From Saccharopolyspora soli (GTDB taxonomy: Bacteria > Actinomycetota > Actinomycetes > Mycobacteriales > Pseudonocardiaceae), in contig NZ_JALBWV010000017.1 in NCBI RefSeq assembly GCF_022678645.1, positions 1 through 64,000 of the forward strand: a stretch of DNA of 64,000 nt, written 5' to 3'. Under the pieces are notes generated by a model. That model made no database searches. It was not told the DNA's origin and saw nothing but the letters and a program-made list of their open reading frames with translations. The position numbers were made by a program, and so were the translations under genes. Shown piece after piece: positions 1 to 64,000 of this stretch; position 1 is the first letter of the stretch, and each line of letters begins with the position of its first letter.

Positions 1-107
<107 letters not shown>

Positions 108-118
108 ACGACCGGTGG

Positions 119-817
119 TCAGGAGTTCCAGCGGTAGCGGCGTTCTGGGCGACCGGTGCCGCCGTAGCGGAGTCGGACCTCGGCGCGGCCCGAGGTCACG
201 AAGTGCTCCAGGTACTTGCGGGCGCTGACGCGGGAAAGCTCGGTGGCGTCAGCGCATTCGGCGGCTGACAGGTCGCCGCCGCTAGCGGTCGTCTCGCGCA
301 GGATGCGCTCGACGATCTCCGCTGTCTCGGCCGCCAGCCCCTTCGGCGGTGGTGCCGTGCCGCGCGTGCGGGTGCCGAAGAGCTGGTCGACGTCCTGCTG
401 GGCGGTGGGGGAGTCGCCGGGCAGTTCGCTGAGCTTCCGGTGCAGCGAACGGAAGTTCTCCAGCTGGTCGCGCAGCGCCTCGTAGCTGAACGGTTTGATC
501 AGGTAGTGCAGCGCACCGCCGCGGATCGCGCCGCGCACGGTGTCCAGGTCGCGGGCCGCGGTGATCACGATGACATCGGGCTCCGCCGACGGGCGGGAGG
601 TGCCCGCGCGCAGCTGCCGCAGCACCGAAAGGCCGTCCATGTCGGGCAGGTAGATGTCCAGCAGCACGAGCTCCGGGCGCAGCTCGTCCACAGCGCGCAC
701 CGCGTCGGCCCCGGTGTGCGCCACCCCGACGACCTCGAACCCGTCGACCCGTGCGACGTATCCACTGTGGATCTTGGCGACCATGAAGTCGTCGTCCACC
801 ACCAGTACCTTGATCAC
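119..817 (-). CDS. CitB/DcuR-type response regulator
   Basis: Cytoplasmic response regulator of 232 aa. The N-terminal receiver domain (about residues 1-125) has the acidic cluster D8-D10, phosphoacceptor D54 in the LLDIYLPDMDG motif and conserved K108 in the YLIKPF motif. The C-terminal part (about 160-232) is a winged-helix/HTH region as in CitB, DcuR and DpiA regulators of C4-dicarboxylate and citrate genes. The GTG start at 817 overlaps the stop of the upstream sensor kinase gene by 4 bases (GTGA), so the two are translationally coupled. A longer reading frame continues upstream, but it only shadows the kinase gene. The pair is divergent from a tctCBA transporter, so it probably activates that transporter in response to a tricarboxylate or related acid; the ligand is inferred, not shown. 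Confidence 0.9.
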   Translation of the reverse strand: MIKVLVVDDDFMVAKIHSGYVARVDGFEVVGVAHTGADAVRAVDELRPELVLLDIYLPDMDGLSVLRQLRAGTSRPSAEPDVIVITAARDLDTVRGAIRGGALHYLIKPFSYEALRDQLENFRSLHRKLSELPGDSPTAQQDVDQLFGTRTRGTAPPPKGLAAETAEIVERILRETTASGGDLSAAECADATELSRVSARKYLEHFVTSGRAEVRLRYGGTGRPERRYRWNS

Positions 818-2409
818 AACTCCGGTACCTCCAACGGCAGCCGTGCGGTGAACACCGCGCCGTGCGCGTTGTGCACCTGCACCGAACCGCCGCGACGATG
901 ACAGATCTGCCTGGTCAGGGCCAGGCCAAGGCCGCGCTCGCCGACGCGTGCGGCCTTGGTGGTGAAGCCGTGCCGGAACACCTCCTCGACAATCTCCGGG
1001 GCCACGCCGGGCCCGGAATCCCGCACCACCGCGGTGACCTCGTCGGTGCGGCGCAGATCGATCTCTATCCAGCGCTCGGTGTGCCCCGGAGCGCCCTCCA
1101 GCGCGTCCAGCGCGTTGTCGACGAGATTGCCCAGCACGGTGACCAGATCGGCGGACAGCTGCTCGTCGATCTCGGCCAGGTAGCTGCCTTCGTGCAGGCG
1201 CAGGCCGACGCCGCGTTCCGCGGCGAGGCTGGCTTTGGCGATCAGCAGCGCGGCCGTGGCCGGGTCGTGGATGCGCGCGGTGACCTCGGCGTGCCACTGC
1301 TCCTGGATGTGGCTGATCCGGTCGACGTAGCGCTGCAGTTCGTCGTACTCGCCCAGTTCGAGCAGCCCGGAGATGATGTGCAGCCGGTTGCTGAACTCGT
1401 GGGCCTGGGCACGCAGCGTGTCGGTGGTGTCCCGGTGCACGGCCAGTTCTCGTTGCAGGTCAACGAGTTCGGTGCGGTCGCGCATGGTCACCACGGCCCC
1501 GACCGACGAGATCGGCATCCGGTTGACCACCACGACCCGCCCGCGCCGCAACACGATCTGGTCCACCCCGTCGGTGCGACCGGTGAGCACGTCGCGGGCG
1601 CGGTCGTTGAGGTCCAGCGAGTCGATGTCGCGGCCCACGCAGTCCGCTGGCAACGAAAGCAGGTGCCGTGCCTGGTCGTTGACCAGGGTGATCCGATTCT
1701 GCTCGTCGACGCCGAGCACGCCTTCCCGAACGCCGTGCAGCAGGGCCTCGCGGTGCTCGACGAGCCGGGTGATCTCCTGCGGCTCCAAGCCGAGCGTCTG
1801 CCGCTTCACCCGGCGCGCGAGCAGCACGGACCCGGCGACGCCGAGCACGGTGGCGAAGGCCAGCAGCGCGAGCGGGTTCTCCGGCGCCTGGCGCAACCCT
1901 TGCAGCAGGTCCGGGGTGTTGCGACCGGCCGCGACGACGCCGATGATGCGCGCGTCGTCGGAGATCACCGGCACGTGCGCGACGAGCGAATCGACGCCGT
2001 CCATGCGGACCTCGCCGACCCAGGCGTGCCCGCTGAGCACGGTGCTGTCGCCCAGCGGCAGCGGTTGCCCGCGTTGGCCGGGGTCGGGCGAGGTGAGCAC
2101 GGTGCCGCGACCGTCGGCGATGATCACGTGGTCGGCGCCGGAGAGGCTGCGGGCGCTCTCGGCGAAGATCGGCAGCGAGTCGCGCCGGTAGGGATCGGCG
2201 AGGCTGGCGCGGACGCCTTCGGTGGCGGCGAGGTCTTCGGCCACCGACAGCATCTTGCGGCCCTCGGTGGCCCGGAACGCCGAGTCGGTCTGGGCGACCG
2301 AGAACACCGCGATCGAGGCGAGCAGCAGGACGATGATCAGCAGCTGCCAGCTCAGCAGCTGCCGGGACAGCGACCCCTGCACCCGCAACACCGCGTTCAC
2401 CTCCGCCAT
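814..2409 (-). CDS. CitA/DcuS-type sensor histidine kinase
   Basis: Membrane sensor kinase of 531 aa. A first hydrophobic segment (about residues 17-40) is followed by an extracytoplasmic PDC/sCache-like domain (about 40-170), a second membrane segment, a PAS domain containing the VLGVDEQNRITLVN motif, a SpoB-type helical region with the phosphoacceptor His in RAQAHEFSNRLH, and an HATPase domain with the N-box LGNLVDNALDAL and glycine-rich GERGLGLAL. This domain order is that of citrate/dicarboxylate sensors. ATG at 2409 is chosen because the first membrane helix follows directly; the frame stays open further upstream without plausible protein. It heads the kinase-regulator pair and faces tctC across about 230 bases. 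The ligand is probably a carboxylate taken up by the divergent transporter (inference). Confidence 0.9.
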   Translation of the reverse strand: MAEVNAVLRVQGSLSRQLLSWQLLIIVLLLASIAVFSVAQTDSAFRATEGRKMLSVAEDLAATEGVRASLADPYRRDSLPIFAESARSLSGADHVIIADGRGTVLTSPDPGQRGQPLPLGDSTVLSGHAWVGEVRMDGVDSLVAHVPVISDDARIIGVVAAGRNTPDLLQGLRQAPENPLALLAFATVLGVAGSVLLARRVKRQTLGLEPQEITRLVEHREALLHGVREGVLGVDEQNRITLVNDQARHLLSLPADCVGRDIDSLDLNDRARDVLTGRTDGVDQIVLRRGRVVVVNRMPISSVGAVVTMRDRTELVDLQRELAVHRDTTDTLRAQAHEFSNRLHIISGLLELGEYDELQRYVDRISHIQEQWHAEVTARIHDPATAALLIAKASLAAERGVGLRLHEGSYLAEIDEQLSADLVTVLGNLVDNALDALEGAPGHTERWIEIDLRRTDEVTAVVRDSGPGVAPEIVEEVFRHGFTTKAARVGERGLGLALTRQICHRRGGSVQVHNAHGAVFTARLPLEVPEL

Positions 2410-2478
2410 TGGTGGACCGAACGTTAACCGTCTGGAGTCAACGATCGCACGCCACCCTGGCATCGCCCCTGGTCGGCG

Positions 2479-2516
2479 GGGTGCTGCGCAATTTCTCGCG
2501 AAATTGCGCAGCACCC
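2479..2516. repeat. Perfect 17-bp inverted repeat in divergent region
   Basis: Arms 2479-2495 (GGGTGCTGCGCAATTTC) and 2500-2516 are perfect reverse complements around a TCGC loop. It lies between the divergent kinase and tctC genes, about 70 bases upstream of the kinase start and 123 upstream of tctC. It could be a terminator, a dispersed palindromic element or a protein-binding site. It does not match the two palindrome families found elsewhere in the window. Confidence 0.7.
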
Positions 2517-2638
2517 GGGCAGCGGCGGTTACACAACGAACAAAAGTGTCGATAGCTGCTAAAGCGAGACATCCCGCCGCCGGTGTGTGCAGCATGATCC
2601 AGCTCACGTTCCGACCACAACGGAGAGGCGGGATTCCC

Positions 2639-3625
2639 GTGCGCCTACGCAGCGCGCTGGCTGTAGTCGCAGCCGTGCTGCTGGTACTCCTGGTGCCTCC
2701 ACTGATCAGCACCGGCAGCAGCAGCGACACCGGAGCGCAGATCCGCGGCCTGCGGATGCTTGTGCCGAACTCGCCCGGTGGTGGCTACGACATCACCGCG
2801 CGCACCGCGGTGAAGGCGATGGAGGACGCCGGGCTGCAGAGCAACGTCGAGGTCTTCAACCTCCCCGGAGCGGGCGGCACGGTCGGTCTCGGCCGGGTGG
2901 TCAACGAGCGCGGCAACGGCAAGCTCGCGATGTCGATGGGCCTGGGCGTGGTCGGCAGCGTCTACACCAACCACTCGCCGGTGTCGCTGCAGGACACCAC
3001 CCCGATCGCCAAGCTCGTCGAGGAACCCAACGTGGTCGTGGTCGCCAAGGACTCGCCTTACCACGACCTCGCGCAGCTGATCGCGGACTGGAAGGCCAAG
3101 CCCGGTGAGATACCGGTCGGCGGCGGGTCGTCGCCGGGCGGGCCGGACCACCTGGCGCCGATGCTGATGGCCAAGGCCATCGGCCTGAGCCCGAAGCAGG
3201 TCAACTACGTGCCCTTCGACGGCGGCGGCGAACTGCTCGCCTCGGTGCTCGGCGGCAAGGTCGCCTTCGGCGTCTCCGGCATCGGCGAGTACCGCGACCA
3301 GATCGAGGCCGGTGAGCTGCGGGTGCTGGCGGTGACCGGGCCGCAGCGCTCGCCCGGCGTGGACGCGCCGACGCTCACCGAGGCCGGGGTGGACGTGCAG
3401 TTCACCAACTGGCGCGGTGTGGTGGCACCGCCGGCGCTGTCGGACAAGGACCGCGAGAAGCTGGTCGCGCTGTTCGACCGGCTCAACGACAGTCCGGCGT
3501 GGCAGGACGCGTTGCAGCGCAACGGCTGGACCGAGGCGTTCCAGCCGGGTCCTGAGTTCGGCGAGTTCCTCCGCCAGGAGAACGACCGGGTGGCCTCGGT
3601 GCTGAAGGAGTTGGGGCTGGCATGA
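2639..3625 (+). CDS. tctC: Tripartite tricarboxylate transporter substrate-binding protein
   Basis: Extracytoplasmic solute receptor of the TTT family, 328 aa. The N-terminus is a signal/anchor segment (two Arg, then a Leu/Val-rich helix of about 20 residues) followed by the mature domain, which starts with RMLVPNSPGGGYD, a TctC/Bug signature. Later signatures include FNLPGAGGTVG and the VNYVPFDGGGELL motif. The GTG at 2639 is preceded by GGAGAGG at 2622-2628. An in-frame ATG at 2594 is possible but would place extra residues before the signal peptide. The stop overlaps tctB by 4 bases. It binds the substrate outside the membrane and delivers it to TctAB. The substrate may be citrate, tartrate or another carboxylate; it cannot be read from sequence. 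Confidence 0.92.
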   Translation: MRLRSALAVVAAVLLVLLVPPLISTGSSSDTGAQIRGLRMLVPNSPGGGYDITARTAVKAMEDAGLQSNVEVFNLPGAGGTVGLGRVVNERGNGKLAMSMGLGVVGSVYTNHSPVSLQDTTPIAKLVEEPNVVVVAKDSPYHDLAQLIADWKAKPGEIPVGGGSSPGGPDHLAPMLMAKAIGLSPKQVNYVPFDGGGELLASVLGGKVAFGVSGIGEYRDQIEAGELRVLAVTGPQRSPGVDAPTLTEAGVDVQFTNWRGVVAPPALSDKDREKLVALFDRLNDSPAWQDALQRNGWTEAFQPGPEFGEFLRQENDRVASVLKELGLA

Positions 3626-4158
3626 CGACGACCGAAGTCACCCGAACCGAGCCGCGGTCCGCGCGGAAGCAATGGCTGCGGGAACGTTCCGAGCTGGGCA
3701 TCTGCGTGCTGCTGGCGGCGCTGGGCGTGCTGGTGCTCGTCGACGCCGCGACGATCTCCACCGACTTCACCCAGCGCGGACCGGTCGGCCCCAAGACGGT
3801 GCCCTACATCGTCGGCGTGCTGCTGCTGGTCGTGGCGGTGCTGCTGGCCCGCGACGTGCTGCGCGGCGGCCGTGGCGAGGCCGAGAGCGGCGAGGACGTC
3901 GACCTCTCCGCGCCGAGCGACTGGCGCACGGTGCTGTTGCTGTCGGCGGCGTTCCTGGCCAACGCGGTGCTGATCAACATCATCGGCTTCCCGCTGTCCG
4001 GGATGATCCTGTTCTGGGGCTCCGCCTACGCGCTGGGCAGCCGCAACGCGGTGCGCGATCCGCTCGTAGCGGCGGCGCTGTCGGTGCTCACCTACGTCGT
4101 GTTCAACAACCTGCTCGGTGTCCCCCTCCCCGGCGGCCCGCTGATGGGGGTGCTCTGA
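3622..4158 (+). CDS. tctB: Tripartite tricarboxylate transporter small membrane subunit
   Basis: TctB-family integral membrane protein of 178 aa with about four predicted helices: one at residues 25-45, one around 60-75 and two in the C-terminal third, separated by a charged loop (RGGRGEAESGEDVD). It is the small, poorly conserved subunit that pairs with TctA. The ATG lies in an ATGA overlap with the tctC stop, and only 3 bases separate its stop from tctA. Assignment rests on size, topology and position between tctC and tctA; the sequence itself is weakly conserved in this family. Confidence 0.88.
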   Translation: MTTTEVTRTEPRSARKQWLRERSELGICVLLAALGVLVLVDAATISTDFTQRGPVGPKTVPYIVGVLLLVVAVLLARDVLRGGRGEAESGEDVDLSAPSDWRTVLLLSAAFLANAVLINIIGFPLSGMILFWGSAYALGSRNAVRDPLVAAALSVLTYVVFNNLLGVPLPGGPLMGVL

Positions 4159-4161
4159 GAG

Positions 4162-5688
4162 ATGGATTCGCTGAACCTGCTGCTGGACGGTTTCGCCACC
4201 GCGCTGACCCCGATGAACCTGGTGTGGGCGGCGATCGGGGTGCTGCTGGGCACCGCGATCGGCGTGCTGCCAGGCATCGGCCCGGCGATGGCGGTGGCGC
4301 TGCTGCTGCCGGTGACCTACGCCCTGGAACCCACCGGCGCGTTCATCATGTTCGCGGGCATCTACTTCGGGGGGATGTTCGGCGGCTCGACCACGTCGAT
4401 CCTGCTGAACACGCCGGGGGAGAGCGCGGCGGTGGTCGCCGCGATGGAAGGCAACCCGATGGCCCGCAAGGGCCGTGGCGCGCAGGCGCTGGCCGCGGCG
4501 GCGATCGGGCACTTCATCGGCGCGATCATCGGTATCACCCTGCTCACGCTGCTGGCGCCCACGGTCGCGTCGCTGGCGGTCAACATCGGTGCGCCGGACT
4601 ACCTGGCGATCATGGTGCTGGCGTTCATCGCGGTCACCTCGGTGCTGGGCAAGTCCCGGGTGCGCGGTTTCGCCTCGCTGCTGATCGGGTTGACCGTCGG
4701 GCTGATCGGCCTGGACGAGATGACCGGCCAGCAGCGGCTGACCTTCGGGCTGCTGCACCTGGCCGACGGCGTGGACGTGGTGATCGTGGCGGTCGGGCTG
4801 TTCGCCATCGGCGAGTCGCTGTGGGTCGCCGCGCACCTGCGGCGAACCGGCGGCCAGGCGATCCCGGTGGGGCGGCCGTGGCTGGGCGCTGAGGACGTGC
4901 GCCGGTCTTGGAAGCCGTGGTTGCGCGGCCCGCTGATCGGCTTCCCGTTCGGCGCGATCCCGGCCGGTGGCGCGGAGATCCCGACGTTCCTGTCGTACGT
5001 GACCGAACGCAAGCTCTCCAAGCACCGCGACGAGTTCGGCAAGGGTGCGATCGAAGGCGTCGCCGGACCGGAGGCGACGGCGAGCGCGTCGGCGGCCGGG
5101 ACGATGGTGTCGCTGCTGACGCTGGGCCTGCCCACCACGGCGGTGGCCGCGGTGATGCTGGCGGCGTTCCAGCAGTACGGCTTGCAGCCGGGTCCGCTGA
5201 TGTTCGAGCGCGAGTCGGACCTGGTGTGGGCGCTGATCGCGAGCATGTTCATCGGCTCGTTGCTGCTGCTGGTGCTGAACCTGCCGCTGGCCCCGGTGTG
5301 GGCCAAACTGCTGCAGATCCCGCGCCCGTACCTGTACGCCGGGATCCTGTTCTTCGCCAGCGTCGGTGCGTACGCGGTCGGCGGTGAGCCGCTGGACCTG
5401 TTGCTGCTGTTCATCATCGGCCTGATCGGCTTCGCGATGCGCCGCTACGGCCTGCCGGTGCTCCCGGCGATCATCGCGGTGATCCTGGGCCCGGCCGCCG
5501 AACAGCAGTTGCGCCGCGCCTTGCAGATCAGCGACGGCCACGTCAGCGGACTGGTCAACACGCCGTTCGCGATCGCGGTCTACTGCGTGGTGGCTCTGAT
5601 CCTGCTGTGGCCGCTGGTGTCCCGTGCGATTCCCAAGCGCAGGAGGCAGGTCGCGGAATCCCCGGAGCAGGAGCGGGTGGACGCCTGA
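4162..5688 (+). CDS. tctA: Tripartite tricarboxylate transporter large permease subunit
   Basis: TctA-family permease of 508 aa with about 11-12 hydrophobic segments. The family signatures are visible: [17 protein letters not shown] near residue 35, the [16 protein letters not shown] motif near 72, a second copy of the glycine-rich signature containing [13 protein letters not shown] near 270, and the [14 protein letters not shown] motif. The two glycine-rich repeats are thought to reflect an internal duplication that forms the transport pathway. It is coupled closely to tctB and is the last gene of the transporter operon, followed by a strong hairpin at 5703-5744. The system is expected to be a secondary, ion-driven high-affinity carboxylate importer. 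Confidence 0.94.
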
Positions 5689-5702
5689 CCCCGCACGGAA
5701 CC

Positions 5703-5744
5703 CGATCGAGGCCCGCTCCCGCTTCCGGGGGCGGGCCTCGATCG
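5703..5744. terminator. Terminator hairpin after tctA
   Basis: A perfect 14-bp stem (CGATCGAGGCCCGC at 5703-5716 and its complement at 5731-5744) sits 15 bases after the tctA stop. There is no T-run, as is common for actinobacterial terminators. It probably ends the tctCBA transcript. Confidence 0.8.
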
Positions 5745-5871
5745 TGGCGGTACCTGTCATCGACGTGTCTTACTGGTCGGGTGGATTAGCGTCCGAAGAG
5801 CCCGTCCTCGGCTTTGCGCTGGGGCGGCTTCGAGAACGGGGTGTCGAGACACGCATCGAGAGGCAGGGGCG

Positions 5872-7773
5872 ATGACGAACCATCCGCTGGATCCGTTGAA
5901 CTCCGATGAGATCCTCCGCAACCGCGCGGTGCTGCAGCAGGCCGGGCTGCTGCACGAGTCCACCCGCTTTCCCCTGGTACAGCTGGACGAACCGGGCAAA
6001 GCGGCGGTGCTCGCGCATCGCGACGGCGAGGCGTTCGACCGCCGGGTGCGCTCGGTGCTCTGCGACACCAAGACCGGCGAGCTGACCACCACGCTGGTGT
6101 CGCTGCCCGACGGCCAACTGGTGGACAAGTCCGTGATCAACCCGGCCGAGCACGGGCAACCACCGGTGATGCTGGACGAGTACGAGCTCGTCGAACGCAT
6201 CGTGCGGGCCGATGAGACGTGGCTGCGGGCCATCCGCGACCGGGGCATCGAGGACGTCACCAAGGTCCGGGTCTGCCCGCTGTCGGCGGGGTGGTTCGGC
6301 ATCGCCGACGAGAGCGGTCGCCGGATGCTGCGCGCGCTGGCGTTCCTGCAGAACCACCCGGAAGAACTGCCGTGGGCGCACCCGGTGGACGGGCTGGTGG
6401 CCTACGTGGACGTCATCGAGCGGCGCGTGCTCAAGGTGGTCGACGACCGCCACCTGCCGATTCCGGCGGAAAGCGGCGATTACACCGACCAGGCGCTTTT
6501 CGGTCCGCAGCGGGAAACGCTCAAGCCGATTGAGATCACCCAGCCCCAGGGCCCGAGCTTCACCGTTGACGGCGGCCACGAGGTGCGGTGGGAGAACTGG
6601 CGCTTGCGGGTGGGCTTCGACCCGCGCGAAGGGCTGGTGCTGCACCAGCTGTCGTTCCGGGACGGCGAACGGGACCGACCGGTGATCTACCGCGCCTCGG
6701 TCGCCGAGATGTTGGTCAACTACGGCGATCCGTCGCCAGTGCGGTTCTGGCAGAACTACTTCGACTCCGGCGAGTACTCGCTGGGCAAGCTGGCCAACGA
6801 ACTGGTGCTCGGTTGTGACTGCCTGGGCGAGATCCACTACTTCGACGAGGTGGTCGCGCAGGAGGACGGCACACCGCGCACCTTGCGCAATGCGGTGTGC
6901 ATGCACGAGGAAGATTTCGGGGTGCTCTGGAAGCACACCGACGTGTTCACCGGCTCGGCCGAGACCCGGCGGCAGCGGCGGCTGGTGATCTCGTTCTTCG
7001 CCAGCATCGGCAACTACGACTACGGCTTCTACTGGTACCTGTACCTGGACGGCACCATCCAGTTGGAGGTCAAGGCCACCGGGATCGTGTTCACCTCGGC
7101 CTACCAGGAAGGCACCCGCTGGGCGAGCGAACTCGCCCCCGGCCTCGGTGCGCCATACCACCAGCACCTGTTCAGCGCGCGACTGGACATGATGGTGGAC
7201 GGCACCAGCAACGCGGTGGACGAGGTGCAGGCGCAGCGGGTGCCGGTCGGCGAGGAGAACCCGCACGGCAACGCCTTCACCCGCAGCGCCACCAGGCTGG
7301 CGCGGGAGAGCGACGCTGCTCGGGAGGCCGATCCGGCCAGCGGTCGGACCTGGCACATCGTCAACACCGAGCGCACCAACCGGCTCGGCCAGCCGGTCGG
7401 CTACGCGCTGCACCCGCAGGGGTACCCGGTGCTGCTGTCGGATCCGGGTTCGTCGATCGCGAAGCGGGCGGCGTTCGCGACCAAGCACCTGTGGGTCACC
7501 CAGTACGCGGCGGACGAGCGGTACCCGGCGGGGGAGTTCGTCAACCAGAGCCACGGCGGTGCCGGGGTTCCGGCCTTCACGGCGCGGGATAGGAGCATCG
7601 ACGGCGAGGACATCGTGTTGTGGCACACCTTCGGCCTGACGCACTTCCCGAGGGCGGAGGATTGGCCGGTGATGCCGGTGGACCACTGCGGCTTCACCCT
7701 AAAACCGGTCGGCTTCTTCAACCGAAACCCAACCCTCGACGTCCCACCCACCCACACCTGCGGCCCCGCCTGA
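5872..7773 (+). CDS. Copper amine oxidase (primary-amine oxidase)
   Basis: Topaquinone-dependent copper amine oxidase of 633 aa, which converts a primary amine to aldehyde, ammonia and H2O2. Catalytic features are visible: catalytic-base Asp298 in YFDSGEYSLG, the Tyr382 precursor of topaquinone in SIGNYDYGF, copper ligands His430 and His432 in PYHQH, and His591 in LTHFPRAEDWPVMP. Asp298 and Tyr382 fall at the same numbers as in Arthrobacter globiformis phenylethylamine oxidase, and the His ligands one residue earlier, so the protein is nearly colinear with that enzyme. No signal peptide is seen, so it should be cytoplasmic. The ATG has an AGGCAGGGG-type RBS just upstream. It ends convergently with the amine permease at 7782. 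The substrate could be phenylethylamine, tyramine or another monoamine. Confidence 0.95.
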   Translation: MTNHPLDPLNSDEILRNRAVLQQAGLLHESTRFPLVQLDEPGKAAVLAHRDGEAFDRRVRSVLCDTKTGELTTTLVSLPDGQLVDKSVINPAEHGQPPVMLDEYELVERIVRADETWLRAIRDRGIEDVTKVRVCPLSAGWFGIADESGRRMLRALAFLQNHPEELPWAHPVDGLVAYVDVIERRVLKVVDDRHLPIPAESGDYTDQALFGPQRETLKPIEITQPQGPSFTVDGGHEVRWENWRLRVGFDPREGLVLHQLSFRDGERDRPVIYRASVAEMLVNYGDPSPVRFWQNYFDSGEYSLGKLANELVLGCDCLGEIHYFDEVVAQEDGTPRTLRNAVCMHEEDFGVLWKHTDVFTGSAETRRQRRLVISFFASIGNYDYGFYWYLYLDGTIQLEVKATGIVFTSAYQEGTRWASELAPGLGAPYHQHLFSARLDMMVDGTSNAVDEVQAQRVPVGEENPHGNAFTRSATRLARESDAAREADPASGRTWHIVNTERTNRLGQPVGYALHPQGYPVLLSDPGSSIAKRAAFATKHLWVTQYAADERYPAGEFVNQSHGGAGVPAFTARDRSIDGEDIVLWHTFGLTHFPRAEDWPVMPVDHCGFTLKPVGFFNRNPTLDVPPTHTCGPA

Positions 7774-7787
7774 CCCTAGGGTCAGGC
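7768..7787. terminator. Convergent-gene palindrome containing both stop codons
   Basis: A perfect 20-bp palindrome (core TGACCCTAGGGTCA) supplies the TGA stop of the amine oxidase on the plus strand and the TGA stop of the permease on the minus strand. It may act as a short bidirectional terminator. Confidence 0.6.
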
Positions 7788-9221
7788 GAGTTCGGATTCG
7801 GCTGCTTGCAGGGCTGCGAATTCTTCTTCGGGGGCGTTGGCTATCAGGTGGTGGCGGCTGTAGAACCAGAAGTACGCCAGGGCCGCTAGGAAGATCAGGG
7901 CCATGATGGCGGCGGCGATCATGTCGACTATGAACGTCGCGATCACGGCCGCTACCGCCAGCACCAGCGCCACCGACGTTGTCGCGACACCGCCGGGCGC
8001 TCGGTAGGGGCGGTCGAGGTTCGGTTCTCGGAAGCGCAGGACTATGTGCGAGAGGTTCAGCAGCACGTAGGAGACCGTCGCTCCGAAGACCGCGATGTTG
8101 ATCAGCAGAGCGCCGTCGCGGGTTGCCGCCGCCAGCACGAAGCCGATCGCGCCGGGCACGATCAGGGCCAGGTACGGGGTCTTCCGCTTGCCGGTCACCG
8201 ACAGCCAGCGCGGCAGGTATCCGGCTCGGGACAGCGCGAACAGTTGGCGGGATGAGGCGTAGATGATGGAGAAGAAGCTCGCCACCAGTCCGGCCAGGCC
8301 CACGTAGTTGACGATCTCGGCGAGCACGCTGTTGCCGCCGACGGCGGCCCGCACCGCCGCAGGCAGCGGGTTGTCGGCATCGGCAATCGCCGACGAGCCC
8401 GCGCCGCCCGGCGCGACCAGCAGGATCGCCGCAGCGAACACCAGCAGCACGGCGACCGCCGCGATGATGCCGCGCGGCATGTCCTTGCGCGGGTTGCGCG
8501 CCTCCTCGGCCGCGAGCGGAACCCCTTCCACCGCGAGGAAGAACCAGATCCCGTACACCAGCGAGGCGAGCACCCCGGCGTAGCCGAACGGCAGGAACGT
8601 GCTGGCTCCGAGGGCTTCCGTCGGCGCGATGTCGAGCAGTTTCGGCGCCTCGAAGTGCGGGATCATGCCCACCACGAACGCGACCAGCGCGACCACCGCC
8701 ACCGCGGTGATGCCGAACATCAGCCGCAGGGCCTCACCGACGCCGTAGAGGTGGATCCCGACGAAGATGATGAAGCACGCCAGGTATACCGGCCAGCTGT
8801 TGGTCAGCCCGAACAGCCCGAGCGATTCCACGTAACCGCCGATGAACACGGCGATGGCGGCGGGCGCGATGGCGTACTCGATGAGGATCGCCGTTCCCGT
8901 GGCGAACCCGCCGAGCGGCCCGAGGGCGCGGCGGGCGAAGCCGTACCCGGCGCCAGCCACCGGCAGCGCGGAGGCCATTTCGGCGAGACCGAAGACCATG
9001 CAGGTGTACATCGTCGCCATCAGCACGGTGGCCAGCAGCAGTCCGCCCCAACCACCCTCGGCCAGCCCGAAGTTCCACCCGGCGAAGTCGCCGGAGATCA
9101 CGTAGGAGACGCCCAGTCCGGCGAGCAGCACCCAGCCCGCGGCGCCCTGCTGGAGCCGACGCTTGTCGAGGTAGTCGCTGCCGACTTGCTCGTAGTCCAC
9201 CTGCCGCCGCTTCTCGGTCAC
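7782..9221 (-). CDS. APC-family permease, ethanolamine-type
   Basis: Amino acid/amine permease of 479 aa with about 12 membrane helices. The N-terminal region contains GVSYVISGDFAGWNFGLAEGG as overlapping motifs (SGDFAGWN is characteristic), typical of the ethanolamine permease (Eat) branch of the APC superfamily, followed by FGLAEMASALPVAGAGYGFA. GTG at 9221 is chosen because GGAAGG (minus strand, 9230-9235) lies 8 bases upstream. The frame stays open to 9269 but that stretch carries a likely operator. It is divergent from the gamma-glutamylation operon starting at 9453 and shares its regulatory region, so it probably imports the amine used there. Specificity for ethanolamine is family-based inference. 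Confidence 0.88.
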   Translation of the reverse strand: MTEKRRQVDYEQVGSDYLDKRRLQQGAAGWVLLAGLGVSYVISGDFAGWNFGLAEGGWGGLLLATVLMATMYTCMVFGLAEMASALPVAGAGYGFARRALGPLGGFATGTAILIEYAIAPAAIAVFIGGYVESLGLFGLTNSWPVYLACFIIFVGIHLYGVGEALRLMFGITAVAVVALVAFVVGMIPHFEAPKLLDIAPTEALGASTFLPFGYAGVLASLVYGIWFFLAVEGVPLAAEEARNPRKDMPRGIIAAVAVLLVFAAAILLVAPGGAGSSAIADADNPLPAAVRAAVGGNSVLAEIVNYVGLAGLVASFFSIIYASSRQLFALSRAGYLPRWLSVTGKRKTPYLALIVPGAIGFVLAAATRDGALLINIAVFGATVSYVLLNLSHIVLRFREPNLDRPYRAPGGVATTSVALVLAVAAVIATFIVDMIAAAIMALIFLAALAYFWFYSRHHLIANAPEEEFAALQAAESELA

Positions 9222-9246
9222 GAGAGGGTCCTTCCATGCTCGCACC

Positions 9247-9260
9247 TGATTGGTATGACC
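9247..9260. promoter_or_regulatory. Putative FadR-type operator, permease side
   Basis: TGATTGGTATGACC contains GGT-ATG-ACC, close to the GGT-N3-ACC dyad bound by many FadR-subfamily GntR regulators. The core ATTGGTATG recurs inverted at 9415-9423, so the two sites flank the divergent promoter region. A FadR-like regulator gene ends the nearby operon. Confidence 0.45.
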
Positions 9261-9303
9261 GTGGCCCATTGATTAGTTGGGCAGCGTGCTGCGGGCACGG
9301 GTG

Positions 9304-9369
9304 GATGTCAATACCCGCGACGGATCCTGGATGTTGCTGCTAGGTAAACGCCATCCGGGTGTTGACATC
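9304..9369. promoter_or_regulatory. Divergent promoter region with 14-bp inverted repeat
   Basis: GATGTCAATACCCG (9304-9317) and CGGGTGTTGACATC (9356-9369) are inverted copies with one mismatch. Each arm carries a TTGACA-like -35 hexamer pointing outward in its own direction (minus strand at the left arm, plus strand at 9362-9367). This suggests two back-to-back promoters, or a shared regulator site placed over both -35 boxes. The -10 elements are not clear. Confidence 0.5.
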
Positions 9370-9412
9370 GCGAAGTCGCGGCTGCTTCCATGAGCCAGCT
9401 CAAAGGTCTGAT

Positions 9413-9426
9413 CGCATACCAATAAT
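9413..9426. promoter_or_regulatory. Putative FadR-type operator, operon side
   Basis: CGCATACCAATAAT holds the inverted copy of the ATTGGTATG core found at 9249-9257. It lies about 13 bases upstream of the GGAAGGAG ribosome binding site of the glutamine synthetase-like gene. A bound regulator here would block transcription or early elongation. Confidence 0.4.
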
Positions 9427-9452
9427 GATCGTCCTGCCGGAAGGAGCCCGTC

Positions 9453-10808
9453 GTGGCGCGCAACGAGTTGACCGTGGAACGGCTGCGCGATCTGGTCGCC
9501 TCCGGCGAGGTGGACACCGTCGTCGTCGCGTTGACCGACATGCAGGGCAGGTTGCAGGGCAAGCGCTGTTCGGCCCGCTACTTCCTGGACGAAGTCCTCG
9601 ACCACGGCACCGAAGCCTGCAACTACTTGCTCGCGGTCGACGTCGATATGGCCACTGTGGACGGTTATGCGCTGACCTCGTGGGAGACCGGCTACGGCGA
9701 TTTCGTGCTGCGCCCGGACCTCGGCACCCTACGCCGGATTCCCTGGCAGGAAGCGACGGCGCTGGTGCTCTGCGATGTGCTGTGGCACTCGGGCGAGCCG
9801 GTTGCCCCGTCGCCGCGACAGGTGCTCCAGCGGCAGCTCGACCGGCTCGCGGAGCTGGGGCTCGCCGCGCACGTCGGGACCGAGTTGGAGTTCCTGGTCT
9901 TCCGCGACACCTACGAGCAGGCGTGGGACAAGCGTTACCACGAGCTCACCCCGATCAACCAGTACAACGTGGACTACTCGATCGCCGGTACCGGTCGGAT
10001 CGAGGGACTGCTGCGGCGGATCCGCAACGACATGACCGGTGCGGGGCTCTACGTCGAGTCGGCGAAAGGCGAGTGCAACTTCGGCCAGCACGAGATCGCC
10101 ATCCGCTACGCGGACGCGCTGACCAGCTGCGACAACCACGCGCTCTACAAGAACGGCGCCAAGGAGATCGCCGCGCAGCAGGGCGTGAGCCTGACCTTCA
10201 TGGCCAAGTACGACGCCAGGGAAGGCAATTCCTGCCACATCCACGTCAGCCTGCGCGACGCGGGCGGTTCGGCCATGCCCGGCGACGGCGAGCACGGGTT
10301 CTCGCCGGTCATGGCGCACTTCATCGCTGGCCAGCTGGCCTGCCTGCCGGAGTTGACCTACTTCCTGGCGCCGAACATCAACTCCTACAAGCGTTTCGCG
10401 CCGGGTAGTTTCGCGCCCACGGCGATCGCGTGGGGCCGGGACAACCGCACCTGCGCGCTGCGGGTCGTCGGACACGGCGAGAGCTTGCGGGTGGAGAACA
10501 GGGTGCCCGGCGGCGACGTCAACCCGTACCTGGCGGTGGCGGCGATACTCGCGGCCGGACTGCACGGGATTTCCGAGGAACTGCCGCTGGAGCCGATGCT
10601 GTCGGGCAACGCTTACGCCTCGGACAAGGACACGGTTCCCACCACGTTGCGGGATGCCGCGCTGTTGCTGGCGGAGAGCAAGGTCGCGGTCGAGGCGTTC
10701 GGCCAGGAGGTCGTCGACCACTACGTCAACGCGGCCCGCGTCGAGTTGGCCGCGTTCGACTCCGCGATCACCGACTGGGAGCGCATCCGTGGTTTCGAGC
10801 GTCTCTGA
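9453..10808 (+). CDS. Glutamine synthetase-like gamma-glutamyl-amine ligase
   Basis: GS-family ATP-dependent ligase of 451 aa. An N-terminal beta-grasp part (VVVALTDMQGRLQGKR) is followed by the catalytic domain with VGTELEFLVF, the ATP/metal motif KGECNFGQHEIAIRYADAL, the SCHIHVSL motif and NRTCALRV. It resembles PuuA/GlnA3/GlnA4-type enzymes that ligate glutamate to an amine rather than GlnA itself. GTG at 9453 has GGAAGGAG upstream. It heads an operon with an amidotransferase-fold hydrolase, an aldehyde dehydrogenase, an SDR and a FadR-like regulator. The neighbouring ethanolamine-type permease suggests gamma-glutamylethanolamide synthesis, as described for Streptomyces coelicolor GlnA4. 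Polyamines or other monoamines remain possible substrates. Confidence 0.88.
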   Translation: MARNELTVERLRDLVASGEVDTVVVALTDMQGRLQGKRCSARYFLDEVLDHGTEACNYLLAVDVDMATVDGYALTSWETGYGDFVLRPDLGTLRRIPWQEATALVLCDVLWHSGEPVAPSPRQVLQRQLDRLAELGLAAHVGTELEFLVFRDTYEQAWDKRYHELTPINQYNVDYSIAGTGRIEGLLRRIRNDMTGAGLYVESAKGECNFGQHEIAIRYADALTSCDNHALYKNGAKEIAAQQGVSLTFMAKYDAREGNSCHIHVSLRDAGGSAMPGDGEHGFSPVMAHFIAGQLACLPELTYFLAPNINSYKRFAPGSFAPTAIAWGRDNRTCALRVVGHGESLRVENRVPGGDVNPYLAVAAILAAGLHGISEELPLEPMLSGNAYASDKDTVPTTLRDAALLLAESKVAVEAFGQEVVDHYVNAARVELAAFDSAITDWERIRGFERL

Positions 10809-11511
10809 CCGTCCGCTCATCGGCATCAGCACCTACGTCGAGACGGCCAGCTGGGGGGTCTGGAACCGCGAAGCGGCACTCCTGCCCACGACCTACGTCA
10901 ACGCAGTGCACCGAAGTGGCGGGATTCCGGTTCTGCTACCGGTTCTTCCGGATTCGGCGGACCTGTCCTTGTCCAGTGTGGACGCGCTCGTGCTGGCAGG
11001 TGGCCCGGATGTGGACCCGGCCCGATACGGCAACCTGCCGCATGCGGAGCTCGGCCCAACGCAACCGCACCGGGACGACTGGGAGATCCGACTCCTGCAC
11101 GCCGCGCTCGAACACGATGTGCCCGTCCTCGGCGTCTGCCGGGGAGCGCAGATCATGAACGTGGCACTCGGCGGGACGCTGCACCAGCACCTGCCGGACC
11201 TGGTCGAACATCGCCAACACCAGCCATCGCCAAGGGTTTTCGGTCGCAACCAGGTGAAACTTCAGCCGGGCAGCCGGATCGCGTCGGCGCTCGGCGAGCA
11301 GGTCGAGGTCCCGTGTTACCACCACCAGGCGTTGGACGACATCGCAGCGGCACTCGACGTGGTGGGCCGGGCAGAGGACGGAACAGTCGAAGCGGTGGAG
11401 GTCACCGGGCGTCGTTTCGCCATCGGGGTGCAATGGCATCCAGAAGAAGACACAGCGGACGATCAGCTGTTCGGAGCGCTTGCCGCAGCAGCGAAGGAGG
11501 TACGCGGGTGA
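10789..11511 (+). CDS. Class I glutamine amidotransferase-like gamma-glutamyl hydrolase (PuuD-like)
   Basis: PuuD-like protein of 240 aa from peptidase family C26. It should hydrolyse the gamma-glutamyl bond of the oxidised intermediate and release glutamate. It has LVLAGGPDVDPARYG, the nucleophile Cys in LGVCRGAQIMNVALGG and the catalytic His-Glu in VQWHPEE. The GTG at 10789 has GGGAG at 10777-10781 and lies inside the end of the ligase gene, a 20-base overlap. Its stop overlaps the aldehyde dehydrogenase start by 4 bases. A longer frame upstream shadows the ligase gene and has no GATase sequence. Confidence 0.88.
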   Translation: MVSSVSDRPLIGISTYVETASWGVWNREAALLPTTYVNAVHRSGGIPVLLPVLPDSADLSLSSVDALVLAGGPDVDPARYGNLPHAELGPTQPHRDDWEIRLLHAALEHDVPVLGVCRGAQIMNVALGGTLHQHLPDLVEHRQHQPSPRVFGRNQVKLQPGSRIASALGEQVEVPCYHHQALDDIAAALDVVGRAEDGTVEAVEVTGRRFAIGVQWHPEEDTADDQLFGALAAAAKEVRG

Positions 11512-12878
11512 CCACCGCGCATGACGTCATCAACCCCGCGACCGAGCAGGTCGTGACGACCGTGCAGCTGTGCTCCGTCGAGGACACCGACGCGGCCATC
11601 GCGCTGGCGGTTCGCGCGCAGCGGTCGTGGAGCGCGCTCCCGCCTGCTGAGCGGGGGCGGTTGCTCCGGCGGTTCGCCGGAGCTGTTGACGCTGACATCG
11701 AGACACTTGCGCGGCTGGAGGTCAGCAACTCCGGACACACCATCGGCAACGCGCGCGGCGAGGCGGGCAACGTCCGGGATGTGCTGGAGTACTACGCCGC
11801 AGCACCGGATCGGTTGTTCGGCAAGCAGATTCCGGTGGCCGGTGGGGTGAACGTCACCTTCCAGGAGCCACTGGGCGTGGTCGGGGTGATCGTGCCCTGG
11901 AACTTCCCGATGCCCATCGCGGCCTGGGGCTTCGCCCCGGCCCTCGCGGCGGGCAACGCCGTCGTGCTCAAACCGGCTGAGCTGACGCCGCTCACCGCGA
12001 TCCGGCTCGGCGAACTCGCGTTGGAAGCCGGGCTTCCGGACGGACTGCTGCAGGTCCTGCCGGGCCGGGGATCGGTTGTCGGGGAACGTTTCGTCACCCA
12101 TCCCGACGTGCGCAAGGTGGTCTTCACCGGCTCCACCGCGGTCGGCCAGCGCATCATGGCCGGTTGCGCGAGCCAGGTGAAGCGCGTGACATTGGAACTG
12201 GGCGGCAAGAGCGCGAACATCGTCTTCGGTGACGCCGACCTGGAACGCGCAGCCGCGACGGCGCCGTACGGGGTTTTCGACAACGCCGGGCAGGACTGCT
12301 GTGCCCGTTCCCGGATCCTGGTGCAGCGCAGCGTTTACGACCGGTTCATGGAGCTGCTGGAACCGGCGGTGCGCGGCGTGGTCGTCGGCGACCCGAGCGA
12401 GGAGAAGACCGAGATGGGGCCGCTGATCTCGGCGCAGCACCAGGCCAAGGTCGCCGGATACGTGCCCGACGGCGCGCCGGTGGCGTTCCGCGGCGATGCG
12501 CCCTCGGGCACGGGATTCTGGTTCCCACCAACGGTTCTCACTACCGGACTGACCGATCCCGCGTTCACCGAGGAGATCTTCGGGCCGGTGGTGGCGGTGG
12601 TGCCCTTCGACGACGAGGCCGACGCGGTGCGCATCGCCAACGCCACCGAGTACGGCCTGTCCGGATCGATCTGGACCCGCGATGTCGCCCGCGCGCTCCG
12701 GGTGTCGCGGGCGGTCGAGGCCGGGAACCTGTCGGTCAACTCGCACTCGTCGGTGCGCTACAACACGCCGTTCGGTGGATTCAAGCAATCCGGGCTCGGC
12801 CGCGAGCTCGGACCGGACGCGGTCGACGCGTTCACCGAGACCAAGAACGTTTTCATCCCCACCACGGAGGACGCGTGA
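11508..12878 (+). CDS. NAD(P)-dependent aldehyde dehydrogenase
   Basis: ALDH-superfamily enzyme of 456 aa, slightly shorter than the usual 480-500. The cofactor region shows VPWNFPMPIAAW and the FTGSTAVGQ motif; catalytic Glu lies in LELGGKSANIVF and catalytic Cys in FDNAGQDCCARSR. It probably oxidises the gamma-glutamyl-aldehyde formed from the glutamylated amine or amino alcohol to the acid, as PuuC does in the Puu pathway. GTG at 11508 overlaps the previous stop (GTGA) with AAGGAGG just before it. The SDR gene follows 39 bases later. Confidence 0.93.
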   Translation: MTTAHDVINPATEQVVTTVQLCSVEDTDAAIALAVRAQRSWSALPPAERGRLLRRFAGAVDADIETLARLEVSNSGHTIGNARGEAGNVRDVLEYYAAAPDRLFGKQIPVAGGVNVTFQEPLGVVGVIVPWNFPMPIAAWGFAPALAAGNAVVLKPAELTPLTAIRLGELALEAGLPDGLLQVLPGRGSVVGERFVTHPDVRKVVFTGSTAVGQRIMAGCASQVKRVTLELGGKSANIVFGDADLERAAATAPYGVFDNAGQDCCARSRILVQRSVYDRFMELLEPAVRGVVVGDPSEEKTEMGPLISAQHQAKVAGYVPDGAPVAFRGDAPSGTGFWFPPTVLTTGLTDPAFTEEIFGPVVAVVPFDDEADAVRIANATEYGLSGSIWTRDVARALRVSRAVEAGNLSVNSHSSVRYNTPFGGFKQSGLGRELGPDAVDAFTETKNVFIPTTEDA

Positions 12879-12917
12879 GTCCAGGTGCGGGTGTCCCGCG
12901 AGAAACAGGAGTGAGCA

Positions 12918-13685
12918 ATGCCGGAACGTCTGCAGGACCGCGTCGCCGTCATCACCGGCGGTGCCAGCGGGATCGGCCTGGCCACCGCTCGCCGGTTCAC
13001 CGCCGAGGGAGCCAAGGTAGTCATCGCCGACCTCGACGCGGACACCGGCAAGCGCGCCGCTGATGAGGTGGGCGGACTGTTCGTGCCGACCGACGTAACC
13101 GACGCCGACGCGGTCGCGCAACTGTTCGCCACCGTCGATGCTGAGTTCGGTTCGATCGACATCGCCTTCAACAACGCGGGCATCTCACCGCCGGATGATG
13201 ACTCCATCCTGGACACCGGGATCGAAGCCTGGCGGAAGGTGCAGGAGGTCAACCTCACCTCGGTCTACCTGTGCTGCAAGCACGTCCTGCCGTACATGCG
13301 ACGGCAGGGCAGGGGTTCGATCATCAACACCGCGTCGTTCGTGGCGGTGATGGGCGCGGCCACCTCGCAGATCTCCTACACCGCGAGCAAGGGCGGTGTG
13401 CTGGCGATGTCCCGCGAACTCGGCGTGCAGTTCGCGCGGGAAGGCATCCGGGTGAACGCGCTGTGTCCCGGCCCGGTGAACACCCCGTTGTTGCAGGAGC
13501 TGTTCGCCAAGGATCCGGAGCGCGCCGAGCGGCGGCTGGTGCACGTCCCGATGGGGCGTTTCGCCGAAGCGAGCGAGATCGCGGCGGCGGTCGCCTTCCT
13601 GGCCAGCGACGACGCATCGTTCATCACCGCGTCGCAGTTCCTGGTGGACGGCGGGATCTCGGGCGCGTACGTCACGCCGCTGTGA
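12918..13685 (+). CDS. Short-chain dehydrogenase/reductase
   Basis: Classical SDR of 255 aa. The Rossmann motif is TGGASGIG; NNAG is at about residue 83; the catalytic Ser-Tyr-Lys is visible as NTAS, then SYTASKGG. It ends with FLVDGGISGAYV, typical of the family. ATG at 12918 has a GGAGTGAG-type RBS. In the operon it could oxidise a hydroxyl group such as the alcohol of a gamma-glutamyl-ethanolamide, feeding the aldehyde dehydrogenase. That order of reactions is inference. Annotation tools will probably call it a 3-oxoacyl-ACP reductase by default. Confidence 0.9.
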   Translation: MPERLQDRVAVITGGASGIGLATARRFTAEGAKVVIADLDADTGKRAADEVGGLFVPTDVTDADAVAQLFATVDAEFGSIDIAFNNAGISPPDDDSILDTGIEAWRKVQEVNLTSVYLCCKHVLPYMRRQGRGSIINTASFVAVMGAATSQISYTASKGGVLAMSRELGVQFAREGIRVNALCPGPVNTPLLQELFAKDPERAERRLVHVPMGRFAEASEIAAAVAFLASDDASFITASQFLVDGGISGAYVTPL

Positions 13686-13731
13686 TACTGCCGCGGCGGC
13701 CGATACCGAAGTTGAGCTGGGGGAGAGGGAC

Positions 13732-14478
13732 GTGACCAGCCAGAACGAGACGCTGGTGCTGCAGAACCGGGCTAGCGAAGCGTTGTTCCGCGCGGTGCGC
13801 ACGGGCAACGCGTTCGAGGAGACTGTGGAGCGCCTGTTGCAGGCCATCCGGCTCGGCGTGGTGGCGCCGGGGGAGCGGTTGCCCGCGGAGCGCGAGCTGG
13901 CGACTCGGCTCAACGTCAGCCGGGTGACGCTGCGGGAGGCGATCCGGGCGTTGCAGGAGTCCGGTTACGTCGAGTCCCGCCGAGGCCGCTACGGCGGCAC
14001 GTTCGTCAACGTCGAACCGGCCCGACCGCACCGCAAAGGGCCGCGCCGCATCGCTCGGGAGATGGGCGTCGATCTGCACGACGCCCTGACGCACCGGCAC
14101 GTGCTGGAGGTCGGCGCGGCCGAACAGGCCGCCGTCCGCGAGCTCGGCGAAGCCGAACGAGCACACCTGGTGTCGCGGCTGTCCGAAGCGGGCACCGCGG
14201 AGCTGCACAACTACCGGCGGATGGACTCGCGGCTGCACCTGGCGATCGCCGAGCTCACCGGCTCGGCGTCGCTGACCTCGGCGGTCGCCGACGTGCGGAT
14301 GCGGCTCAACGAACTGCTCGACGCGATTCCCCTGCTGGAGCGAAACATCGCGCACTCCAACGAACAGCACGAGGAAGTGGTGCGCGCCATCCTCGACGGT
14401 GACCCGACCGCTGCCCGCCGGTCGATGGCCGAACACCTGGAAGGCACGGCGTCGCTGCTACGCGGCTTCCTGTCGTGA
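13732..14478 (+). CDS. FadR-subfamily GntR regulator
   Basis: GntR-family regulator of 248 aa. The N-terminal winged helix (about residues 28-95) contains LPAERELATRLNVSRVTLRE, and the C-terminal all-helical FCD domain (about 105-240) has the expected metal/ligand His positions (MDSRLHLAIAE and later HSNEQHEEVVRAI). GTG at 13732 follows GGGGGAGAGGG. As the last gene of the amine operon it likely represses it and the divergent permease, and ATTGGTATG sites at 9249 and 9415 are candidate operators. Its stop codon lies inside the palindrome 14472-14517. Confidence 0.9.
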   Translation: MTSQNETLVLQNRASEALFRAVRTGNAFEETVERLLQAIRLGVVAPGERLPAERELATRLNVSRVTLREAIRALQESGYVESRRGRYGGTFVNVEPARPHRKGPRRIAREMGVDLHDALTHRHVLEVGAAEQAAVRELGEAERAHLVSRLSEAGTAELHNYRRMDSRLHLAIAELTGSASLTSAVADVRMRLNELLDAIPLLERNIAHSNEQHEEVVRAILDGDPTAARRSMAEHLEGTASLLRGFLS

Positions 14479-14517
14479 GTGCGTAACCGGGCTCCAACCC
14501 GGCTGCGCACTCACGAC
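14472..14517. repeat. Dispersed palindrome, family A (copy 1)
   Basis: A hairpin with outer arms GTCGTGAGTGC and GCACTCACGAC and a variable inner stem (ACCGGG...CCCGGC). The FadR-like stop codon is part of the left arm. Five related copies occur at 19608, 30265, 31717, 42246 and 48312. Confidence 0.8.
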
Positions 14518-14533
14518 CCCGTTCAGGGGACGA

Positions 14534-14580
14534 GTGAAGGGCACCTTTTACCAAGTAAGTTGGTAAGAGGTGCCCTTCAC
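14534..14580. repeat. Dispersed palindrome, family B (copy 1)
   Basis: A 47-bp near-perfect hairpin with arms GTGAAGGGCACCTTTTACCA and its complement and a core ACCAAGTAAGTTGGT. It may terminate the upstream operon. Related copies occur at 37020 and 51622. Confidence 0.8.
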
Positions 14581-14613
14581 CTCGCGTTTCGGCAGGTGCT
14601 GAACAGGGGAACT

Positions 14614-15360
14614 ATGCTTCTTCGGGTGGCGGAATACCGGATCGACGATCTCGCTCGGGCCGCGGGCACGACCGTGCGCAACGTGCGCGTCTACCAGGAC
14701 CGGGAGTTGTTGCCGCCGCCTCGTCGGGAGGGGCGGACGGCTATCTACTCCGACGCGCACTTGGTGCGGCTTCGGCTGATCATCAACATGCTGGAGCGCG
14801 GCTACGCATTCGCCCAGATCAAGGAGATGATCTCGGCCTGGGAATCCGGCCGCAGCCTCGGCGAAGTGCTCGGGCTGGAAGAGGTCGTCGGGGCTTCCTG
14901 GGCGGAAGAGGCACCGCGCGCCGTCACGGTCGCCGAGTTGCGCGAGAAGTTCGGCAAGCAGTTCGCCCCGGCCAACATCAAGCGATCGATCGAGCTGGGC
15001 TTGCTGGAGCGGCGCGGTCGCGGATTCGTCGCACCCAGCCCGCAACTGCTCGACGCGGGTGCCGAGCTGGTCGGCCTCGGGGTGCCGCTGAGCGCGGTGC
15101 TCGACCTGGCCGAGCAGTTGCAGCAGGACATCGACCACGTGGCCGGGATCCTGGTGGAGGTGGTGCGCGAGCACGTGCTGACCCGCCCGGTGCCCACCGA
15201 TGACGAGATCCCGTACTACTCCGATGTGATGCAACGGCTTCGGCCATTGGTGATGTCCGCGCTCAACGCCGCCGCGGCCCGCTCGGCCGAGCGGGTGATC
15301 CCCGAAGTGCTCGGCGACCGCCTGGTCGAATTGCTGGAGCGCACCAACCAGCACTCCTGA
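14614..15360 (+). CDS. MerR-family transcriptional regulator
   Basis: MerR-type regulator of 248 aa. The N-terminal winged helix (YRIDDLARAAGTTVRNVRVY, then DRELLPPPRREGRTAIYSDA) is followed by a helical region and a C-terminal domain of about 150 residues without the metal-binding cysteines of the metal-sensing subgroup. ATG at 14614 follows AGGGGA by about 5 bases; a GTG 12 bases downstream is an alternative. It is flanked by the palindromes 14472-14580 and by the Cys leader region, so it is probably monocistronic. The target is unknown. Confidence 0.88.
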   Translation: MLLRVAEYRIDDLARAAGTTVRNVRVYQDRELLPPPRREGRTAIYSDAHLVRLRLIINMLERGYAFAQIKEMISAWESGRSLGEVLGLEEVVGASWAEEAPRAVTVAELREKFGKQFAPANIKRSIELGLLERRGRGFVAPSPQLLDAGAELVGLGVPLSAVLDLAEQLQQDIDHVAGILVEVVREHVLTRPVPTDDEIPYYSDVMQRLRPLVMSALNAAAARSAERVIPEVLGDRLVELLERTNQHS

Positions 15361-15452
15361 CCCGCCGAGGTTCGTCCGATGTGGACTTTCCGGGTTTCTC
15401 AGCGATTGGGACGTTGTTCCCCGACCCCGGCTCGTCCGTTTATCCTCGGCCC

Positions 15453-15527
15453 GTGATCTCGCCCAACACGTTCGTCGAACGACGCGCCATCGATCTGATG
15501 CGCGTCACGTGTTGCTCATGTCGTTGA
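15453..15527 (+). CDS. Cysteine-rich leader peptide of the organosulfur operon
   Basis: A 24-codon frame (GTG start) ends with ...RRAIDLMRVTCCSCR before TGA. The pattern of a basic run, an (V/I)DL(x)R core and terminal Cys codons matches the small leader peptides found upstream of sulfur-assimilation genes in Actinobacteria. Four cysteine-rich positions (Cys-Cys-Ser-Cys) in the last five codons would sense charged tRNA-Cys. TATCCT at 15441-15446 lies about 6 bases before the GTG, so the transcript may be leaderless. The following 100 bases hold GC-rich inverted segments (CCCGGCCCTTCGG, CCCGATATTCGGG), candidate attenuator parts before the SsuA-like gene at 15627. Confidence 0.72.
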   Translation: MISPNTFVERRAIDLMRVTCCSCR

Positions 15528-15626
15528 GCTGACGGCACTTTCACCTCCCGGCCCTTCGGCCTCTCAACCCGATATTCGGGTCTCCTTCGTCATGCGCCTG
15601 AGAACGCGCCCAGAAGTAGGTAACAG

Positions 15627-16736
15627 ATGTCCTCATCGCGCCTGGCCGGGCGCATTCGCCTGGCCCGACAACGAAAATCCACCACCACGACCATCGCGTC
15701 GCTGATCGCGCTGCTCGCACTCGCCGGTTGCGGCTCCGGCGGCGAAGCGGGCGGGCTGGCCGCTGATGCGCCGCTGCCCACCACCATCCCACCGGAGACC
15801 AAGCTGGTCGTCGCGGACCAGCAGGAACGGCTGCAGAGCCTGTTCCGAGCCTCCGGGGAGTTCGACAAGATGCCGGTCAAGCCCGAGTTCGCCAACTTCA
15901 CCGGTGGCCCCGAGGTGCTGGAGGCGTTCCGCTCCGAGGCCGCGGACGTCGCCATCGTCGGCGATACCCCGCCGATCCACGCCCAAGCTTCCGGGGAGGA
16001 CGTGCCGATCATCGCGGCGTACCAGGTCGATCCCAATTCGACCCGCTTCGCGGTGGCCCCCGGCGCGAACGTGCGCACCCTGTCGGACCTGCGGGGCAAG
16101 AAGATCGCCTACGCCGAAGGCACCGCCCAGCAGACGTCCGTGCTGCGCGCGCTGGAAAAAGCCGGTTTGACCACGAACGACGTGCAGCTCGTCAGGTTGC
16201 AGTTGGCCGAGTTCAACGACGCGGTGCGCACCGGCGCGGTCGATGTCGCACCGCTCAACGAACCCCGGCTGACCCGATTCCTCGCCCAGACCGGCGGCAC
16301 GGGCACCACCCTGCCGATCGCCGACACCGACGGCACGAGCACCGGGCTCAGCTTCCTCTACACGCGGCGCGCGGCGTTGGAAGATCCCGCCAAAGCCGCA
16401 GCCATCCGGGCGTTCGTCCAGCATTTCGTCGCAGCGAGGCAGTGGGCGGCCACCCATCCCAACGAGTGGATCGACTTCTACTACGTCAAGAACCAGGGCG
16501 TGACACGTGCCGACGGCGAGCGGATCGTGGCGTCCGAAGACGAGGTCGTCTTCCCCAGGCTCGACGAATCGCTGATCGCCACCCAGCAGCACACCATCGA
16601 CCTGCTGCTGGCCGACGGTGGCCTGCCCAGGCCGCTGAACGCCCACGACCACTTCGACCGGCGATTCGACGCCGTGATCGAGGACGCGGTGCAGCGGGTC
16701 GGCGCGAGTCGAGCGGAGATCCGCCATGGCGGCTGA
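15627..16736 (+). CDS. SsuA-type ABC transporter substrate-binding lipoprotein
   Basis: Substrate-binding protein of 369 aa for aliphatic sulfonates or other organosulfur compounds. It has a basic N-terminus, a hydrophobic helix and lipobox LALAGC (Cys about residue 36), so it is an anchored lipoprotein. The periplasmic-binding fold shows VAIVGDTPPIHA and the DLRGKKIAYAEGTAQQ motif, typical of the NMT1/SsuA/TauA group. ATG at 15627 lies about 100 bases after the Cys leader peptide. It overlaps the permease gene by 11 bases. The Cys leader plus the monooxygenase downstream support a sulfur rather than nitrate or pyrimidine substrate. Confidence 0.88.
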   Translation: MSSSRLAGRIRLARQRKSTTTTIASLIALLALAGCGSGGEAGGLAADAPLPTTIPPETKLVVADQQERLQSLFRASGEFDKMPVKPEFANFTGGPEVLEAFRSEAADVAIVGDTPPIHAQASGEDVPIIAAYQVDPNSTRFAVAPGANVRTLSDLRGKKIAYAEGTAQQTSVLRALEKAGLTTNDVQLVRLQLAEFNDAVRTGAVDVAPLNEPRLTRFLAQTGGTGTTLPIADTDGTSTGLSFLYTRRAALEDPAKAAAIRAFVQHFVAARQWAATHPNEWIDFYYVKNQGVTRADGERIVASEDEVVFPRLDESLIATQQHTIDLLLADGGLPRPLNAHDHFDRRFDAVIEDAVQRVGASRAEIRHGG

Positions 16737-17514
16737 GCGCAGACGGCTGGGGCCGGGCCGCAAGATCCCGTTCTTCCGGCTGCTCGGTCCGATCGTGCTG
16801 CTGCTGGCGTGGCAGCTGACCTCGAGTGCGGGCCTGCTGTCGCCGCACACGCTCACGCCGCCCGCGCAGGTCCTGTCGACCGCCGGGGAACTGATCGCGG
16901 ATGGTCGGCTGCAATCGCACCTGCTCACGTCGTTGTGGCGGGCTTCGGTGTCGTTGCTGCTGGGCGTGTTCGTCGGGCTGGTGCTGGCGCTGGTGGCCGG
17001 GCTCAGCCGCTTCGGGGAAGCGCTGGTCGACGGGCCCGTGCAGATCAAGCGGGCGATTCCGACGCTGGCGCTGATCCCGCTGGCGATCATCTGGTTCGGC
17101 ATCGGCGAAGGCATGAAGATCACGGTGGTGACGCTGGCCGTGCTGGTGCCGATCTACCTCAACACGCACGCCGCGCTGCGCGGCGTCGACGGACGGTTCG
17201 TGGAACTGGCCGAGACCGTGCGGCTGAGCCGCTGGCAGTTCGTGCGCCGGATCGCGATTCCAGGTTCGCTGCCGGGTTTCTTCACCGGGCTGCGCATGGC
17301 GGTGACGGTTTCCTGGCTGGCGTTGGTGGTGGTGGAGCAGATCAACGCGACCAGCGGCATCGGCTCGCTGATGACGCAGGCCCGCAACTACGCGCAGACC
17401 GACATCATCGTGGTGGGCCTGGTCATCTACGCCTTGTTCGGGCTGTTGTCGGACAGCGTCGTGCGATTCGCGGAAGGGCGGGTGCTGTCATGGCGCCGAA
17501 CACTGGACAGCTGA
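16726..17514 (+). CDS. SsuC-type ABC transporter permease
   Basis: BPD-type permease of 262 aa with about six membrane helices. The EAA loop is visible as LAETVRLSRWQFVRRIAIPGSLPGF in parts (AETVRLS, then IAIPGSLPGF). The N-terminus is basic and short (MAAERRRLGPGRKIPF). ATG at 16726 overlaps the binding-protein gene by 11 bases, and its end overlaps the ATPase gene by 25 bases. It forms the channel of the organosulfur importer. Confidence 0.9.
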   Translation: MAAERRRLGPGRKIPFFRLLGPIVLLLAWQLTSSAGLLSPHTLTPPAQVLSTAGELIADGRLQSHLLTSLWRASVSLLLGVFVGLVLALVAGLSRFGEALVDGPVQIKRAIPTLALIPLAIIWFGIGEGMKITVVTLAVLVPIYLNTHAALRGVDGRFVELAETVRLSRWQFVRRIAIPGSLPGFFTGLRMAVTVSWLALVVVEQINATSGIGSLMTQARNYAQTDIIVVGLVIYALFGLLSDSVVRFAEGRVLSWRRTLDS

Positions 17515-18266
17515 CCGAGCGACCCGAGAAGATCCATAGTGGACACCCTGCGGTCAAGGTGCGCAGACTGGTGCGCCGATTCGGCGACCGGGTGGTGCTC
17601 GACGGCGTGGATCTCGACATCGGGCGCGGCGAGTTCGTCGCTCTGCTGGGGCGCAGTGGCTCCGGCAAGAGCACGTTGTTGCGCGCGCTCGCCGAACTCG
17701 ACCACGACGTGACCGGCAGCGGACTGGCCACGGTGCCGGACAAGCGTGCGGTCGTATTCCAGGATTCCCGGCTGTTGCCGTGGGCCAGGGTGCTCGACAA
17801 CGTCGTCCTCGGCCTGTCCGGTGCCGACGCGGCCGAGCGCGGCCGGGCCGTGCTGCGCGAGGTCGGGCTCGCCGGGCGGGAGCGGTCCTGGCCAAACGCG
17901 CTCTCCGGTGGCGAGCAGCAGCGGGCCGCGCTGGCCCGTTCCCTCGTGCGGGAACCCGAACTCCTGCTCGCGGACGAACCCTTCGGCGCGCTCGATGCGC
18001 TGACCCGGATTCGGATGCATCGGCTGCTCCGGGAGTTGTGCGCGCGGCACCGGCCCGCGGTGCTGCTGGTGACGCACGACGTCGACGAGGCGATCACGCT
18101 CGCCGACCGGGTTCTGGTGCTGGACGGCGGAAAGAACGCCGTCAACCGGGAAATCGACCTGCCAGTGCCGAGATCGCACCGCGACGCGGGATTCATCGAC
18201 CACCGGGATGCCCTGCTCGCCGCGCTCGGCGTCACCGAACACGATGCGGAGGAAACCAGTGAGTGA
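17490..18266 (+). CDS. SsuB-type ABC transporter ATPase
   Basis: ATP-binding subunit of 258 aa. Walker A is GRSGSGKST, the Q-loop lies in VVFQDSRLLPWA, the signature is LSGGEQQRAALARSL, Walker B is LLLADEPFGALDAL and the H-loop is LLVTHDVDEA. ATG at 17490 is chosen; the frame remains open far upstream only as a shadow of the permease gene. It overlaps the monooxygenase start by 8 bases. It powers the SsuA/SsuC-type importer. Confidence 0.92.
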   Translation: MAPNTGQLTERPEKIHSGHPAVKVRRLVRRFGDRVVLDGVDLDIGRGEFVALLGRSGSGKSTLLRALAELDHDVTGSGLATVPDKRAVVFQDSRLLPWARVLDNVVLGLSGADAAERGRAVLREVGLAGRERSWPNALSGGEQQRAALARSLVREPELLLADEPFGALDALTRIRMHRLLRELCARHRPAVLLVTHDVDEAITLADRVLVLDGGKNAVNREIDLPVPRSHRDAGFIDHRDALLAALGVTEHDAEETSE

Positions 18267-19596
18267 CCGGAAACTGCACCTCAACGCGTTCCTGATGAGC
18301 GTAGGGCACCACGAGGCGGCGTGGCGGCTGCCGGAGAGCGATCCGGCGGCGAACACCAGCCTGGACCACTACGTGAAGCTGGCGAGGATCGCCGAACGCG
18401 GCACCTTCGACTCGGTGTTCCTCGCCGATGCACCCGCGCTGCGCGTGGACGTCGGCCAGCGCCCGGCCACCACGCTGGAGCCGACCGTGCTGTTGACCGC
18501 GCTGGCGACCGCCACCGAACGGATCGGGTTGATCGCCACCGCGTCCACGACCTACAACGAGCCCTACAACCTGGCCCGCCGGTTCGCTTCGCTGGACCAC
18601 ATCAGCGGCGGCCGGGCGGGCTGGAACATCGTCACCAACGCGGTAGTGGAAGCGGCGCGCAACTTCAACCTGGACGAGCTGCCTTCGCACCGCGCCCGCT
18701 ACCGACGCGCCCAGGAATTCGTCGAAGTCTCCCGGAAGCTCTGGGACAGCTGGGAAGACGACGCCGAAGTGGGCGACAAGTCCGGGGTCTGGGCGGACGA
18801 GCGCAAGGTGCACGCCATCGATCATCGGGGCGAGCACTTCACGGTTCGCGGTCCGCTGAACGTGCCCCGCCCGCCGCAGGGCCATCCGTTGCTGGTGCAA
18901 GCCGGTTCTTCCGAAGACGGCAAGGCGCTGGCCGCGCGCTTCGCCGAAGCCGTGTTCACCGCGCAGCAGACCCTGGACGAGGGCAAGGCGTTCTACGCCG
19001 ATCTCAAGGAACGCGCGCGGCAGTTCGGTCGTGCCGCGGAGACGATCAAGATCCTGCCGGGCATCGTGCCGGTCGTCGGCAGCACCGAAGCCGAGGCCCG
19101 GAAACTGGAGGCCGACCTGCGCGACCACATCGTGCACCGCTACGCGTTGCAGCGGCTGTCCGGCACGTTGGGCATCACGCTGACCGAGGACGACCTCGAC
19201 CGGCGGCTTCCGGCGGAACTGCCCGGCGAGGAGCAGATCGAGACCGCCAAGAGCCGCTACACGCTGGTGGTCGACTTGGCCAGGAGGGAGGACCTGACGG
19301 TGCGGGAGATCATCCACCGCCTCGGCGGCGGCCGGGGTCACCGCACGTTCACCGGCACGCCCGAGCAGATCGCCGACACCATCGAGAAGTGGTTCACCAG
19401 CGGCGCCGCCGACGGGTTCAACGTGATGCCCCCGGTGCTCCCGTCAGGATTGGAGTCCTTTGTGGACGGCGTGGTGCCAATCCTCCGCCAACGCGGCCTG
19501 TTCCGCGCCGAGTACACCGGCAGGACGCTGCGCGACCACTACGGCCTGAGCCGCCCTGCCAACCAGTACGCCGAATCCCACAAGGCCGTGGTCTGA
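18259..19596 (+). CDS. NtaA/SnaA/DszA-type FMN-dependent monooxygenase
   Basis: Luciferase-like flavin monooxygenase of 445 aa, the usual length for the NtaA/SnaA/DszA branch. Signatures include LHLNAFLMSVGHHEAAWR, FDSVFLADAP, SGGRAGWNIVTN and the PLLVQAGSSEDG motif. Such enzymes use FMNH2 from a separate reductase to cleave C-S or C-N bonds, for example in sulfones and alkanesulfonates. The position behind ssuACB-like genes and a Cys leader suggests it desulfonates the imported compound. GTG at 18259 overlaps the ATPase stop by 8 bases. No flavin reductase gene is seen nearby. It is followed by family A palindrome 19608-19653. Confidence 0.9.
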   Translation: MSDRKLHLNAFLMSVGHHEAAWRLPESDPAANTSLDHYVKLARIAERGTFDSVFLADAPALRVDVGQRPATTLEPTVLLTALATATERIGLIATASTTYNEPYNLARRFASLDHISGGRAGWNIVTNAVVEAARNFNLDELPSHRARYRRAQEFVEVSRKLWDSWEDDAEVGDKSGVWADERKVHAIDHRGEHFTVRGPLNVPRPPQGHPLLVQAGSSEDGKALAARFAEAVFTAQQTLDEGKAFYADLKERARQFGRAAETIKILPGIVPVVGSTEAEARKLEADLRDHIVHRYALQRLSGTLGITLTEDDLDRRLPAELPGEEQIETAKSRYTLVVDLARREDLTVREIIHRLGGGRGHRTFTGTPEQIADTIEKWFTSGAADGFNVMPPVLPSGLESFVDGVVPILRQRGLFRAEYTGRTLRDHYGLSRPANQYAESHKAVV

Positions 19597-19607
19597 GCCC
19601 GACTCCG

Positions 19608-19653
19608 GTCGTGAGTGGTCGTGGTCGTCCTAGCGGCCATCGCCACTCACGAC
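19608..19653. repeat. Dispersed palindrome, family A (copy 2)
   Basis: Outer arms GTCGTGAGTGG and CCACTCACGAC flank an imperfect inner part containing CTAGCGGCCATCG. It sits between convergent genes (monooxygenase and RpiR regulator), where a bidirectional terminator would be useful. Confidence 0.8.
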
Positions 19654-19677
19654 TACTGGCACGCGGGCATGGCCGAG

Positions 19678-20580
19678 TCACAGCTCTGGTAGGCGGCTGA
19701 TGTCCAGGTTGGTTCCGGCGATTTCGGTTCGCAGGGCGTTGAGCCGCTGGTAGTGCTCGACCGCTGCGGTGCGTTCGGTGGCGACCAGTTCCAGGACCAG
19801 CGCGTGCAGGATGGTCAGCGGCGCGATCAGTTCGTTCGCCGCGCCTTCGGTGGAGTCCGGCAGTGGCAGCACGATGTCGGCCTCGGTTTCTCCGGCTTCG
19901 TCGATCGCTTCGGTCAGCAGCACGCTGCTCGCGCCGGTTCGGTGTGCGTGGTCGAGGACGATGCCGATTTCGCGGAAGACCCGCAGCGGCGCCACCACGA
20001 CCACTGCGTGCGAGGCGTGCAGCCGCAGAAGTTCGTCGGCGAGGCGGAAGCCCGTCGCGGTCCACGCATCCGCTGCCTTGCCCGCGCGTCGCAGGCTCAG
20101 CGCGAGGTGGTCGGCGACGGCTGCGCTGGGGCCGATGCCGTAGGTCCAGACGTGCTCGGCGTCGCGCAACGCCGCGACCGTGCGCGACCACTCGACGCTG
20201 TCGATGAGCGCGGGCACTTCGCTGAGCAGTGCCAGTCCGGCGTCGATCACCGGTTGCAGCACCCCGTGCTCGGCCGTGCGCAGCCGTCGCACCCGGTCGT
20301 CTAGCACCTGTGCGGGATCGCGGCGGCGGGCCAGGTGGTCGACCAGGCTGCGCTTGAGGTCGCCCAGCCCTTCGAAGCCGAGCTTGCGCGCCGTGCGGAT
20401 CACCGTGGCGTCGCTGGTGCCAGTGGCCTCGCCGAGCTTGGCGGCCGAGGAGATCGCCGCCTCCTCGGGGTGGCGTTGCAGGTAGTCGGCGACCGCACGC
20501 TCACCGCTGGCCAGCTTTCCGGCGCTGTTTCTGATTCGTTGCCCCAACGACTCGCTACGTGAAGTGTTCACGTCGTCCAT
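19678..20580 (-). CDS. RpiR-family regulator with SIS domain
   Basis: Regulator of 300 aa. The N-terminal HTH (about residues 14-90; SAAKLGEATGTSDATVIRTA, RKLGFEGLGDLK) is followed by a SIS domain (about 130-270; VWTYGIGPSAAVADHLA), which in this family binds phosphosugars or other small ligands. ATG at 20580 has GAGGGG upstream. It is divergent from the SolA-like oxidase and hydantoinase operon, which is its likely target. RpiR members next to hydantoinase-like genes need not sense sugars; the ligand is unknown. Confidence 0.9.
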   Translation of the reverse strand: MDDVNTSRSESLGQRIRNSAGKLASGERAVADYLQRHPEEAAISSAAKLGEATGTSDATVIRTARKLGFEGLGDLKRSLVDHLARRRDPAQVLDDRVRRLRTAEHGVLQPVIDAGLALLSEVPALIDSVEWSRTVAALRDAEHVWTYGIGPSAAVADHLALSLRRAGKAADAWTATGFRLADELLRLHASHAVVVVAPLRVFREIGIVLDHAHRTGASSVLLTEAIDEAGETEADIVLPLPDSTEGAANELIAPLTILHALVLELVATERTAAVEHYQRLNALRTEIAGTNLDISRLPEL

Positions 20581-20646
20581 TGTCCCCTCGCGAAGTGAAT
20601 GCTACGTTCCTGGTCTGTTGGAGCCACCGCTTCCTGCGGAGACGCG

Positions 20647-21789
20647 ATGAAACCACTTCAGCAGTCGAGTATCGCCGTGATCGGTGTGGGGACGATGGGC
20701 AGCCAGGTCCTCCACCGGCTCGCGGCCGACGGGGTGCGAGCCACCGGGTTCGAGCAGTTCGACGTCGGCCACCAGCGCGGCGCCGCTGGCGGCGAGACCC
20801 GCATCTTCCGGGTCGCCTACAAGGAAGGCGGCGGTTACGTGCCGCTGCTGCGCGAGGCGCGGGCCGCCTGGCTGGAACTCGGCGCGCAGACCGGTGTCGA
20901 ACTCCTCGAACCCTGCGGTGCCCTGACCATCGGCTCGGCCGAGGACCCCGACGTGCGCACCGTCGTGGACGTGACGCGGGAGTGGGGGCTCGACGTCGAG
21001 CAGCTCGACCACCGCGAGGCCGCTCGGCGGTTCCCCCAGCACCGGCTCTTCGGCGACGACTTGGTGCTCCTGGACCGGCAGGGCGGCCTGCTGCACCCGC
21101 AGCGCGCCGTGGCCGAAACCGCTTTGCTCGCGGAGAAAGCTGGGGCCCGCATCCATCCCAGCACCACTGTGGTCGATGTCGTCGATCGCGGCACCGGGGT
21201 GGCCGTGCACTACCGCCAGGGCGACGAGATCCAGGTCGCGGAGTACGACCAGGCGGTGGTGTGCACCGGGCCGTGGATCACCCGCAGCGTTCCGGCGATC
21301 GCCCGCGACGTGCAGATCCGCCGGGCGGTGCTGTGCTGGTTCGAGGCCGGTCCGAATTGGGTGCCCGAGCGCTTCCCGGTGGGCATTCGGCGCAGCGGCG
21401 GGGAGAACGTCTACTCCTTCTTCCCGGACGTCGGAGGTGGCGTGAAGATCAACCTGCACGTCGAGAAGTCCGTTGTGGACGATCCCGACGCGCTTGATCC
21501 GGTGGTGGCGCAGGAGTACGTCGCCCGCGTGTCCGCGGCCGTGTCGCGCGGCCTGACCGGTCTGCCGCCGAAACCCGCTGCCGTGCGCACCTTCATGGAG
21601 GGTTACACCGCGGACAACCACGGCATCATCGGTCGCGACCCGCAGCGGCCGAACGTGCTGGTGATGGGCGGGTTCTCCGGTCACGGCTTCAAGCTGGCAC
21701 CGGTGTTCGCCAGGGCGGCGGTGGACCTGCTGGGCACCGGCCGCACCGACGTGCCGATCGACCGCCTGTCGCTGTCCCGGCTGCACTGA
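20647..21789 (+). CDS. SolA/sarcosine oxidase-family FAD-dependent amine oxidase
   Basis: DAO-family flavoprotein of 380 aa related to monomeric sarcosine oxidase and N-methyltryptophan oxidase. The FAD-binding motif is VIGVGTMGSQV, with FEQFDVGHQRGAA after it and the C-terminal GGFSGHGFKLAP. In monomeric sarcosine oxidase the FAD is covalently bound to a Cys shortly before a (T)xDxHxI motif; here the aligned segment reads RTFMEGYTADNHGIIG, with Phe where Cys is expected, so covalent attachment looks unlikely. It should oxidise an amino acid or N-methyl amine, giving H2O2. ATG at 20647 has GGAG nearby. It starts an operon with hydantoinase A/B and a transporter. Confidence 0.87.
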   Translation: MKPLQQSSIAVIGVGTMGSQVLHRLAADGVRATGFEQFDVGHQRGAAGGETRIFRVAYKEGGGYVPLLREARAAWLELGAQTGVELLEPCGALTIGSAEDPDVRTVVDVTREWGLDVEQLDHREAARRFPQHRLFGDDLVLLDRQGGLLHPQRAVAETALLAEKAGARIHPSTTVVDVVDRGTGVAVHYRQGDEIQVAEYDQAVVCTGPWITRSVPAIARDVQIRRAVLCWFEAGPNWVPERFPVGIRRSGGENVYSFFPDVGGGVKINLHVEKSVVDDPDALDPVVAQEYVARVSAAVSRGLTGLPPKPAAVRTFMEGYTADNHGIIGRDPQRPNVLVMGGFSGHGFKLAPVFARAAVDLLGTGRTDVPIDRLSLSRLH

Positions 21790-21806
21790 CCATCGAAGGG
21801 CTCACC

Positions 21807-23870
21807 ATGCTGCGCATCGGGATCGACGTCGGCGGCACGTTCACCGACGTGACCGCGCTGGACACGACCACCGGCCGCTTCCACATCCACAAGCTCCCGT
21901 CCACCACCGACGACCAGTCCGTGGCCGTCGCCGAAGGGGTCCGCGCGGTGCTGCGACAGGCCGGGGCCGACCCCGGCGCGGTCGGCTACCTCGGCCACGG
22001 CACGACGGTGGCGACCAACACCGTGCTGGAGTCCAACGGTGCTCGTACCGCGCTGGTGACCACCGCTGGCCTGCGCGATGTCCTGGAGATCGGGCGGCAG
22101 CAGCGTCCCGACCTCTACGACCTGGACGCCGACAAGGCGCCGTCGCTGGTTCCCCGATCACTGGTGCACGCCGTGGTGGAGCGGATGTCCGCCGAGGGCA
22201 AGGTGCTCGCACCGCTGGACAGCGACGACCTGGCGGCCGTGCTGGAAGACGTGCGGGCGGCCGGGCCGGAAGCGGTTGCGGTCTGCTTCCTGCACAGCTA
22301 CCGCAATGCCAGCCACGAAGTGGAGGTCGCCGATGCGCTGCGGGCCGCGCTGCCCTCGGCGTACGTGTGCGCGTCCGCCGAGATCGCACCGGTGTTCCGC
22401 GAGTTCGAGCGGTTTTCCACCACGGTGGTCAACGCCTACGTCGGGCCGCGGATCAACCGGTACATGTCACGACTCGCCGAGCGGATCCGGGCCACCGGCG
22501 TGCCGGTCGAGCCGAAGGTGATCGGGTCCAGCGGCGGCATGATGTCGCTGGAGTCGGTGGGCCGCTACCCGGTGACCACCCTGCTGTCCGGGCCGTCTGC
22601 TGGAGTCGTCGCCGCGACGCACGTGGCGGCGCAAGCCGGTTTCCGCGACCTGATCACCTTCGACATGGGTGGCACGAGCACCGATGTGTGCCTGGTGCGC
22701 GACGGGCGGGCGCTGGTGTCGTCGCAGCGGCGCATCAACGATCGGCCGGTTCGCACGCCATCGCTGGACATCCACACCGTCGGTGCCGGTGGCGGCAGCA
22801 TCGCGCGGGTGGACCCCGGCGGCGCGCTGGAGGTCGGCCCCAGCAGCGCCGGTTCGCAGCCAGGTCCAGCCGCCTACGGGCGCGGCGGGACGGAGCCGAC
22901 CGTCACCGACGCGAACGTCCTACGTGGACGGTTGAACCCGGAGTACATCCTGGGTGGCGCCCTGGAAGTGGACCTTTCGGCGGCGGAGCGCGCCGTGGAC
23001 GGCACCGCACGGGCGATGCGCACCGACCTGGCCACCGCCGCGCGGGGGATCGGGCGGATCGCGGCGGTCAACATGGCCGGTGCGGTGCGCAAGGTTTCCG
23101 TGGAAGCCGGGGAGGATCCGCGCAGCTGCGTGCTGGTCGCCTTCGGCGGTGCGGGTCCGCTGCACGCCGTCGAGGTAGCGCGCGAGGTCGGCATGAGCAC
23201 CGTGCTCGTCCCGCCGAATCCGGGCACGCTGTGCGCGCTCGGCCTGCTGGTCACCGACATCCGCACCGAGTTCACCAAAGCCGTGCTGGCCGAAGCCGTC
23301 GACAGCGACCTGGACAAGCTCAACGAAGTGCTGCACGAGGTGCACGGTTCGGCCCGCTCCTGGCTGGCCGCCGAAGCACCATCCGATGTGGACACTTCGA
23401 TCACCGGGGTGGCGAGGATGCGCTACGCCAAGCAGAACTTCGAGCTGTCCGTGCCGTTGCCGCAGCGGGTGATCGATGCCGCGCGGTTCGACGCCGATGC
23501 GGTGGCCGAGATCGTGGCGGCTTTCCACCGGCAGCACACCAAGAGCTACGGATTCGCCCATCGCGACGCCCCGGTGCGGATCGTCGAGGTGCAGCTGACC
23601 GCGGCCGCCGCGGTGGAAAAACCTGGCATGCCCGTGATCACCGAAGGCGACGACCCGGCCACCGCGCGGATCGGCGAACGCACCGTCGACTTCGACGAGA
23701 CCGGTCCGGTTCCCACCCCGATCTACGACCGGGCGGGTCTGGGGGCGGGCACCGTGCTGCCCGGCCCAGCCATCGTCGAACAGCTCGACACCACCACGGT
23801 CATCACCCCGTCGGCCACCGCGCGCGTCGACCGCTACGGCAACCTCGTCCTCGAACTGGAGCCGCGATGA
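21807..23870 (+). CDS. hyuA: Hydantoinase/oxoprolinase subunit A
   Basis: HyuA-type subunit of 687 aa. The N-terminal actin-like ATPase part starts with IGIDVGGTFTDVTALD, and the hydantoinase A domain includes GGMMSLESVGRYPVTTLLSGPSA in separate motifs (GGMMS, LLSGPSAG) and FDMGGTSTDVCLV. With HyuB it forms an ATP-dependent N-methylhydantoinase, oxoprolinase or acetone-carboxylase-like enzyme that opens cyclic amides. ATG at 21807 follows the oxidase by 17 bases, and its stop overlaps hyuB by 4. The substrate is unknown; the SolA-like oxidase upstream points to an N-methyl amino acid product such as sarcosine. Confidence 0.9.
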   Translation: MLRIGIDVGGTFTDVTALDTTTGRFHIHKLPSTTDDQSVAVAEGVRAVLRQAGADPGAVGYLGHGTTVATNTVLESNGARTALVTTAGLRDVLEIGRQQRPDLYDLDADKAPSLVPRSLVHAVVERMSAEGKVLAPLDSDDLAAVLEDVRAAGPEAVAVCFLHSYRNASHEVEVADALRAALPSAYVCASAEIAPVFREFERFSTTVVNAYVGPRINRYMSRLAERIRATGVPVEPKVIGSSGGMMSLESVGRYPVTTLLSGPSAGVVAATHVAAQAGFRDLITFDMGGTSTDVCLVRDGRALVSSQRRINDRPVRTPSLDIHTVGAGGGSIARVDPGGALEVGPSSAGSQPGPAAYGRGGTEPTVTDANVLRGRLNPEYILGGALEVDLSAAERAVDGTARAMRTDLATAARGIGRIAAVNMAGAVRKVSVEAGEDPRSCVLVAFGGAGPLHAVEVAREVGMSTVLVPPNPGTLCALGLLVTDIRTEFTKAVLAEAVDSDLDKLNEVLHEVHGSARSWLAAEAPSDVDTSITGVARMRYAKQNFELSVPLPQRVIDAARFDADAVAEIVAAFHRQHTKSYGFAHRDAPVRIVEVQLTAAAAVEKPGMPVITEGDDPATARIGERTVDFDETGPVPTPIYDRAGLGAGTVLPGPAIVEQLDTTTVITPSATARVDRYGNLVLELEPR

Positions 23871-25531
23871 GCACCCCCGACCCCATTACCGTGCAGGTCA
23901 TCGGCGCATCGCTGGTGACCATCGCCGAGGAGATGGGTGCGGTGCTGCGCCGGGCGAGTTATTCGACGAACATCAAGGAGCGCGCGGACTGCTCCACCGC
24001 GCTGTTCGACGAGCACGGCAAACTCGTGGCGCAGGCCGAGAACATGCCGATCCACATGGGATCGATGACCGGCCTGATCGACTCGCTGGAAGCCTCGAAG
24101 CTGCCCGTCCGACCCGGCGACGTGTTCGTCACCAACGACCCGTACCACGGCGGCGGCACCCACCTGCCCGACATCACGATGGTCAAGCCGGTGTTCGCCG
24201 ACGACGAGCTGATCGGCTACAGCGCCAACATCGCGCACCACTCCGACATCGGCGGCCGGGTGCCGGGCAGCAACGCGGGCGACTCGAACTCGCTGTTCCA
24301 GGAGGGCTTGCGCATCCCGCTGGTCAAGTTCGCGACCGCCGACGGGGTCGAGCAGGCGCCGCTGGCGTTCATCGAACTCAACTCGCGGCTGCCGCAGGAG
24401 CGGCGCGGCGACATGCTGGCGCAGTTGGCGTCGGTGGAGATCGGGGAGCGGCAACTGCGCGAGGTGCACCAGCGCTACGGCCGGGACACCGTTCGCGCCG
24501 CCACCGCGTACCTGCTCGAACACTCCCGGAAGCGGTTGGCCGCGGCGTTGCGGGCGGTCGCGGACGGGACTTACCGGTTCCGCGATCTGATGGACCCCAG
24601 CGACGGTCCGGCGACCGAGATCGCGGTGGCCATCACCGTCGATGGCGAGTACATCGCGCTGGACTTCGCCGGTACCGGACCGCAGAGCCCGGTCGGCATC
24701 AACGTGGTGCGCCCGGCTCTGGAAGCAACGGTCTACTACGCGCTGAAAGCGGTGCTGGATCCGGGAATCCCACCCAACGGCGGGTTCTTCGACGCGGTGC
24801 GGATCGCCGCGCCGCCCGGCAGCATCGTCAACCCGGTCGAGCCCGCACCGGTCACCGCGCGCACCGACACCTGCCAGCGGGTCGCCGACGTGGTGCTGGG
24901 CGCGCTGGCCGAAGCGGTCCCGCAGCGGGTGCCCGCCGCCAGCCACAGCACCGTCACCTACGTGACGTTCTCCGGGGAGGACGACGGGCGGTTCTTCGTC
25001 TACCCCGAAGTCGTCGCAGGTGGTGGCGGCGCGCGGACCACGAAGGACGGGCTGGACGCGATCCAGGTGCACATCACGAACTCCTCGAACCTGCCCATCG
25101 AGGCGTTGGAGCAGGAATATCCGCTGCTGGTCGACACCTACGAGCTGATCGCCGACTCGGGCGGCGCGGGCACCCACCGCGGCGGCCTCGGCGTGCGACG
25201 GGATGTGCGGATCCTCTGCGACCACGCGGAATTCTCCGCGCACGCCGACCGGCAGACGACCAGGCCGTGGGGTCTAAGCGGCGGGCGGGACGGCGGTCTC
25301 GGCCGGTTCGTCGTCAACCCGGGCAGGGACGACGAACGGCAACTGCCCGGCGGCCGGGTTTCCGGCGTGCAGTTGCGCAAGGGCGACGTGCTCCGCGTGG
25401 AAAGCCCAGGCAGCGGTGGATTCGGCGACCCGGCGCGGCGCTCGCCCGAGCAGGTGCGCGAAGACCTGCGCAACGGGCGCATCACCGAGCAGGCGGCGCG
25501 CGACGACTACGGATTCAGGTCAGCGGACTGA
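23867..25531 (+). CDS. hyuB: Hydantoinase/oxoprolinase subunit B
   Basis: HyuB-family subunit of 554 aa. Typical motifs are IAEEMGAVLRRASYSTNIKE (in parts), NMPIHMGSMTG, FVTNDPYHGGGTHLPD and SNLPIEALEQEYPLLV. The C-terminus holds GGRDGGLGR and the usual GSGGFGDP. ATG at 23867 overlaps hyuA by 4 bases (ATGA). The longer open frame that starts near 22367 is a shadow of hyuA. It forms the catalytic complex with HyuA, which opens a hydantoin-like ring with ATP hydrolysis. Confidence 0.92.
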   Translation: MSTPDPITVQVIGASLVTIAEEMGAVLRRASYSTNIKERADCSTALFDEHGKLVAQAENMPIHMGSMTGLIDSLEASKLPVRPGDVFVTNDPYHGGGTHLPDITMVKPVFADDELIGYSANIAHHSDIGGRVPGSNAGDSNSLFQEGLRIPLVKFATADGVEQAPLAFIELNSRLPQERRGDMLAQLASVEIGERQLREVHQRYGRDTVRAATAYLLEHSRKRLAAALRAVADGTYRFRDLMDPSDGPATEIAVAITVDGEYIALDFAGTGPQSPVGINVVRPALEATVYYALKAVLDPGIPPNGGFFDAVRIAAPPGSIVNPVEPAPVTARTDTCQRVADVVLGALAEAVPQRVPAASHSTVTYVTFSGEDDGRFFVYPEVVAGGGGARTTKDGLDAIQVHITNSSNLPIEALEQEYPLLVDTYELIADSGGAGTHRGGLGVRRDVRILCDHAEFSAHADRQTTRPWGLSGGRDGGLGRFVVNPGRDDERQLPGGRVSGVQLRKGDVLRVESPGSGGFGDPARRSPEQVREDLRNGRITEQAARDDYGFRSAD

Positions 25532-25582
25532 AATGCGGCGAATTTCAACGACGGGCTCGCAACTCCCGATTGGAGTGCCGGT

Positions 25583-26818
25583 ATGACGACCACCTCGACC
25601 GCTCCGAGCACCGCGGACAGATCCCTGGTGCGCCGCGTGACCTGGGCGACCTGGTCGGGTTGGGGCCTGGACGGCTTCACGAACCAGATGTTCCCGCTCG
25701 CGCTCAGCGGCATCATCGCGACCCTCGGCCTCACCACCGCGCAAGGCGGGCTGGCGACTTCCAGCGCGCTCATCGCCTCGGCGCTGGGCGGTGTCGTCGG
25801 CGGCCGGTTGGCCGACCGGTTCGGCCGGGTCCAGGTCCTGGTGCTGGTGATCAGTGCGTACGCGCTGTTCACCGGTCTGACCGCGACCTCGCAGAACTTC
25901 GAGCAACTGCTGCTGTGGCGGACCCTCGAAGGTTTCTTCTTCGGCGCGGAGTGGCCGGTCGGCGCGGCGCTGATGGCCGAGTACGCGGCACCGGAGCGGC
26001 GGGGGAGGGCGTTGGCCTGGATCCAGTCGGCGTGGGCGGTCGGTTGGGGCGCCGCCAACCTCGCCTACGTGCTCAGCCATGCCTGGCTGCCGGAGACGGT
26101 CGCGTGGCGGGTGATGTTCGCCGTCGGCATCCTGCCTGCGGTGGTGGCGTTGCTGATCCGGCGAAACCTGCGCGACGTGCCAACGGTGCGGGTGCCGCGA
26201 AAGCCGCGTGAGAAGGGTGCTTTCGGTGAGCTCTTCGCCGCGGGGCTGCGCAAGTACACCGTGCTGGGCACGCTGTTCGGGGCGACCGGGCTGGCCAGCA
26301 CGTATGCGTTGCAGACCTGGATTCCGCTCTACTTGAAGGAAGAACGCGGGCTCAGCGTCAGCGACACGGCGATGTACATCTGGTTCATGATCGTCGGCAA
26401 CTGGCTCGGCTACGTGCTCGGCGGACACGTGCACGACCGGATCGGACGACGTTGGGCGTTCACCGCCTTCTACTTCGGCACCGCGGTGTTCGGGTTCCTG
26501 TTCATGGCGGTCCCGGTCGACGCGCTCTGGTACAACTTGCTGCTCGCGCTCGTGGTGGGCTTCTTCATCTCGGCCCAGGCGTCCGGCAAGGGAGCGCTGT
26601 TCACCGAACTGTTCCCGGCTCGGGTGCGCGGAACCGGGGCGGGTATCACCTACAACGTTGGTCGTGGTGTCGCCGCGTTCAGCCCGGCGCTCATCGGCTG
26701 GGCCTCGGACGGCATCGGCCTGGGCAGCGCCATCGTCACGGTGCTGATGATCTGCACGGCGCTCACGGTCCTGTTCATCTGGCTGCTACCGGAAACCAAG
26801 GGCCGAGTGCTCGACTAG
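25583..26818 (+). CDS. MFS transporter, aromatic-acid/sugar-type
   Basis: Major facilitator of 411 aa with 12 predicted helices. MFS motif A occurs as GGRLADRFGR between helices 2 and 3, and a second copy as GGHVHDRIGRR between helices 8 and 9. LFTELFPARVRGTGAG and LLPETKGRVLD are typical of AAHS-type acid symporters. ATG at 25583 has GGAG upstream. It is last in the RpiR-divergent operon and probably imports the hydantoin or amino-acid-like substrate. Its stop overlaps the convergent LysR stop within CTAG at 26815-26818. Confidence 0.92.
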   Translation: MTTTSTAPSTADRSLVRRVTWATWSGWGLDGFTNQMFPLALSGIIATLGLTTAQGGLATSSALIASALGGVVGGRLADRFGRVQVLVLVISAYALFTGLTATSQNFEQLLLWRTLEGFFFGAEWPVGAALMAEYAAPERRGRALAWIQSAWAVGWGAANLAYVLSHAWLPETVAWRVMFAVGILPAVVALLIRRNLRDVPTVRVPRKPREKGAFGELFAAGLRKYTVLGTLFGATGLASTYALQTWIPLYLKEERGLSVSDTAMYIWFMIVGNWLGYVLGGHVHDRIGRRWAFTAFYFGTAVFGFLFMAVPVDALWYNLLLALVVGFFISAQASGKGALFTELFPARVRGTGAGITYNVGRGVAAFSPALIGWASDGIGLGSAIVTVLMICTALTVLFIWLLPETKGRVLD

Positions 26819-27732
26819 CGAGCCCATTCCGGTGTCCACGTCTTGGCATCGTGGTCGGGCTGCTTGGCGTGGAGGTAGTCGTTGAGCGCGCCGAGCGCCG
26901 GGTGCGGGTTGTCGCTGCGCCAGATCAGCGAGTGCGGGTAGACCGGTGTCGGGGCGTGCACGGCGATGCGTCGCAAGCCGTAGTCGGCGGGCCAGAGCAA
27001 CCGCGTCTGCTCGCCGACGAAAGTCGCGAGTGTCGAGGAGTCGGCGATCATGTCCAGCAGCGGCTCGATGCCGAAGTTGGGGCCGGTCGCGTCGATGGTG
27101 AGCCCGAACGCGGCGGCGAGCCCGTCGTAGTAGGCGGCCCACTCCGTACCGGTGACGATGCCTGGCATCCAAATCCGGTGCCCGGCGAGCTCGGCGGGCG
27201 TGACCGCACGGGCGGCGGCGAGTTCGTGGGTCGGTCCGGTGAGGAGCTGGATGGGCTCGTCGAGGACGCGGGCGGCCTCGACGTGGTCGGGGAGTTGCCG
27301 GGTGAGGGCGCGGAAGGACGCGTCGATCGTGCCGGTGCGGACGGCGGAAATCGCCGCGTCGGCATCGAAGAGGGTCACGACATCGAGTTCGGTCTCGGGA
27401 TGCGCGCGGTGGAAGTCGCGCAGCAGTCCTGCTGGTGCGAGCCGTCGACCGATCACGTCGACGCGCAGCGCACGGCGGCCGGGCCGCACGGAGGCGGCAG
27501 CCCGCTCTGCGGCTTCGAGGAGATTGCGGGCGTGGGGCAGGAACGCCTGCCCGTCGATGGTGAGTTGGGCTCCGCGCGCAGTGCGGGTGAACAGCCGCAC
27601 ACCGAGCTCCTTCTCCAGCCCGGCGATGCGCTTGGAGACGGCTTGCTGGGTGATCGACAGGTCGGCAGCGGCTTCCTGGAACTGACCCGCGTCGGCGGCG
27701 GCGACGAAGGTGCGCACAGCATCCAGATCCAC
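26815..27732 (-). CDS. LysR-family regulator
   Basis: LysR-type regulator of 305 aa. The HTH region (about residues 1-65; DADVRTF-like start, then ITQQAVSKRIAGLEKELGV and TARGAQLT) is followed by a periplasmic-binding-like sensor domain (about 90-290). GTG at 27732 gives the typical LysR N-terminus (first helix DLDAVRTF) and has AAGG upstream; GTG at 27753 is an alternative. It is convergent with the MFS gene and divergent from the exporter at 27861. Control of either neighbour is possible. Confidence 0.9.
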   Translation of the reverse strand: MDLDAVRTFVAAADAGQFQEAAADLSITQQAVSKRIAGLEKELGVRLFTRTARGAQLTIDGQAFLPHARNLLEAAERAAASVRPGRRALRVDVIGRRLAPAGLLRDFHRAHPETELDVVTLFDADAAISAVRTGTIDASFRALTRQLPDHVEAARVLDEPIQLLTGPTHELAAARAVTPAELAGHRIWMPGIVTGTEWAAYYDGLAAAFGLTIDATGPNFGIEPLLDMIADSSTLATFVGEQTRLLWPADYGLRRIAVHAPTPVYPHSLIWRSDNPHPALGALNDYLHAKQPDHDAKTWTPEWAR

Positions 27733-27860
27733 GCCGACTGACCTTAGCCGCACAACTGATCGTTGTGGCTCGCCGACTGATCGGTTGTTTGACCTGCTGG
27801 TGTGCTGCTCGCTTTGATATCGCTGGTCAACGTGGCGTTGTTCGGTTGAGGCGGGGTGCG

Positions 27861-29111
27861 GTGAGAAGGCGGTCGTTGGGGCGGCGGTTCGGGTGGCTCT
27901 GGTCGGCGTATGCGGTCAGCACTTTAGGTACGTTCTTGGCGTTCGACGCGTTCGCCTTGATCGCGATCCTGGTGCTGCACGCCGGGCCAGCCGAGGTGTC
28001 CGTGCTGGCGGCAGCGGGCATGGCGGTGGGGGCGGTGCTGGCGGTGCCGCTGGGGCCGTGGGTGGAGTTCCGCCGCAAGCGGCCGGTGATGGTCGCGATG
28101 GACCTGATCCGGTTCGCGGCGGTGCTGAGCGTTCCCGCCGCCTTCGCGCTCGGCTGGCTCAGCTTCGCCCAACTCCTGGTCGTGTCGATCATCGTCGGCG
28201 CGGCCGACATCGCTTTCAAGGCGGCCAGCGGCGCATGCCTGAAAGCGCTCGTCCGGCCGGAAGACCTGCTCATCGCCAACGGCCGGTTCGAGTCCACGAC
28301 GTGGACCGCCACCGCGCTCGGGCCGCCGCTCGGCGGGGCGCTGATCGGGTTGTTCGGTCCGGTGACCACCGTGGCGGCCAACGCGGTCAGCTATCTGCTC
28401 TCGGCAGCCGGGATCCGCGCGATCGGCGGGAATGAGCCGCATCCCGAGCGGGGCGCGCCACGACTTCGAGCCGGTGACCTGCTCGGAGCGTGGCGGTACA
28501 TCCTGACCCACCCGGCGCTGCGCCCGCTGTTCCTCAACACGATCCTGGTCAACGGCCTGATCATGGCGACGGCACCGCTGGTCGCCGTCCTCATGCTCGG
28601 CAGCCTCGGGTTCGCGCCCTGGCAGTATGGCCTCGCGTTCGGCGCCCCCTGCGTCGGCGGCCTCATCGGCGCACGACTGGCTCCCCGACTCGTCGCTCGG
28701 TTCGGACAGCACAAGGTCATGCTCGTCGCCGGGGCGCTGCGCTCCTGCTGGTCGCTCGGGTTGGCCTTCGTCAGCCCCGGCGCTGGCGGGCTGGTGCTCG
28801 TCATCGCCGTGCAACTCGGCTTGGTCACCTCGGTGGGCGTGTTCAACCCGGTGTTCGCCACCTACCGGCTCAACCGGATCGAAGCGGGCCGGATCGCCCG
28901 CACCCTGGCCGCGTGGTCGATCACCAGCAACGCGACCATCGCGGCACTGACTGCCCTGTGGGGATTGCTGGCCAGCATCACCAGCCCTCGCGCCGCGATC
29001 GCGATCGCCGGACTCGTCATCCTGGCCACCCCGCTCCTGCTCCGCCGAATCGACCGAACACCACAGCGCGAAGGGGATTTGGCCCATGATGCCCCCGCAA
29101 TTCGCCGCTGA
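27861..29111 (+). CDS. MFS exporter (macrolide-efflux/EntS-like)
   Basis: MFS protein of 416 aa with about 12 helices. The N-terminal half (RFGWLWSAYAVSTLG, then VLAVPLGPWVEFRRKRPVM) matches the MefA/EntS-type efflux group rather than sugar symporters. GTG at 27861 follows GAGGCGGGG; the frame stays open to 27765 without helical content. The C-terminal tail (RTPQREGDLAHDAPAIRR) is soluble. The substrate is unknown, and it lies divergent from the LysR gene. Confidence 0.85.
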   Translation: MRRRSLGRRFGWLWSAYAVSTLGTFLAFDAFALIAILVLHAGPAEVSVLAAAGMAVGAVLAVPLGPWVEFRRKRPVMVAMDLIRFAAVLSVPAAFALGWLSFAQLLVVSIIVGAADIAFKAASGACLKALVRPEDLLIANGRFESTTWTATALGPPLGGALIGLFGPVTTVAANAVSYLLSAAGIRAIGGNEPHPERGAPRLRAGDLLGAWRYILTHPALRPLFLNTILVNGLIMATAPLVAVLMLGSLGFAPWQYGLAFGAPCVGGLIGARLAPRLVARFGQHKVMLVAGALRSCWSLGLAFVSPGAGGLVLVIAVQLGLVTSVGVFNPVFATYRLNRIEAGRIARTLAAWSITSNATIAALTALWGLLASITSPRAAIAIAGLVILATPLLLRRIDRTPQREGDLAHDAPAIRR

Positions 29112-29132
29112 CGCCCGGAGGCCGCGGTGGCT

Positions 29133-29570
29133 TCAGCGAACTGCGGGCTGGACCGACGGGTTCGGATTCGTCGCGGCGGTGTTGGGCAGCGGTCGTTCGC
29201 GGAGCAGGAGCACGGCCGCCACGATCACGACCGCGCCCGTGGCCGCGTGGATGCCCAGTGCGGCGGCCATCGTGCCTCCATGGGTCAGGACGGCGATGGC
29301 GTCGCCGAACGGGATGATCGCGTCGGCGAGCATTACCCAGCCCAAGGCCCGCCGTTGGCGCAGCGCGAGCAGGATGAAGAGCACGATCGCGCAGACCAGG
29401 TCGCGAACGCCCTTGACGACGAAGTAGCCCGCCGCGTCGCCCTGCGGCCAGTTGGGGATGCCGAAGCCCGCCGCCGCTCCGTGCGGGTCGACCAGGAAAC
29501 GCACGCCGAACGAGACCACGAAGAGCCCGAGCAGGACGGTCAATCCGGTGTTGAAGCGCCGCAACGACAT
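29133..29570 (-). CDS. DUF4267-type small membrane protein
   Basis: A 145-aa protein with four predicted membrane helices (about residues 8-28, 48-68, 78-98 and 105-125) and a soluble Pro/Asn-rich tail. The pattern FGIPNWPQGDAAGYFVVKGVRD (in parts: FGIPNWPQGD, KGVRDL) matches the DUF4267 family, function unknown. ATG at 29570 lies 5 bases after GGAGG; a GTG directly upstream at 29573 is too close to the RBS. It is divergent from a TetR gene, which commonly controls such proteins. Confidence 0.85.
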   Translation of the reverse strand: MSLRRFNTGLTVLLGLFVVSFGVRFLVDPHGAAAGFGIPNWPQGDAAGYFVVKGVRDLVCAIVLFILLALRQRRALGWVMLADAIIPFGDAIAVLTHGGTMAAALGIHAATGAVVIVAAVLLLRERPLPNTAATNPNPSVQPAVR

Positions 29571-29602
29571 CACTACCTCCAGTTTCTAGCGCCGATCTGT
29601 GC

Positions 29603-29649
29603 GCTAGCGACGCTAGCAGTAGCGATGATTGGTTGTCTAGCAGTGCTAG
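29603..29649. promoter_or_regulatory. TetR operator region with repeated CTAGC half-sites
   Basis: Two palindromes lie between the divergent DUF4267 and TetR genes: GCTAGCGACGCTAGC at 29603-29617 and CTAGCAGTGCTAG at 29637-29649. Both are built from GCTAG half-sites and are AT-richer than the flanks. They are good candidates for autoregulatory TetR operators. Confidence 0.65.
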
Positions 29650-29658
29650 GATCCGCTC

Positions 29659-30228
29659 ATGTCTGTGAAAGAACGCAAGGAACGGGAGCGGGCCGAACGC
29701 CACCGGTTGATCATCGAGGCGGCGCGGGAGCTGGCCGAGGCTGAAGGCTGGGACGCGGTCACCACGCGGCGGTTGGCGGACCGGGTCGAATACAGCCAAC
29801 CGGTGCTGTACAGCCACTTCAACGGCAAGGACGCGATCGTCGCCGCGGTGGCCATCGAAGGCATCGGGGAACTCGCCGTCGAGCTCCGCCGGGCTCGCAC
29901 GAGTCGTCGTGCGCCCAAAGCCGCCCTGCGCGCGCTGGCCGACGCCTACCTGGGCTTCGCCCGGAACCGGCCTGCGCTCTACGAGGCGATGTTCGTGCGC
30001 CCCACCGACATCCCGTTCGGCACCGCGGATTCGCCCGCCGCGCTTCGGGAGGCGTTCGGTGAATTCCTCGCGGTGCTCGAACCGGTGGCCAGGGACCGCG
30101 ACCCGGAAACCCTCGCCGAAGTCTTCTGGAGCGCCCTGCACGGGTTGGCTGTCCTCACCCGCGCCGACCGACTCCGCACCAGCCACCACAAGGCCCGCCT
30201 CGACCTGCTGATCGACAGCCTCGGCTAG
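29659..30228 (+). CDS. TetR-family regulator
   Basis: TetR regulator of 189 aa with HTH at about residues 10-60 (REL, TTRRLADRVEYSQPVLYSHF, NGKDAIVAAV) and a helical ligand domain after it. ATG at 29659 follows the operator palindromes directly. It is divergent from the DUF4267 gene and probably represses it and itself. Confidence 0.92.
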   Translation: MSVKERKERERAERHRLIIEAARELAEAEGWDAVTTRRLADRVEYSQPVLYSHFNGKDAIVAAVAIEGIGELAVELRRARTSRRAPKAALRALADAYLGFARNRPALYEAMFVRPTDIPFGTADSPAALREAFGEFLAVLEPVARDRDPETLAEVFWSALHGLAVLTRADRLRTSHHKARLDLLIDSLG

Positions 30229-30264
30229 GTCGCCGGTACGCGACCGGCCCGGATGGACCGCCAG

Positions 30265-30310
30265 GTCGTGAGTGCTTGACCGGGTTGGAGCCCGCTTCCG
30301 CACTCACGAC
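30265..30310. repeat. Dispersed palindrome, family A (copy 3)
   Basis: Outer arms GTCGTGAGTGC and GCACTCACGAC with an inner ACCGGGTTGGAGCCCG segment. This copy is most similar to copy 1 at 14472. It lies between the TetR gene and the glycosyltransferase gene and ends 15 bases before the latter's start. Confidence 0.8.
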
Positions 30311-30325
30311 CCCATACTGGGCCAT

Positions 30326-31570
30326 GTGAGAGTTCTGATCATCGCTGCCGGGTCGCGTGGGGACGTCGCGCCGTATGTCGGGCTGGGGCAGCGGATTCGG
30401 GACGCCGGGCATTCGGTCGCGGTTGCCGCGCACCGGCCGTTCGGCGAGCTGGTGCGCGAGAACGGGTTGGAGTTCCGCGAGATTCCCGGCGAGCTGGCGG
30501 ATCTCGTCTCGCATGCACCTGACAGCAGCCTCTCGCCGAGGTTCATGGCACAGCGCATCAAGCAGACCACGCGCTACTTCACCGACGTCGGACGCGGTGT
30601 GCTGGATGTGGCCAAGCAGGGCGCTGACGTGCTGTTGCAATGCGGGACCGTGCCGTTCGGCTATCACGTCGCCAAGGGTTTGGGCATCCCGAGCATGGGT
30701 GTCTACCTGCAACCCATCGAACCTTCCGGGGACTTCCCGCCGATCCTGTTCCACACCGCGCGGTCCATCGGGCAGCGCGCGAACCGGACGTTGGGCCACA
30801 TGGCGTTGGCGTCGCTTTTCCCGCTCAACCGCGTGGTGAACGAATTGCGCGCGGAACTCAGGTTGCCGCGCATCGGCCCTCTGCAGACGTTGGCGGAGCA
30901 GCGGGTCGAGCGGTGGCCGATCTTCCACGGGTTCTCCCCGGCGGTTCTGCCACGCCCGGCCGACTGGCGGGACGGGCTGTCGGTGGTCGGGTACTGGTGG
31001 CCACCCAGCCAGGCGGATTGGTCACCGCCCCAGGAACTGGTGGATTTCTTGTCCGCCGGGCCGCCGCCGGTGTTCATCGGCTTCGGCAGCATGGCCGCCG
31101 GGCACGGGCAGCGGCTTTCCGCGTTGGTGGGTGCCGCCGTGCGCCATGCCGGGGTGCGGGCGGTCGTGCAGCGCGGTTGGGCCGGGCTTTCGGTTCCCGC
31201 CGACGACGTGCTCACCGTCGGAGAGGTGCCGCACGAGTGGCTGTTCCCGCAGGTGAGTGCGGTGGTGCAGCACGCGGGCGCAGGCACCACCGGGGCCGCG
31301 TTGCGGGCCGGAGTGCCGACCGTCGCGGTGCCGATGTTCGCCGATCAGCCGCTGTGGGCCTCGCGGATCGTCGCGCTCGGGGTGGGACCAGCACCGGTGC
31401 GGATGCAGCACTTGACGCCTGAGCGGCTCGGCGACGCGATCCGACAGGCGCTCGCCTGGCCGCGCTACCGGACGAACGCCGCGCGGCTGGCGGAGCGGAT
31501 TCGTGCCGAGGACGGCACGGCACCGGTAGTCGAGGCGCTGCACCGGCTTTCGACCGGAGAATCGGAGTGA
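30326..31570 (+). CDS. UDP-glucuronosyl/glycosyltransferase family (GT1)
   Basis: GT1 glycosyltransferase of 414 aa. The N-terminal acceptor domain starts with LIIAAGSRGDVAPYVGLG, and the donor domain has FIGFGSMAAGHG and the HAGAGTTGAALRAGVPT loop followed by MFADQPLWA. These are hallmarks of macrolide/sterol-type MGT enzymes that transfer a sugar from a nucleotide sugar to a small hydrophobic acceptor. GTG at 30326 is chosen by the family N-terminus; no strong RBS is seen. It stands alone, without sugar-biosynthesis genes, so a detoxifying role is as likely as a biosynthetic one. Confidence 0.9.
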   Translation: MRVLIIAAGSRGDVAPYVGLGQRIRDAGHSVAVAAHRPFGELVRENGLEFREIPGELADLVSHAPDSSLSPRFMAQRIKQTTRYFTDVGRGVLDVAKQGADVLLQCGTVPFGYHVAKGLGIPSMGVYLQPIEPSGDFPPILFHTARSIGQRANRTLGHMALASLFPLNRVVNELRAELRLPRIGPLQTLAEQRVERWPIFHGFSPAVLPRPADWRDGLSVVGYWWPPSQADWSPPQELVDFLSAGPPPVFIGFGSMAAGHGQRLSALVGAAVRHAGVRAVVQRGWAGLSVPADDVLTVGEVPHEWLFPQVSAVVQHAGAGTTGAALRAGVPTVAVPMFADQPLWASRIVALGVGPAPVRMQHLTPERLGDAIRQALAWPRYRTNAARLAERIRAEDGTAPVVEALHRLSTGESE

Positions 31571-31716
31571 TGAGCGGGCGCGGATATGTGCTCAACGGGC
31601 GCAATCGAATCTGCAAAGAGAGTGCGTGGCGTTTTGGGGCGGTGCGGGTAATGTTCCCCAATTCAGCCTCTTCCAGCCTGGGCAGCAATCTTCGCAGGGT
31701 GCGTGGCTCCCCAGGG

Positions 31717-31762
31717 GTCGTGAGTGGCGATGGCCGCTAGAACGACCATAGCCACTCACGAC
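31717..31762. repeat. Dispersed palindrome, family A (copy 4)
   Basis: Arms GTCGTGAGTGGC and GCCACTCACGAC with an inner ATGG...CCAT pair and CTAG near the loop. It resembles copies 2 and 6. Confidence 0.8.
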
Positions 31763-31901
31763 ACCTAGCCCGTGGTTACCGCGGGATCACGGTTGGAACA
31801 CGCCAATTCCCCCCGCCGTGACCTGCGGTTGCCCCGCGGGAGCGGTGTTGTCCGGCGAGTTATCGAGTTCCGTCGGATTGTGCACGCATGATAGTTCGCA
31901 G

Positions 31902-31915
31902 CTATCGAGCGATAG
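31902..31915. promoter_or_regulatory. Palindrome CTATCG-AG-CGATAG upstream of fds
   Basis: CTATCGAGCGATAG is a perfect 6+6 dyad 73 bases upstream of fdsG in the AT-richer part of the leader. It is a candidate operator for the formate dehydrogenase operon; no regulator gene lies next to it. Confidence 0.35.
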
Positions 31916-31987
31916 GCAGTTTCGCGTTGAACCAGCTCTCCCACGATGCAAATGTGGAGCGAATCTACACGTCGGAGTGGAGTCGTG

Positions 31988-32446
31988 ATGACGATCGCGG
32001 AGCAGGTGCGTGCTGTCGTTGAGACGCATCGGGGAGAGCGGGGGGCGCTGTTGCCCATCCTGCATCGCATCCAGGACGAGTTCGGGTACATCGATCCCGA
32101 GGTGGTGCCGGTGCTGGCCGCCGAGCTGAACATCTCCCGTGCTGACGTCCACGGCGTCATCACCTTCTACTCCGATTTCCGCTCCGATCCCGCGGGCACC
32201 AGCACCGTGCGCCTGTGCCGGGCGGAGGCGTGCCAGTCGGTGGGCGCGGAGAAGCTGGTCGAGGACGCGCAGCAGGTGTTCGGCATCAAGGTCGGCGAGA
32301 CCACCCCGGACCGGTCCGTGACGCTGGATCAGGTGTTCTGCCTGGGCAACTGCGCGCTCGGCCCCGCCGCGCAGATCAACAACAAGCTCTACGGGCGGGT
32401 CGACCGGAGCAGGCTCGTCGAGATCCTCGCGGAGGACAAAGCATGA
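31988..32446 (+). CDS. fdsG: NAD-dependent formate dehydrogenase gamma subunit
   Basis: NuoE-like subunit of 152 aa. Four cysteines for one [2Fe-2S] cluster lie in CRAEACQS and FCLGNCALGP (spacing CX4C and CX3C). The N-terminal helical part (LLPILHRIQDEFGYI) is typical. It passes electrons from FdsA to FdsB. ATG at 31988 is preceded by GGAG-type sequence; GTG at 31985 is equally possible. Its stop overlaps fdsB (ATGA). The whole group is the soluble cytoplasmic NAD-linked formate dehydrogenase that oxidises formate to CO2. Confidence 0.92.
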   Translation: MTIAEQVRAVVETHRGERGALLPILHRIQDEFGYIDPEVVPVLAAELNISRADVHGVITFYSDFRSDPAGTSTVRLCRAEACQSVGAEKLVEDAQQVFGIKVGETTPDRSVTLDQVFCLGNCALGPAAQINNKLYGRVDRSRLVEILAEDKA

Positions 32447-33972
32447 TCACCGTCTACGTTCCCGCCGACTCGGCCGCCTCCTCGGTCGGGGCCGACGAGG
32501 TCGCCGCCACCATCCAGCGCGAGACGAGCGAACCGGTCCGCGTCGTGCGCAACGGATCTCGCGGCATGCTGTGGCTTGAGCCACTGGTCGAGGTCGAGAC
32601 CGAGCGGGGCCGCGTCGGCTACGGCCCCGTCACCCCGGCCGCGGTGCCCGACCTGCTCGCCGCGGGCATGCTGCGGGGCGCGGACCACGAGCTGTGCCGA
32701 GGAGTTGTCGACGAACTGCCCTGGATGCGCGACCAGCACCGGCTGTGCTTCGCCAGGGTCGGTATCACCGACCCACTGTCCACAACGGACTACGAGGCCC
32801 ACGGTGGGATGGCCGGACTGCGCAAGGCGATCGAGCTCGACCCCGCCGACGTGGTCCAGGAGGTCACCGACTCCGGCCTGCGCGGTCGCGGCGGCGCGGG
32901 CTTCCCGGCGGGCATCAAGTGGAACACCGTCCGCAAGGAGGACGGCCCGCTGAAGTTCGTGTGCTGCAACGCGGACGAGGGCGACTCCGGCACCTTCGCC
33001 GACCGGATGCTGATGGAAGGCGACCCGTTCTGCCTCATCGAGGGCATGACGATCGCCGCGTACGCCGTTGGCGCGACCGAGGGTTACATCTACATCCGCT
33101 CCGAATATCCCGACGCGGTGAACACGATGCGCCGCGCCATCGACATCGCGTACGCGCACGGCTGGCTCGGCGAGAGCGTGCTCGGCGCTGGTTTCCAGTT
33201 CGACCTGCACGTCCGGGTGGGCGGCGGCGCGTACATCTGCGGCGAGGAAACCTCCATGCTGGAGAGCCTGGAGGGCAAGCGCGGAATGGTCCGCTCCAAG
33301 CCGCCGATCCCCGCGATCACGGGTCTGTTCGGCAAGCCGACCGTCGTCAACAACGTGCTCACACTGGCCAGCGTCCCGACGATCCTCGCCGAGGGTGCCA
33401 ATGCCTACGCGGACCTCGGCGTCGAACGCTCCCGCGGCACGCAGGTCTTCCAACTGGCCGGGAACATCGCACGCGGCGGGATCTTCGAGGCCGCGTTCGG
33501 CATCACGATCGAAGAGCTCGTCAACGGTTACGGCGGCGGCACCGCCTCCGGCAGGCCGGTGCGGGCCGTGCAGATCGGCGGGCCGCTCGGCTCGTACGTG
33601 TCGCCGTCGCAGTTCGACCTGCCGATGGACTACGAGGCGCTGGCGGCGGCTGACGCGATGCTCGGCCACGGCGGCATCGTGGTGTTCGACGACACCGTGG
33701 ACATGGCCGCGATGGCCCGCTTCGCCTTCGAATTCTGCGCCGAGGAGTCCTGCGGCAAGTGCACGCCGTGCCGCGTCGGCGCGGTGCGCGGCGTCGAGGT
33801 GATCGACAAGATCACCGGCGGCGAGGACCGCGACGGCAACTTGGCCCTGCTGGGCGACCTCTGCGAACTCATGACCGACGGCTCGCTGTGCGCGATGGGC
33901 GGCCTCACCCCGAACCCGGTGAAGAGTGCGCTCGCGCACTTCCCCGAAGACTTCCTGAAGGAGGCGAAGTAG
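32443..33972 (+). CDS. fdsB: NAD-dependent formate dehydrogenase beta subunit
   Basis: Fused NuoE-thioredoxin-like and NuoF-like subunit of 509 aa. After about 100 N-terminal residues, the FMN/NAD region shows GLRGRGGAGFPAGIKW, CNADEGDSGTF and GGGAYICGEETSM, and the C-terminal [4Fe-4S] site is ESCGKCTPCRVG with a distant Cys in SLCAMG. It reduces NAD+ with electrons from formate. ATG at 32443 overlaps fdsG, and fdsA starts 2 bases after its stop. Confidence 0.94.
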   Translation: MITVYVPADSAASSVGADEVAATIQRETSEPVRVVRNGSRGMLWLEPLVEVETERGRVGYGPVTPAAVPDLLAAGMLRGADHELCRGVVDELPWMRDQHRLCFARVGITDPLSTTDYEAHGGMAGLRKAIELDPADVVQEVTDSGLRGRGGAGFPAGIKWNTVRKEDGPLKFVCCNADEGDSGTFADRMLMEGDPFCLIEGMTIAAYAVGATEGYIYIRSEYPDAVNTMRRAIDIAYAHGWLGESVLGAGFQFDLHVRVGGGAYICGEETSMLESLEGKRGMVRSKPPIPAITGLFGKPTVVNNVLTLASVPTILAEGANAYADLGVERSRGTQVFQLAGNIARGGIFEAAFGITIEELVNGYGGGTASGRPVRAVQIGGPLGSYVSPSQFDLPMDYEALAAADAMLGHGGIVVFDDTVDMAAMARFAFEFCAEESCGKCTPCRVGAVRGVEVIDKITGGEDRDGNLALLGDLCELMTDGSLCAMGGLTPNPVKSALAHFPEDFLKEAK

Positions 33973-33974
33973 CG

Positions 33975-36788
33975 ATGGGTCTGTTGAAGGAACACGACTT
34001 CGGCACTCCGGCCAAGCCGGGACCCGCGACGGTGACCGTCGAGATCGACGGCGTGCCCGTGACCGTGCCCGAGGGCACGTCGGTCATGCGCGCGGCGGCC
34101 AGCACTGGCACCGACATCCCAAAGCTCTGCGCGACCGACAGCCTTGAGGCGTTCGGCTCGTGCCGTCTGTGCCTCGTCGAGATCGACGGGCGCAAAGGCA
34201 CTCCGGCGTCCTGCACGACCCCGGTCGCCGAGGGCATGAAGGTCCGCACCCAGACGCCGAAGTTGGAGAAGCTGCGCCAGGGCGTCATGGAGCTCTACAT
34301 CTCGGACCACCCGCTCGACTGCCTCACCTGCGCGGCCAACGGCGACTGCGAGTTGCAGGACATGTCCGGTGTCGTCGGTCTGCGCCAGGTCCGCTACGGC
34401 TACGACGGCGAGAACCACCTCGACGCGCCGAAGGACACCAGCAACCCCTACTTCGACTTCGACGCTTCCAAGTGCATCGCCTGCTCCTGCTGCGTGCGCG
34501 CCTGCGGCGAGGTCCAGGGCACGTTCGCGCTGACCATCGAGGGTCGCGGGTTCGAGTCCAAGGTGTCGCCCGGCGCGGGTGAGCTGTTCATGGATTCCGA
34601 GTGCGTGTCGTGCGGCGCGTGCGTACAGGCGTGCCCGACGGCGACGTTGCAGGAGAAGTCCGTCGTCGACCTCGGCATGCCGACCCGTTCGGTGCTCACC
34701 ACGTGCGCGTACTGCGGCGTCGGGTGCTCCTTCAAGGCCGAGCTGCGCGGTGACGAGCTGGTGCGGATGGTGCCGTACAAGGACGGCGGTGCCAACGAGG
34801 GCCACTCGTGCGTCAAGGGTCGCTTCGCGTTCGGCTACGCCACGCACCCCGACCGCCAGCTCAAACCGATGATCCGCGAGAAGATCACCGACGAGTGGCG
34901 CGAGACCGACTGGGAAACGGCGATCCGCTACGTCGCCGACAGGTTCCGCGACATCCAGGCCGAGCACGGCACCGGCGCGATCGGTGGCATCACGTCGTCG
35001 CGCTGCACCAACGAAGAGGTCTACGTGGTGCAGAAGATGGTGCGCGCGGCCTTCGGCAACAACAACGTCGACACCTGTGCGCGGGTGTGCCACTCGCCGA
35101 CCGGGTACGGCCTGAAGCAGACCTTCGGCACCTCGGCGGGCACGCAGGACTTCCGCTCGGTCGCCGAGGCCGACGTGATCGTGGTGATCGGCGCGAACCC
35201 CACCGACGGGCACCCGGTGTTCGGTTCGCGCATGAAGCGGCGGTTGCGGGAAGGCGCGCAGCTCATCGTCATCGACCCGCGGCGCATCGACCTGGTCCGC
35301 TCGCCGCACATCGAGGCCGCGCACCACCTCCAGCTCGCGCCGGGCACCAACGTGGCGATGGTGAACTCGCTCGCGCACGTCGCGGTCACCGAAGGGCTCA
35401 TCGACCGGTCCTTCGTGGACGACCGCTGCGAGGACTTCGACTCGTGGGCCGAGTTCATCGCGAGGCCGGAGAACAGCCCGGAGGAGACCGAGTCGATCAC
35501 CGGCGTCCCGGCCGAGCAGGTGCGCGCGGCGGCCAGGCTCTACGCGGCGGCGGGCAACGGCGCGATCTACTACGGCCTCGGGGTCACCGAGCACAGCCAG
35601 GGCTCGACGATGGTGATGGGCATGGCCAACCTCGCGATGGCCACCGGCAACATCGGCCGCGAGGGCGTCGGCGTGAACCCGCTGCGCGGGCAGAACAACG
35701 TGCAGGGATCGTGCGACATGGGCTCGTTCCCGCACGAGCTGTCCGGCTACCGGCACGTCTCCGACGAAGCGGTGCGCGAGGTGTTCGAGACGCTGTGGGA
35801 CCGGCCGATCCTGCCCGAGCCCGGCCTGCGGATCCCGAACATGTTCGACGCGGCCGTGGACGGCAGCTTCCGCGGGCTGTTCGTGCAGGGCGAGGACATC
35901 GCGCAGTCCGACCCGAACACCCAGCACGTCTCGGCGGCGTTGGCGGCGATGGAGCTCGTCGTGGTGCAGGACCTGTTCCTCAACGAGACGTCCAAGTTCG
36001 CGCACGTGTTCCTGCCGGGCACGTCGTTCCTGGAGAAGGACGGCACGTTCACCAACGCCGAGCGGCGCATCAACCGCGTCCGCCCGGTGATGACGCCGAA
36101 GACGGGCAAGGACGAGTGGCGCGTGGCGTGCGAGATCGCGCAGGCGATGGGCTACGACATGAACTACGACCACCCGCGCGAGATCATGGACGAGATCGCG
36201 TCGGTGACACCGACCTTCGCCGGGGTCTCGTTCGAGAAGCTCGACAAGCTCGGCAGCGTGCAGTGGCCGTGCAACGACGCGGCGCCCGAGGGCACTCCGG
36301 TGATGCACATCGACAAGTTCGTGCGCGGCAAGGGCAAGTTCGTGCTGACGCCGTTCGTGGCGACGCGGGAACGCAGCACGCGCAAGTTCCCGCTGATCCT
36401 CACCACTGGTCGAATCCTGTCCCAGTACAACGTCGGAGCCCAGACGCGGCGCACTGCGAACGTGGCGTGGCACCCGGAGGACGTGCTGGAGATTCACCCG
36501 CACGACGCCGAGGAGCGCGGTGTCGAGAGCGGCGACATGGTGACGCTGTCGAGCCGCGTCGGCACCACGACGCTGCGCGCGGAGATCTCCGACCGCATGC
36601 CGGTCGGGGTGGTGTATACGACGTTCCACCACCCGATCACCGGGGCGAACGTGGTGACCACGGAGAACTCCGACTGGGCCACCAACTGCCCGGAGTACAA
36701 GGTCACCGCCGTGCAGATCGCGCTCAGCAACCCGTCAACCCGAACCCGCGCCGCGGAGAACCAGGAACCGGTGCTGATCGAATCATGA
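33975..36788 (+). CDS. fdsA: NAD-dependent formate dehydrogenase alpha subunit (Mo/W)
   Basis: Catalytic bis-MGD subunit of 937 aa. The N-terminus holds a [2Fe-2S] domain (FGSCRLC), a His-containing [4Fe-4S] site (DHPLDCLTC...GDCELQ), two ferredoxin-type clusters (CIACSCCVRAC and CVSCGACVQACP) and a further cluster beside the cofactor (CAYCGVGC). The molybdenum ligand is Cys372 in ARVCHSP, with His373 next to it, so this enzyme uses Cys, not selenocysteine. The C-terminal molybdopterin-dinucleotide domain contains RILSQYNVGAQTRR. ATG at 33975; the stop overlaps fdsD by 4 bases. A very long open frame on the opposite strand is a composition effect. Confidence 0.95.
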   Translation: MGLLKEHDFGTPAKPGPATVTVEIDGVPVTVPEGTSVMRAAASTGTDIPKLCATDSLEAFGSCRLCLVEIDGRKGTPASCTTPVAEGMKVRTQTPKLEKLRQGVMELYISDHPLDCLTCAANGDCELQDMSGVVGLRQVRYGYDGENHLDAPKDTSNPYFDFDASKCIACSCCVRACGEVQGTFALTIEGRGFESKVSPGAGELFMDSECVSCGACVQACPTATLQEKSVVDLGMPTRSVLTTCAYCGVGCSFKAELRGDELVRMVPYKDGGANEGHSCVKGRFAFGYATHPDRQLKPMIREKITDEWRETDWETAIRYVADRFRDIQAEHGTGAIGGITSSRCTNEEVYVVQKMVRAAFGNNNVDTCARVCHSPTGYGLKQTFGTSAGTQDFRSVAEADVIVVIGANPTDGHPVFGSRMKRRLREGAQLIVIDPRRIDLVRSPHIEAAHHLQLAPGTNVAMVNSLAHVAVTEGLIDRSFVDDRCEDFDSWAEFIARPENSPEETESITGVPAEQVRAAARLYAAAGNGAIYYGLGVTEHSQGSTMVMGMANLAMATGNIGREGVGVNPLRGQNNVQGSCDMGSFPHELSGYRHVSDEAVREVFETLWDRPILPEPGLRIPNMFDAAVDGSFRGLFVQGEDIAQSDPNTQHVSAALAAMELVVVQDLFLNETSKFAHVFLPGTSFLEKDGTFTNAERRINRVRPVMTPKTGKDEWRVACEIAQAMGYDMNYDHPREIMDEIASVTPTFAGVSFEKLDKLGSVQWPCNDAAPEGTPVMHIDKFVRGKGKFVLTPFVATRERSTRKFPLILTTGRILSQYNVGAQTRRTANVAWHPEDVLEIHPHDAEERGVESGDMVTLSSRVGTTTLRAEISDRMPVGVVYTTFHHPITGANVVTTENSDWATNCPEYKVTAVQIALSNPSTRTRAAENQEPVLIES

Positions 36789-37015
36789 GCTCTGACATCT
36801 CACCCCAGGTCCGGATGGCCAACGAGATCGCCGTCCAGTTCCCCCACCTGCCGCCGGAGGAAGCGATCGCGATCATCGCCGAGCACATCAAGTTGTTCTG
36901 GGATCCGCGGATGAAGGCGGAGCTGCACCGCTACGCGAGCAGCGATCCCGACACGCTCCACCCGCTGGCGCTCGCCGCCACCAGACTCCTGGAAAGCGCC
37001 GAACACCGGGTGTAG
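36785..37015 (+). CDS. fdsD: Formate dehydrogenase delta subunit
   Basis: A 76-aa protein matching the small FdsD subunit (IANQIA-like start MANEIAVQF, then the KLFWDPRMKAEL motif, WDPRM being diagnostic). It is needed for stability or maturation of the soluble formate dehydrogenase. ATG overlaps fdsA (ATGA). The maturation chaperone FdsC/FdhD, often in this operon, is not present in the window. A family B palindrome follows 4 bases after the stop. Confidence 0.9.
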   Translation: MSSDISPQVRMANEIAVQFPHLPPEEAIAIIAEHIKLFWDPRMKAELHRYASSDPDTLHPLALAATRLLESAEHRV

Positions 37016-37019
37016 GACG

Positions 37020-37070
37020 AGGTGAGGGGCACCCGTGACCCAGTTACTTGGTCACGGGTGCCCCTCACCT
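37020..37070. repeat. Dispersed palindrome, family B (copy 2)
   Basis: A perfect 21-bp stem (AGGTGAGGGGCACCCGTGAC... at 37020-37040, complement at 37050-37070) with loop CAGTTACTT. It lies right after fdsD and likely terminates the fds operon. Confidence 0.85.
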
Positions 37071-37201
37071 GTCACTCGATGGGTGCGGCCGGGGCGGTGT
37101 CGGGGGCGGAGCACCGCCCCGGCATCGCGGTTCGACGTGGTCTGACGTTGGCTGCGGAAACCTTGTCGCGCTGCGCCGTTCCAGTTGGTGGCGGCCGAAC
37201 G

Positions 37202-37843
37202 TCAGGCGGCTGCGCGTCCGTCGAGGAGTTGTCGGGTCACCGTGGTGATTCGGCGCCCGGCGTAGCGGGTTGCCGCCTTGGTGTCGTCGCTGATCGGGAT
37301 GGTGCCCTGCCCGTCGGCGTGCGACGGTCCGTACGGCGTTCCCGTGGCGAACTGGATGGGGTCGGTGTATCCCGGCGTCACCAGGATTCCGCCGAAGTGG
37401 TGCACCGTGTTGTACAGCGCGAGCAGCGTCGACTCCCGTCCGCCGTGCGCCGTCGCGGTGGAGGTGAGGCCGGAGTAGACCTTGTCCGCGAGCTGGCCCT
37501 GCGCCCACGCGCCGCCGAGGGTGTCGATGAACTGCTTGAGCTGCGAGGAGATGTTGCCGAACCGGGTCGGCGAGCCGAAAACGACCGCGTCGGCCCAAAG
37601 CACGTCGTCGACGGTGGCGGTCGGCTCGTCGCGCACGGCATCGTGATGCCGCTGCCATGCCTCGTTGGTCGCGATGGCCTCCGGGGGCGCCAGTTCGGCG
37701 ACCCGGCGGACGCGTACTTCCGCGCCCTCCTCCTCGGCACCCGCGGCGTACTCCTGCGCGAGCCCGTGCAGGGTGCCTGTTGAGCTGTAGTAGATGATCG
37801 CGATCTTCGGCGTCGTCACGTCGTCATCCCCGTTGGTCGTCAT
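37202..37843 (-). CDS. wrbA: WrbA-type NAD(P)H:quinone oxidoreductase
   Basis: Flavodoxin-like WrbA-family protein of 213 aa. The FMN-binding loop is IIYYSSTGTLHGLA; further family motifs are VFGSPTRFGNISSQLKQFID (in parts) and HHFGGILVTPGYTD. It performs two-electron quinone reduction that protects against redox stress. ATG at 37843 gives the longest form but has no clear RBS. GTG at 37819 has GGGGA in front and gives 205 aa, closer to the family length. It is probably monocistronic. Confidence 0.88.
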   Translation of the reverse strand: MTTNGDDDVTTPKIAIIYYSSTGTLHGLAQEYAAGAEEEGAEVRVRRVAELAPPEAIATNEAWQRHHDAVRDEPTATVDDVLWADAVVFGSPTRFGNISSQLKQFIDTLGGAWAQGQLADKVYSGLTSTATAHGGRESTLLALYNTVHHFGGILVTPGYTDPIQFATGTPYGPSHADGQGTIPISDDTKAATRYAGRRITTVTRQLLDGRAAA

Positions 37844-37945
37844 TCATTGCACGATGGTGTGTCGTGAAATTTTCCGACGCCATCGTAGAGGCGATCTTCG
37901 ACGCGCGTCAATATTGGGGATACGTGGGTGTCTGATGAATTTGGT

Positions 37946-38674
37946 TCATCGGTTGTTCTCGGTGCGGATCCATTCCCGGTGCATGCCGTCCACGTTCAGC
38001 CCCTCGCGCTCCCCTGCGGCGTGGTAGAGGGGTACGAAGACCCGTGAGTCCACCTCGCCGATCTCGCCGAGTGCCGCGGCGGCCGGTGAATCCAGCCAGC
38101 GCTGTGCGGCTTCGGCCGAGTTCCAGTGGGTCAGCAGGAGGTAGCGCGCGGGAGCCAGTTGTGGCGCCTCTTCGAGCGGACCGACGAATTGGTACGGGTT
38201 CGGCTCGAAGTTCCCGTTGGTGGTCTCGAAACGCCGCGGGCCGAACTCGGGAAAGGACTCGTTCAACGCCGCCAGTGTCGCCGCGACCTCGTCCTCGGTC
38301 AGCGCCTCGCCGCGGGCGATGGACGTCTCGACGAACACGCGACCCTCCGCCACCTCGCCGGGAGCCGGTAGGCGCCACTTGCGGATGTAGACGGAGTTGA
38401 ACCACGTCTTGTGGGCTTTGCGCTGCATCGCGCCGTGCTGCCTGTTCTGGTACCACTGGTCCATGTGGTCGGGCGTGTCGAAAACGCCTCCGAAGTAGAG
38501 CCACGACGAGTTGGCGATCGGCCCGCCGATCACGCCCCGGAAACCAGGAGCGGCGGCGGCCACCGGACCGAAGCGGTCCTGGGCCCGCCAGAACTCGTCC
38601 TCGATGCCCGGCGCGAGCGTGAAGCACGCCTCCATCACCGTGAGCGTCTGCGGGACATCCGTTCGATTCGACAT
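37946..38674 (-). CDS. Two-domain ABM/dimeric ferredoxin-like protein
   Basis: A 242-aa protein that seems to hold two antibiotic-biosynthesis-monooxygenase-like alpha/beta domains: one at about residues 10-110 (FRGVIGGPIANSSWLYFGGV, WYQNRQHGAMQRKA) and one at about 130-235 (RYLLLTHWNSAEAAQRWLDS). The internal duplication of a ferredoxin-like fold is inferred from the repeated helix-W-strand pattern. ATG at 38674 has GGAGGG upstream. It is followed by wrbA on the same strand and preceded by a TetR gene, which may control it. No catalytic residue is recognised. Confidence 0.6.
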   Translation of the reverse strand: MSNRTDVPQTLTVMEACFTLAPGIEDEFWRAQDRFGPVAAAAPGFRGVIGGPIANSSWLYFGGVFDTPDHMDQWYQNRQHGAMQRKAHKTWFNSVYIRKWRLPAPGEVAEGRVFVETSIARGEALTEDEVAATLAALNESFPEFGPRRFETTNGNFEPNPYQFVGPLEEAPQLAPARYLLLTHWNSAEAAQRWLDSPAAAALGEIGEVDSRVFVPLYHAAGEREGLNVDGMHREWIRTENNR

Positions 38675-38696
38675 GGGAATCCCTCCGCCGTATGGA

Positions 38697-38706
38697 CTTT
38701 CGAAAG
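38697..38706. promoter_or_regulatory. Palindrome CTTTCGAAAG in an AT-rich leader
   Basis: ACTTTCGAAAGAGT lies 23 bases upstream of the two-domain protein gene in an unusually AT-rich stretch. It may be part of its promoter or a TetR operator. Weak evidence. Confidence 0.3.
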
Positions 38707-38917
38707 AGTATGTCACTAAAAAGACGGTCGTCAAGAACTCGTCATATTCACCGGATCGTTCGCTTGCCTACCCGGCGGTGGGAGGACTACCCTCCGCTGC
38801 CACTTCGACTGTCGCGAATGGACGGAGTCGGACACCCGTCTGCGGGGCGCACGCGCCTCGACGTCTCCCATGGCGCGTCAGAACAAGATCAAGGACAAGG
38901 GTTCCGTCAGGTCGCCG

Positions 38918-39532
38918 CTAGCTGCCAGGTGCCGGGGCCGCGGCGGCCCGGACCGTCGCTGTCATGAGCCGGATCGCGGTGGTCGGAGCGATTCCGTTCT
39001 GCTGCACCAGTGATTCCCATGTCCGGAACGAGATGGCGTGCCGGACAGCTGCGGCGACGAGCTTGCCGCGTGCGCCCCTCGCCCGGAAGGGCTGGGCGAG
39101 CACTCGCGCCACCTCGTCCAGGTACGCGTGGTAGGTGGCGAGGGCCTGGCGGACGACGGGCACGGTTTCGGCGTCGCGCAGGGCGTTTGCCAACATTGTT
39201 GCCACGGTGGAATAGAACGCGTAGAGCTCGTCCAACGCGGTCGCGAGCCGCTCGTCCGCCGAGTCGATCGACTTCCAGGTCGCGGGATCGGGCCACGGGT
39301 GCTCCGCCCAGTACCGGGTGGAGCAGGCGGCGAACAGGTCGTCGTCGGTGGGGAAGTGCCGGTACACGGTGTGCCGCTGGACCCCGGCCCGTGCGGCGAT
39401 CGCGGCGATGGTCGTGTGCGCGGGGCCCACGGTGCCGTGCAGTTCGATCGTCGCATCGGTGATCCGCTGACGCGTCGCCTCCATCGCGTCAGCACGCTGC
39501 CGGAGCTCGTACTTGCGGCTCACCCTGGCCAT
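38918..39532 (-). CDS. TetR-family regulator
   Basis: TetR regulator of 204 aa with a clear HTH (residues about 20-65; RITDATIELHGTVGP, TTIAAIAARAGVQRHTVYRH) and a helical C-terminal domain. ATG at 39532 is preceded by GGAAGGCGGGG; the frame continues a few codons upstream. It lies between the two-domain ABM-like gene and the SnoaL-like gene, all on the minus strand, and may regulate either. Confidence 0.9.
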   Translation of the reverse strand: MARVSRKYELRQRADAMEATRQRITDATIELHGTVGPAHTTIAAIAARAGVQRHTVYRHFPTDDDLFAACSTRYWAEHPWPDPATWKSIDSADERLATALDELYAFYSTVATMLANALRDAETVPVVRQALATYHAYLDEVARVLAQPFRARGARGKLVAAAVRHAISFRTWESLVQQNGIAPTTAIRLMTATVRAAAAPAPGS

Positions 39533-39583
39533 GATCACCCCGCCTTCCACTCCGGGCCTACGGTACCCGGCCAGGTCGCGGAG

Positions 39584-39988
39584 TCAGCCTCCCGTGCGGA
39601 CCTGCGTCCCGTACGGGTTGTCGATGAGATACCGCCAGTACCCGTCAGCGCCACGACGCGCGATGTCGCTCGCCACGCCCCCCAGGTGCAGGTGTGCCCC
39701 GTCCGGGCCGATGCCGTCCAGTGACCAGTCGAGCACGATCTGCACGATGTCGTCGGCGACGAACAGGTGCCGCGCGGTCGCGACCATCGGCAGGCCCAGG
39801 CTGAGGAAACCCTTTAGTTCCTCGGCGATCTGGTCCTGCTCGGTCAGGGTCTCGCCAGCCTCGGTGATGAAGACCGCCCCTGGCGCGTAGAGGCCCATCA
39901 TCGCGTTGACTTCGCCGGAGTTGAACCGCGCCAGCAGTGCCGCGACGATTCCTTCGGGCTCGGTGGCGAGGGGGTACGCATCGGACAC
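39584..39988 (-). CDS. SnoaL-like/NTF2-fold protein
   Basis: A 134-aa protein with the NTF2-like pattern: an N-terminal helix (LLARFNSGEVNAMMGLYAPGAVFI) in which FNSGEVNAMMGLY is the typical cone helix, followed by four to five strands. GTG at 39988 has AAGGAG 8 bases upstream. NTF2-fold proteins include ketosteroid isomerases, polyketide cyclases and stress-related proteins; no catalytic residue can be assigned here. It lies upstream of the TetR gene, 51 bases away. Confidence 0.75.
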   Translation of the reverse strand: MSDAYPLATEPEGIVAALLARFNSGEVNAMMGLYAPGAVFITEAGETLTEQDQIAEELKGFLSLGLPMVATARHLFVADDIVQIVLDWSLDGIGPDGAHLHLGGVASDIARRGADGYWRYLIDNPYGTQVRTGG

Positions 39989-40285
39989 GATGACGCTCCT
40001 TCGTCGAACGGCGACCTCGGTCTTGATTTCAATGCACAAGTTCGTACCGTGAAATCATAGGGTTCGGCGGCGCGAGCGGTCAACATTCCAGGGAACAGAG
40101 ATGTTCGATCAAAGTCTGGAGTCGGTTTGCCGGGGTGCGGCCGGGCGATGCCGGGGAGGGGCGGTGCACCGCCCGGCCGCGCGGCTCGATGCCTGGGAGT
40201 CGGGGGATTGGCATCGAGCCGGGCTCGCGGAGCTCGTCTTGGAAGCGGCTGTGCGTGGCCGCAGCTGCGCAGTTCCAGTCAGCTC

Positions 40286-40576
40286 TCAGAGGCGTCGCAG
40301 GGATTCCAGGACGCGCTGTTGGAGTTCCAGTGGTGGAGCTTCGGGTGGCGCCATGTCCGATGTGGAATGATCGGCGGGCTCGCACAGGTGGTGCCGTCCG
40401 GTGCGTTTCGCGGCTTTGGCCTCGGCTTCCACGTGTTCGATCAGTTGCCACACGTTCGTCGCGCCTTCACCCGCCCCGGCGTGCTGGGGCAGACGTCTGC
40501 GGTAGGCGTGCATGAGGATCATCCCGGTCAGCAGCGACAACAGGCAGGCGAGAGTCGTCCATGCCGGGTGCATCAC
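40286..40576 (-). CDS. Small membrane-anchored protein near Scr1 regulator
   Basis: A 96-codon frame that starts GTG-ATG (GTG at 40576 overlaps the preceding stop by 4 bases, ATG at 40573 by 1). One N-terminal membrane helix (TTLACLLSLLTGMILMHAY) is followed by a charged cytoplasmic part. No family was recognised. It is the third of three coupled tiny genes divergent from the Scr1/DUF397 pair, a layout common in Pseudonocardiales. Confidence 0.6.
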   Translation of the reverse strand: MMHPAWTTLACLLSLLTGMILMHAYRRRLPQHAGAGEGATNVWQLIEHVEAEAKAAKRTGRHHLCEPADHSTSDMAPPEAPPLELQQRVLESLRRL

Positions 40577-40773
40577 GCGGTCCTCTCCGACTGGTCGATG
40601 ACGGTGGGCGGGCGTTTCTCCCGCAGCAGCAAGACGACTTGTTCGAGGGCGGCGGAGGTCTCGTCGATCTCCTGCGGATCGAGGTGCCCCGCGCCCACCC
40701 GGAAGGCGAGGTCGTCGAGCACCCATTGAGTCCGACGAAGGAACACGGCCAACCCGGCGGTTTCGGCGCTCAT
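40573..40773 (-). CDS. Small hypothetical protein near Scr1 regulator
   Basis: A 66-aa helical protein (VLDDLAFRVGAGHLDPQE, TSAALEQVVLLLREKRPP) with ATG overlapping the preceding stop (ATGA). No domain is recognised. Position and coupling support it as a real gene. Confidence 0.65.
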   Translation of the reverse strand: MSAETAGLAVFLRRTQWVLDDLAFRVGAGHLDPQEIDETSAALEQVVLLLREKRPPTVIDQSERTA

Positions 40774-40982
40774 GACCGAGCAACACCGGCAAGCCGCCGA
40801 ACCTCGATGTCGCAGTCGGGACAGGTCGCCCACAACCAAGCCAGTTCGCTGTTGTCGGCGACGACCTCCCGCCAGCACAAGGTCATGACCTGAGTGCCGG
40901 TGGGATAAGAGCAGCCGCAAGGCCGTTCGTCAGTGCTCGCATGCCGCTGCCCATCAGCAGGCACCCAATGAAACGCATACAT
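40770..40982 (-). CDS. Small putative zinc-binding protein near Scr1 regulator
   Basis: A 70-aa protein starting MYAFHWVPADGQRHAST. Cys pairs (CGCS, TLCW, TCPDCD) and the ADNSELAWLWATCPDC motif are typical of small zinc-ribbon-like proteins encoded next to Scr1-type regulators in Saccharopolyspora and Amycolatopsis. ATG at 40982 has GGGGG upstream. It is divergent from the Scr1 regulator across the operator at 41004-41042 and leads the three-gene unit. Confidence 0.75.
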   Translation of the reverse strand: MYAFHWVPADGQRHASTDERPCGCSYPTGTQVMTLCWREVVADNSELAWLWATCPDCDIEVRRLAGVARS

Positions 40983-41003
40983 GTCGTGACCCCCATCGAC
41001 TCT

Positions 41004-41042
41004 AGTGGTTCCAAGAACTGATCACTGGTTCCTGGAACCACT
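41004..41042. promoter_or_regulatory. Operator-like nested palindromes for the Scr1 pair
   Basis: AGTGGTTCC at 41004 and GGAACCACT at 41034 form a long inverted repeat, with two palindromes nested inside: GTTCCAAGAAC (41008-41018) and TGGTTCCTGGAACCA (41026-41040). It sits in the divergent region between the tiny zinc-ribbon gene and the Scr1 regulator. It is probably the binding site of the XRE regulator at 41119. Confidence 0.6.
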
Positions 41043-41118
41043 ATGTCGATGTTGGACCACGCTTGCAATCACCTAGTCGAGGGGTATTGCCTGGTTCTTT
41101 GATCGTTAGGATCGGTTC

Positions 41119-41973
41119 ATGGCTCGAACCGCAAAGACCAATCCGCGTGCTCGCGTACTGGGAGCTGAGCTGCGGCAACTTCGCGAAGACGCAGAGCTGG
41201 GTGTTCGCGAGTTGGGACGACGCCTGGGGGTGGGCCACACGACGATTTGGCGTTACGAGTCGGGTGTCAAGCCACCGTCTCCGGAGGACGCTGCCAGTCT
41301 TCTGACAGCACTGGGAGTGACTGGTGCCGAGAAGGAACGCATCGTCAAGATGGCACGTACTGTTCATGATCCCAACTGGCTGACGTCGGGAGTCCCTGGG
41401 ATTCGCGAAGAACTTGCCACTTTGATTGAGTTCGAGCGCACCGCAACCCAGATCACGGAAGTGGGCATCCTTGTGTTTCCGGGGCTATTGCAGACGCGCG
41501 AGTACATGCGCGAGGTAATGGCCACTCTGCCAGCTGATCGGCTTGAAACCCGCGTTGCGTTTCGGCTCAGCCGCCGGGAAATCCTTGACAAGGAAGACGG
41601 TCCGCACCTCGTGGCGCTCATTGCCGAGGCGGCGTTGCAGGAGAAGATCGGTGGGCCGCAGGTGATGGCCGATCAACTGCGGCATCTCCTCAAGATCTCA
41701 GAGCGCAGTAACGTAACTGTCCAGATCCTTCCTTCTGGAGCCACGACATGGCACTCCGCCCATGCTGGGCCGTTCATCCTGTTCGAGTTCGACGATCAGC
41801 GACCGATCGTGCACTTGGAGCATTTCCGAACATCCGCGTTCCTGCGGAATGTGAAGGATGTCAACGACTACCGCGAGGCTGTAGCTAACCTTCGGCAACG
41901 TGCGATGAGTCAGGAGGATTCGAAGGAGCTCATCACACGCCGTGTAGAGGCTATCGAAAGAGAGCTCGACTGA
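41119..41973 (+). CDS. Scr1-family XRE regulator with DUF5753
   Basis: A 284-aa regulator. XRE HTH occupies about residues 12-65 (LGVRELGRRLGVGHTTIWRYESG), and the DUF5753 domain follows (FPGLLQTREYMREVM, HSAHAGPFILFEF). Such proteins pair with small DUF397 proteins and resemble antitoxin-toxin or BldB-type developmental modules. ATG at 41119. The gene's third codon positions are less GC-rich than those of its neighbours, which suggests later acquisition. It overlaps the DUF397 gene by one base. Confidence 0.88.
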   Translation: MARTAKTNPRARVLGAELRQLREDAELGVRELGRRLGVGHTTIWRYESGVKPPSPEDAASLLTALGVTGAEKERIVKMARTVHDPNWLTSGVPGIREELATLIEFERTATQITEVGILVFPGLLQTREYMREVMATLPADRLETRVAFRLSRREILDKEDGPHLVALIAEAALQEKIGGPQVMADQLRHLLKISERSNVTVQILPSGATTWHSAHAGPFILFEFDDQRPIVHLEHFRTSAFLRNVKDVNDYREAVANLRQRAMSQEDSKELITRRVEAIERELD

Positions 41974-42236
41974 TGTTCTTACCGGAGCCAACAGGCTGGC
42001 GGAAGTCTTCCCGATCTCAGCAGAAGACCACGTGTGTCGAGGTCGGCCGCATCGAGGGCGCTTGGCGAAAGTCCAGCTACTCGCAGCAAGAGACTGCGTG
42101 CATCGAGGTCGCCCCCGCCAGTTACGGTGCGGCGGTGCGGGACTCGAAGGACCGGGCCGCTGGGTACTTCACGACGTCGGCCCACCAGTGGCGGTTATTC
42201 GTCACCGCGATCAAGGCTGGGCGTTTCGAGCGCTAG
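41973..42236 (+). CDS. DUF397 protein with duplicated N-terminal motif
   Basis: An 87-aa DUF397 protein (usual length 55-70). The WRKSS..Q..(T)C(V/I)EV motif occurs twice, at about residues 9-24 (WRKSSRSQQKTTCVEV) and 31-46 (WRKSSYSQQETACIEV), before the normal remainder (AVRDSKD, FTTSAHQWRLFVTAIKAGRF). The second copy is the canonical one; the first looks like an in-frame duplication. It is translationally coupled to the Scr1 regulator (TGATG). DUF397 partners are thought to be the toxin-like or effector part of this module. Confidence 0.85.
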   Translation: MFLPEPTGWRKSSRSQQKTTCVEVGRIEGAWRKSSYSQQETACIEVAPASYGAAVRDSKDRAAGYFTTSAHQWRLFVTAIKAGRFER

Positions 42237-42245
42237 GGCGACGGG

Positions 42246-42291
42246 GTCGTGAGTGGCAAAGCCGGTTCTATCCGGTTTTGCCACTCACGGC
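42246..42291. repeat. Dispersed palindrome, family A (copy 5)
   Basis: Arms GTCGTGAGTGGCAAAGCCGG and CCGGTTTTGCCACTCACGGC around TTCTAT. It sits between the DUF397 gene and the convergent Nudix gene. Confidence 0.8.
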
Positions 42292-42335
42292 CCCTGACCA
42301 GGCGTAATGATCAGCACCGCGCCATCGGGGTGTCT

Positions 42336-42791
42336 TCACGTGGGGGTTGGTGTGGTCTCGCTCCAGTCGTAGCGCACGTAGGTCGGTGCGCACGGGTGCG
42401 GCTGGGCGTGGAGGATCTTGAGGTGGGTCGCCACCGGCGGATGCATTTCGAGCCCGTCCAGCGCGTTCAGCGGTACGAGTTCCGGACGCAGGCCGTCTTC
42501 GCTGGAGCGGGGTTGGCCAGCCGGTCGTTCGGGCGAGCGGAACACCAGGTCGATGAGGCGTTCGTGGTGCGGGTGCACCGTTTCGACGATGAGCGCACAG
42601 GTGCCGGGGTCGATGAGCATGCCGGTTTCTTCGCGCAACTCGCGGTGCACGCAAGCGAGCAGATCTTCTCCGGGACGCGGCGTGCCGCCGGGCAGCGCCC
42701 AGTCGTTCTGGTCGCGGCGTCGTAGCAGCAGCACGCGGTCGTTGAAGAACACCACTACCGAGCAGCGCAGCATGACTTGGATGTGGGACAT
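42336..42791 (-). CDS. Nudix hydrolase
   Basis: A 151-aa Nudix protein. The Nudix box is complete: GGTPRPGEDLLACVHRELRE then ETGM (GX5EX7REXXEEXGX pattern). It is preceded by VLLLRRRDQNDWALPGG. Such enzymes hydrolyse nucleoside diphosphates linked to other moieties. ATG at 42791 has GGAGGG upstream; the frame continues to 42959 without family sequence. It is divergent from the fluC operon across 254 bases. Confidence 0.9.
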   Translation of the reverse strand: MSHIQVMLRCSVVVFFNDRVLLLRRRDQNDWALPGGTPRPGEDLLACVHRELREETGMLIDPGTCALIVETVHPHHERLIDLVFRSPERPAGQPRSSEDGLRPELVPLNALDGLEMHPPVATHLKILHAQPHPCAPTYVRYDWSETTPTPT

Positions 42792-42944
42792 CGTCCGGCC
42801 CTCCGCGGGCTGGCGAGCTTTATCGCCGGATCCACTGTCCCGCTGCCGACGGTGCAGGGCAAGGGCCTTCCTGGCACGTGGACCGAGATGGTCCTGCCCA
42901 CAATCGCGTCGGCGGCGGACGTCATGGCCGGTAGGCTGGAGTCC

Positions 42945-43039
42945 GGTGGTGGGGCTCACCGATCCGCGCAGCGGAGAACCGCGGTATTGCCGCCAACAGT
43001 CCCTACTCGACCTGACCGATGTCGGGCTGCGGTAGGGAG
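42945..43039 (+). promoter_or_regulatory. Probable fluoride-responsive RNA leader of fluC operon
   Basis: The segment starts with GGTGGTGGGGCTCACC (42945-42960), close to the GGNGATGGNGTTCNCC start of fluoride (crcB) riboswitches, followed by a small stem TCCGC-GCA-GCGGA (42963-42975). GGGGCT (42951-42956) can pair with AGTCCC (42998-43003) as the pseudoknot. The same CCC also belongs to CCCTAC (43001-43006), which can instead pair with GTAGGG (43032-43037) over an inner stem CCTGAC/GTCGGG. That alternative hides the AGGGAG ribosome site (43034-43039) of the first fluC gene. The GAUG core is degenerate (GGTG), so this is likely but not certain. Confidence 0.6.
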
Positions 43040-43045
43040 ACGCGC

Positions 43046-43537
43046 GTGACCAGTGATGCCGAAGTTGCCGGACCCATCGACCCGGACGTGGATCTCCGCG
43101 TGAACGCCCAGCGGCGCGAACTCGTTCGCAACCACCTGCCGGTGCTCGGAGTCATCTCGCTCGGCGGTGGCCTCGGTGCGCTCGCCCGCTACGGGATCTC
43201 CCAGCTCCTGCCGACCGCACCGGGCCACTTTCCGTGGGCCACGTTCTGGACCAACGTCCTCGGCTGTTTCCTCATCGGCGTGCTGATGGTCCTGATCATC
43301 GACGTGTGGCCCGCGCACCGGTTGCTGCGGCCGTTCATCGGGGTCGGATTCCTCGGTGGATTCACCACGTTCTCCACCTACGCCGTCGAATTCCACGGGC
43401 TGCTGCGACCCGGCTCGGTCGGCATCGCCTCCGGCTACCTCGCCGGAACCCTGCTCGGGGCACTGCTCGCCGTGATCCTCGGCGTCTGGCTGACCCGGTG
43501 GGCTACTCGCCGCCCGGCAGGAGGTGATCGGGAATGA
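43046..43537 (+). CDS. fluC: Fluoride efflux transporter FluC subunit 1
   Basis: FluC/CrcB-family channel subunit of 163 aa with four helices. Signatures are [30 protein letters not shown] and [15 protein letters not shown]; the last contains the Phe-Ser-Thr segment that lines the fluoride path. An N-terminal extension of about 35 charged residues precedes the first helix. GTG at 43046 is 6 bases after AGGGAG. The gene is coupled to a DUF190 gene and to a second fluC gene, which suggests a heterodimeric channel that exports F-. Confidence 0.92.
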
Positions 43538-43875
43538 AGCACGCCAGCTCCGCGACGCGGTTGTCGATCTTCATCGGCGCGGACGACACCTGGCACCACA
43601 AGCCGCTCTACCACGAGATCGTCCGGCGAGCCCGAGAAGCGGGTCTTGCCGGGGCCACCGTGCTGCGCGGCAGCGAAGGCTACGGAACCCACTCGATGGT
43701 GCACACGAATCGGCTGCTCGACCTCGCCGAGAGCCTGCCCATCCTGGTGGTCATCGTCGATGCCGACGACCGCATCCGCGCCTTCCTGCCCGAACTCGAC
43801 GAACTCGTCAGCGAGGGCACCGTGCTGCTCGATGAGGTCCACGCCATCCGCTACACGAGGAGTCGCCCGTCGTGA
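43534..43875 (+). CDS. DUF190 (PII-like) protein
   Basis: A 113-aa DUF190 protein with a PII-like ferredoxin fold: [20 protein letters not shown] and a central [20 protein letters not shown] part. DUF190 genes are often placed between fluC genes; the role is unclear. ATG at 43534 overlaps the previous stop (ATGA) and GAGGTG lies just upstream. Its stop overlaps the second fluC (GTGA). Confidence 0.9.
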
Positions 43876-44246
43876 CCGCTGTGCTCGTCTTCGTCGGGGC
43901 GGTGATCGGCGCGCCTTTGCGCTACCTCACCGACCGAGCGGTGCAACGCCGCCACGACAGCGTGTTCCCCTGGGGAACCCTCATGGTCAACCTCGCCGGT
44001 TCGCTGCTGCTCGGCTGCCTCGCCGGGGCCGGAACGGCGCTGCCCGAACCCGCGATGGCGCTGATCGGCGTCGGCTTCTGCGGAGCCCTGACCACCTACA
44101 GCACCTTCAGCTACGAAACCCTCCGCCTGGTCGAAGAACACGCGTACTTCTACGCGGTCCTGAACGTGGTGGTCAGCGTCATCGCGGCGGTCGGCGCGGC
44201 GTTCCTGGGCTTCACCGCCGTGCACGCCCTGGTCGGCTTCAGCTAG
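43872..44246 (+). CDS. fluC: Fluoride efflux transporter FluC subunit 2
   Basis: The second FluC subunit, 124 aa, four helices with no extension. Signatures are [31 protein letters not shown] and [18 protein letters not shown] start in a GTGA overlap with DUF190. It pairs with subunit 1, each contributing half of a dual-topology assembly. Confidence 0.92.
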
Positions 44247-44277
44247 TGGATTGCGTTGCGAGCGGCGAAATCCTTGC

Positions 44278-44763
44278 CTACTCGGAGCCGGGTGCGGCCA
44301 GTGCGGCGAACCGGGCAAGGGTGTCTTCCCAGCCGCCGGGCGAGTCGAAGATCGCGCGGAACGCCTCGGCCTGATCGCCGTAGCGCTCCAGGTGGCGGTG
44401 CCGAAGGTCCAGGCGGGTGCGTCCGGGCGACACCTCGGTGAAGGTCACCTCGACTTCCGTTTCCAGGTCCGGGTCGAACTGCCACTGCGCGCTGATCTGC
44501 CAGAGCAGCACCACCCCGCGCGGTGGCTCCCACACCGCCACCCGCCCCCAGTCGCATTCGGAGCCGTCCACGCCCCGCTCGAACCAGCGCCCGCCGACTC
44601 GGGGTTCGACGACGACCTCCGCGAGGTCGGCGGCGCCGATGGAATGCTCCGCTGGCCAGAACTCGGTCATCCGGGCGGTGAACAGTTCGAACGTCGGCTC
44701 GGGGCTCAGCGGTACGGTCACGGACCGGCGAACGTCGATCTCCGCGGTGGATTCGGTACTCAC
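44278..44763 (-). CDS. SRPBCC/AHSA1-domain protein
   Basis: A 161-aa START/SRPBCC protein related to the AHSA1 group: TRM-like helix TFELFTARMTEFWPAEHS, VGGRWFERG, LLWQIS and FTEVSPGRTRLDL. It is paired with an ArsR gene on the same strand (2 bases apart), a very common pairing in Actinobacteria. GTG at 44763 has GAGGAG upstream. Ligand unknown. Confidence 0.88.
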   Translation of the reverse strand: MSTESTAEIDVRRSVTVPLSPEPTFELFTARMTEFWPAEHSIGAADLAEVVVEPRVGGRWFERGVDGSECDWGRVAVWEPPRGVVLLWQISAQWQFDPDLETEVEVTFTEVSPGRTRLDLRHRHLERYGDQAEAFRAIFDSPGGWEDTLARFAALAAPGSE

Positions 44764-44765
44764 GT

Positions 44766-45110
44766 TCAGTGCTCCTCACGCTCGGCACGACCCGGTCGTG
44801 CGTCGGCCTCGGCGGCGGCGAGGATCGCGAAGTTGTCCAACGCGGTTACCCAGAACTGGTCGAGGTATTCGCGCACCACCCGCAACCCCGAGGGGTTGAT
44901 CCGGTACAGCCGTCGCGTGCCAGCCGCGGCCTCGACGACCAATTCGGCCTCCTTGAGCACGCGCAGGTGCTGCGACACCGCAGGGCGCGAGATCGGTAGC
45001 CGATCGGCCAACACCCCGACCGCCAGCGGCCCGTCCACCAGCCGTTCCAAGATCGACCGCCGGTTCGCATCACCCAACGCGTCGAGCACAACCGCAGCAG
45101 AGGGAGCCAT
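44766..45110 (-). CDS. ArsR-family regulator
   Basis: ArsR-type repressor of 114 aa with HTH ISRPAVSQHLRVLKEAELV at about residues 38-57. It lacks the metal-binding CVC motif of ArsR/SmtB metal sensors, so the inducer is probably not a metal. ATG at 45110 gives the typical N-terminus. It is divergent from a BASS-family exporter over a 22-bp inverted repeat at 45112-45167, which is probably its operator. Confidence 0.88.
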   Translation of the reverse strand: MAPSAAVVLDALGDANRRSILERLVDGPLAVGVLADRLPISRPAVSQHLRVLKEAELVVEAAAGTRRLYRINPSGLRVVREYLDQFWVTALDNFAILAAAEADARPGRAEREEH

Positions 45111-45111
45111 A

Positions 45112-45167
45112 TCGGTAAGTCTGGACGAACGGTAAGCCCACGTCAACCGTTCGTCCAAACTTACCGA
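45112..45167. promoter_or_regulatory. 22-bp inverted repeat in ArsR/BASS divergent region
   Basis: Left arm 45112-45133 starts TCGGTAAGTCTGGACGAACG and right arm 45146-45167 is its complement with one mismatch in 22. The 12-base gap would put the halves about one and a half turns apart. It begins directly after the ArsR start and ends 3 bases before the divergent ATG, so a bound ArsR would block both genes. Confidence 0.75.
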
Positions 45168-45169
45168 AT

Positions 45170-46186
45170 ATGCTCATGGCCGTCAGGCGGGCGGAGTACG
45201 AGGACAGGGCGTTGGCGCAGCAGTCGAGGGGCTTGGTCGCCGGGATGCAGCGGCATCAGGTCGTGGTGTACGTGGCGGCGATCGCGCTCGGGGTGCTGCT
45301 GGGGTGGACGGTTCCCGGTGCGGGGTCCGGGCTGGAGCAGGCGATCAACCCGGTCCTGGGTGCCCTGCTGTACGTGACATTCCTCCAGGTGCCCGCTCGC
45401 GAGCTGGCGCACTCGCTGCGGGATGGGCGTTTCCTGGCGGCCACGCTCGTGGTGAACTTCCTGGTCGTGCCGGTGGTCGTCGCCGCGATCTTCGCTTTCC
45501 TGCCGGACGACCGGGCGATCCAGGTCGGCGTGCTGCTGGTGCTGCTGACCCCGTGCGTGGACTACGTGATCGTCTTCAGCGGACTGGCTGGTGGCAGCAG
45601 TCAACGGCTGCTGGCCGCCACGCCGTTGCTGTTGCTGGTCCAAATGCTGCTGCTGCCGCTGTTCCTGCTGATCTTCCTCGGTCCGGGGTTGGCCGAAGTG
45701 GTCGAGGTCGGTCCGTTCCTGCACGCCTTCCTCGTGCTGATCGTCATCCCGTTGGCGCTGGCCTGGGGCACCCAGGCGTGGGCCGCTCGGCAGCGCGCCG
45801 TGACGGCGGTGGTCGAGGCGTTCGGAACGGCGATGGTGCCGCTGATGGCCGTCACGCTGCTGGTCGTGGTCGCCTCGCAAGTGCCGAAGCTGGGCGGAAA
45901 CGTCGTACGGGTTGCCGTGGTGGTGCCCGGTTACGTCGTTTTCCTGATCGCGATGGCCTTCGCCGGGCTGGCCGTGGCGCGCGCGTTCGGTCTGGACACC
46001 GGGCCGGGCCGAGCCGTGGTGTTCACCGGAGCCACCCGCAACTCGCTCGTCGTGCTGCCGCTCGCCCTGGCCTTGCCGGACGCGCTGGGCCTCGCGGCGG
46101 CGGTCGTGGTGACGCAAACCCTTGTCGAGGTCGTGGGCATGGTGCTGTACGTGCGGCTGGTGCCCGAGTTGCTGCCGGACCGCTGA
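45170..46186 (+). CDS. BASS/ACR3-like family transporter
   Basis: Bile acid:Na+ symporter-superfamily protein of 338 aa with about ten helices. The core shows NPVLGALLYVTFLQVP, VLLTPCVDYVIVFSGLAGG (Cys and Asp near the transport centre) and VFTGATRNSLVVLPLAL. Proteins of this subgroup are often called arsenic resistance proteins, but the ArsR partner lacks metal-binding cysteines, so the substrate may be organic. ATG at 45170 (second ATG at 45176) begins right after the operator, with no RBS; leaderless translation is possible. Confidence 0.82.
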   Translation: MLMAVRRAEYEDRALAQQSRGLVAGMQRHQVVVYVAAIALGVLLGWTVPGAGSGLEQAINPVLGALLYVTFLQVPARELAHSLRDGRFLAATLVVNFLVVPVVVAAIFAFLPDDRAIQVGVLLVLLTPCVDYVIVFSGLAGGSSQRLLAATPLLLLVQMLLLPLFLLIFLGPGLAEVVEVGPFLHAFLVLIVIPLALAWGTQAWAARQRAVTAVVEAFGTAMVPLMAVTLLVVVASQVPKLGGNVVRVAVVVPGYVVFLIAMAFAGLAVARAFGLDTGPGRAVVFTGATRNSLVVLPLALALPDALGLAAAVVVTQTLVEVVGMVLYVRLVPELLPDR

Positions 46187-46191
46187 CCTGG

Positions 46192-47463
46192 TCAGCCGAT
46201 GAACTGGTCGTAGAGCAGGTACGCGTTGAGCCCGATGATCACGGTCGCGATCAGGGTCATGAGCCGGGTCAGCCAGCGGGGGTTGGCGAAGGTTCCCATC
46301 ACCGCCGGATCACGGGTGATCAGCAGCAGCGGGATCAGGGCGAACGGAATGCCGAAGCTGAGCATCACCTGGCTGAAGTTGAGCGCATCGGTCGGATTCA
46401 CGCCGATGGCGACCACGACCAGCGCGGGCAACATGGTGATCAGCCGACGCAGCAGCAGCGGGATCCGGAAGTTGAGGAACCCGGCCATCACCACTTGACC
46501 GGCGTAGGTGCCGACGCTGGAGGAGGAGACGCCCGAGGCCAGCAGCGCCGCGGCGAACACCAGCGCCGCGGCACCTCCGGCGAGCGTCGCCAGCCCGGTG
46601 TGGGCTTCCTCGATGCCGCCGATGGCGGTGTGTCCGCTGCCGTGGAACAGCTTGGCGGCGACCACGAGCATCGACAGGTTGATGATCCCGGCCAGGCCGA
46701 GTGCGACGATCACGTCCCAGCGTTCGAAGCGCAGGACCTTGCGGCGCTCGTCATCGGTGGAGCAGGCGACGCGGCGGCTGGTGAGTGCGGAGTGCAAGTA
46801 CACGACGTGCGGCATCACGGTGGCGCCGATGATGCCGACCGCCAAGTAGGCGCTGCCGCTCGGCAGGCTGGGCACCAGCCCGGTCAGGGCTTGGCTGGGG
46901 GAGGGTCCGATGGAGAACAGTTCGTAGCTGAACCCGCCGATGATCAGCCCCAACATCGCCGCTATCGCGCGTTCGAAGGCGCGGTAACCGCGGGTTTGCA
47001 GGCCCAGCACCACGAACGCGACGACTGCGGTGATCAGGGCGGCTGGCAGCATCGGGATGCCGAACAGCAGGTAAAGACCCAGTGCGGCGCCGATGAACTC
47101 GGCGAGGTCGGTGGCCATCGCGACGATTTCGGCCTGGAACCACAACGCCCAGCGCACCGGAGCGCGGTAGCGGGTCCGGCACGCTTCGGGGAGCGTCCGG
47201 CCGGTGACGATGCCGATCTTCGCGGAGAGGAACTGCACGGGCATCGCCATCAGGTTCGCCAGCACGACGACCCACACGAGCGCGTAGCCGAATTCGGCGC
47301 CAGCGCTGATGTTGGTGGCGAAGTTGCCGGGGTCCACGTAGGCGATCGCGGCGACGAACGCGGGCCCGAGCATGGCGACCGTGCCGCGAACCCGCCCACG
47401 GGCGAGCACCTGGCCGATCGGAACAGGGGCGGCTTCCTCGACGTACCGCTCGGGCGCCCTCAA
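46192..47463 (-). CDS. mntH: Nramp-family divalent metal (Mn2+) transporter
   Basis: Nramp protein of about 423 aa with 11 helices. The substrate motif DPGN is in YVDPGNFATNIS and the helix-6 motif MPH in VMPHVVYLHSALT; both are needed for Mn2+/Fe2+ binding. No start fits perfectly: TTG at 47463 gives the family N-terminus and overlaps the stop of a short upstream frame (47460-47525). A dyad TTTACGG-TAAC-CCGAAAA lies upstream at 47529-47546. It imports Mn2+ with proton coupling. Confidence 0.9.
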   Translation of the reverse strand: MRAPERYVEEAAPVPIGQVLARGRVRGTVAMLGPAFVAAIAYVDPGNFATNISAGAEFGYALVWVVVLANLMAMPVQFLSAKIGIVTGRTLPEACRTRYRAPVRWALWFQAEIVAMATDLAEFIGAALGLYLLFGIPMLPAALITAVVAFVVLGLQTRGYRAFERAIAAMLGLIIGGFSYELFSIGPSPSQALTGLVPSLPSGSAYLAVGIIGATVMPHVVYLHSALTSRRVACSTDDERRKVLRFERWDVIVALGLAGIINLSMLVVAAKLFHGSGHTAIGGIEEAHTGLATLAGGAAALVFAAALLASGVSSSSVGTYAGQVVMAGFLNFRIPLLLRRLITMLPALVVVAIGVNPTDALNFSQVMLSFGIPFALIPLLLITRDPAVMGTFANPRWLTRLMTLIATVIIGLNAYLLYDQFIG

Positions 47464-47525
47464 CGGCCCGCCCCGACGACAGCGGCCAACTCGGCGATGC
47501 GAGGCTCTTTCGCGTCGACAATCAC
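47460..47525 (-). CDS. Short frame coupled to mntH (possible leader)
   Basis: A 21-codon frame starts with GTG at 47525 and ends in TGA overlapping the TTG start of mntH (TTGA). It would encode a peptide with EPRIAELAAVVGAG. It may be a leader that couples ribosomes to mntH, or mntH may simply use a different start. Weak evidence; no known family. Confidence 0.3.
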   Translation of the reverse strand: MIVDAKEPRIAELAAVVGAGR

Positions 47526-47528
47526 CGC

Positions 47529-47546
47529 TTTACGGTAACCCGAAAA
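47529..47546. promoter_or_regulatory. Dyad upstream of mntH, possible metal-regulator box
   Basis: TTTACGG-TAAC-CCGAAAA is an imperfect dyad (6 of 7 arm positions match) in an AT-richer stretch upstream of mntH. It may be bound by an MntR or IdeR-like regulator. The consensus cannot be confirmed from one site. Confidence 0.35.
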
Positions 47547-47590
47547 ATGCTTTTCTCACAGAGGAACTACTGGTGGTGATCGACACTGCG

Positions 47591-48055
47591 CTACGCGTGT
47601 ACGGAGCGTCGGGCGGCCAGGCGGGCGTCGATCGACCAGGCGCCAGCGCCGACCAGCAGGAGGAAGACCGAGCCGAACAGCTGGCTGAGTTCGCTGCGGG
47701 CTTCGTGCAGGTAGTCCCAGACGCCGTCGTGCAGCAGGATCGGGACCTTGGTGAAGATCTCCGCCCCGATCATGTTGATGATCATCGGAATTGCCGCCAG
47801 CCGGGTGGCCAGCCCGATGATGAGCAGAACGCCGCAGCCGATCTCGAACACGCCGTCGAGGTAGGCGAAGAACTCGGGAGCTGGCAGTGGGGTCTGCTTG
47901 GCGAACCGGCCGGGGCCGAGCTCGCCGGGGAAGAGGAACTTCTGGATGCCTTCCGACAGGAAGATCCCGCCTACCACGATTCGGATGAGGATCACGGCCG
48001 CAGGCGCCGTGGTGGCCAGCAGCGGGACGCGCTTGGCAGGCGTCGGGGTGGTCAT
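47591..48055 (-). CDS. DoxX-family membrane protein
   Basis: A 154-aa DoxX protein with four helices. The characteristic GGIFLSEGIQKFLFPGELGPGRF pattern (in parts: IFLSEGIQKF, FPGELG) is followed by VFEIGCGVLLIIGLATRLAA. DoxX proteins are associated with respiratory or redox complexes; function here unknown. ATG at 48055 has GAGGAGGAA upstream. It stands alone. Confidence 0.9.
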   Translation of the reverse strand: MTTPTPAKRVPLLATTAPAAVILIRIVVGGIFLSEGIQKFLFPGELGPGRFAKQTPLPAPEFFAYLDGVFEIGCGVLLIIGLATRLAAIPMIINMIGAEIFTKVPILLHDGVWDYLHEARSELSQLFGSVFLLLVGAGAWSIDARLAARRSVHA

Positions 48056-48060
48056 CGTTC

Positions 48061-48308
48061 CTCCTCGCCGGATGGCTGCGGGTGGAGTCCGTACCAGTAA
48101 GCGCGCTACCGCAACCTGGTGCAGCACGGGACAACCCGGACCGGCATCGCAGCCACGCTCGCGGAGCTGGCAACACACGTCGGAGGCCAAGGATTTCCTG
48201 ACCCGCAGCTGCCGGGCGTGGGGCGACGCCCACGCGGCCGCAGGTGGCACGCCAGCCGAAGTCGCCGCAGCGGTGGAGAACACGACGAAGTTCTACGTGC
48301 CCAACTGA
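48061..48308 (+). pseudogene. Possible remnant of an unidentified gene
   Basis: No complete gene fits this 250-base stretch. On the plus strand a protein-like C-terminus ends at 48308 (RAWGDAHAAAGGTPAEVAAA then VENTTKFYVPN and stop), resembling the last helix of hydrolase families that end in a similar AEVAAAT..N..FY pattern, but no upstream domain is intact. It may be a decayed gene whose 5' part is lost. Low confidence. Confidence 0.3.
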
Positions 48309-48311
48309 CCG

Positions 48312-48357
48312 GTCGTGAGCGGTAATGGTCGCCATGGCGGCCGCAGCCACTCACGAC
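48312..48357. repeat. Dispersed palindrome, family A (copy 6)
   Basis: Arms GTCGTGAGCGG and CCACTCACGAC (one mismatch) with a central GGTCGCCATGGCGGCC segment. It follows the last gene of the sugar ABC operon (ending at 48360) on its 3' side. Confidence 0.78.
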
Positions 48358-48359
48358 GG

Positions 48360-49277
48360 CTACTTCATGCCGGTGGTGGCTATGCCTTTCACGAGGTACT
48401 TCTGTCCGAACAGGAAGATCAGGAAGATCGGGATCAGGGACACCACGGACATCGCGAACAGCGCGCCCCACGAACTGTCCGCCGTCGCGTCGACGAAGGT
48501 GCGCAGCGCCACCGGCACCGTGTACATGTCCGGATCGGTCAGGAAGATGAGCTGGCTGAAGAAGTCGTTCCAGGTCCAGATGAAGGTGAAGATCGCCGTG
48601 GTGGCCAGTGCCGGGGTGGACAGCGGCAGCATGATCCGCAGGTAGATCCGGCCGTGTCCGGCGCCGTCGATGTGCGCCGCTTCGGTCAGCTCACGGGGGA
48701 TGCCCCGGAAGAACTGCACCATCAGGAAGATGAAGAAGGCGTCCGTGGCCAGCATCTTCGGCACGACCAGCGGCAGGTAGGTGTTGATCCACTCCAGCTG
48801 CGAGAACAGCACGTACTGCGGCACGATCACCACGTGGATCGGCAACATGATCGACATCAGCATGACCGCGAACCACAGCTTGCGGCCCCGGAAGTTGAGG
48901 CGGGCGAACGCGTATGCGGCCATCGAGCAGGACACCAGGTTCCCGAGCACCGCGCCCGCCACGATGATGACCGAGTTCATCAGGTAGTGCGTGAACGGGT
49001 GCGACAGCGCGTTCCAGCCGACCGCGTAGTTGCCGAGATCGAGCTGGCCGGGGATCAGCGACGGGTCGCGGAAGATCAGCGCGTTCGGCTTGATGGAGCT
49101 GGCGATCATCCACAGCAGCGGGTAGAGCATCACGAGCGCCGCCGCGATCAGGAAGGCGTGCTTCGCGATCCGGCGCAACCGGCCCGGCCACCTCCGCCGT
49201 CGGTGCTGCGCTGGTGCGTGCGGCGTGGCGTGCGATGCCGGTCGTGGCTTCGTGCTCACCAGATCGTGTTCAGTCAT
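48360..49277 (-). CDS. Carbohydrate ABC permease, MalG-type
   Basis: Permease of 305 aa with six helices; the N-terminal tail (about 35 residues) is basic. The EAA-type loop is LTEAAHIDGAGHGRIYLRIM (in parts EAAHIDGAG) and the conserved LPLSTPALAT follows. It partners with the MalF-type permease, whose gene overlaps its start by 8 bases. ATG at 49277 is chosen. The operon ends here. Confidence 0.92.
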   Translation of the reverse strand: MTEHDLVSTKPRPASHATPHAPAQHRRRRWPGRLRRIAKHAFLIAAALVMLYPLLWMIASSIKPNALIFRDPSLIPGQLDLGNYAVGWNALSHPFTHYLMNSVIIVAGAVLGNLVSCSMAAYAFARLNFRGRKLWFAVMLMSIMLPIHVVIVPQYVLFSQLEWINTYLPLVVPKMLATDAFFIFLMVQFFRGIPRELTEAAHIDGAGHGRIYLRIMLPLSTPALATTAIFTFIWTWNDFFSQLIFLTDPDMYTVPVALRTFVDATADSSWGALFAMSVVSLIPIFLIFLFGQKYLVKGIATTGMK

Positions 49278-50211
49278 CGTAGAAGACCCAGTACTTCGAG
49301 AGGCGGAAGTTGATGGCGGTGAACGCCGCGATGATCACCAGCAGCAGCCAGGCCATCGCGGACGCGTAGCCCATGTGCAGGTTGGTGAAGCCCTCCTCGT
49401 AGAGGCACAGCGTGTAGAACAAGGTCGAGTCCACCGGCCCGCCGGTGCCTCCGCTGACGACGAACGCCTGCGTGAACGACTGGAACGCGTGGATGATCTG
49501 CAGCACGAGGTTGAAGAAGATGATCGGGGTCAGCAGCGGGACCGTGATGCTGCGGAACTGCCGGATCTTGCCCGCCCCGTCGATCGCCGCGGCCTCGTAG
49601 CAGGATTCCGGGATCTGCCGCAGCCCGGCCAGGAAGATGACCATCGGCGAGCCGAACGTCCACACGTTGAGCACGACCAACGTGCCGAGCGCGAAGTCCG
49701 GGTGCGAGATCCAGCCCACGCCCTGGATGCCGAACCAGGACAGGACCTGGTTGATCAGACCGGAGTTGCCGAAGATCTGCCGCCACAGGATCGCGATCGC
49801 GACGCTGGCACCCAGCAGCGAGGGCAGGTAGAACGCCGAGCGGTAGATGGCCAGGCCGCGCAATCCGCGGTCGAGGAACAGCGCGAGCGCCAACGCCGCC
49901 GCGAGTTGCAGCGGCACGGACACGAAGACGTAGGTGAACGTGACCCGCAGCGAGGTGAGCAGCCGCTCGTCGCCGAGCATCTTGAGGTAGTTGTCCAAGC
50001 CGGTCCACTCCGGCGGATCCAGCAGGCTGTAGTCCGTGAACGACAGGTACAGCGAAGCGGCCATCGGCCCGATGGTGATCAGGCCGAGCCCGACGAACCA
50101 CGGTGCGAGGAAGAACGCTGCGGCCTTGTTGTCCCCGCGCTCGGCGGGACTGCGCCTCGCTCGGACGCCCTTGGTGCGGCGGAGGCTCGCGAGCTCACCG
50201 ACCACCGACAT
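49270..50211 (-). CDS. Carbohydrate ABC permease, MalF-type
   Basis: Permease of 313 aa with six helices; the EAA loop is CYEAAAIDGAGKIRQFRSITV (in parts YEAAAIDGAG) and SITVPLLTPI follows. The extracytoplasmic loop YSLLDPPEWTGLDNYLKML is typical of MalF/UgpA. ATG at 50211 has GAGGAGG upstream and overlaps the oxidoreductase gene by 17 bases. The frame stays open to 50487 only as a shadow. Confidence 0.92.
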   Translation of the reverse strand: MSVVGELASLRRTKGVRARRSPAERGDNKAAAFFLAPWFVGLGLITIGPMAASLYLSFTDYSLLDPPEWTGLDNYLKMLGDERLLTSLRVTFTYVFVSVPLQLAAALALALFLDRGLRGLAIYRSAFYLPSLLGASVAIAILWRQIFGNSGLINQVLSWFGIQGVGWISHPDFALGTLVVLNVWTFGSPMVIFLAGLRQIPESCYEAAAIDGAGKIRQFRSITVPLLTPIIFFNLVLQIIHAFQSFTQAFVVSGGTGGPVDSTLFYTLCLYEEGFTNLHMGYASAMAWLLLVIIAAFTAINFRLSKYWVFYDD

Positions 50212-51577
50212 GTTGCCTCCTCGGGATCGCGTCGAGCGCGGGCAAACTGAGTTCCGCGATGCGCACGGGCTGGCCGGTGGACATCGAGGTGTTGGCCGCG
50301 AGACCGACTGCGACCGAAGCGAGGCCGTCGCGGTATCCGGCCTGCCGACCGAGCGGATCGGCCGCCGCGCCCCGGAACACATCGTTGAGCAGCAGTGCGT
50401 CGCCGCCGCCGTGGCCGCCACCGCTCGCGTTCGAAATCGGGACCAGCTGCGCCTTCTCCCAATGCCGTTGCACGGTGAGCCGCGCACCCTGGGGTCGCGC
50501 CTGGCCGTCGTCCGCGGTGTCCTTTACGGAACTCGCGTCGAGGACGAACCGCCCGTCCGGACCGGGCAGCACCGCGGCGCGCTCCACCACGTCGAGTTCG
50601 GCGCGTCCGCCGGTGCCGTTGATCGTCACGCGGTAGCCCTCCCACGGGCTGTGCGCGTTGAGCGAGTAGCTCATGACGGCGCCGCGACCGTAGCCGACCA
50701 TCGCCGACAGGTTGTCCTCGATCGTGATGCCCGCAGTGAAGACGTCCCGGTCGCGCAGGTAGCCGTCGTGCTTCTCGGCGTCCCAGTAGAGCGACCGCAG
50801 CACCGGATCGGCGCGCAGGTCGAGGGCGAAGGGATCGGTGCTCGGCGGGTCGACCGTGCCGCGTTCCGGACGTTCGTCCAGCCCGCGGGCGCGGGCGTTC
50901 TCGGCGCCGTAGAAGCGCAGGCCGCCACTTGCGAACACCCACCCGGGCACATCCGCCAGCCACCAGTTGACCAGGTCGAAGTGGTGGGATGCCTTGTGCA
51001 CGGCCAACCCGGCCGAGCACGATTTGTCGCGGTGCCAGCGGCGGAAGTAGTCGGCGCCGTGCATCGTGTCGAGCGCCCACTCGAAGTGCACCGAGGTGAC
51101 CTCGCCGATCTGCCCCGACGCGATCACCTCCTTGAGCGCGGCGTTGCGCGGCGAGTACCGGTAGTTGAAGGTCAGCACCAGCGACCGGCCGGTTTCCTCG
51201 ATGGCCCGCACGATTTCCCGGCAGCCCGCGGTGGACGTGGTCAGCGGCTTCTCCAGCACGACGTCGGCCCCGGCCCGCATGGCCCGCGTCACGACCTCGG
51301 CGTGTGTCCAATCTGGACTGGTCACCACGACGGCATCCAGTCGTTCCGCCGCGATCATGCGTTCCAGGTCGGCCGGTGCGTAGCGCGCGGGCGGCGACGC
51401 CTTCGGGGCGTGCGCGGCCACCAACCGGTCGGCGTGGTCCATCCTGGCGGGGTTGGGCTCGCACCACGCCACCAGTTCGGCGACCTCGGCGTGCGCACCG
51501 ACCATCGCCGTGATGTACATCTGCGAACGAGCACCGGTGCCGACGACCCCATAGCGGCGGATCAACTGGTCGATCAT
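50195..51577 (-). CDS. Gfo/Idh/MocA-family oxidoreductase
   Basis: A 460-aa NAD(P)-dependent oxidoreductase. The Rossmann region starts GVVGTGARSQM, with VVLEKPLTTS (EKP motif) in the cofactor part and a long C-terminal Gfo/Idh/MocA_C domain (FNYRYSPRNAALKE, HKASHHFDLVNWW). It probably oxidises or reduces a sugar or sugar alcohol in the same operon. ATG at 51577. It lies in the ABC operon, just after family B palindrome 51622-51674 (downstream in transcription direction). Confidence 0.9.
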   Translation of the reverse strand: MIDQLIRRYGVVGTGARSQMYITAMVGAHAEVAELVAWCEPNPARMDHADRLVAAHAPKASPPARYAPADLERMIAAERLDAVVVTSPDWTHAEVVTRAMRAGADVVLEKPLTTSTAGCREIVRAIEETGRSLVLTFNYRYSPRNAALKEVIASGQIGEVTSVHFEWALDTMHGADYFRRWHRDKSCSAGLAVHKASHHFDLVNWWLADVPGWVFASGGLRFYGAENARARGLDERPERGTVDPPSTDPFALDLRADPVLRSLYWDAEKHDGYLRDRDVFTAGITIEDNLSAMVGYGRGAVMSYSLNAHSPWEGYRVTINGTGGRAELDVVERAAVLPGPDGRFVLDASSVKDTADDGQARPQGARLTVQRHWEKAQLVPISNASGGGHGGGDALLLNDVFRGAAADPLGRQAGYRDGLASVAVGLAANTSMSTGQPVRIAELSLPALDAIPRRQHVGGR

Positions 51578-51621
51578 GCTCCTCCTTCGTCGTTGGACGT
51601 CACAGCGCCCCGTTCGGGTGA

Positions 51622-51674
51622 GGAGTGAAGGGCACCTTTGACCGAGTAAGCCGGTCGAAGGTGCCCTTCACTCC
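51622..51674. repeat. Dispersed palindrome, family B (copy 3)
   Basis: A 53-bp hairpin with 22-bp arms (GGAGTGAAGGGCACCTTTGA...) and a core ACCGAGTAAGCCGGT; one mismatch. It sits between the glycosidase and oxidoreductase genes inside the sugar operon, so it may modulate expression of the downstream genes. Confidence 0.82.
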
Positions 51675-51681
51675 GACCCGA

Positions 51682-53778
51682 TCAGGGCGAGCGGATGAAG
51701 TTCTCGTGGCGCACCACCCAGGTTCCGTTGCGCGGGAAGCCGGGACAGGTCAGGCCGCCGTCGCCTTCCCAGCCCGCCACCATCAGCGCCAGCGCAGCGA
51801 GCAGTCCGCCGTTTCCGGGCAGGTAAAGGGGAAGCGAGTCGGTTTGGCGGTTGTGGCCGTTGCGCAGGAAGACGTTCTTCGGGCTGTCGAGCAGCAGTGC
51901 GTCGATCGCCGTTCCCGGTTCGTGCAGGCGGGTCGCCGTCATGGCTAGGGCGGGGTAGTCCCAACCCCAGGTGCTCGCCCAGTCCCAGTCAGCGAGCACG
52001 TCGTGCAGGGTCGAGCGGATGACGTCGGGATCGACGACGTCGACCGCTGGCACCGGACCCAGCGCGTACACCATCGACGGGTGGTCCGTGCGCACGGTGA
52101 ACGGCTCGACAGCGATGGCGGCGTACCGGCCGTCGCGGACCAGCGGCCGCGCCATCCCCTTCCGGACCGCGTCCCACTGCGGTTCCGGCGGCCGACCGGA
52201 CCGCACCCGCCACTCCTGTGCCACGCCCAATCCCCAGGCCCAGTAGGCGATTTCGAACGGCGGGTTGCGGACCCGGTCGCGCAGCGCGGCGTAGGACTCC
52301 TGCGCCGGAACCAGCGGCGGTCCCAGCGCAAACCCGTCTGGCGTCGGCTCGACGACGTCGGCCATGAAACGCGCGGTCTGCTCGACCAGTTCGCCGAAGT
52401 CGGCAACCGCGTTCTCGTCGCCAGCGCGGCGCAGCAGTTCGGCGAGGTGGATGATGTGCGGCTGCTGCCACAGCAGGAACGGGCCGATGTCGCTCGGGCT
52501 CTCGCGGCCGTCGGGGCCGACCTGCTTGGGCCAGCGCGCCCCCTGGTAGCCCTGCGTCGAAGCGGTTCGCTGGGCTGCCGGGAGGATTCGCCGGTAGAAG
52601 TCCATGCTGCGCCGCAGCAGATCCGCCCGGCCCCACAGCGCGAAGTGCGCCGCGTGCCACCAATGCATCTCCAGGTGGAACCGGCCGCGCCAACTGTTGC
52701 ACGTCAGTCCGGTCTCCTGCGGCGGCAGGGACCCGGCGCACTGGATCGCGGTGAGGTACTGGGAAAGCACCGCCCGGCGTTCGAGCTCGCCAGCGCGCGG
52801 ATCGGTGCTGCCCGCGAAGTCCAGCGCCGCGCCGCGACCCCAGAACTGGGGCCAGTGCGCCCGACTCGCCGCGAACACGGCGTCCACATCCGAGCTGGGC
52901 GGATCGGCGACGGCCAGCGAGATGGTCACATCCAACCGGGATCCGGTCGGGTGCACGACGAGTTCGTGCTCGCCGACCTGCCGGACGACAGCACCCCGCG
53001 ATGTCCGGATCCGCAGGCGATAGGTCGGATCTGGTGCCCCATCGAAGCAGCGCCGGACCAGCACACCATCGGGCAGCGGCTCGACGGCGCTGGTGTGCGC
53101 GCCCGGCCGCGACCAGTCCGCGGCGTTGCTCCACGACTGCGACCCGTACGGGAAGGCGATCCGGACTCCCGCGGCGAGTTCGTCCGCCTCGATCCGGAGC
53201 GCGATCGTGTCCTGATCGGGATGGCAGGCCGTGGTGACCCGCAGCGCCCGCCCGGCGAGGGTGAACTCGCTGCGGATCACACCCGTCCACAGATCGAGGA
53301 TCTGGTGGCTGGCCCCGAGATCGGCGATCGCAGGCATCCGGTGCCCGGCACCTTCCAGCAGCACCAGACCGATCCGGGCCAAGTCCAGGCGGTGCGGATT
53401 GGCCCGCAGCCACCGGACCTCGTCGGCCAACGCCGAATCGTCGGAGCCGGACAGCGGTCCGGAGTCGACGTAGCGGACCTCGCCGCGCCCGGTGCGGTAG
53501 GGCCGCAGCGTCCGCGCGAGGTCGGCGCCGTCCGGGCGCGGGTGGCTGTGCCAGCCCCATTGCGACTGGGTGCCGAGCAGCGTGCCCGACCCACCACCCG
53601 GATCGGCCACCGGATACCGCTCGGGAAAGGTCTGCAGGCCCGTGACGTCCACGGTCATGCAGAGCTCTCCGTTGCCCACCGACAGCGGTGCATCCGGGTC
53701 GATGCCGGTCACTTCGACGGCGTGCCGCGCTACCACGGCCTTCCGGTCGAGCGCGCCGACGCGGTCAGGAGACGGCAT
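51682..53778 (-). CDS. (alpha/alpha)6-barrel glycoside hydrolase-like protein
   Basis: A 698-aa soluble protein without signal peptide. An N-terminal beta-rich region (about 1-280) precedes a helical catalytic-type region with LTCNSWRGRFHLEMHWWHAA, QGYQGARWPKQVGPDG and SMVYALGPVP, a pattern seen in GH65/GH95-like (clan GH-L) enzymes; catalytic acids cannot be placed with confidence. It lies in a sugar ABC operon behind the binding protein, overlapping it by 14 bases. A role in cleaving an imported oligosaccharide is likely (inference). ATG at 53778 has a weak RBS. Confidence 0.6.
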   Translation of the reverse strand: MPSPDRVGALDRKAVVARHAVEVTGIDPDAPLSVGNGELCMTVDVTGLQTFPERYPVADPGGGSGTLLGTQSQWGWHSHPRPDGADLARTLRPYRTGRGEVRYVDSGPLSGSDDSALADEVRWLRANPHRLDLARIGLVLLEGAGHRMPAIADLGASHQILDLWTGVIRSEFTLAGRALRVTTACHPDQDTIALRIEADELAAGVRIAFPYGSQSWSNAADWSRPGAHTSAVEPLPDGVLVRRCFDGAPDPTYRLRIRTSRGAVVRQVGEHELVVHPTGSRLDVTISLAVADPPSSDVDAVFAASRAHWPQFWGRGAALDFAGSTDPRAGELERRAVLSQYLTAIQCAGSLPPQETGLTCNSWRGRFHLEMHWWHAAHFALWGRADLLRRSMDFYRRILPAAQRTASTQGYQGARWPKQVGPDGRESPSDIGPFLLWQQPHIIHLAELLRRAGDENAVADFGELVEQTARFMADVVEPTPDGFALGPPLVPAQESYAALRDRVRNPPFEIAYWAWGLGVAQEWRVRSGRPPEPQWDAVRKGMARPLVRDGRYAAIAVEPFTVRTDHPSMVYALGPVPAVDVVDPDVIRSTLHDVLADWDWASTWGWDYPALAMTATRLHEPGTAIDALLLDSPKNVFLRNGHNRQTDSLPLYLPGNGGLLAALALMVAGWEGDGGLTCPGFPRNGTWVVRHENFIRSP

Positions 53779-55069
53779 CGGTGATCTCGGCGACGAACTG
53801 GTTCGCGGCCTGCGCCGGTGGCACCCGGCCGAACAGCACCGAGTCGTTGATCCGGGTCAGGATTCCCACGGTTTCGGTCGAACCGGTCGGGCCGATCACG
53901 AAGTCGCCGTCGACCAACCCGCTCATCCGGTCGACGAAGTCGAACTCGATCTTCCGGCTCGCGTCGAGGTTGCGGGCGAGGTGGTCGCGCAGCGCCGGGT
54001 TGGCCGGGATGCCCCGGTCGGTCTTGATGTTCTCCGCCGCTCGCGGGTCGGAGATCAGGAAGTTGACCAGCTTGGCCGCTGCTTCGGGGTGCTCGCTGCG
54101 TTTGCTGATGGTGTAGAGCTGCGAAGCCTGCAACCACATTCCGGTGCCCTGCGCGGTGGTCTCGCCCGGTGCGCGCAGCATGATCAGGTCCGCGCCGGAT
54201 GCCTGCCGATACGCCGGGAGGAGGCTCGACCAGCCGAACTTCATCGCCGCGAGCCCTCGCCCCATGAGCGTCTGCTCGGGCGCCGGTTGCCCGGCGAGTT
54301 CGGCGGTGGTGCTCGCCGGGGGAGTGGCGCCAGCCGACATGAGCCCAGTGGTCATTTTCCACCACTGCTGGGCGGTTCCCGGCTGGATCGCGATCCCGCC
54401 CGCCGGGCTGTAGAGGCCCTGGCCGGTCTGCTGGTTCGCGTAGAGGTCCAGCGAGTCCGAGGTGGTCGGATCCTCCGAACCGAATGTCCCCTGTGGACTC
54501 TTCGCCGAGATCTCGGTGGCGATCCGGGCGTAGTCCTGCCAGCTCCAGGTGTTGTCGTCGGGCAGCGCAACACCTGCCGCCGCGAACAGCGCCGGGTTTG
54601 CGATGACACCGAAGGTGTTCACGCCGGTCGGCACGCCGTACTGCTTGTTGTCGAAGTTGCCGCCTGCCAGCGCGCTCTTGTCCAGCGCGTTCAGATCGAG
54701 CTGTCCGGGGATTTCGGCCAGGTCCAACAGGACGCCGCGGTCGGCGTACTCGCGCGGGTAGGCGCCGCCCATGGTGATCACGTCGGGCTCATCGCCCGCC
54801 GCGACGGAGGTGGCCAGCCGGTCGAAGTAGGAGTTGAAGTCGATCGACTCCGTCTCGACCGTGATCCCGGGGTTGGCCGCCTCGAAGGCGTCCACGGCCT
54901 GGTTGGTGGCCTCCGCGCGTTCTTCGTTGCCCCACCAGGAGAATCGGATGGTCACCGGCCCGTCGTCCGCGCTGTCGGTGCTGCACGCCGTGGTCAGCAC
55001 GGCGGCGCCGAGCAGGGCTGCCGCCAAGCGGAACACGGTCGGCCGGGGCGAGCGTCGTGAAGTTCGCAT
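53765..55069 (-). CDS. Carbohydrate ABC transporter substrate-binding lipoprotein
   Basis: Binding protein of 434 aa. Lipobox LTTAC after a 28-residue signal gives a lipoprotein. The mature part starts with FSWWGNEERAEATNQAVDAF and has the SBP_bac_1 fold; FGWSSLLPAYRQASGADLIML follows. It heads the operon. ATG at 55069; a palindrome TTACACCGGTGTAA lies at 55198-55211, a typical LacI operator. It captures a sugar for the MalFG-type permeases. The ATPase is not encoded here, so a shared MsiK-type ATPase is probable. Confidence 0.9.
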   Translation of the reverse strand: MRTSRRSPRPTVFRLAAALLGAAVLTTACSTDSADDGPVTIRFSWWGNEERAEATNQAVDAFEAANPGITVETESIDFNSYFDRLATSVAAGDEPDVITMGGAYPREYADRGVLLDLAEIPGQLDLNALDKSALAGGNFDNKQYGVPTGVNTFGVIANPALFAAAGVALPDDNTWSWQDYARIATEISAKSPQGTFGSEDPTTSDSLDLYANQQTGQGLYSPAGGIAIQPGTAQQWWKMTTGLMSAGATPPASTTAELAGQPAPEQTLMGRGLAAMKFGWSSLLPAYRQASGADLIMLRAPGETTAQGTGMWLQASQLYTISKRSEHPEAAAKLVNFLISDPRAAENIKTDRGIPANPALRDHLARNLDASRKIEFDFVDRMSGLVDGDFVIGPTGSTETVGILTRINDSVLFGRVPPAQAANQFVAEITDAVS

Positions 55070-55197
55070 GCGGTGTACTCCCTCGCCACGTCGTTGAGGT
55101 CGTCGAGAGCGGTGTCGGGATCTCCCACCCGTCGGATCAGCCCGCGCGGTGGGGTTTTCGCAGGTCGATGCAGGCGGTCAGGTAGGGCAGATCTCAT

Positions 55198-55211
55198 TTA
55201 CACCGGTGTAA
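55198..55211. promoter_or_regulatory. LacI-type operator, sugar operon side
   Basis: TTACACCGGTGTAA is a perfect 14-bp palindrome with the central CG typical of LacI-family operators. It lies between the binding-protein gene and the LacI gene that ends at 55263, and probably controls the ABC operon. Confidence 0.8.
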
Positions 55212-55262
55212 TTGCAGCATGCGCGCCACCGACGGGTCAATCCCCGCGATCACACCGGAGCC

Positions 55263-56282
55263 TCAACCGGCCGCGGTGCCCCCGGTTGACTCGCGCACGA
55301 TGAGCTGGTGCTCGGCCACCACCTCCACACCGCCCGAGGAGTCCGCGCCGGAGAGGCGGTCCACGAGCAAACCGACTGCGGTGCGGGCGATTTGGGAACG
55401 GCCGGGCTGCACGGTGGTCAGGCTCGGGCGGGAGAAGCGTCCGTCTTCGATGTCGTCGAAACCGGCCACCGCGACGTCGTCGGGGACTCGCAGCCCGCGC
55501 TCGAACAGCACCCGCATCGCGCCGAGCGCGAGCACGTCGTTGAGACCGAAGACGGCGTCGATTTCCACGCCGCGGTCGAGGACTTGGCGCATCGCTTCGG
55601 CGCCCGTGGTGCGAGTCCAGTCCAGTGCTTCGCCGGTGCGTGCCGAATCGTGCCGCAGTCCGGCGTCGGCGAGGCCGTCGAGGAAGCCTTGGGTGCGCAG
55701 CGAGCCAGCGCCAGCGCCACGCGCGTCGTACGAGCCGACGAGCGCGATGCGCCGCCGCCCCTGCGCCAACAGGTGCTCCGCAACCGCCCGCGCCCCGGCC
55801 GAGTTCGCCATCGAGACGTGGTGGACGTTGCCGTGCAACGCGCGTTCCCCCAGTAGCACCAACGGATAGCCCACCTCCAGTTGGGGCGCGTCTTCGGGGC
55901 GCAGGCCGATGGGGGAGAAGATCAGCCCGTCGGTCATCCGTCGGCGGGCACTGGCCAGCACTTCCAGCTCCCGCTCGCGCATGCCGCCGGTCTGCTCGAC
56001 CAGCACGGTGTAGCCGCGCTCCGCCGCTGCCACGATGATCTCGTCGGAGAGTTCGGCGAAGTACGGCAGCCGCAGTTCGGGCACCGCGAGCGCGATCATC
56101 CCGGTGCGCCCGAGGCTCAGGTTCCGCGCCGAGAAGTTCATCTGGTAGCCGAGTTCGGCGATCGCGGCGAGCACCCGTGCCCGCGTCGCAACGCTCACGT
56201 GCGGGAAGTCGTTGACCACATTGGACACGGTCTTGACCGACACCCCGGCGAGCCGCGCGACGTCGCGCATCGTCGCGGACAC
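55263..56282 (-). CDS. LacI-family regulator
   Basis: LacI-type repressor of 339 aa. HTH and hinge are clear (DVARLAGVSVKTVSNVVND, then FSARNLSLGRTG), followed by a sugar-binding domain (GLIFSPIGLRPEDAP, IDAVFGLNDVLALGAM). GTG at 56282 follows GGGGGTGA; ATG 12 bases downstream is possible. Two palindromic operators flank the gene: 55198 (ABC operon) and 56379 (GH5 relic). The sugar is unknown but probably a beta-glucoside or cello-oligosaccharide, judged by the GH5 relic. Confidence 0.93.
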   Translation of the reverse strand: MSATMRDVARLAGVSVKTVSNVVNDFPHVSVATRARVLAAIAELGYQMNFSARNLSLGRTGMIALAVPELRLPYFAELSDEIIVAAAERGYTVLVEQTGGMRERELEVLASARRRMTDGLIFSPIGLRPEDAPQLEVGYPLVLLGERALHGNVHHVSMANSAGARAVAEHLLAQGRRRIALVGSYDARGAGAGSLRTQGFLDGLADAGLRHDSARTGEALDWTRTTGAEAMRQVLDRGVEIDAVFGLNDVLALGAMRVLFERGLRVPDDVAVAGFDDIEDGRFSRPSLTTVQPGRSQIARTAVGLLVDRLSGADSSGGVEVVAEHQLIVRESTGGTAAG

Positions 56283-56378
56283 TGCTCGTCACCCCCGTAG
56301 CTGGTTCGTCGACGTCCCACTATGGCATCCGGCCACCCGGCCTGGTGGACAGCGGGCGCGGCACCGGATTACGTTCAA

Positions 56379-56392
56379 GGTAACCGGTTACC
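56379..56392. promoter_or_regulatory. LacI-type operator of the GH5 relic
   Basis: GGTAACCGGTTACC is a perfect 14-bp palindrome, upstream of GGAGAAG and the GTG start of the GH5 relic. It shares the central CCGG with the operator at 55198 but differs in the outer positions. Confidence 0.7.
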
Positions 56393-56409
56393 ACTGGCGA
56401 GGAGAAGTC

Positions 56410-56500
56410 GTGACAACGCTGCCGTGGCTGCACGTCGAAGGTGCCCGGATCGTCGATGAGCAGGGCCGCGCGGTCATCCTCCGCGGCGTCGGCCTGGCAC
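56410..56500 (+). pseudogene. GH5 glycoside hydrolase relic (N-terminal only)
   Basis: GTG at 56410 with AGGAG upstream reads into WLHVEGARIVDEQGRAVILR followed by GVGL, the N-terminal hallmark of GH5 cellulase-type proteins (usually ...LRGVGLGGWMNMENF). After about 29 codons the match stops, the frame continues with unrelated sequence and runs to 56646 into the neighbouring gene. The operator at 56379 and RBS are still intact, so a full gene was lost, probably by deletion at the junction with the operon behind it. Confidence 0.75.
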
Positions 56501-56562
56501 TTGGCGTCAGCCGGTTTCGCGCTCACAAACCCATTCACTTTCGCCTTGTGGTGCAACGGAGT

Positions 56563-56602
56563 TTCCGGTGGTGGCGAGCGGTCGGTCTCGCCACCACCGG
56601 AA
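56563..56602. terminator. Terminator hairpin of the aconitase-type operon
   Basis: A perfect 16-bp stem (TTCCGGTGGTGGCGAG at 56563-56578, complement at 56587-56602) with loop CGGTCGGT lies 6 bases after the LeuD-like stop at 56609. No T-run follows. It probably ends the long minus-strand operon. Confidence 0.8.
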
Positions 56603-56608
56603 CCTTCC

Positions 56609-57106
56609 TTACTCGAACAGGTCGCTTCGGGCGGCGGCTAGCTTGATCAGGCCGCCTGCTTCGAGCATCTGGAGCAGGAACGGGTCCGCCGGGGCGGCGG
56701 TTCGGACCGCTCCCGTGGTCTCGTTGCGGAATTCGCCCGTGGCGATGTCGACCGTGAGCCGGTCGCCGTCGTCGACCATCCCCGTCGCCCCGTCGAGCGC
56801 CAGCGCGGGCAGGCCGATCTCGAAGCAGTTGCGGTAGAAGGTCCGGGCGAAGGTGTCGGCCACCACGCAGCCGATTCCGGTCGCTCGCAGGGCTTTCGTG
56901 GCGATCGCCCGGCCCGAGGACTGGCCGAAGTGCTTACCGGCCACCACGATGTCGCCCGGCTGGACCTTCGCCGGGAACTCCGGGTTGAGATCTTCCAGCA
57001 CGTGCTTGACGATCTCCTCCATCGGATCGAACACGTATCGGGACTTGACGAGCTGGTCGGTCGGGATGTTGTCGCCGAACTTCCAGCACCGGCCGGTGAA
57101 CTTCAT
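56609..57106 (-). CDS. LeuD-type small subunit, pair 1 (altered loop)
   Basis: Aconitase-superfamily small (swivel) subunit of 165 aa. The N-terminal part GDNIPTDQLVKSRYVF is normal (NTD/P..). The phosphate/substrate loop, normally GRNFGCGSSREHA, here reads GKHFGQSSGRAIATKAL, so the Cys and the Arg-Glu-His part are changed. The rest (FARTFYRNCFEIGLPAL) is canonical. It partners with the LeuC-type subunit at 57103, which lacks the [4Fe-4S] cysteines. ATG at 57106 overlaps that gene by 4 bases. The reaction is unknown. Confidence 0.85.
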   Translation of the reverse strand: MKFTGRCWKFGDNIPTDQLVKSRYVFDPMEEIVKHVLEDLNPEFPAKVQPGDIVVAGKHFGQSSGRAIATKALRATGIGCVVADTFARTFYRNCFEIGLPALALDGATGMVDDGDRLTVDIATGEFRNETTGAVRTAAPADPFLLQMLEAGGLIKLAAARSDLFE

Positions 57107-58359
57107 GCGCCGACCTCCCTCGGATCGGTGATCACGCCCGTTACCGCCGCCGCCGCGACCGAAGCCGCCGAAGCCAGGTACATCGCGGCCTCCGGACTGC
57201 CGTTGCGGCCAGGGAAGTTCCGGGAGTGGGTGGAGATCATCGCTTCGCCGGGCGCCATCGCGCCCATGTTGATGGCCTGGTTGGAGCCGGTGCTCGGCGG
57301 GAACCAGGTCGCCCCCGCCTCGTGCAGCTGGAGCACGAGCCCTTCGCGGGCCGCTTCGGTGAACACCTCGCGGCTGGAGGGGACGATGTTGAACCGGACC
57401 GACGGGTGCACCTTGCGGTCCCGCAGCACCGCCGCGGCGGTCCGGATGTCCTCCAGCCGTCCGCCGCCGTGCCCGCCGAGCTCGGTCCAGCCGACCGGGT
57501 TCCCGGCCACCGAGGTGACCGACTTGACGTTGCCGACCGTGGGCGGGCAGGCGACCTGCGGATCCACCTCGCCGACGTCGAAACGCAGCACCTGCGCCGC
57601 CTCGCCGCCGTCGCTGCGCGGGAACACCGCGGGCATCTGGCCGGGCAGAGTGCGGACGTATGCCTCGGTCGCCTCGTCGGGCTCCACGAAGCTGCACTTG
57701 GCGCCCAGGTCAACGCACAGCAGCGGGAACAACCACCGGTCCCAGAACTCCAGCTGCTTCACGTACGGACCGGCGAACTCGACGGCCGCGTAGTTCAGCG
57801 CGCCTTCACCGATCTTCGCGACCAGCCACAGCGCGATGTCGCGCGGCGAGGTGCCCGGCTGCGGGGTGCCGGACAGCTCGATGCGCACGGTGTGCGGCAC
57901 CTTGAACCACGCCTTGCCGTAGGGCAGCACGGTGCCCGCGTGCGAATCGTTGCCCAACGCCACCGCGAGCGCTCCGACCGTGCCGTGCACCGGGGTGTGG
58001 CTGTCCGAGCCGACCACGATCATGCCCGGCTTGACCAGGCCGCGGCGCACCAGCACGTGGTGGATGTTCCCGCTGCCGCAGTCGAACAGGTGGATGCCGC
58101 GCTTGCGGGCCCATTCGCGGTTGGACTCCAGCACCTTCGCCTGCTGCTCGGTCGGCGGGGAGAAGTGGTGGTCGAAGACCATCACGACGCGGTCCGGGTA
58201 GCGCACCTCCCCGCCCACCTGCTTGTCGAACACGCCCGCGGTCAGGTAGCCGGACAGGTCGTGCATGATCAGCCGGTCGACATTGGCGATCACGATCTCG
58301 CCGGGCTCCACCGACGTCCGGCCGCTGGCCTGGGCGAGGATCTTCTCGACGACGTTCAT
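57103..58359 (-). CDS. LeuC-type large subunit, pair 1 (no [4Fe-4S] cysteines)
   Basis: Aconitase-superfamily large subunit of 418 aa. The N-terminal part is normal (VFDHHFSPPTEQQA, VVGSDSHTPVHGTVGALA). The three cluster ligands are absent: the GSCTN loop reads GGHGGGRLEDIRTAA and the GCxxC loop reads PSTGSNQAINMGAMAPGE, giving His, Thr and Asn at the Cys positions. ATG at 58359 overlaps the canonical LeuC-type gene by 4 bases. It cannot hold the cluster in the usual way, so it is either a non-Fe-S hydratase, a structural subunit or an enzyme with a new mechanism. Confidence 0.85.
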   Translation of the reverse strand: MNVVEKILAQASGRTSVEPGEIVIANVDRLIMHDLSGYLTAGVFDKQVGGEVRYPDRVVMVFDHHFSPPTEQQAKVLESNREWARKRGIHLFDCGSGNIHHVLVRRGLVKPGMIVVGSDSHTPVHGTVGALAVALGNDSHAGTVLPYGKAWFKVPHTVRIELSGTPQPGTSPRDIALWLVAKIGEGALNYAAVEFAGPYVKQLEFWDRWLFPLLCVDLGAKCSFVEPDEATEAYVRTLPGQMPAVFPRSDGGEAAQVLRFDVGEVDPQVACPPTVGNVKSVTSVAGNPVGWTELGGHGGGRLEDIRTAAAVLRDRKVHPSVRFNIVPSSREVFTEAAREGLVLQLHEAGATWFPPSTGSNQAINMGAMAPGEAMISTHSRNFPGRNGSPEAAMYLASAASVAAAAVTGVITDPREVGA

Positions 58360-59624
58360 CCGACCACCGCCATGACCTCGCGCGGGTTGGCGATGCTGCC
58401 CCGGATCGCGGTCGCCGCCGCGGTGGCCGGGCTGCCCAGGTAGATCTTGGACTGGTAGCTGCCCATCCGGCCCTGGAAGTTGCGGTTCGCGGTGGAGAAC
58501 GTCGCCTCGCCGTCGGCCATCGCGCCGCCGTTGCCCGCGCAGGCCCCGCAGCCGGGGTTGGTGATCATCGCGCCAGCGTCGATCAGCGTGCTCACGATCC
58601 CGTCGGCGGCGGCCTTGGCCATCACCGAGCTGGACGCGGGCGTGACGATCAGCCGGACACCGCTGGCGATCCGCTGCCCCTTGAGCACCGATGCCGCGAT
58701 CGCCAGGTCGTCGTACTTGGCGTTGGCGCAGGAGCCGATGAACACCTGGTTCACCTTGGTGCCCTCGACCTCTTCCACCGGCACCACGTTGTCCACCGTG
58801 TGCGGCACCGCGACCTGGGGCGAGAGGTTCGTGCCGTCCACGGTCAGCGTCTGCTGGTAGTGCGCGTCCGGGTCGGGCAGCAGGACCTCGTAGTCCGCCG
58901 CGCCCGCCTCGTCGAGGTAGCGCAGGGTGGTCGCGTCCGGAGCCACGAAGGCGTTCTTGGCGCCCATTTCCATTGCGAGGTTGCAGAAGGTCATCCGCTC
59001 CGACACCGACATCGAGGAGGTGAAGGAACCGGCGAACTCGACCGAGCAGTAGGTTGCCCCGTCCGCGCCGAGGTCGCCGATCAGCCGCAGCATCACGTCC
59101 TTCGGGTAGGTGCCAGCTGGCAGCTCACCCTCGATGTCGATCCGGATGCTCTGCGGCACCTTCATCCACAGCTTGCCGGTCACCCAGGCCGCGGTGATCT
59201 CGCTGAACCCGACCCCGGTGCCCAGTGCGCCGAGCGCGCCGTAGATCGTCGAGTGCGAGTCGGTGCCGATCACCAGCTGGCCGGGCTTGATGAGCCCGTT
59301 CTCCATCAGCACGATGTGCGCGATGCCAGCGTTGACGTCGAAGAAGTGCTTCACACCCATCTTCTCGGCGAACTCCCGGCACAGCTGGTGGTCGGCCGCC
59401 GTCTTCGCGGTCGACGCCGGGGAGATGTGGTCCATCACCATCGCGATGCGGTCCACGTCGTATAGCTCTTCCACGCCCATCCGCTCCAGCGTGCGGATGC
59501 ACCGCCAGCTCGCGGTGTGGCTCATGTAGAGATCTGGGAAGGCGTCGACGATCTGGCCTGGTTCCAGGTCGGTCTCGCCGGATGCGCGTTCCAGGGCCTT
59601 CTGCGCGAATGTCTTGCCTGCCAC
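58356..59624 (-). CDS. LeuC-type large subunit, pair 2 (canonical)
   Basis: Aconitase-superfamily large subunit of 422 aa. Cluster cysteines are all present: GSCANAKYDD for the first and NPGCGACAGNGGAM for the other two. Other motifs are normal (VMDHISPAST, TDSHSTIYGALGALG). It pairs with the LeuD-type gene at 59782. GTG at 59624 has a duplicated RBS region upstream (59628-59673). The family includes isopropylmalate, homoaconitate and dimethylmaleate hydratases; the substrate here is unknown. Confidence 0.9.
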   Translation of the reverse strand: MAGKTFAQKALERASGETDLEPGQIVDAFPDLYMSHTASWRCIRTLERMGVEELYDVDRIAMVMDHISPASTAKTAADHQLCREFAEKMGVKHFFDVNAGIAHIVLMENGLIKPGQLVIGTDSHSTIYGALGALGTGVGFSEITAAWVTGKLWMKVPQSIRIDIEGELPAGTYPKDVMLRLIGDLGADGATYCSVEFAGSFTSSMSVSERMTFCNLAMEMGAKNAFVAPDATTLRYLDEAGAADYEVLLPDPDAHYQQTLTVDGTNLSPQVAVPHTVDNVVPVEEVEGTKVNQVFIGSCANAKYDDLAIAASVLKGQRIASGVRLIVTPASSSVMAKAAADGIVSTLIDAGAMITNPGCGACAGNGGAMADGEATFSTANRNFQGRMGSYQSKIYLGSPATAAATAIRGSIANPREVMAVVG

Positions 59625-59627
59625 TAG

Positions 59628-59673
59628 TCCGCCTCTCCGCGATTCACTGTTCCGCCTCTCCGCGATTCACAGT
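59628..59673. repeat. Tandem 23-bp repeat carrying the RBS of LeuC pair 2
   Basis: Two adjacent copies of TCCGCCTCTCCGCGATTCAC plus 3 more bases (59628-59650 and 59651-59673) differ at one or two positions. On the coding strand each copy carries GGAGAGGCGG, an RBS-like sequence, the second directly before the GTG start. The duplication may increase translation of this gene within the operon, or it may be a recent slippage event. Confidence 0.75.
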
Positions 59674-59781
59674 GGTGGTTGCTTCCAGCACGAATCTCCC
59701 GTTTCGCGGTTTCTTGTGGCTGGCTTGCGTCACGGTCCCCTGAGGTGCGGTTGAGGAGGACTGGGGTTGACACAGGGCTAC

Positions 59782-60288
59782 TCATGCGGTTCTCCGCATC
59801 AGATAGGGGATCAGCCCGCCACTGGCCAGAATTTCTTTGATGCCCTGCGGGTACGGCGCGAATTGGAAGCGCTGCTCGCCCACCTCGACCACGCCGGTGT
59901 CGTAGTCGACCCAGACCGGTGTGTCCTCGCCGACCGCGGCGACCGCCTCGGGGCACTCCACGGCGATCAAGCCGGTGTTGATCGCGTTGCGGAAGAACAC
60001 CCGCGAGAACGACTCCGCGACCACGGCCTTGATGCCCGCGCCGATGAGGCAGCTCGCCGCCTGCTCCCGCGCGCTGCCGCACCCGAAGTTGCGGCCCGCC
60101 ACCACGACGTCGCTGTCCCGCAGGTGCTGCTGGACCTCCGGTCCCAGCGGCTCGAACGCGTGCTGGGCCAGTTCCTCCGGGTCGATGCTGACCAGGTAGC
60201 GGCCGGGAATGATCACATCCGTGTTGATGTTGTCGCCGAACACGATCGGCGCGCCACCCGCGCGGGTGGTCGTCGTTTCGTCCGTCAC
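59782..60288 (-). CDS. LeuD-type small subunit, pair 2 (canonical)
   Basis: Aconitase-superfamily small subunit of 168 aa with the standard loop GRNFGCGSAREQAA and the usual NINTDVIIPGRYL start. It partners with the canonical LeuC-type subunit at 58356 to form a complete hydro-lyase. GTG at 60288 overlaps the ornithine-cyclodeaminase-family gene by 4 bases (GTGA). A 157-base gap separates it from the LeuC-type gene. Confidence 0.9.
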   Translation of the reverse strand: MTDETTTTRAGGAPIVFGDNINTDVIIPGRYLVSIDPEELAQHAFEPLGPEVQQHLRDSDVVVAGRNFGCGSAREQAASCLIGAGIKAVVAESFSRVFFRNAINTGLIAVECPEAVAAVGEDTPVWVDYDTGVVEVGEQRFQFAPYPQGIKEILASGGLIPYLMRRTA

Positions 60289-61364
60289 GGGCTCGTCTCC
60301 TCCAAGAACCAGTCGGTCGGCACCTGGTGGCCGAGGTCTTGCTCCTCCGCGAGCTTGAGCGCGCGGGCGCACACGGCGGCGAACTGGATGCCCATGCCGG
60401 TGTTGTTGGCGAAGATCGTCACGTCGTCGTGGCTGGTGCGCACCGGGGCGTCGTCGAGCAGGATGTCGCCCAGCTCCTTGATGTCCTCCCAGGCCATCAG
60501 CCCGCGCTCGACCGGGCCGAGGATGTCGAACTGCTTGTCGTGGTGGACCTGTTCGCGGGAGAGCACCACGATGCGGTTCGCCCGGTCGAACGTCGCGTCG
60601 TCGAGTTCGCGCCGGGTGGCCGTGCCGTCCGGTGAGGTGATCGCGGTGATGTGCGTGCCGGGCTCGACCCAGCCGCCCTCGAAGCACGGGTCCATCGCGG
60701 CGGTCGCGCAGGTGACGATCCCGCAGCCCTCGACGGCTTCCCGCGCCGTTTCGGCTGGCACGATGCGGCGCCCGGTGCGCTCGCTCCAGGTCTTGGCGAA
60801 GGAGATCCGGTGCTCCGGGGTCGGGCTGTAGACGCGCACCTCCTCGATCTCCGGGCGAACCATCAGCAGGCACTCCAGGTGCGCTTCAGCTTGCCAGCCG
60901 GACCCGAACATGCCAGCGACCCGAACGTCCTCATTGGACATCTCGCGGATGCCCAGCGCCGAGGTGGCGCCGACGCGCATCTTCTGGATGAAGCTGTCGT
61001 GCAGGATCGCCAGCGGTTCCAGGGTGGTCATGCTGTAGAGCGTGACCAGGCCGACGTAGCGACCGCCGGGTGCGGCCGGGATCAGTCGACGGCGCTTGAC
61101 CCCGCTGGGCAGCGTCTCCACCCCGGCGATGTCGGAGGTGATCCGCAGCGCCCAGACGCCGCTGGAGACGTTGCCGCCCTCCTGCGACTTGAACCGGTAG
61201 CGGAATCCGGGATGACGCGGGTCCTCCACCGGGAAGTACGTGTGGTTGCGGGGCCGGTTGGCACCCTTGCCGGAGGACAGCTCCCGGTATGCGGTCTCCA
61301 ACGCGTCGATCGTCTCACCGGGCGTGAGAACCTTCTCCACATCCGAGTTGGACAGCACCCTCAT
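60285..61364 (-). CDS. Ornithine cyclodeaminase/mu-crystallin-family protein
   Basis: A 359-aa NAD(P)-binding protein of the OCD family. The dinucleotide motif is VAGMFGSGWQAEAHLE at about residue 150; the N-terminal part shows FRYRFKSQEGGNVSSGVWA and a substrate-type Lys-Met region (FIQKMRVGATSAL). OCD members include ketimine reductases, alanine dehydrogenases and EutC of ectoine degradation. ATG at 61364 overlaps the gene before (ATGA). It may reduce an imine or oxidise an amine in the operon's pathway. Confidence 0.88.
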   Translation of the reverse strand: MRVLSNSDVEKVLTPGETIDALETAYRELSSGKGANRPRNHTYFPVEDPRHPGFRYRFKSQEGGNVSSGVWALRITSDIAGVETLPSGVKRRRLIPAAPGGRYVGLVTLYSMTTLEPLAILHDSFIQKMRVGATSALGIREMSNEDVRVAGMFGSGWQAEAHLECLLMVRPEIEEVRVYSPTPEHRISFAKTWSERTGRRIVPAETAREAVEGCGIVTCATAAMDPCFEGGWVEPGTHITAITSPDGTATRRELDDATFDRANRIVVLSREQVHHDKQFDILGPVERGLMAWEDIKELGDILLDDAPVRTSHDDVTIFANNTGMGIQFAAVCARALKLAEEQDLGHQVPTDWFLEETSP

Positions 61365-62338
61365 GATCCGACGACCTCCTTTCCTGTCAGGTTTTCCACG
61401 CCCGACTCGGTGATGACAACGGTGTCCGCTGCCGTGGATTCGGGACTTCCCACCGACACCACGACCACGTCACCGGCCGCGAGCTGGCGGCTGGGGGAGT
61501 GGCTGGCGTACTCCCCGTCGGTGGACAGATCGGCGTGGTGCACCACGCGCACCTGCGCGTCGGTCGCCTCGGCCAGGGAGCCGGTCGTCACGCCGTCGGC
61601 CACTGCGGCCAGCACGTTCCGCAGTGCAGCCGCCAGAGTGCCCTGCTCGACTTCGCGGGCGATGCGCAGCCAGCTGTTGCGGTGTTGGCCGGTGATCTCC
61701 ACCGAGGTGTCCGTGGCCCGCACGAGCACATCCGTGAACCCGGCGTCGCGCACCACGCGTTCTGCGACGGAAATCCGCTCCTGGCGGGAAAGTCCGGCGC
61801 CGGTCGCCTCCTCGGCCGCCTTCGCCAACGCGACCGACGCCTGCCGCAGCAGGGCCTTCTCCTCCTCGGAGGGCCGGATGCGGAACTGGCGGACCAGGCC
61901 CTCCAGCGGGCGCACCACCCAGCCGGGGGCCGCCGCGCTCACCTCGTCGATCAGCGCGGTGGGCCACAGGCTGGCGTCCACCAGGCCCAGCGTGCCGGGC
62001 TCGCGCCCGGCGACCAGTTCGGCCACCAGCGTGCCGAAAGCCTTGCCGCTGCGCAGATCCGTCAGCGTCGAGGTGCGTCGCATCCAGGTGTGCACCCGCG
62101 GGGACAGCTTGGTCAGCAGCGCCGGATCCCCGTCCGCGGGGATCGCGAGCATGCCCTCGTTCCAGTAGATGCACAGGTTGGTCAGGTAGGCGATGTCGTC
62201 CGAGCGGAACACGTCGCCGTAGACGAGCGCGACTTCGACCTCTTCGGCGACCAGCTGGGCGCGGACCTGCTCGATCCGCTGCCGCCACTGGGCCTCCGGG
62301 ATCTCGTTGTGGTCGAGGACCACGAGACCTCGCTTCAT
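61361..62338 (-). CDS. M24/creatinase-fold protein without active-site motif
   Basis: A 325-aa protein with a creatinase-N-like domain (about 1-130; IAYLTNLCIYWNEGMLAIP) and a shortened pita-bread-type domain. The usual HG..G and metal-ligand motifs of M24 peptidases are not visible, so it is probably a non-metal enzyme or an inactive partner of the next M24 protein. ATG at 62338 overlaps the M24 gene before by one base (TGATG); its stop overlaps the OCD gene by 4. Confidence 0.7.
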   Translation of the reverse strand: MKRGLVVLDHNEIPEAQWRQRIEQVRAQLVAEEVEVALVYGDVFRSDDIAYLTNLCIYWNEGMLAIPADGDPALLTKLSPRVHTWMRRTSTLTDLRSGKAFGTLVAELVAGREPGTLGLVDASLWPTALIDEVSAAAPGWVVRPLEGLVRQFRIRPSEEEKALLRQASVALAKAAEEATGAGLSRQERISVAERVVRDAGFTDVLVRATDTSVEITGQHRNSWLRIAREVEQGTLAAALRNVLAAVADGVTTGSLAEATDAQVRVVHHADLSTDGEYASHSPSRQLAAGDVVVVSVGSPESTAADTVVITESGVENLTGKEVVGS

Positions 62339-63510
62339 CAGGCGTTCACCTCGCTCGTCTCGAAGAGCTTCCGCTCGGTTTCCAACAGCACCTCGCAGCC
62401 GTCCGCGGTGACCCGGACGGGGTCGCCCAGCACGTGGTAGCCAGCGATGGGGGTGTAGGTGTTGGGGTGGATGATGAACACCGCGTTCTCCGGCAGCACC
62501 GTGTGGTTGCCCTCGATGATCGGCGTCTCGTCCAGGTGCAGCCCGTGCCCGTGTCCGCGCACGCGGGTGTACTGGCTCGTGCAGTACTCGCCGTAGCCCT
62601 GCGCGCGGAACACGTCGTTCTGCGCCACCGCCACCTCGTGCGCGGTGATGCCCGGCCGCACCACCGACATCCCGGCCTCGACAGCCGCGTTGAACAGGTC
62701 GAAGGACCGCTTCTGCGCGTCGCTGGCCCGGCCCACCACCGCGGAGCGGCAGATCTGCAGCCAGTACCCGTCCATCTGCGGGGTCAGCTCGGTGCGCACC
62801 ATGTCACCGTCGGCCAGCAGCCGGTCCGAGGGCGGGGTCATGCCGCGCACCTCGTCCTTGCCGGAGGCGATCAGCATGAAGTTGTCCTCGGCGCCGAGCC
62901 GCTTGATCTCGGCTTCGACCGCCGCGACGATCTGGTACTCGGGCAGGCCCGGTTCGAGCACGTCGACGAAAGCGCGCCAGCCCGCGGCGCAGACCTTCGC
63001 GCTGCGCCGCATCCGCGCCAGCTCCCACTCGCTCTTGACCAGCCGGGCGTTGTCCAGCAGGGCGGTGGCCGAGACGACCTCCGCGCCGGGCAGCGCTTCC
63101 CGCAGGATGTTCAGCAGCACCGAGGGCAGCAGCTCGTAGTGGGCGACACCGACCCGCTTGGCCCCGCTGTCGCGCAGCCAGGTCAGGAACTCGGCCGGGT
63201 CGTGGGGATCCAGGTGGTGGACGTCGGTGACCCAGCCGTGGCTGGCGATCTCCGGGAGGTCCTGGTGCCTGGTCGAGAACGCGCTGGGTGCGCCCTCGGC
63301 GGGCAGCGCGACGAACGCGGCGCTGCCGGTCACCCGAGCGTCGGCCAGGTAGCGCACGTTCTCCCGGCGCCAGCCCGGTCCGAACGCCAACAACAGGTCC
63401 AGCCCGTCCTCGGCCATCGCGTCGCGGACCCGCCGGTAGCGCAGCTCCCGTTCGGCGTTGTCGTCCTGGTCAGGGGGACCGGCGTCCACCACGGCATCGG
63501 TCAACGTCAT
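62338..63510 (-). CDS. M24/creatinase-type hydrolase with altered metal site
   Basis: A 390-aa creatinase/Xaa-Pro-peptidase-type protein. The C-terminal pita-bread domain shows GHGHGLHLDETPIIEG and MVRTELTPQMDGYW. Compared with M24 metallopeptidases, the two Asp ligands read Glu and Gln and the His before the Glu reads Asp, so metal binding is probably lost, as in creatinase and ectoine hydrolase. ATG at 63510 has GAGGAA upstream; an upstream TTG would add 12 residues. It probably hydrolyses an amide, imide or amidine bond at the start of the operon's pathway (inference). Confidence 0.82.
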   Translation of the reverse strand: MTLTDAVVDAGPPDQDDNAERELRYRRVRDAMAEDGLDLLLAFGPGWRRENVRYLADARVTGSAAFVALPAEGAPSAFSTRHQDLPEIASHGWVTDVHHLDPHDPAEFLTWLRDSGAKRVGVAHYELLPSVLLNILREALPGAEVVSATALLDNARLVKSEWELARMRRSAKVCAAGWRAFVDVLEPGLPEYQIVAAVEAEIKRLGAEDNFMLIASGKDEVRGMTPPSDRLLADGDMVRTELTPQMDGYWLQICRSAVVGRASDAQKRSFDLFNAAVEAGMSVVRPGITAHEVAVAQNDVFRAQGYGEYCTSQYTRVRGHGHGLHLDETPIIEGNHTVLPENAVFIIHPNTYTPIAGYHVLGDPVRVTADGCEVLLETERKLFETSEVNA

Positions 63511-63542
63511 GCTTTCCTCGATTCCTGGTCGAACGGTGGTGT

Positions 63543-64000
63543 TCAAGAGCGGATCGGATCGGCCTGCCGATCCGCTTGGCTCGGCGCGCCGCCGAGTTCG
63601 GCCGCGATCTGCTCGACGCTCTTGCCGCGGGTCTCCAAGGTGGCGATCGCACCCGCGAGTGCGGCGATGCCGGAGATGACGGCGAAGAGCACGAAGAAGA
63701 CGTAGGAGGAGACGTGCCAGGACAGCACGACCCCGGCCGTCACCGGCATGAGCAGCCCGCCCACCTTCTGCCAGGCGGCGGCCCAGCCCAGCCCGGTGGC
63801 GCGATTGGCCGTCGGGTACAGCTCGCTGGCGTAGACGAACAGGGTGCTACCGGCGACGCCGCTGCCGAAGAAGGTCGCGAGCGCACCGGTCACGACCACC
63901 GCGGCCGTCCCGGAGACCGAGCCCCACACCAGGCACAGCAACCCGCTGAGCAGGAAGGCCGGGGCCAGCGCCCAGCGCCGACCGACCCGGTTGACCACCT
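63543..64000 (-). CDS. MFS transporter, C-terminal part (runs off window)
   Basis: The C-terminal 150 or so residues of an MFS transporter, four to five helices visible (AFLLSGLLCLVWGSVSGTA, VASELYPTANRA with typical ELYPT motif, then LETRGKSVEQI). The gene continues beyond the window edge at 64000, so the start is missing. It lies 32 bases before the M24 gene and should import the pathway's substrate. Confidence 0.85.
   Translation of the reverse strand, partial: VVNRVGRRWALAPAFLLSGLLCLVWGSVSGTAAVVVTGALATFFGSGVAGSTLFVYASELYPTANRATGLGWAAAWQKVGGLLMPVTAGVVLSWHVSSYVFFVLFAVISGIAALAGAIATLETRGKSVEQIAAELGGAPSQADRQADPIRS

Follow-up and report, generated by a model that had tools for sequence, protein, structure and literature searches.

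A candidate cysteine-sensing upstream open reading frame ahead of an organosulfur operon in Saccharopolyspora soli

The window analyzed here is a 64,000-nucleotide stretch of Saccharopolyspora soli DNA (part of contig 88 in a genome of 9.35 Mb), in which a short upstream open reading frame (uORF) ending in Cys codons precedes genes for an SsuA/C/B-like importer and a monooxygenase. Our main reading, which we hold at a probability of roughly 0.8, is that this uORF is leaderless, senses cysteine by way of the ribosome translating it, and governs the operon. A shortage of charged tRNA-Cys would stall the ribosome on the Cys codons, chiefly on UGU-C at 15519, and the conserved peptide core in the exit tunnel would probably prolong the stall; the operon would then be expressed and sulfonate-type sulfur scavenged. 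With enough cysteine, the ribosome would finish the leader and leave at 15527, and the operon would be kept down. We infer the stall, the direction of its effect and the cysteine response, the last of which is supported by the anatomy of the leader, its conservation and its sulfur-gene context. The points in favor of the explanation are the ORF itself, its conservation, a fixed core and a fixed codon, the sulfur context and a single tRNA-Cys gene.

Comparison and precedent give good support to the sensor half of this reading, a ribosome that stalls on Cys codons within a leaderless uORF. For the output half, our first choice is Rho termination at the C-rich spacer behind the leader, held at somewhat less than even odds, and unmasking of the ribosome-binding site is ranked second. 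A first-pass annotation had proposed cysteine-dependent attenuation of an organosulfur operon; a Cys leader ahead of an importer and a monooxygenase is indeed present and kept in relatives, but the hairpins that the annotation offered as attenuator stems found no support in that role. The analysis names cysteine supply as the likely signal for a Saccharopolyspora organosulfur importer and monooxygenase.

The leader and its operon

The features of the locus are collected in Table 1. The Cys codons of the leader are TGT at 15510, TGC at 15513 and TGT at 15519, in agreement with the earlier description of a 24-codon frame with terminal Cys codons, and the core that had been called VDL-like reads IDLMRV and is followed by the tail CCSCR. 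Since the hexamer TATCCT ends 6 nt ahead of the GTG, the leader looks leaderless, with an mRNA that would begin at the start codon, as far as the sequence can tell. A sigma-70 scan of 15300-15700 detected no full promoter with a -35 element. Among the 125 leaders of the profile set described below, TANNNT ends 4-9 nt before an in-frame start in 34 (shuffle mean 11.1, maximum 20), at 6 or 7 nt in 30 of these, and the strict pattern is absent in 91. The stem within the leader coding sequence can form in all four members of the window's clade, whose sequences are too alike for covariation.

The proteins that the first-pass annotation had predicted downstream were both recovered. The SsuA-type binding protein, which begins after a 99-nt spacer (15528-15626), matches TIGR01728 with 141.5 bits, below the cut-off of 163.5, and the monooxygenase that had been called DszA/NtaA-type scores above its cut-off as a member of the NtaA/DmoA family. 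The true start of the monooxygenase probably lies further in than 18208.

Table 1. Features of the leader locus, in coordinates of the window
Feature	Position	Strand	Remarks
MerR-family regulator 5' of leader	14479..15360	+	kept near leader in 3/3 relatives examined (tblastn in L002, L381, L382)
-10-like hexamer TATCCT	15441..15446	+	last base 6 nt 5' of leader GTG
Leader ORF, 24 codons + stop	15453..15527	+	start GTG 15453, stop TGA 15525-15527; encodes VISPNTFVERRAIDLMRVTCCSCR
Stem within leader coding sequence	15465..15513	+	outer arms 15465-15471 / 15507-15513, inner arms GACGCGC/GCGCGTC
Two extra Cys codons, TGT TGC	15510..15515	+	at -3/-2 from fixed Cys
Fixed Cys codon TGT + next base C (TGTC)	15519..15522	+	proposed stall codon; TGT in 186/190 family leaders
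C-rich, G-poor spacer	15528..15607	+	C 40%, G 22.5%; possible Rho loading region
Two short hairpins, GGCC/GGCC and ACCCGA/TCGGGT	15550..15581	+	no T tract
Weak Shine-Dalgarno-like AGTAGGT of binding-protein gene	15615..15621	+	AGGT common to 4 aligned clade members
SsuA-type lipoprotein substrate-binding protein	15627..16736	+	PF09084 E 4.9e-16; TIGR01728 E 3.2e-41
SsuC-like ABC permease	16726..17514	+	PF00528; NF008470 E 2.9e-61, below cut-off
SsuB-like ABC ATPase	17514..18266	+	PF00005; NF008420 E 1.6e-70, below cut-off
NtaA/DmoA-family FMN-dependent monooxygenase	18208..19596	+	TIGR03860 564.1 bits, cut-off 279.7

Conservation of the leader in Saccharopolyspora and beyond

A whole-genome peptide search found the leader at E <= 1.8e-9 in 4 of 22 Saccharopolyspora genomes, that of S. 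soli included. Three of the 22, again including S. soli, encode an ortholog of the binding protein with at least 79% identity, and the leader is present in all three (S. soli, G351 and G352/S. hirsuta), ahead of the orthologous operon. The S. hirsuta copy (locus L002) is near-identical, and at the binding-protein locus S. hirsuta is also the closest relative with a name. In G351 and S. hirsuta, genes for permease, ATPase and monooxygenase come after the leader; behind the leader in G352 are the permease and ATPase, at which point the available stretch ends. The fourth genome, G357 (L382, G357:C14:112000-120500), has kept the leader together with the MerR and monooxygenase genes, the leader stop lying about 640 nt before the monooxygenase, and no match to the binding protein, permease or ATPase was found at the locus. 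Further on in G357 lie radical-SAM and FMN-dehydrogenase-like ORFs, which by eye resemble mycofactocin genes. When the four clade members are aligned, the leader DNA is almost unchanged and the spacer has diverged.

Among further binding-protein matches in the genus, 17 loci (binding proteins of about 30-35% identity) were examined, and 13 of these carry a leader with the same core, all with TGT. The first-pass annotation had suggested a search upstream of homologous operons, and the outcome depends on how widely one looks. The leader is present in every ortholog-bearing genome of the genus, but a survey of 67 loci encoding relatives of the binding protein, one of which (L067) has only 20 nt upstream, found a same-core leader in L002 alone, which is the sole Saccharopolyspora locus there; a Cys-pair criterion and a core criterion both gave 1/67. 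Thus, the leader does not travel with the binding-protein family at large. The annotation would have counted a lack of peptide conservation in relatives as refutation; within the genus, the peptide is conserved.

These data bear on one alternative, namely that the ORF occurs by chance in a 5' untranslated region of the usual kind. Twenty-four codons alone are unremarkable, and the presence of a leader at only 1 of the 67 wider loci speaks for such an account. However, the ORF is conserved in four genomes with diverged spacers, an NCBI model matches it at E 9.4e-5, and the same core recurs before other genes of the genome, several of them sulfur genes. We therefore give this alternative almost no credence. 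That the window leader is a real ORF, beyond chance, is confirmed by the model match, its recurrence in 4 of 22 genus genomes and the near-identical S. hirsuta copy.

A family of leaders ahead of sulfur genes

Three NCBIfam models match the window leader: NF042934, a 'putative leader peptide' of the cis_reg_atten kind (21.9 bits, E 9.4e-5, positions 2-19 of 19; cut-off 27; 19.8 bits in the whole-genome search), NF042933 (Ms5788A; 18.9 bits, E 9.2e-4, positions 10-24 of 27; cut-off 45) and NF042936 (Ms4527A; 18.1 bits, E 1.5e-3, positions 4-20 of 21; cut-off 45). All three scores are below the curated cut-offs, so these models would not name the window leader. Judged by its sequence, it is a divergent relative of NF042934 and of the mycobacterial Cys leaders, and it adds to a class of a kind already known a member that falls below the NCBI cut-offs. 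An Rfam search of 13000-20000 returned six weak matches, none at gathering score.

A profile built from ten leaders matched 211 of 296 sampled genomes of the class at E <= 0.1, with up to 19 matches per genome; these figures include chance matches on the order of 0.1 per genome. The counts are built on the top-of-list places together with own-genome and same-family loci. In the S. soli genome, the profile gives 13 places and NF042934 adds more, for 18 places with the core in all, at 17 of which the fixed Cys codon is TGT; two of the 18 are on near-duplicate contigs, and four weak matches are left out. Two near-identical leaders on different contigs (L121/L122; G000:C102:69275 and G000:C100:14730) have different first downstream ORFs, one of them an FMN reductase, which may reflect duplication or an assembly split. 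Other routes to the family performed poorly: a DNA pattern for the core gave 3 matches in the S. soli genome and 2 for the reversed control, for which reason patterns were replaced by profiles, and a single-sequence peptide search, with hits in 11 of 390 genomes at E <= 0.05, was too insensitive.

In S. soli, several of the leaders stand before sulfur genes; by Pfam, the products encoded after four of them are nitrite/sulfite reductase, FMN reductase, TauE and cysteine dioxygenase. Across the family, 121 downstream proteins were found, of which 84 were sent to Pfam and 37 dropped for poor distance or GC3, with gene starts that are mechanical guesses. Among these 84 are nitrite/sulfite reductase (12), Cys/Met PLP enzyme (7), FMN reductase (5), luciferase-like monooxygenase (5), NMT1 binding protein (5), sulfatase (4), TauE (3), PAPS reductase (2) and cysteine dioxygenase (2), as well as proteins with no obvious link to sulfur: family-5 binding protein (6), OmpR-type regulator domain (6) and carbonic anhydrase (4). 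A short-chain dehydrogenase, with no obvious tie to cysteine, stands behind 3 of the 84.

A conserved peptide core at a fixed distance from a UGU codon

The family core, R..H[VI]DL.RV, lies at a fixed distance from a fixed Cys, designated C0. In 125 of 126 distinct leaders, the exception being L179, a single spacing separates [VIL]-10 D-9 from C0, and in the profile set R-13, H-11, L-8, R-6 and V-5 are near fixed. The profile set was chosen by a peptide profile, which selects for amino-acid conservation by construction, and for this reason we argue peptide conservation from a second set anchored on nitrite/sulfite reductase genes. This anchor set was drawn from 112 nitrite/sulfite-reductase hits, for 110 of which the upstream region was fetched. 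A Cys-tailed sense ORF with at least three of four key residues is present in 89 of the 110 regions; the antisense strand gives 9, and ten shuffles give 0 each. In this set, too, the choice of ORFs favors the four scoring positions, but it does not favor the others. Outside the scoring positions, L-16 is found in 88 of 89 leaders, H-11 in 88 of 89 and V or I-10 in all 89, and the R-13 codon is almost free in its third base, where all four nucleotides occur. Fixed residues at unscored positions together with free third bases at R-13 argue for selection on the peptide.

The fixed Cys is conserved at the level of its codon as well. Pooling of the two sets gives 190 distinct leaders, in which it is TGT in 186; these leaders are mutually related, and a Fisher p value computed on 125 overstates their independence. 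In the long ORFs of the same loci, TGT accounts for 199 of 1386 Cys codons. Nor is a T-ending bias general within the leaders, given that the additional Cys codons are TGT in 30 of 97 and TGC in 67, and other two-fold codons end in T at 25% (Asp-9) and 11% (His-11). The base after the fixed Cys codon is C in 148, T in 28, A in 13 and G in 1 of the 190; 40% of codons in the long ORFs begin with G. The S. soli genome has one tRNA-Cys, with anticodon GCA, among 49 tRNA matches, so UGU must be wobble-read. Wobble reading and a 3' pyrimidine can both slow decoding. A near-invariant synonymous codon, with freer third bases elsewhere in the core, marks selection on decoding with unusual clarity. We found no description of a near-invariant UGU at the fixed Cys in the open-licence literature searched, although Canestrari 2020 may state it; the sole comparable codon statement met with, in the accessible text of PMC8632094, concerns a UGC-dominant alphaproteobacterial cysS leader.

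Two further codon observations belong here. The leader ahead of the nitrite/sulfite reductase of S. soli itself (G000:C116:62275, L120/L271) has UGC at the fixed Cys, as the sole exception among the 89 anchor leaders and one of the four TGC exceptions among the 190. A second codon bias, AGC at Ser-3 in 74 of 78 anchor-set leaders, may be due to descent or to decoding.

The constant D-9 to C0 spacing and the near-fixed R-13, H-11, V/I-10 and R-6, with almost free third bases at R-13, would also suit a metabolite-sensing arrest peptide in the manner of TnaC for Trp, in which the Cys residue rather than the supply of Cys-tRNA acts. However, a near-invariant synonymous UGU points to decoding, which residue sensing would not need, and optional extra Cys codons fit codon hunger. 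We regard a pure arrest peptide as unlikely, although the conserved core does raise the question of whether an attenuator that responds to an amino acid may at the same time be an arrest peptide.

The spacer and the output of the leader

Hairpin-forming segments do follow the leader (15550-15561 and 15567-15581), as the first-pass annotation said. The fold of the 188-nt region, however, is only a modest improvement on those of its shuffles (z -1.93; equalled by 7 of 200), and nothing that resembles a terminator was found in 15300-15700. This weighs against classical attenuation by an intrinsic terminator hairpin past the leader, the role the annotation had in mind. The short hairpins are compatible with it, as are the inverted repeats seen by eye in the spacers of two clades and the folding of anchor-set spacers relative to dinucleotide shuffles (mean z -1.0, with 17 of 87 below -2; -0.4 for control gaps), from which some spacer structure may matter. 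However, a hairpin with a T tract occurs in only 2 of 87 anchor-set relatives, spacers are poorly conserved between clades, and the available part of Seliverstov 2005 (PMC1262725) reports no conserved terminator-capable hairpins for Cys leaders. A local structure scan along the spacers yielded no position that stood out. We consider an intrinsic terminator improbable, somewhat more so than the arrest peptide. Two of the 89 anchor leaders are left out of the terminator count, and 16 of 89 out of the composition lines (no usable Shine-Dalgarno, start or spacer).

Translation attenuation is a more serious competitor, and one that we regard as a real possibility while ranking it behind Rho. Here, when cysteine is ample, the leader RNA would fold onto the ribosome-binding site, and a stalled ribosome would break the fold. 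The 188-nt fold does pair ACCU past the leader with AGGU before the start, and a mycobacterial relative, the Cys leader of Mycobacterium smegmatis, is said to work in this manner by Shine-Dalgarno unmasking. The available text of PMC13236596 cites Canestrari 2020 as translation attenuation. Leader segments also favor their own ribosome-binding region slightly over permuted ones in a duplex test of 84 leaders (z -2.3 to -3.3; 5 of 89 left out), an effect that is small, may follow GC content and is not counted as strong; the non-Cys core segment has the same small preference. In the same test, pairing of the Cys region with spacer positions +20 to +60 is weaker (z +2.5), and no part of the test is counted as strong evidence. 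Against this account, a longer fold of the window loses the ACCU pairing, and for the first 30 nt of the spacer permuted ribosome-binding regions are better partners than their own (z +3.4). Moreover, in folding the Shine-Dalgarno is no less accessible than in shuffles and does not gain from the stall: among 73 relatives (16 of 89 left out, with no usable Shine-Dalgarno, start or spacer), accessibility is 0.312 free and 0.295 stalled, as compared with 0.308 and 0.316 for shuffles, and the mean gain on stalling is -0.017 (shuffled, +0.007). The window and its three relatives have no consistent gain either; with the stall at C23, none of the four exceeds 0.007. That a stall does not free the Shine-Dalgarno in the folding models, together with the terminator counts, leaves the hairpins unsupported as attenuator stems.

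One clade from a single genus (f20 g68; L275, L276, L279, L281, L284, L286, L290, L293 and L295) has spacers that deserve separate mention. Most carry two tandem TGCGC..GCGCA-like inverted repeats that could, by eye, swap partners, and most have a small GTCC-CGAA-GGAC-like hairpin over the Shine-Dalgarno, also by eye.

The preferred output, Rho termination at the spacer, takes its support from base composition. The 80 nt past the leader stop have more C than G in 88 of the 89 leaders of the anchor set (mean skew 0.228) and in 115 of 124 profile-set leaders (mean 0.213). The skew jumps to 0.38 and 0.29 in the first 20 nt of the two sets, the only stretch that rises well above the rest. Upstream 20-nt bins are mostly between -0.07 and 0.11, with one anchor-set bin, -80 to -60, at 0.18. 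In 59 control intergenic gaps, which are mostly from other genera and based on rough gene calls, the mean skew is -0.003 and 27 are positive. The 21 anchor regions in which no leader was found are also C-leaning (17 positive, mean 0.085), and in the profile set the downstream skew decays but remains at about 0.10-0.16 to +320 nt, so the C excess is not confined to the spacer. The short hairpins in the window spacer do not favor Rho.

Comparison with known systems

In the tnaC leader of E. coli, the stalled ribosome shields a Rho site just past the leader stop. A stall on the window leader would, in the Rho model, shield a Rho site in the same position, but in tnaC it is free Trp that is sensed, by an arrest peptide.

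Closer in kind are the polycysteine leaderless sORFs of mycobacteria (Shell 2015, PMC4633059), which, in the accessible part of that paper, are leaderless uORFs, as the window leader appears to be, and are likewise Cys-tailed and placed before sulfur genes, nirA included. They probably share the core of the window leader, since members of the anchor set from the same order have the tails CTCCCL and CSCSCL behind it. The window leader differs in its SsuA/C/B and NtaA/DmoA operon, its CCSCR tail and its GTG start; most sampled relatives in the class, unlike the mycobacterial sORFs, have one Cys and no run, and sequestration of the ribosome-binding site was not reproduced by folding here. The Cys leaders predicted for Mycobacterium, Propionibacterium and Bifidobacterium in the available text of Seliverstov 2005 (PMC1262725) also have runs of Cys codons near the stop and no conserved terminator, and Rho was proposed there for the mycobacterial ones as a weak prediction. 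In the present work, by comparison, the C over G bias is measured and leaders with a single Cys are the majority. The uORFC-8-2 motif ahead of cysS in Rhodobacterales, as given in the available text of PMC8632094, has tandem Cys codons and is a presumed Cys-tRNA sensor as well, but its codons are predominantly UGC, an intrinsic terminator stands behind it, and both phylum and gene are different.

A single Cys between D-9 and the stop is found in 118 of the 190 pooled leaders, which indicates that the Cys cluster emphasized by the first-pass annotation is not a common feature of the family. It is conceivable that leaders of this kind across Actinomycetes are one-codon, peptide-assisted sensors and that the 'polycysteine' leaders are not codon counters, a proposal which we put forward only tentatively. 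The sensor would be a single UGU, wobble-read by the sole tRNA-Cys, only very rarely followed by G and set at a constant distance from R..H[VI]DL.RV. The nascent core would keep the ribosome prone to stalling, extra Cys codons (in the window and in mycobacteria) would sharpen the response, and the stalled ribosome would cover the C-rich loading region right past the leader stop or bar Rho from it. The window leader has three Cys codons and so does not itself need a one-codon sensor. If true, the proposal would describe a switch in which hungry-codon attenuation and an arrest peptide are combined, and up to about 19 uses per genome would amount to a sulfur regulon without a regulatory protein.

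Genes flanking the operon in the window, at 9453-13685 and 20599-25531, resemble amine or amino-acid catabolism by eye. The types recognized are glutamine synthetase-like, aldehyde dehydrogenase-like, FAD oxidase and hydantoinase-like, of which the FAD oxidase alone was searched.
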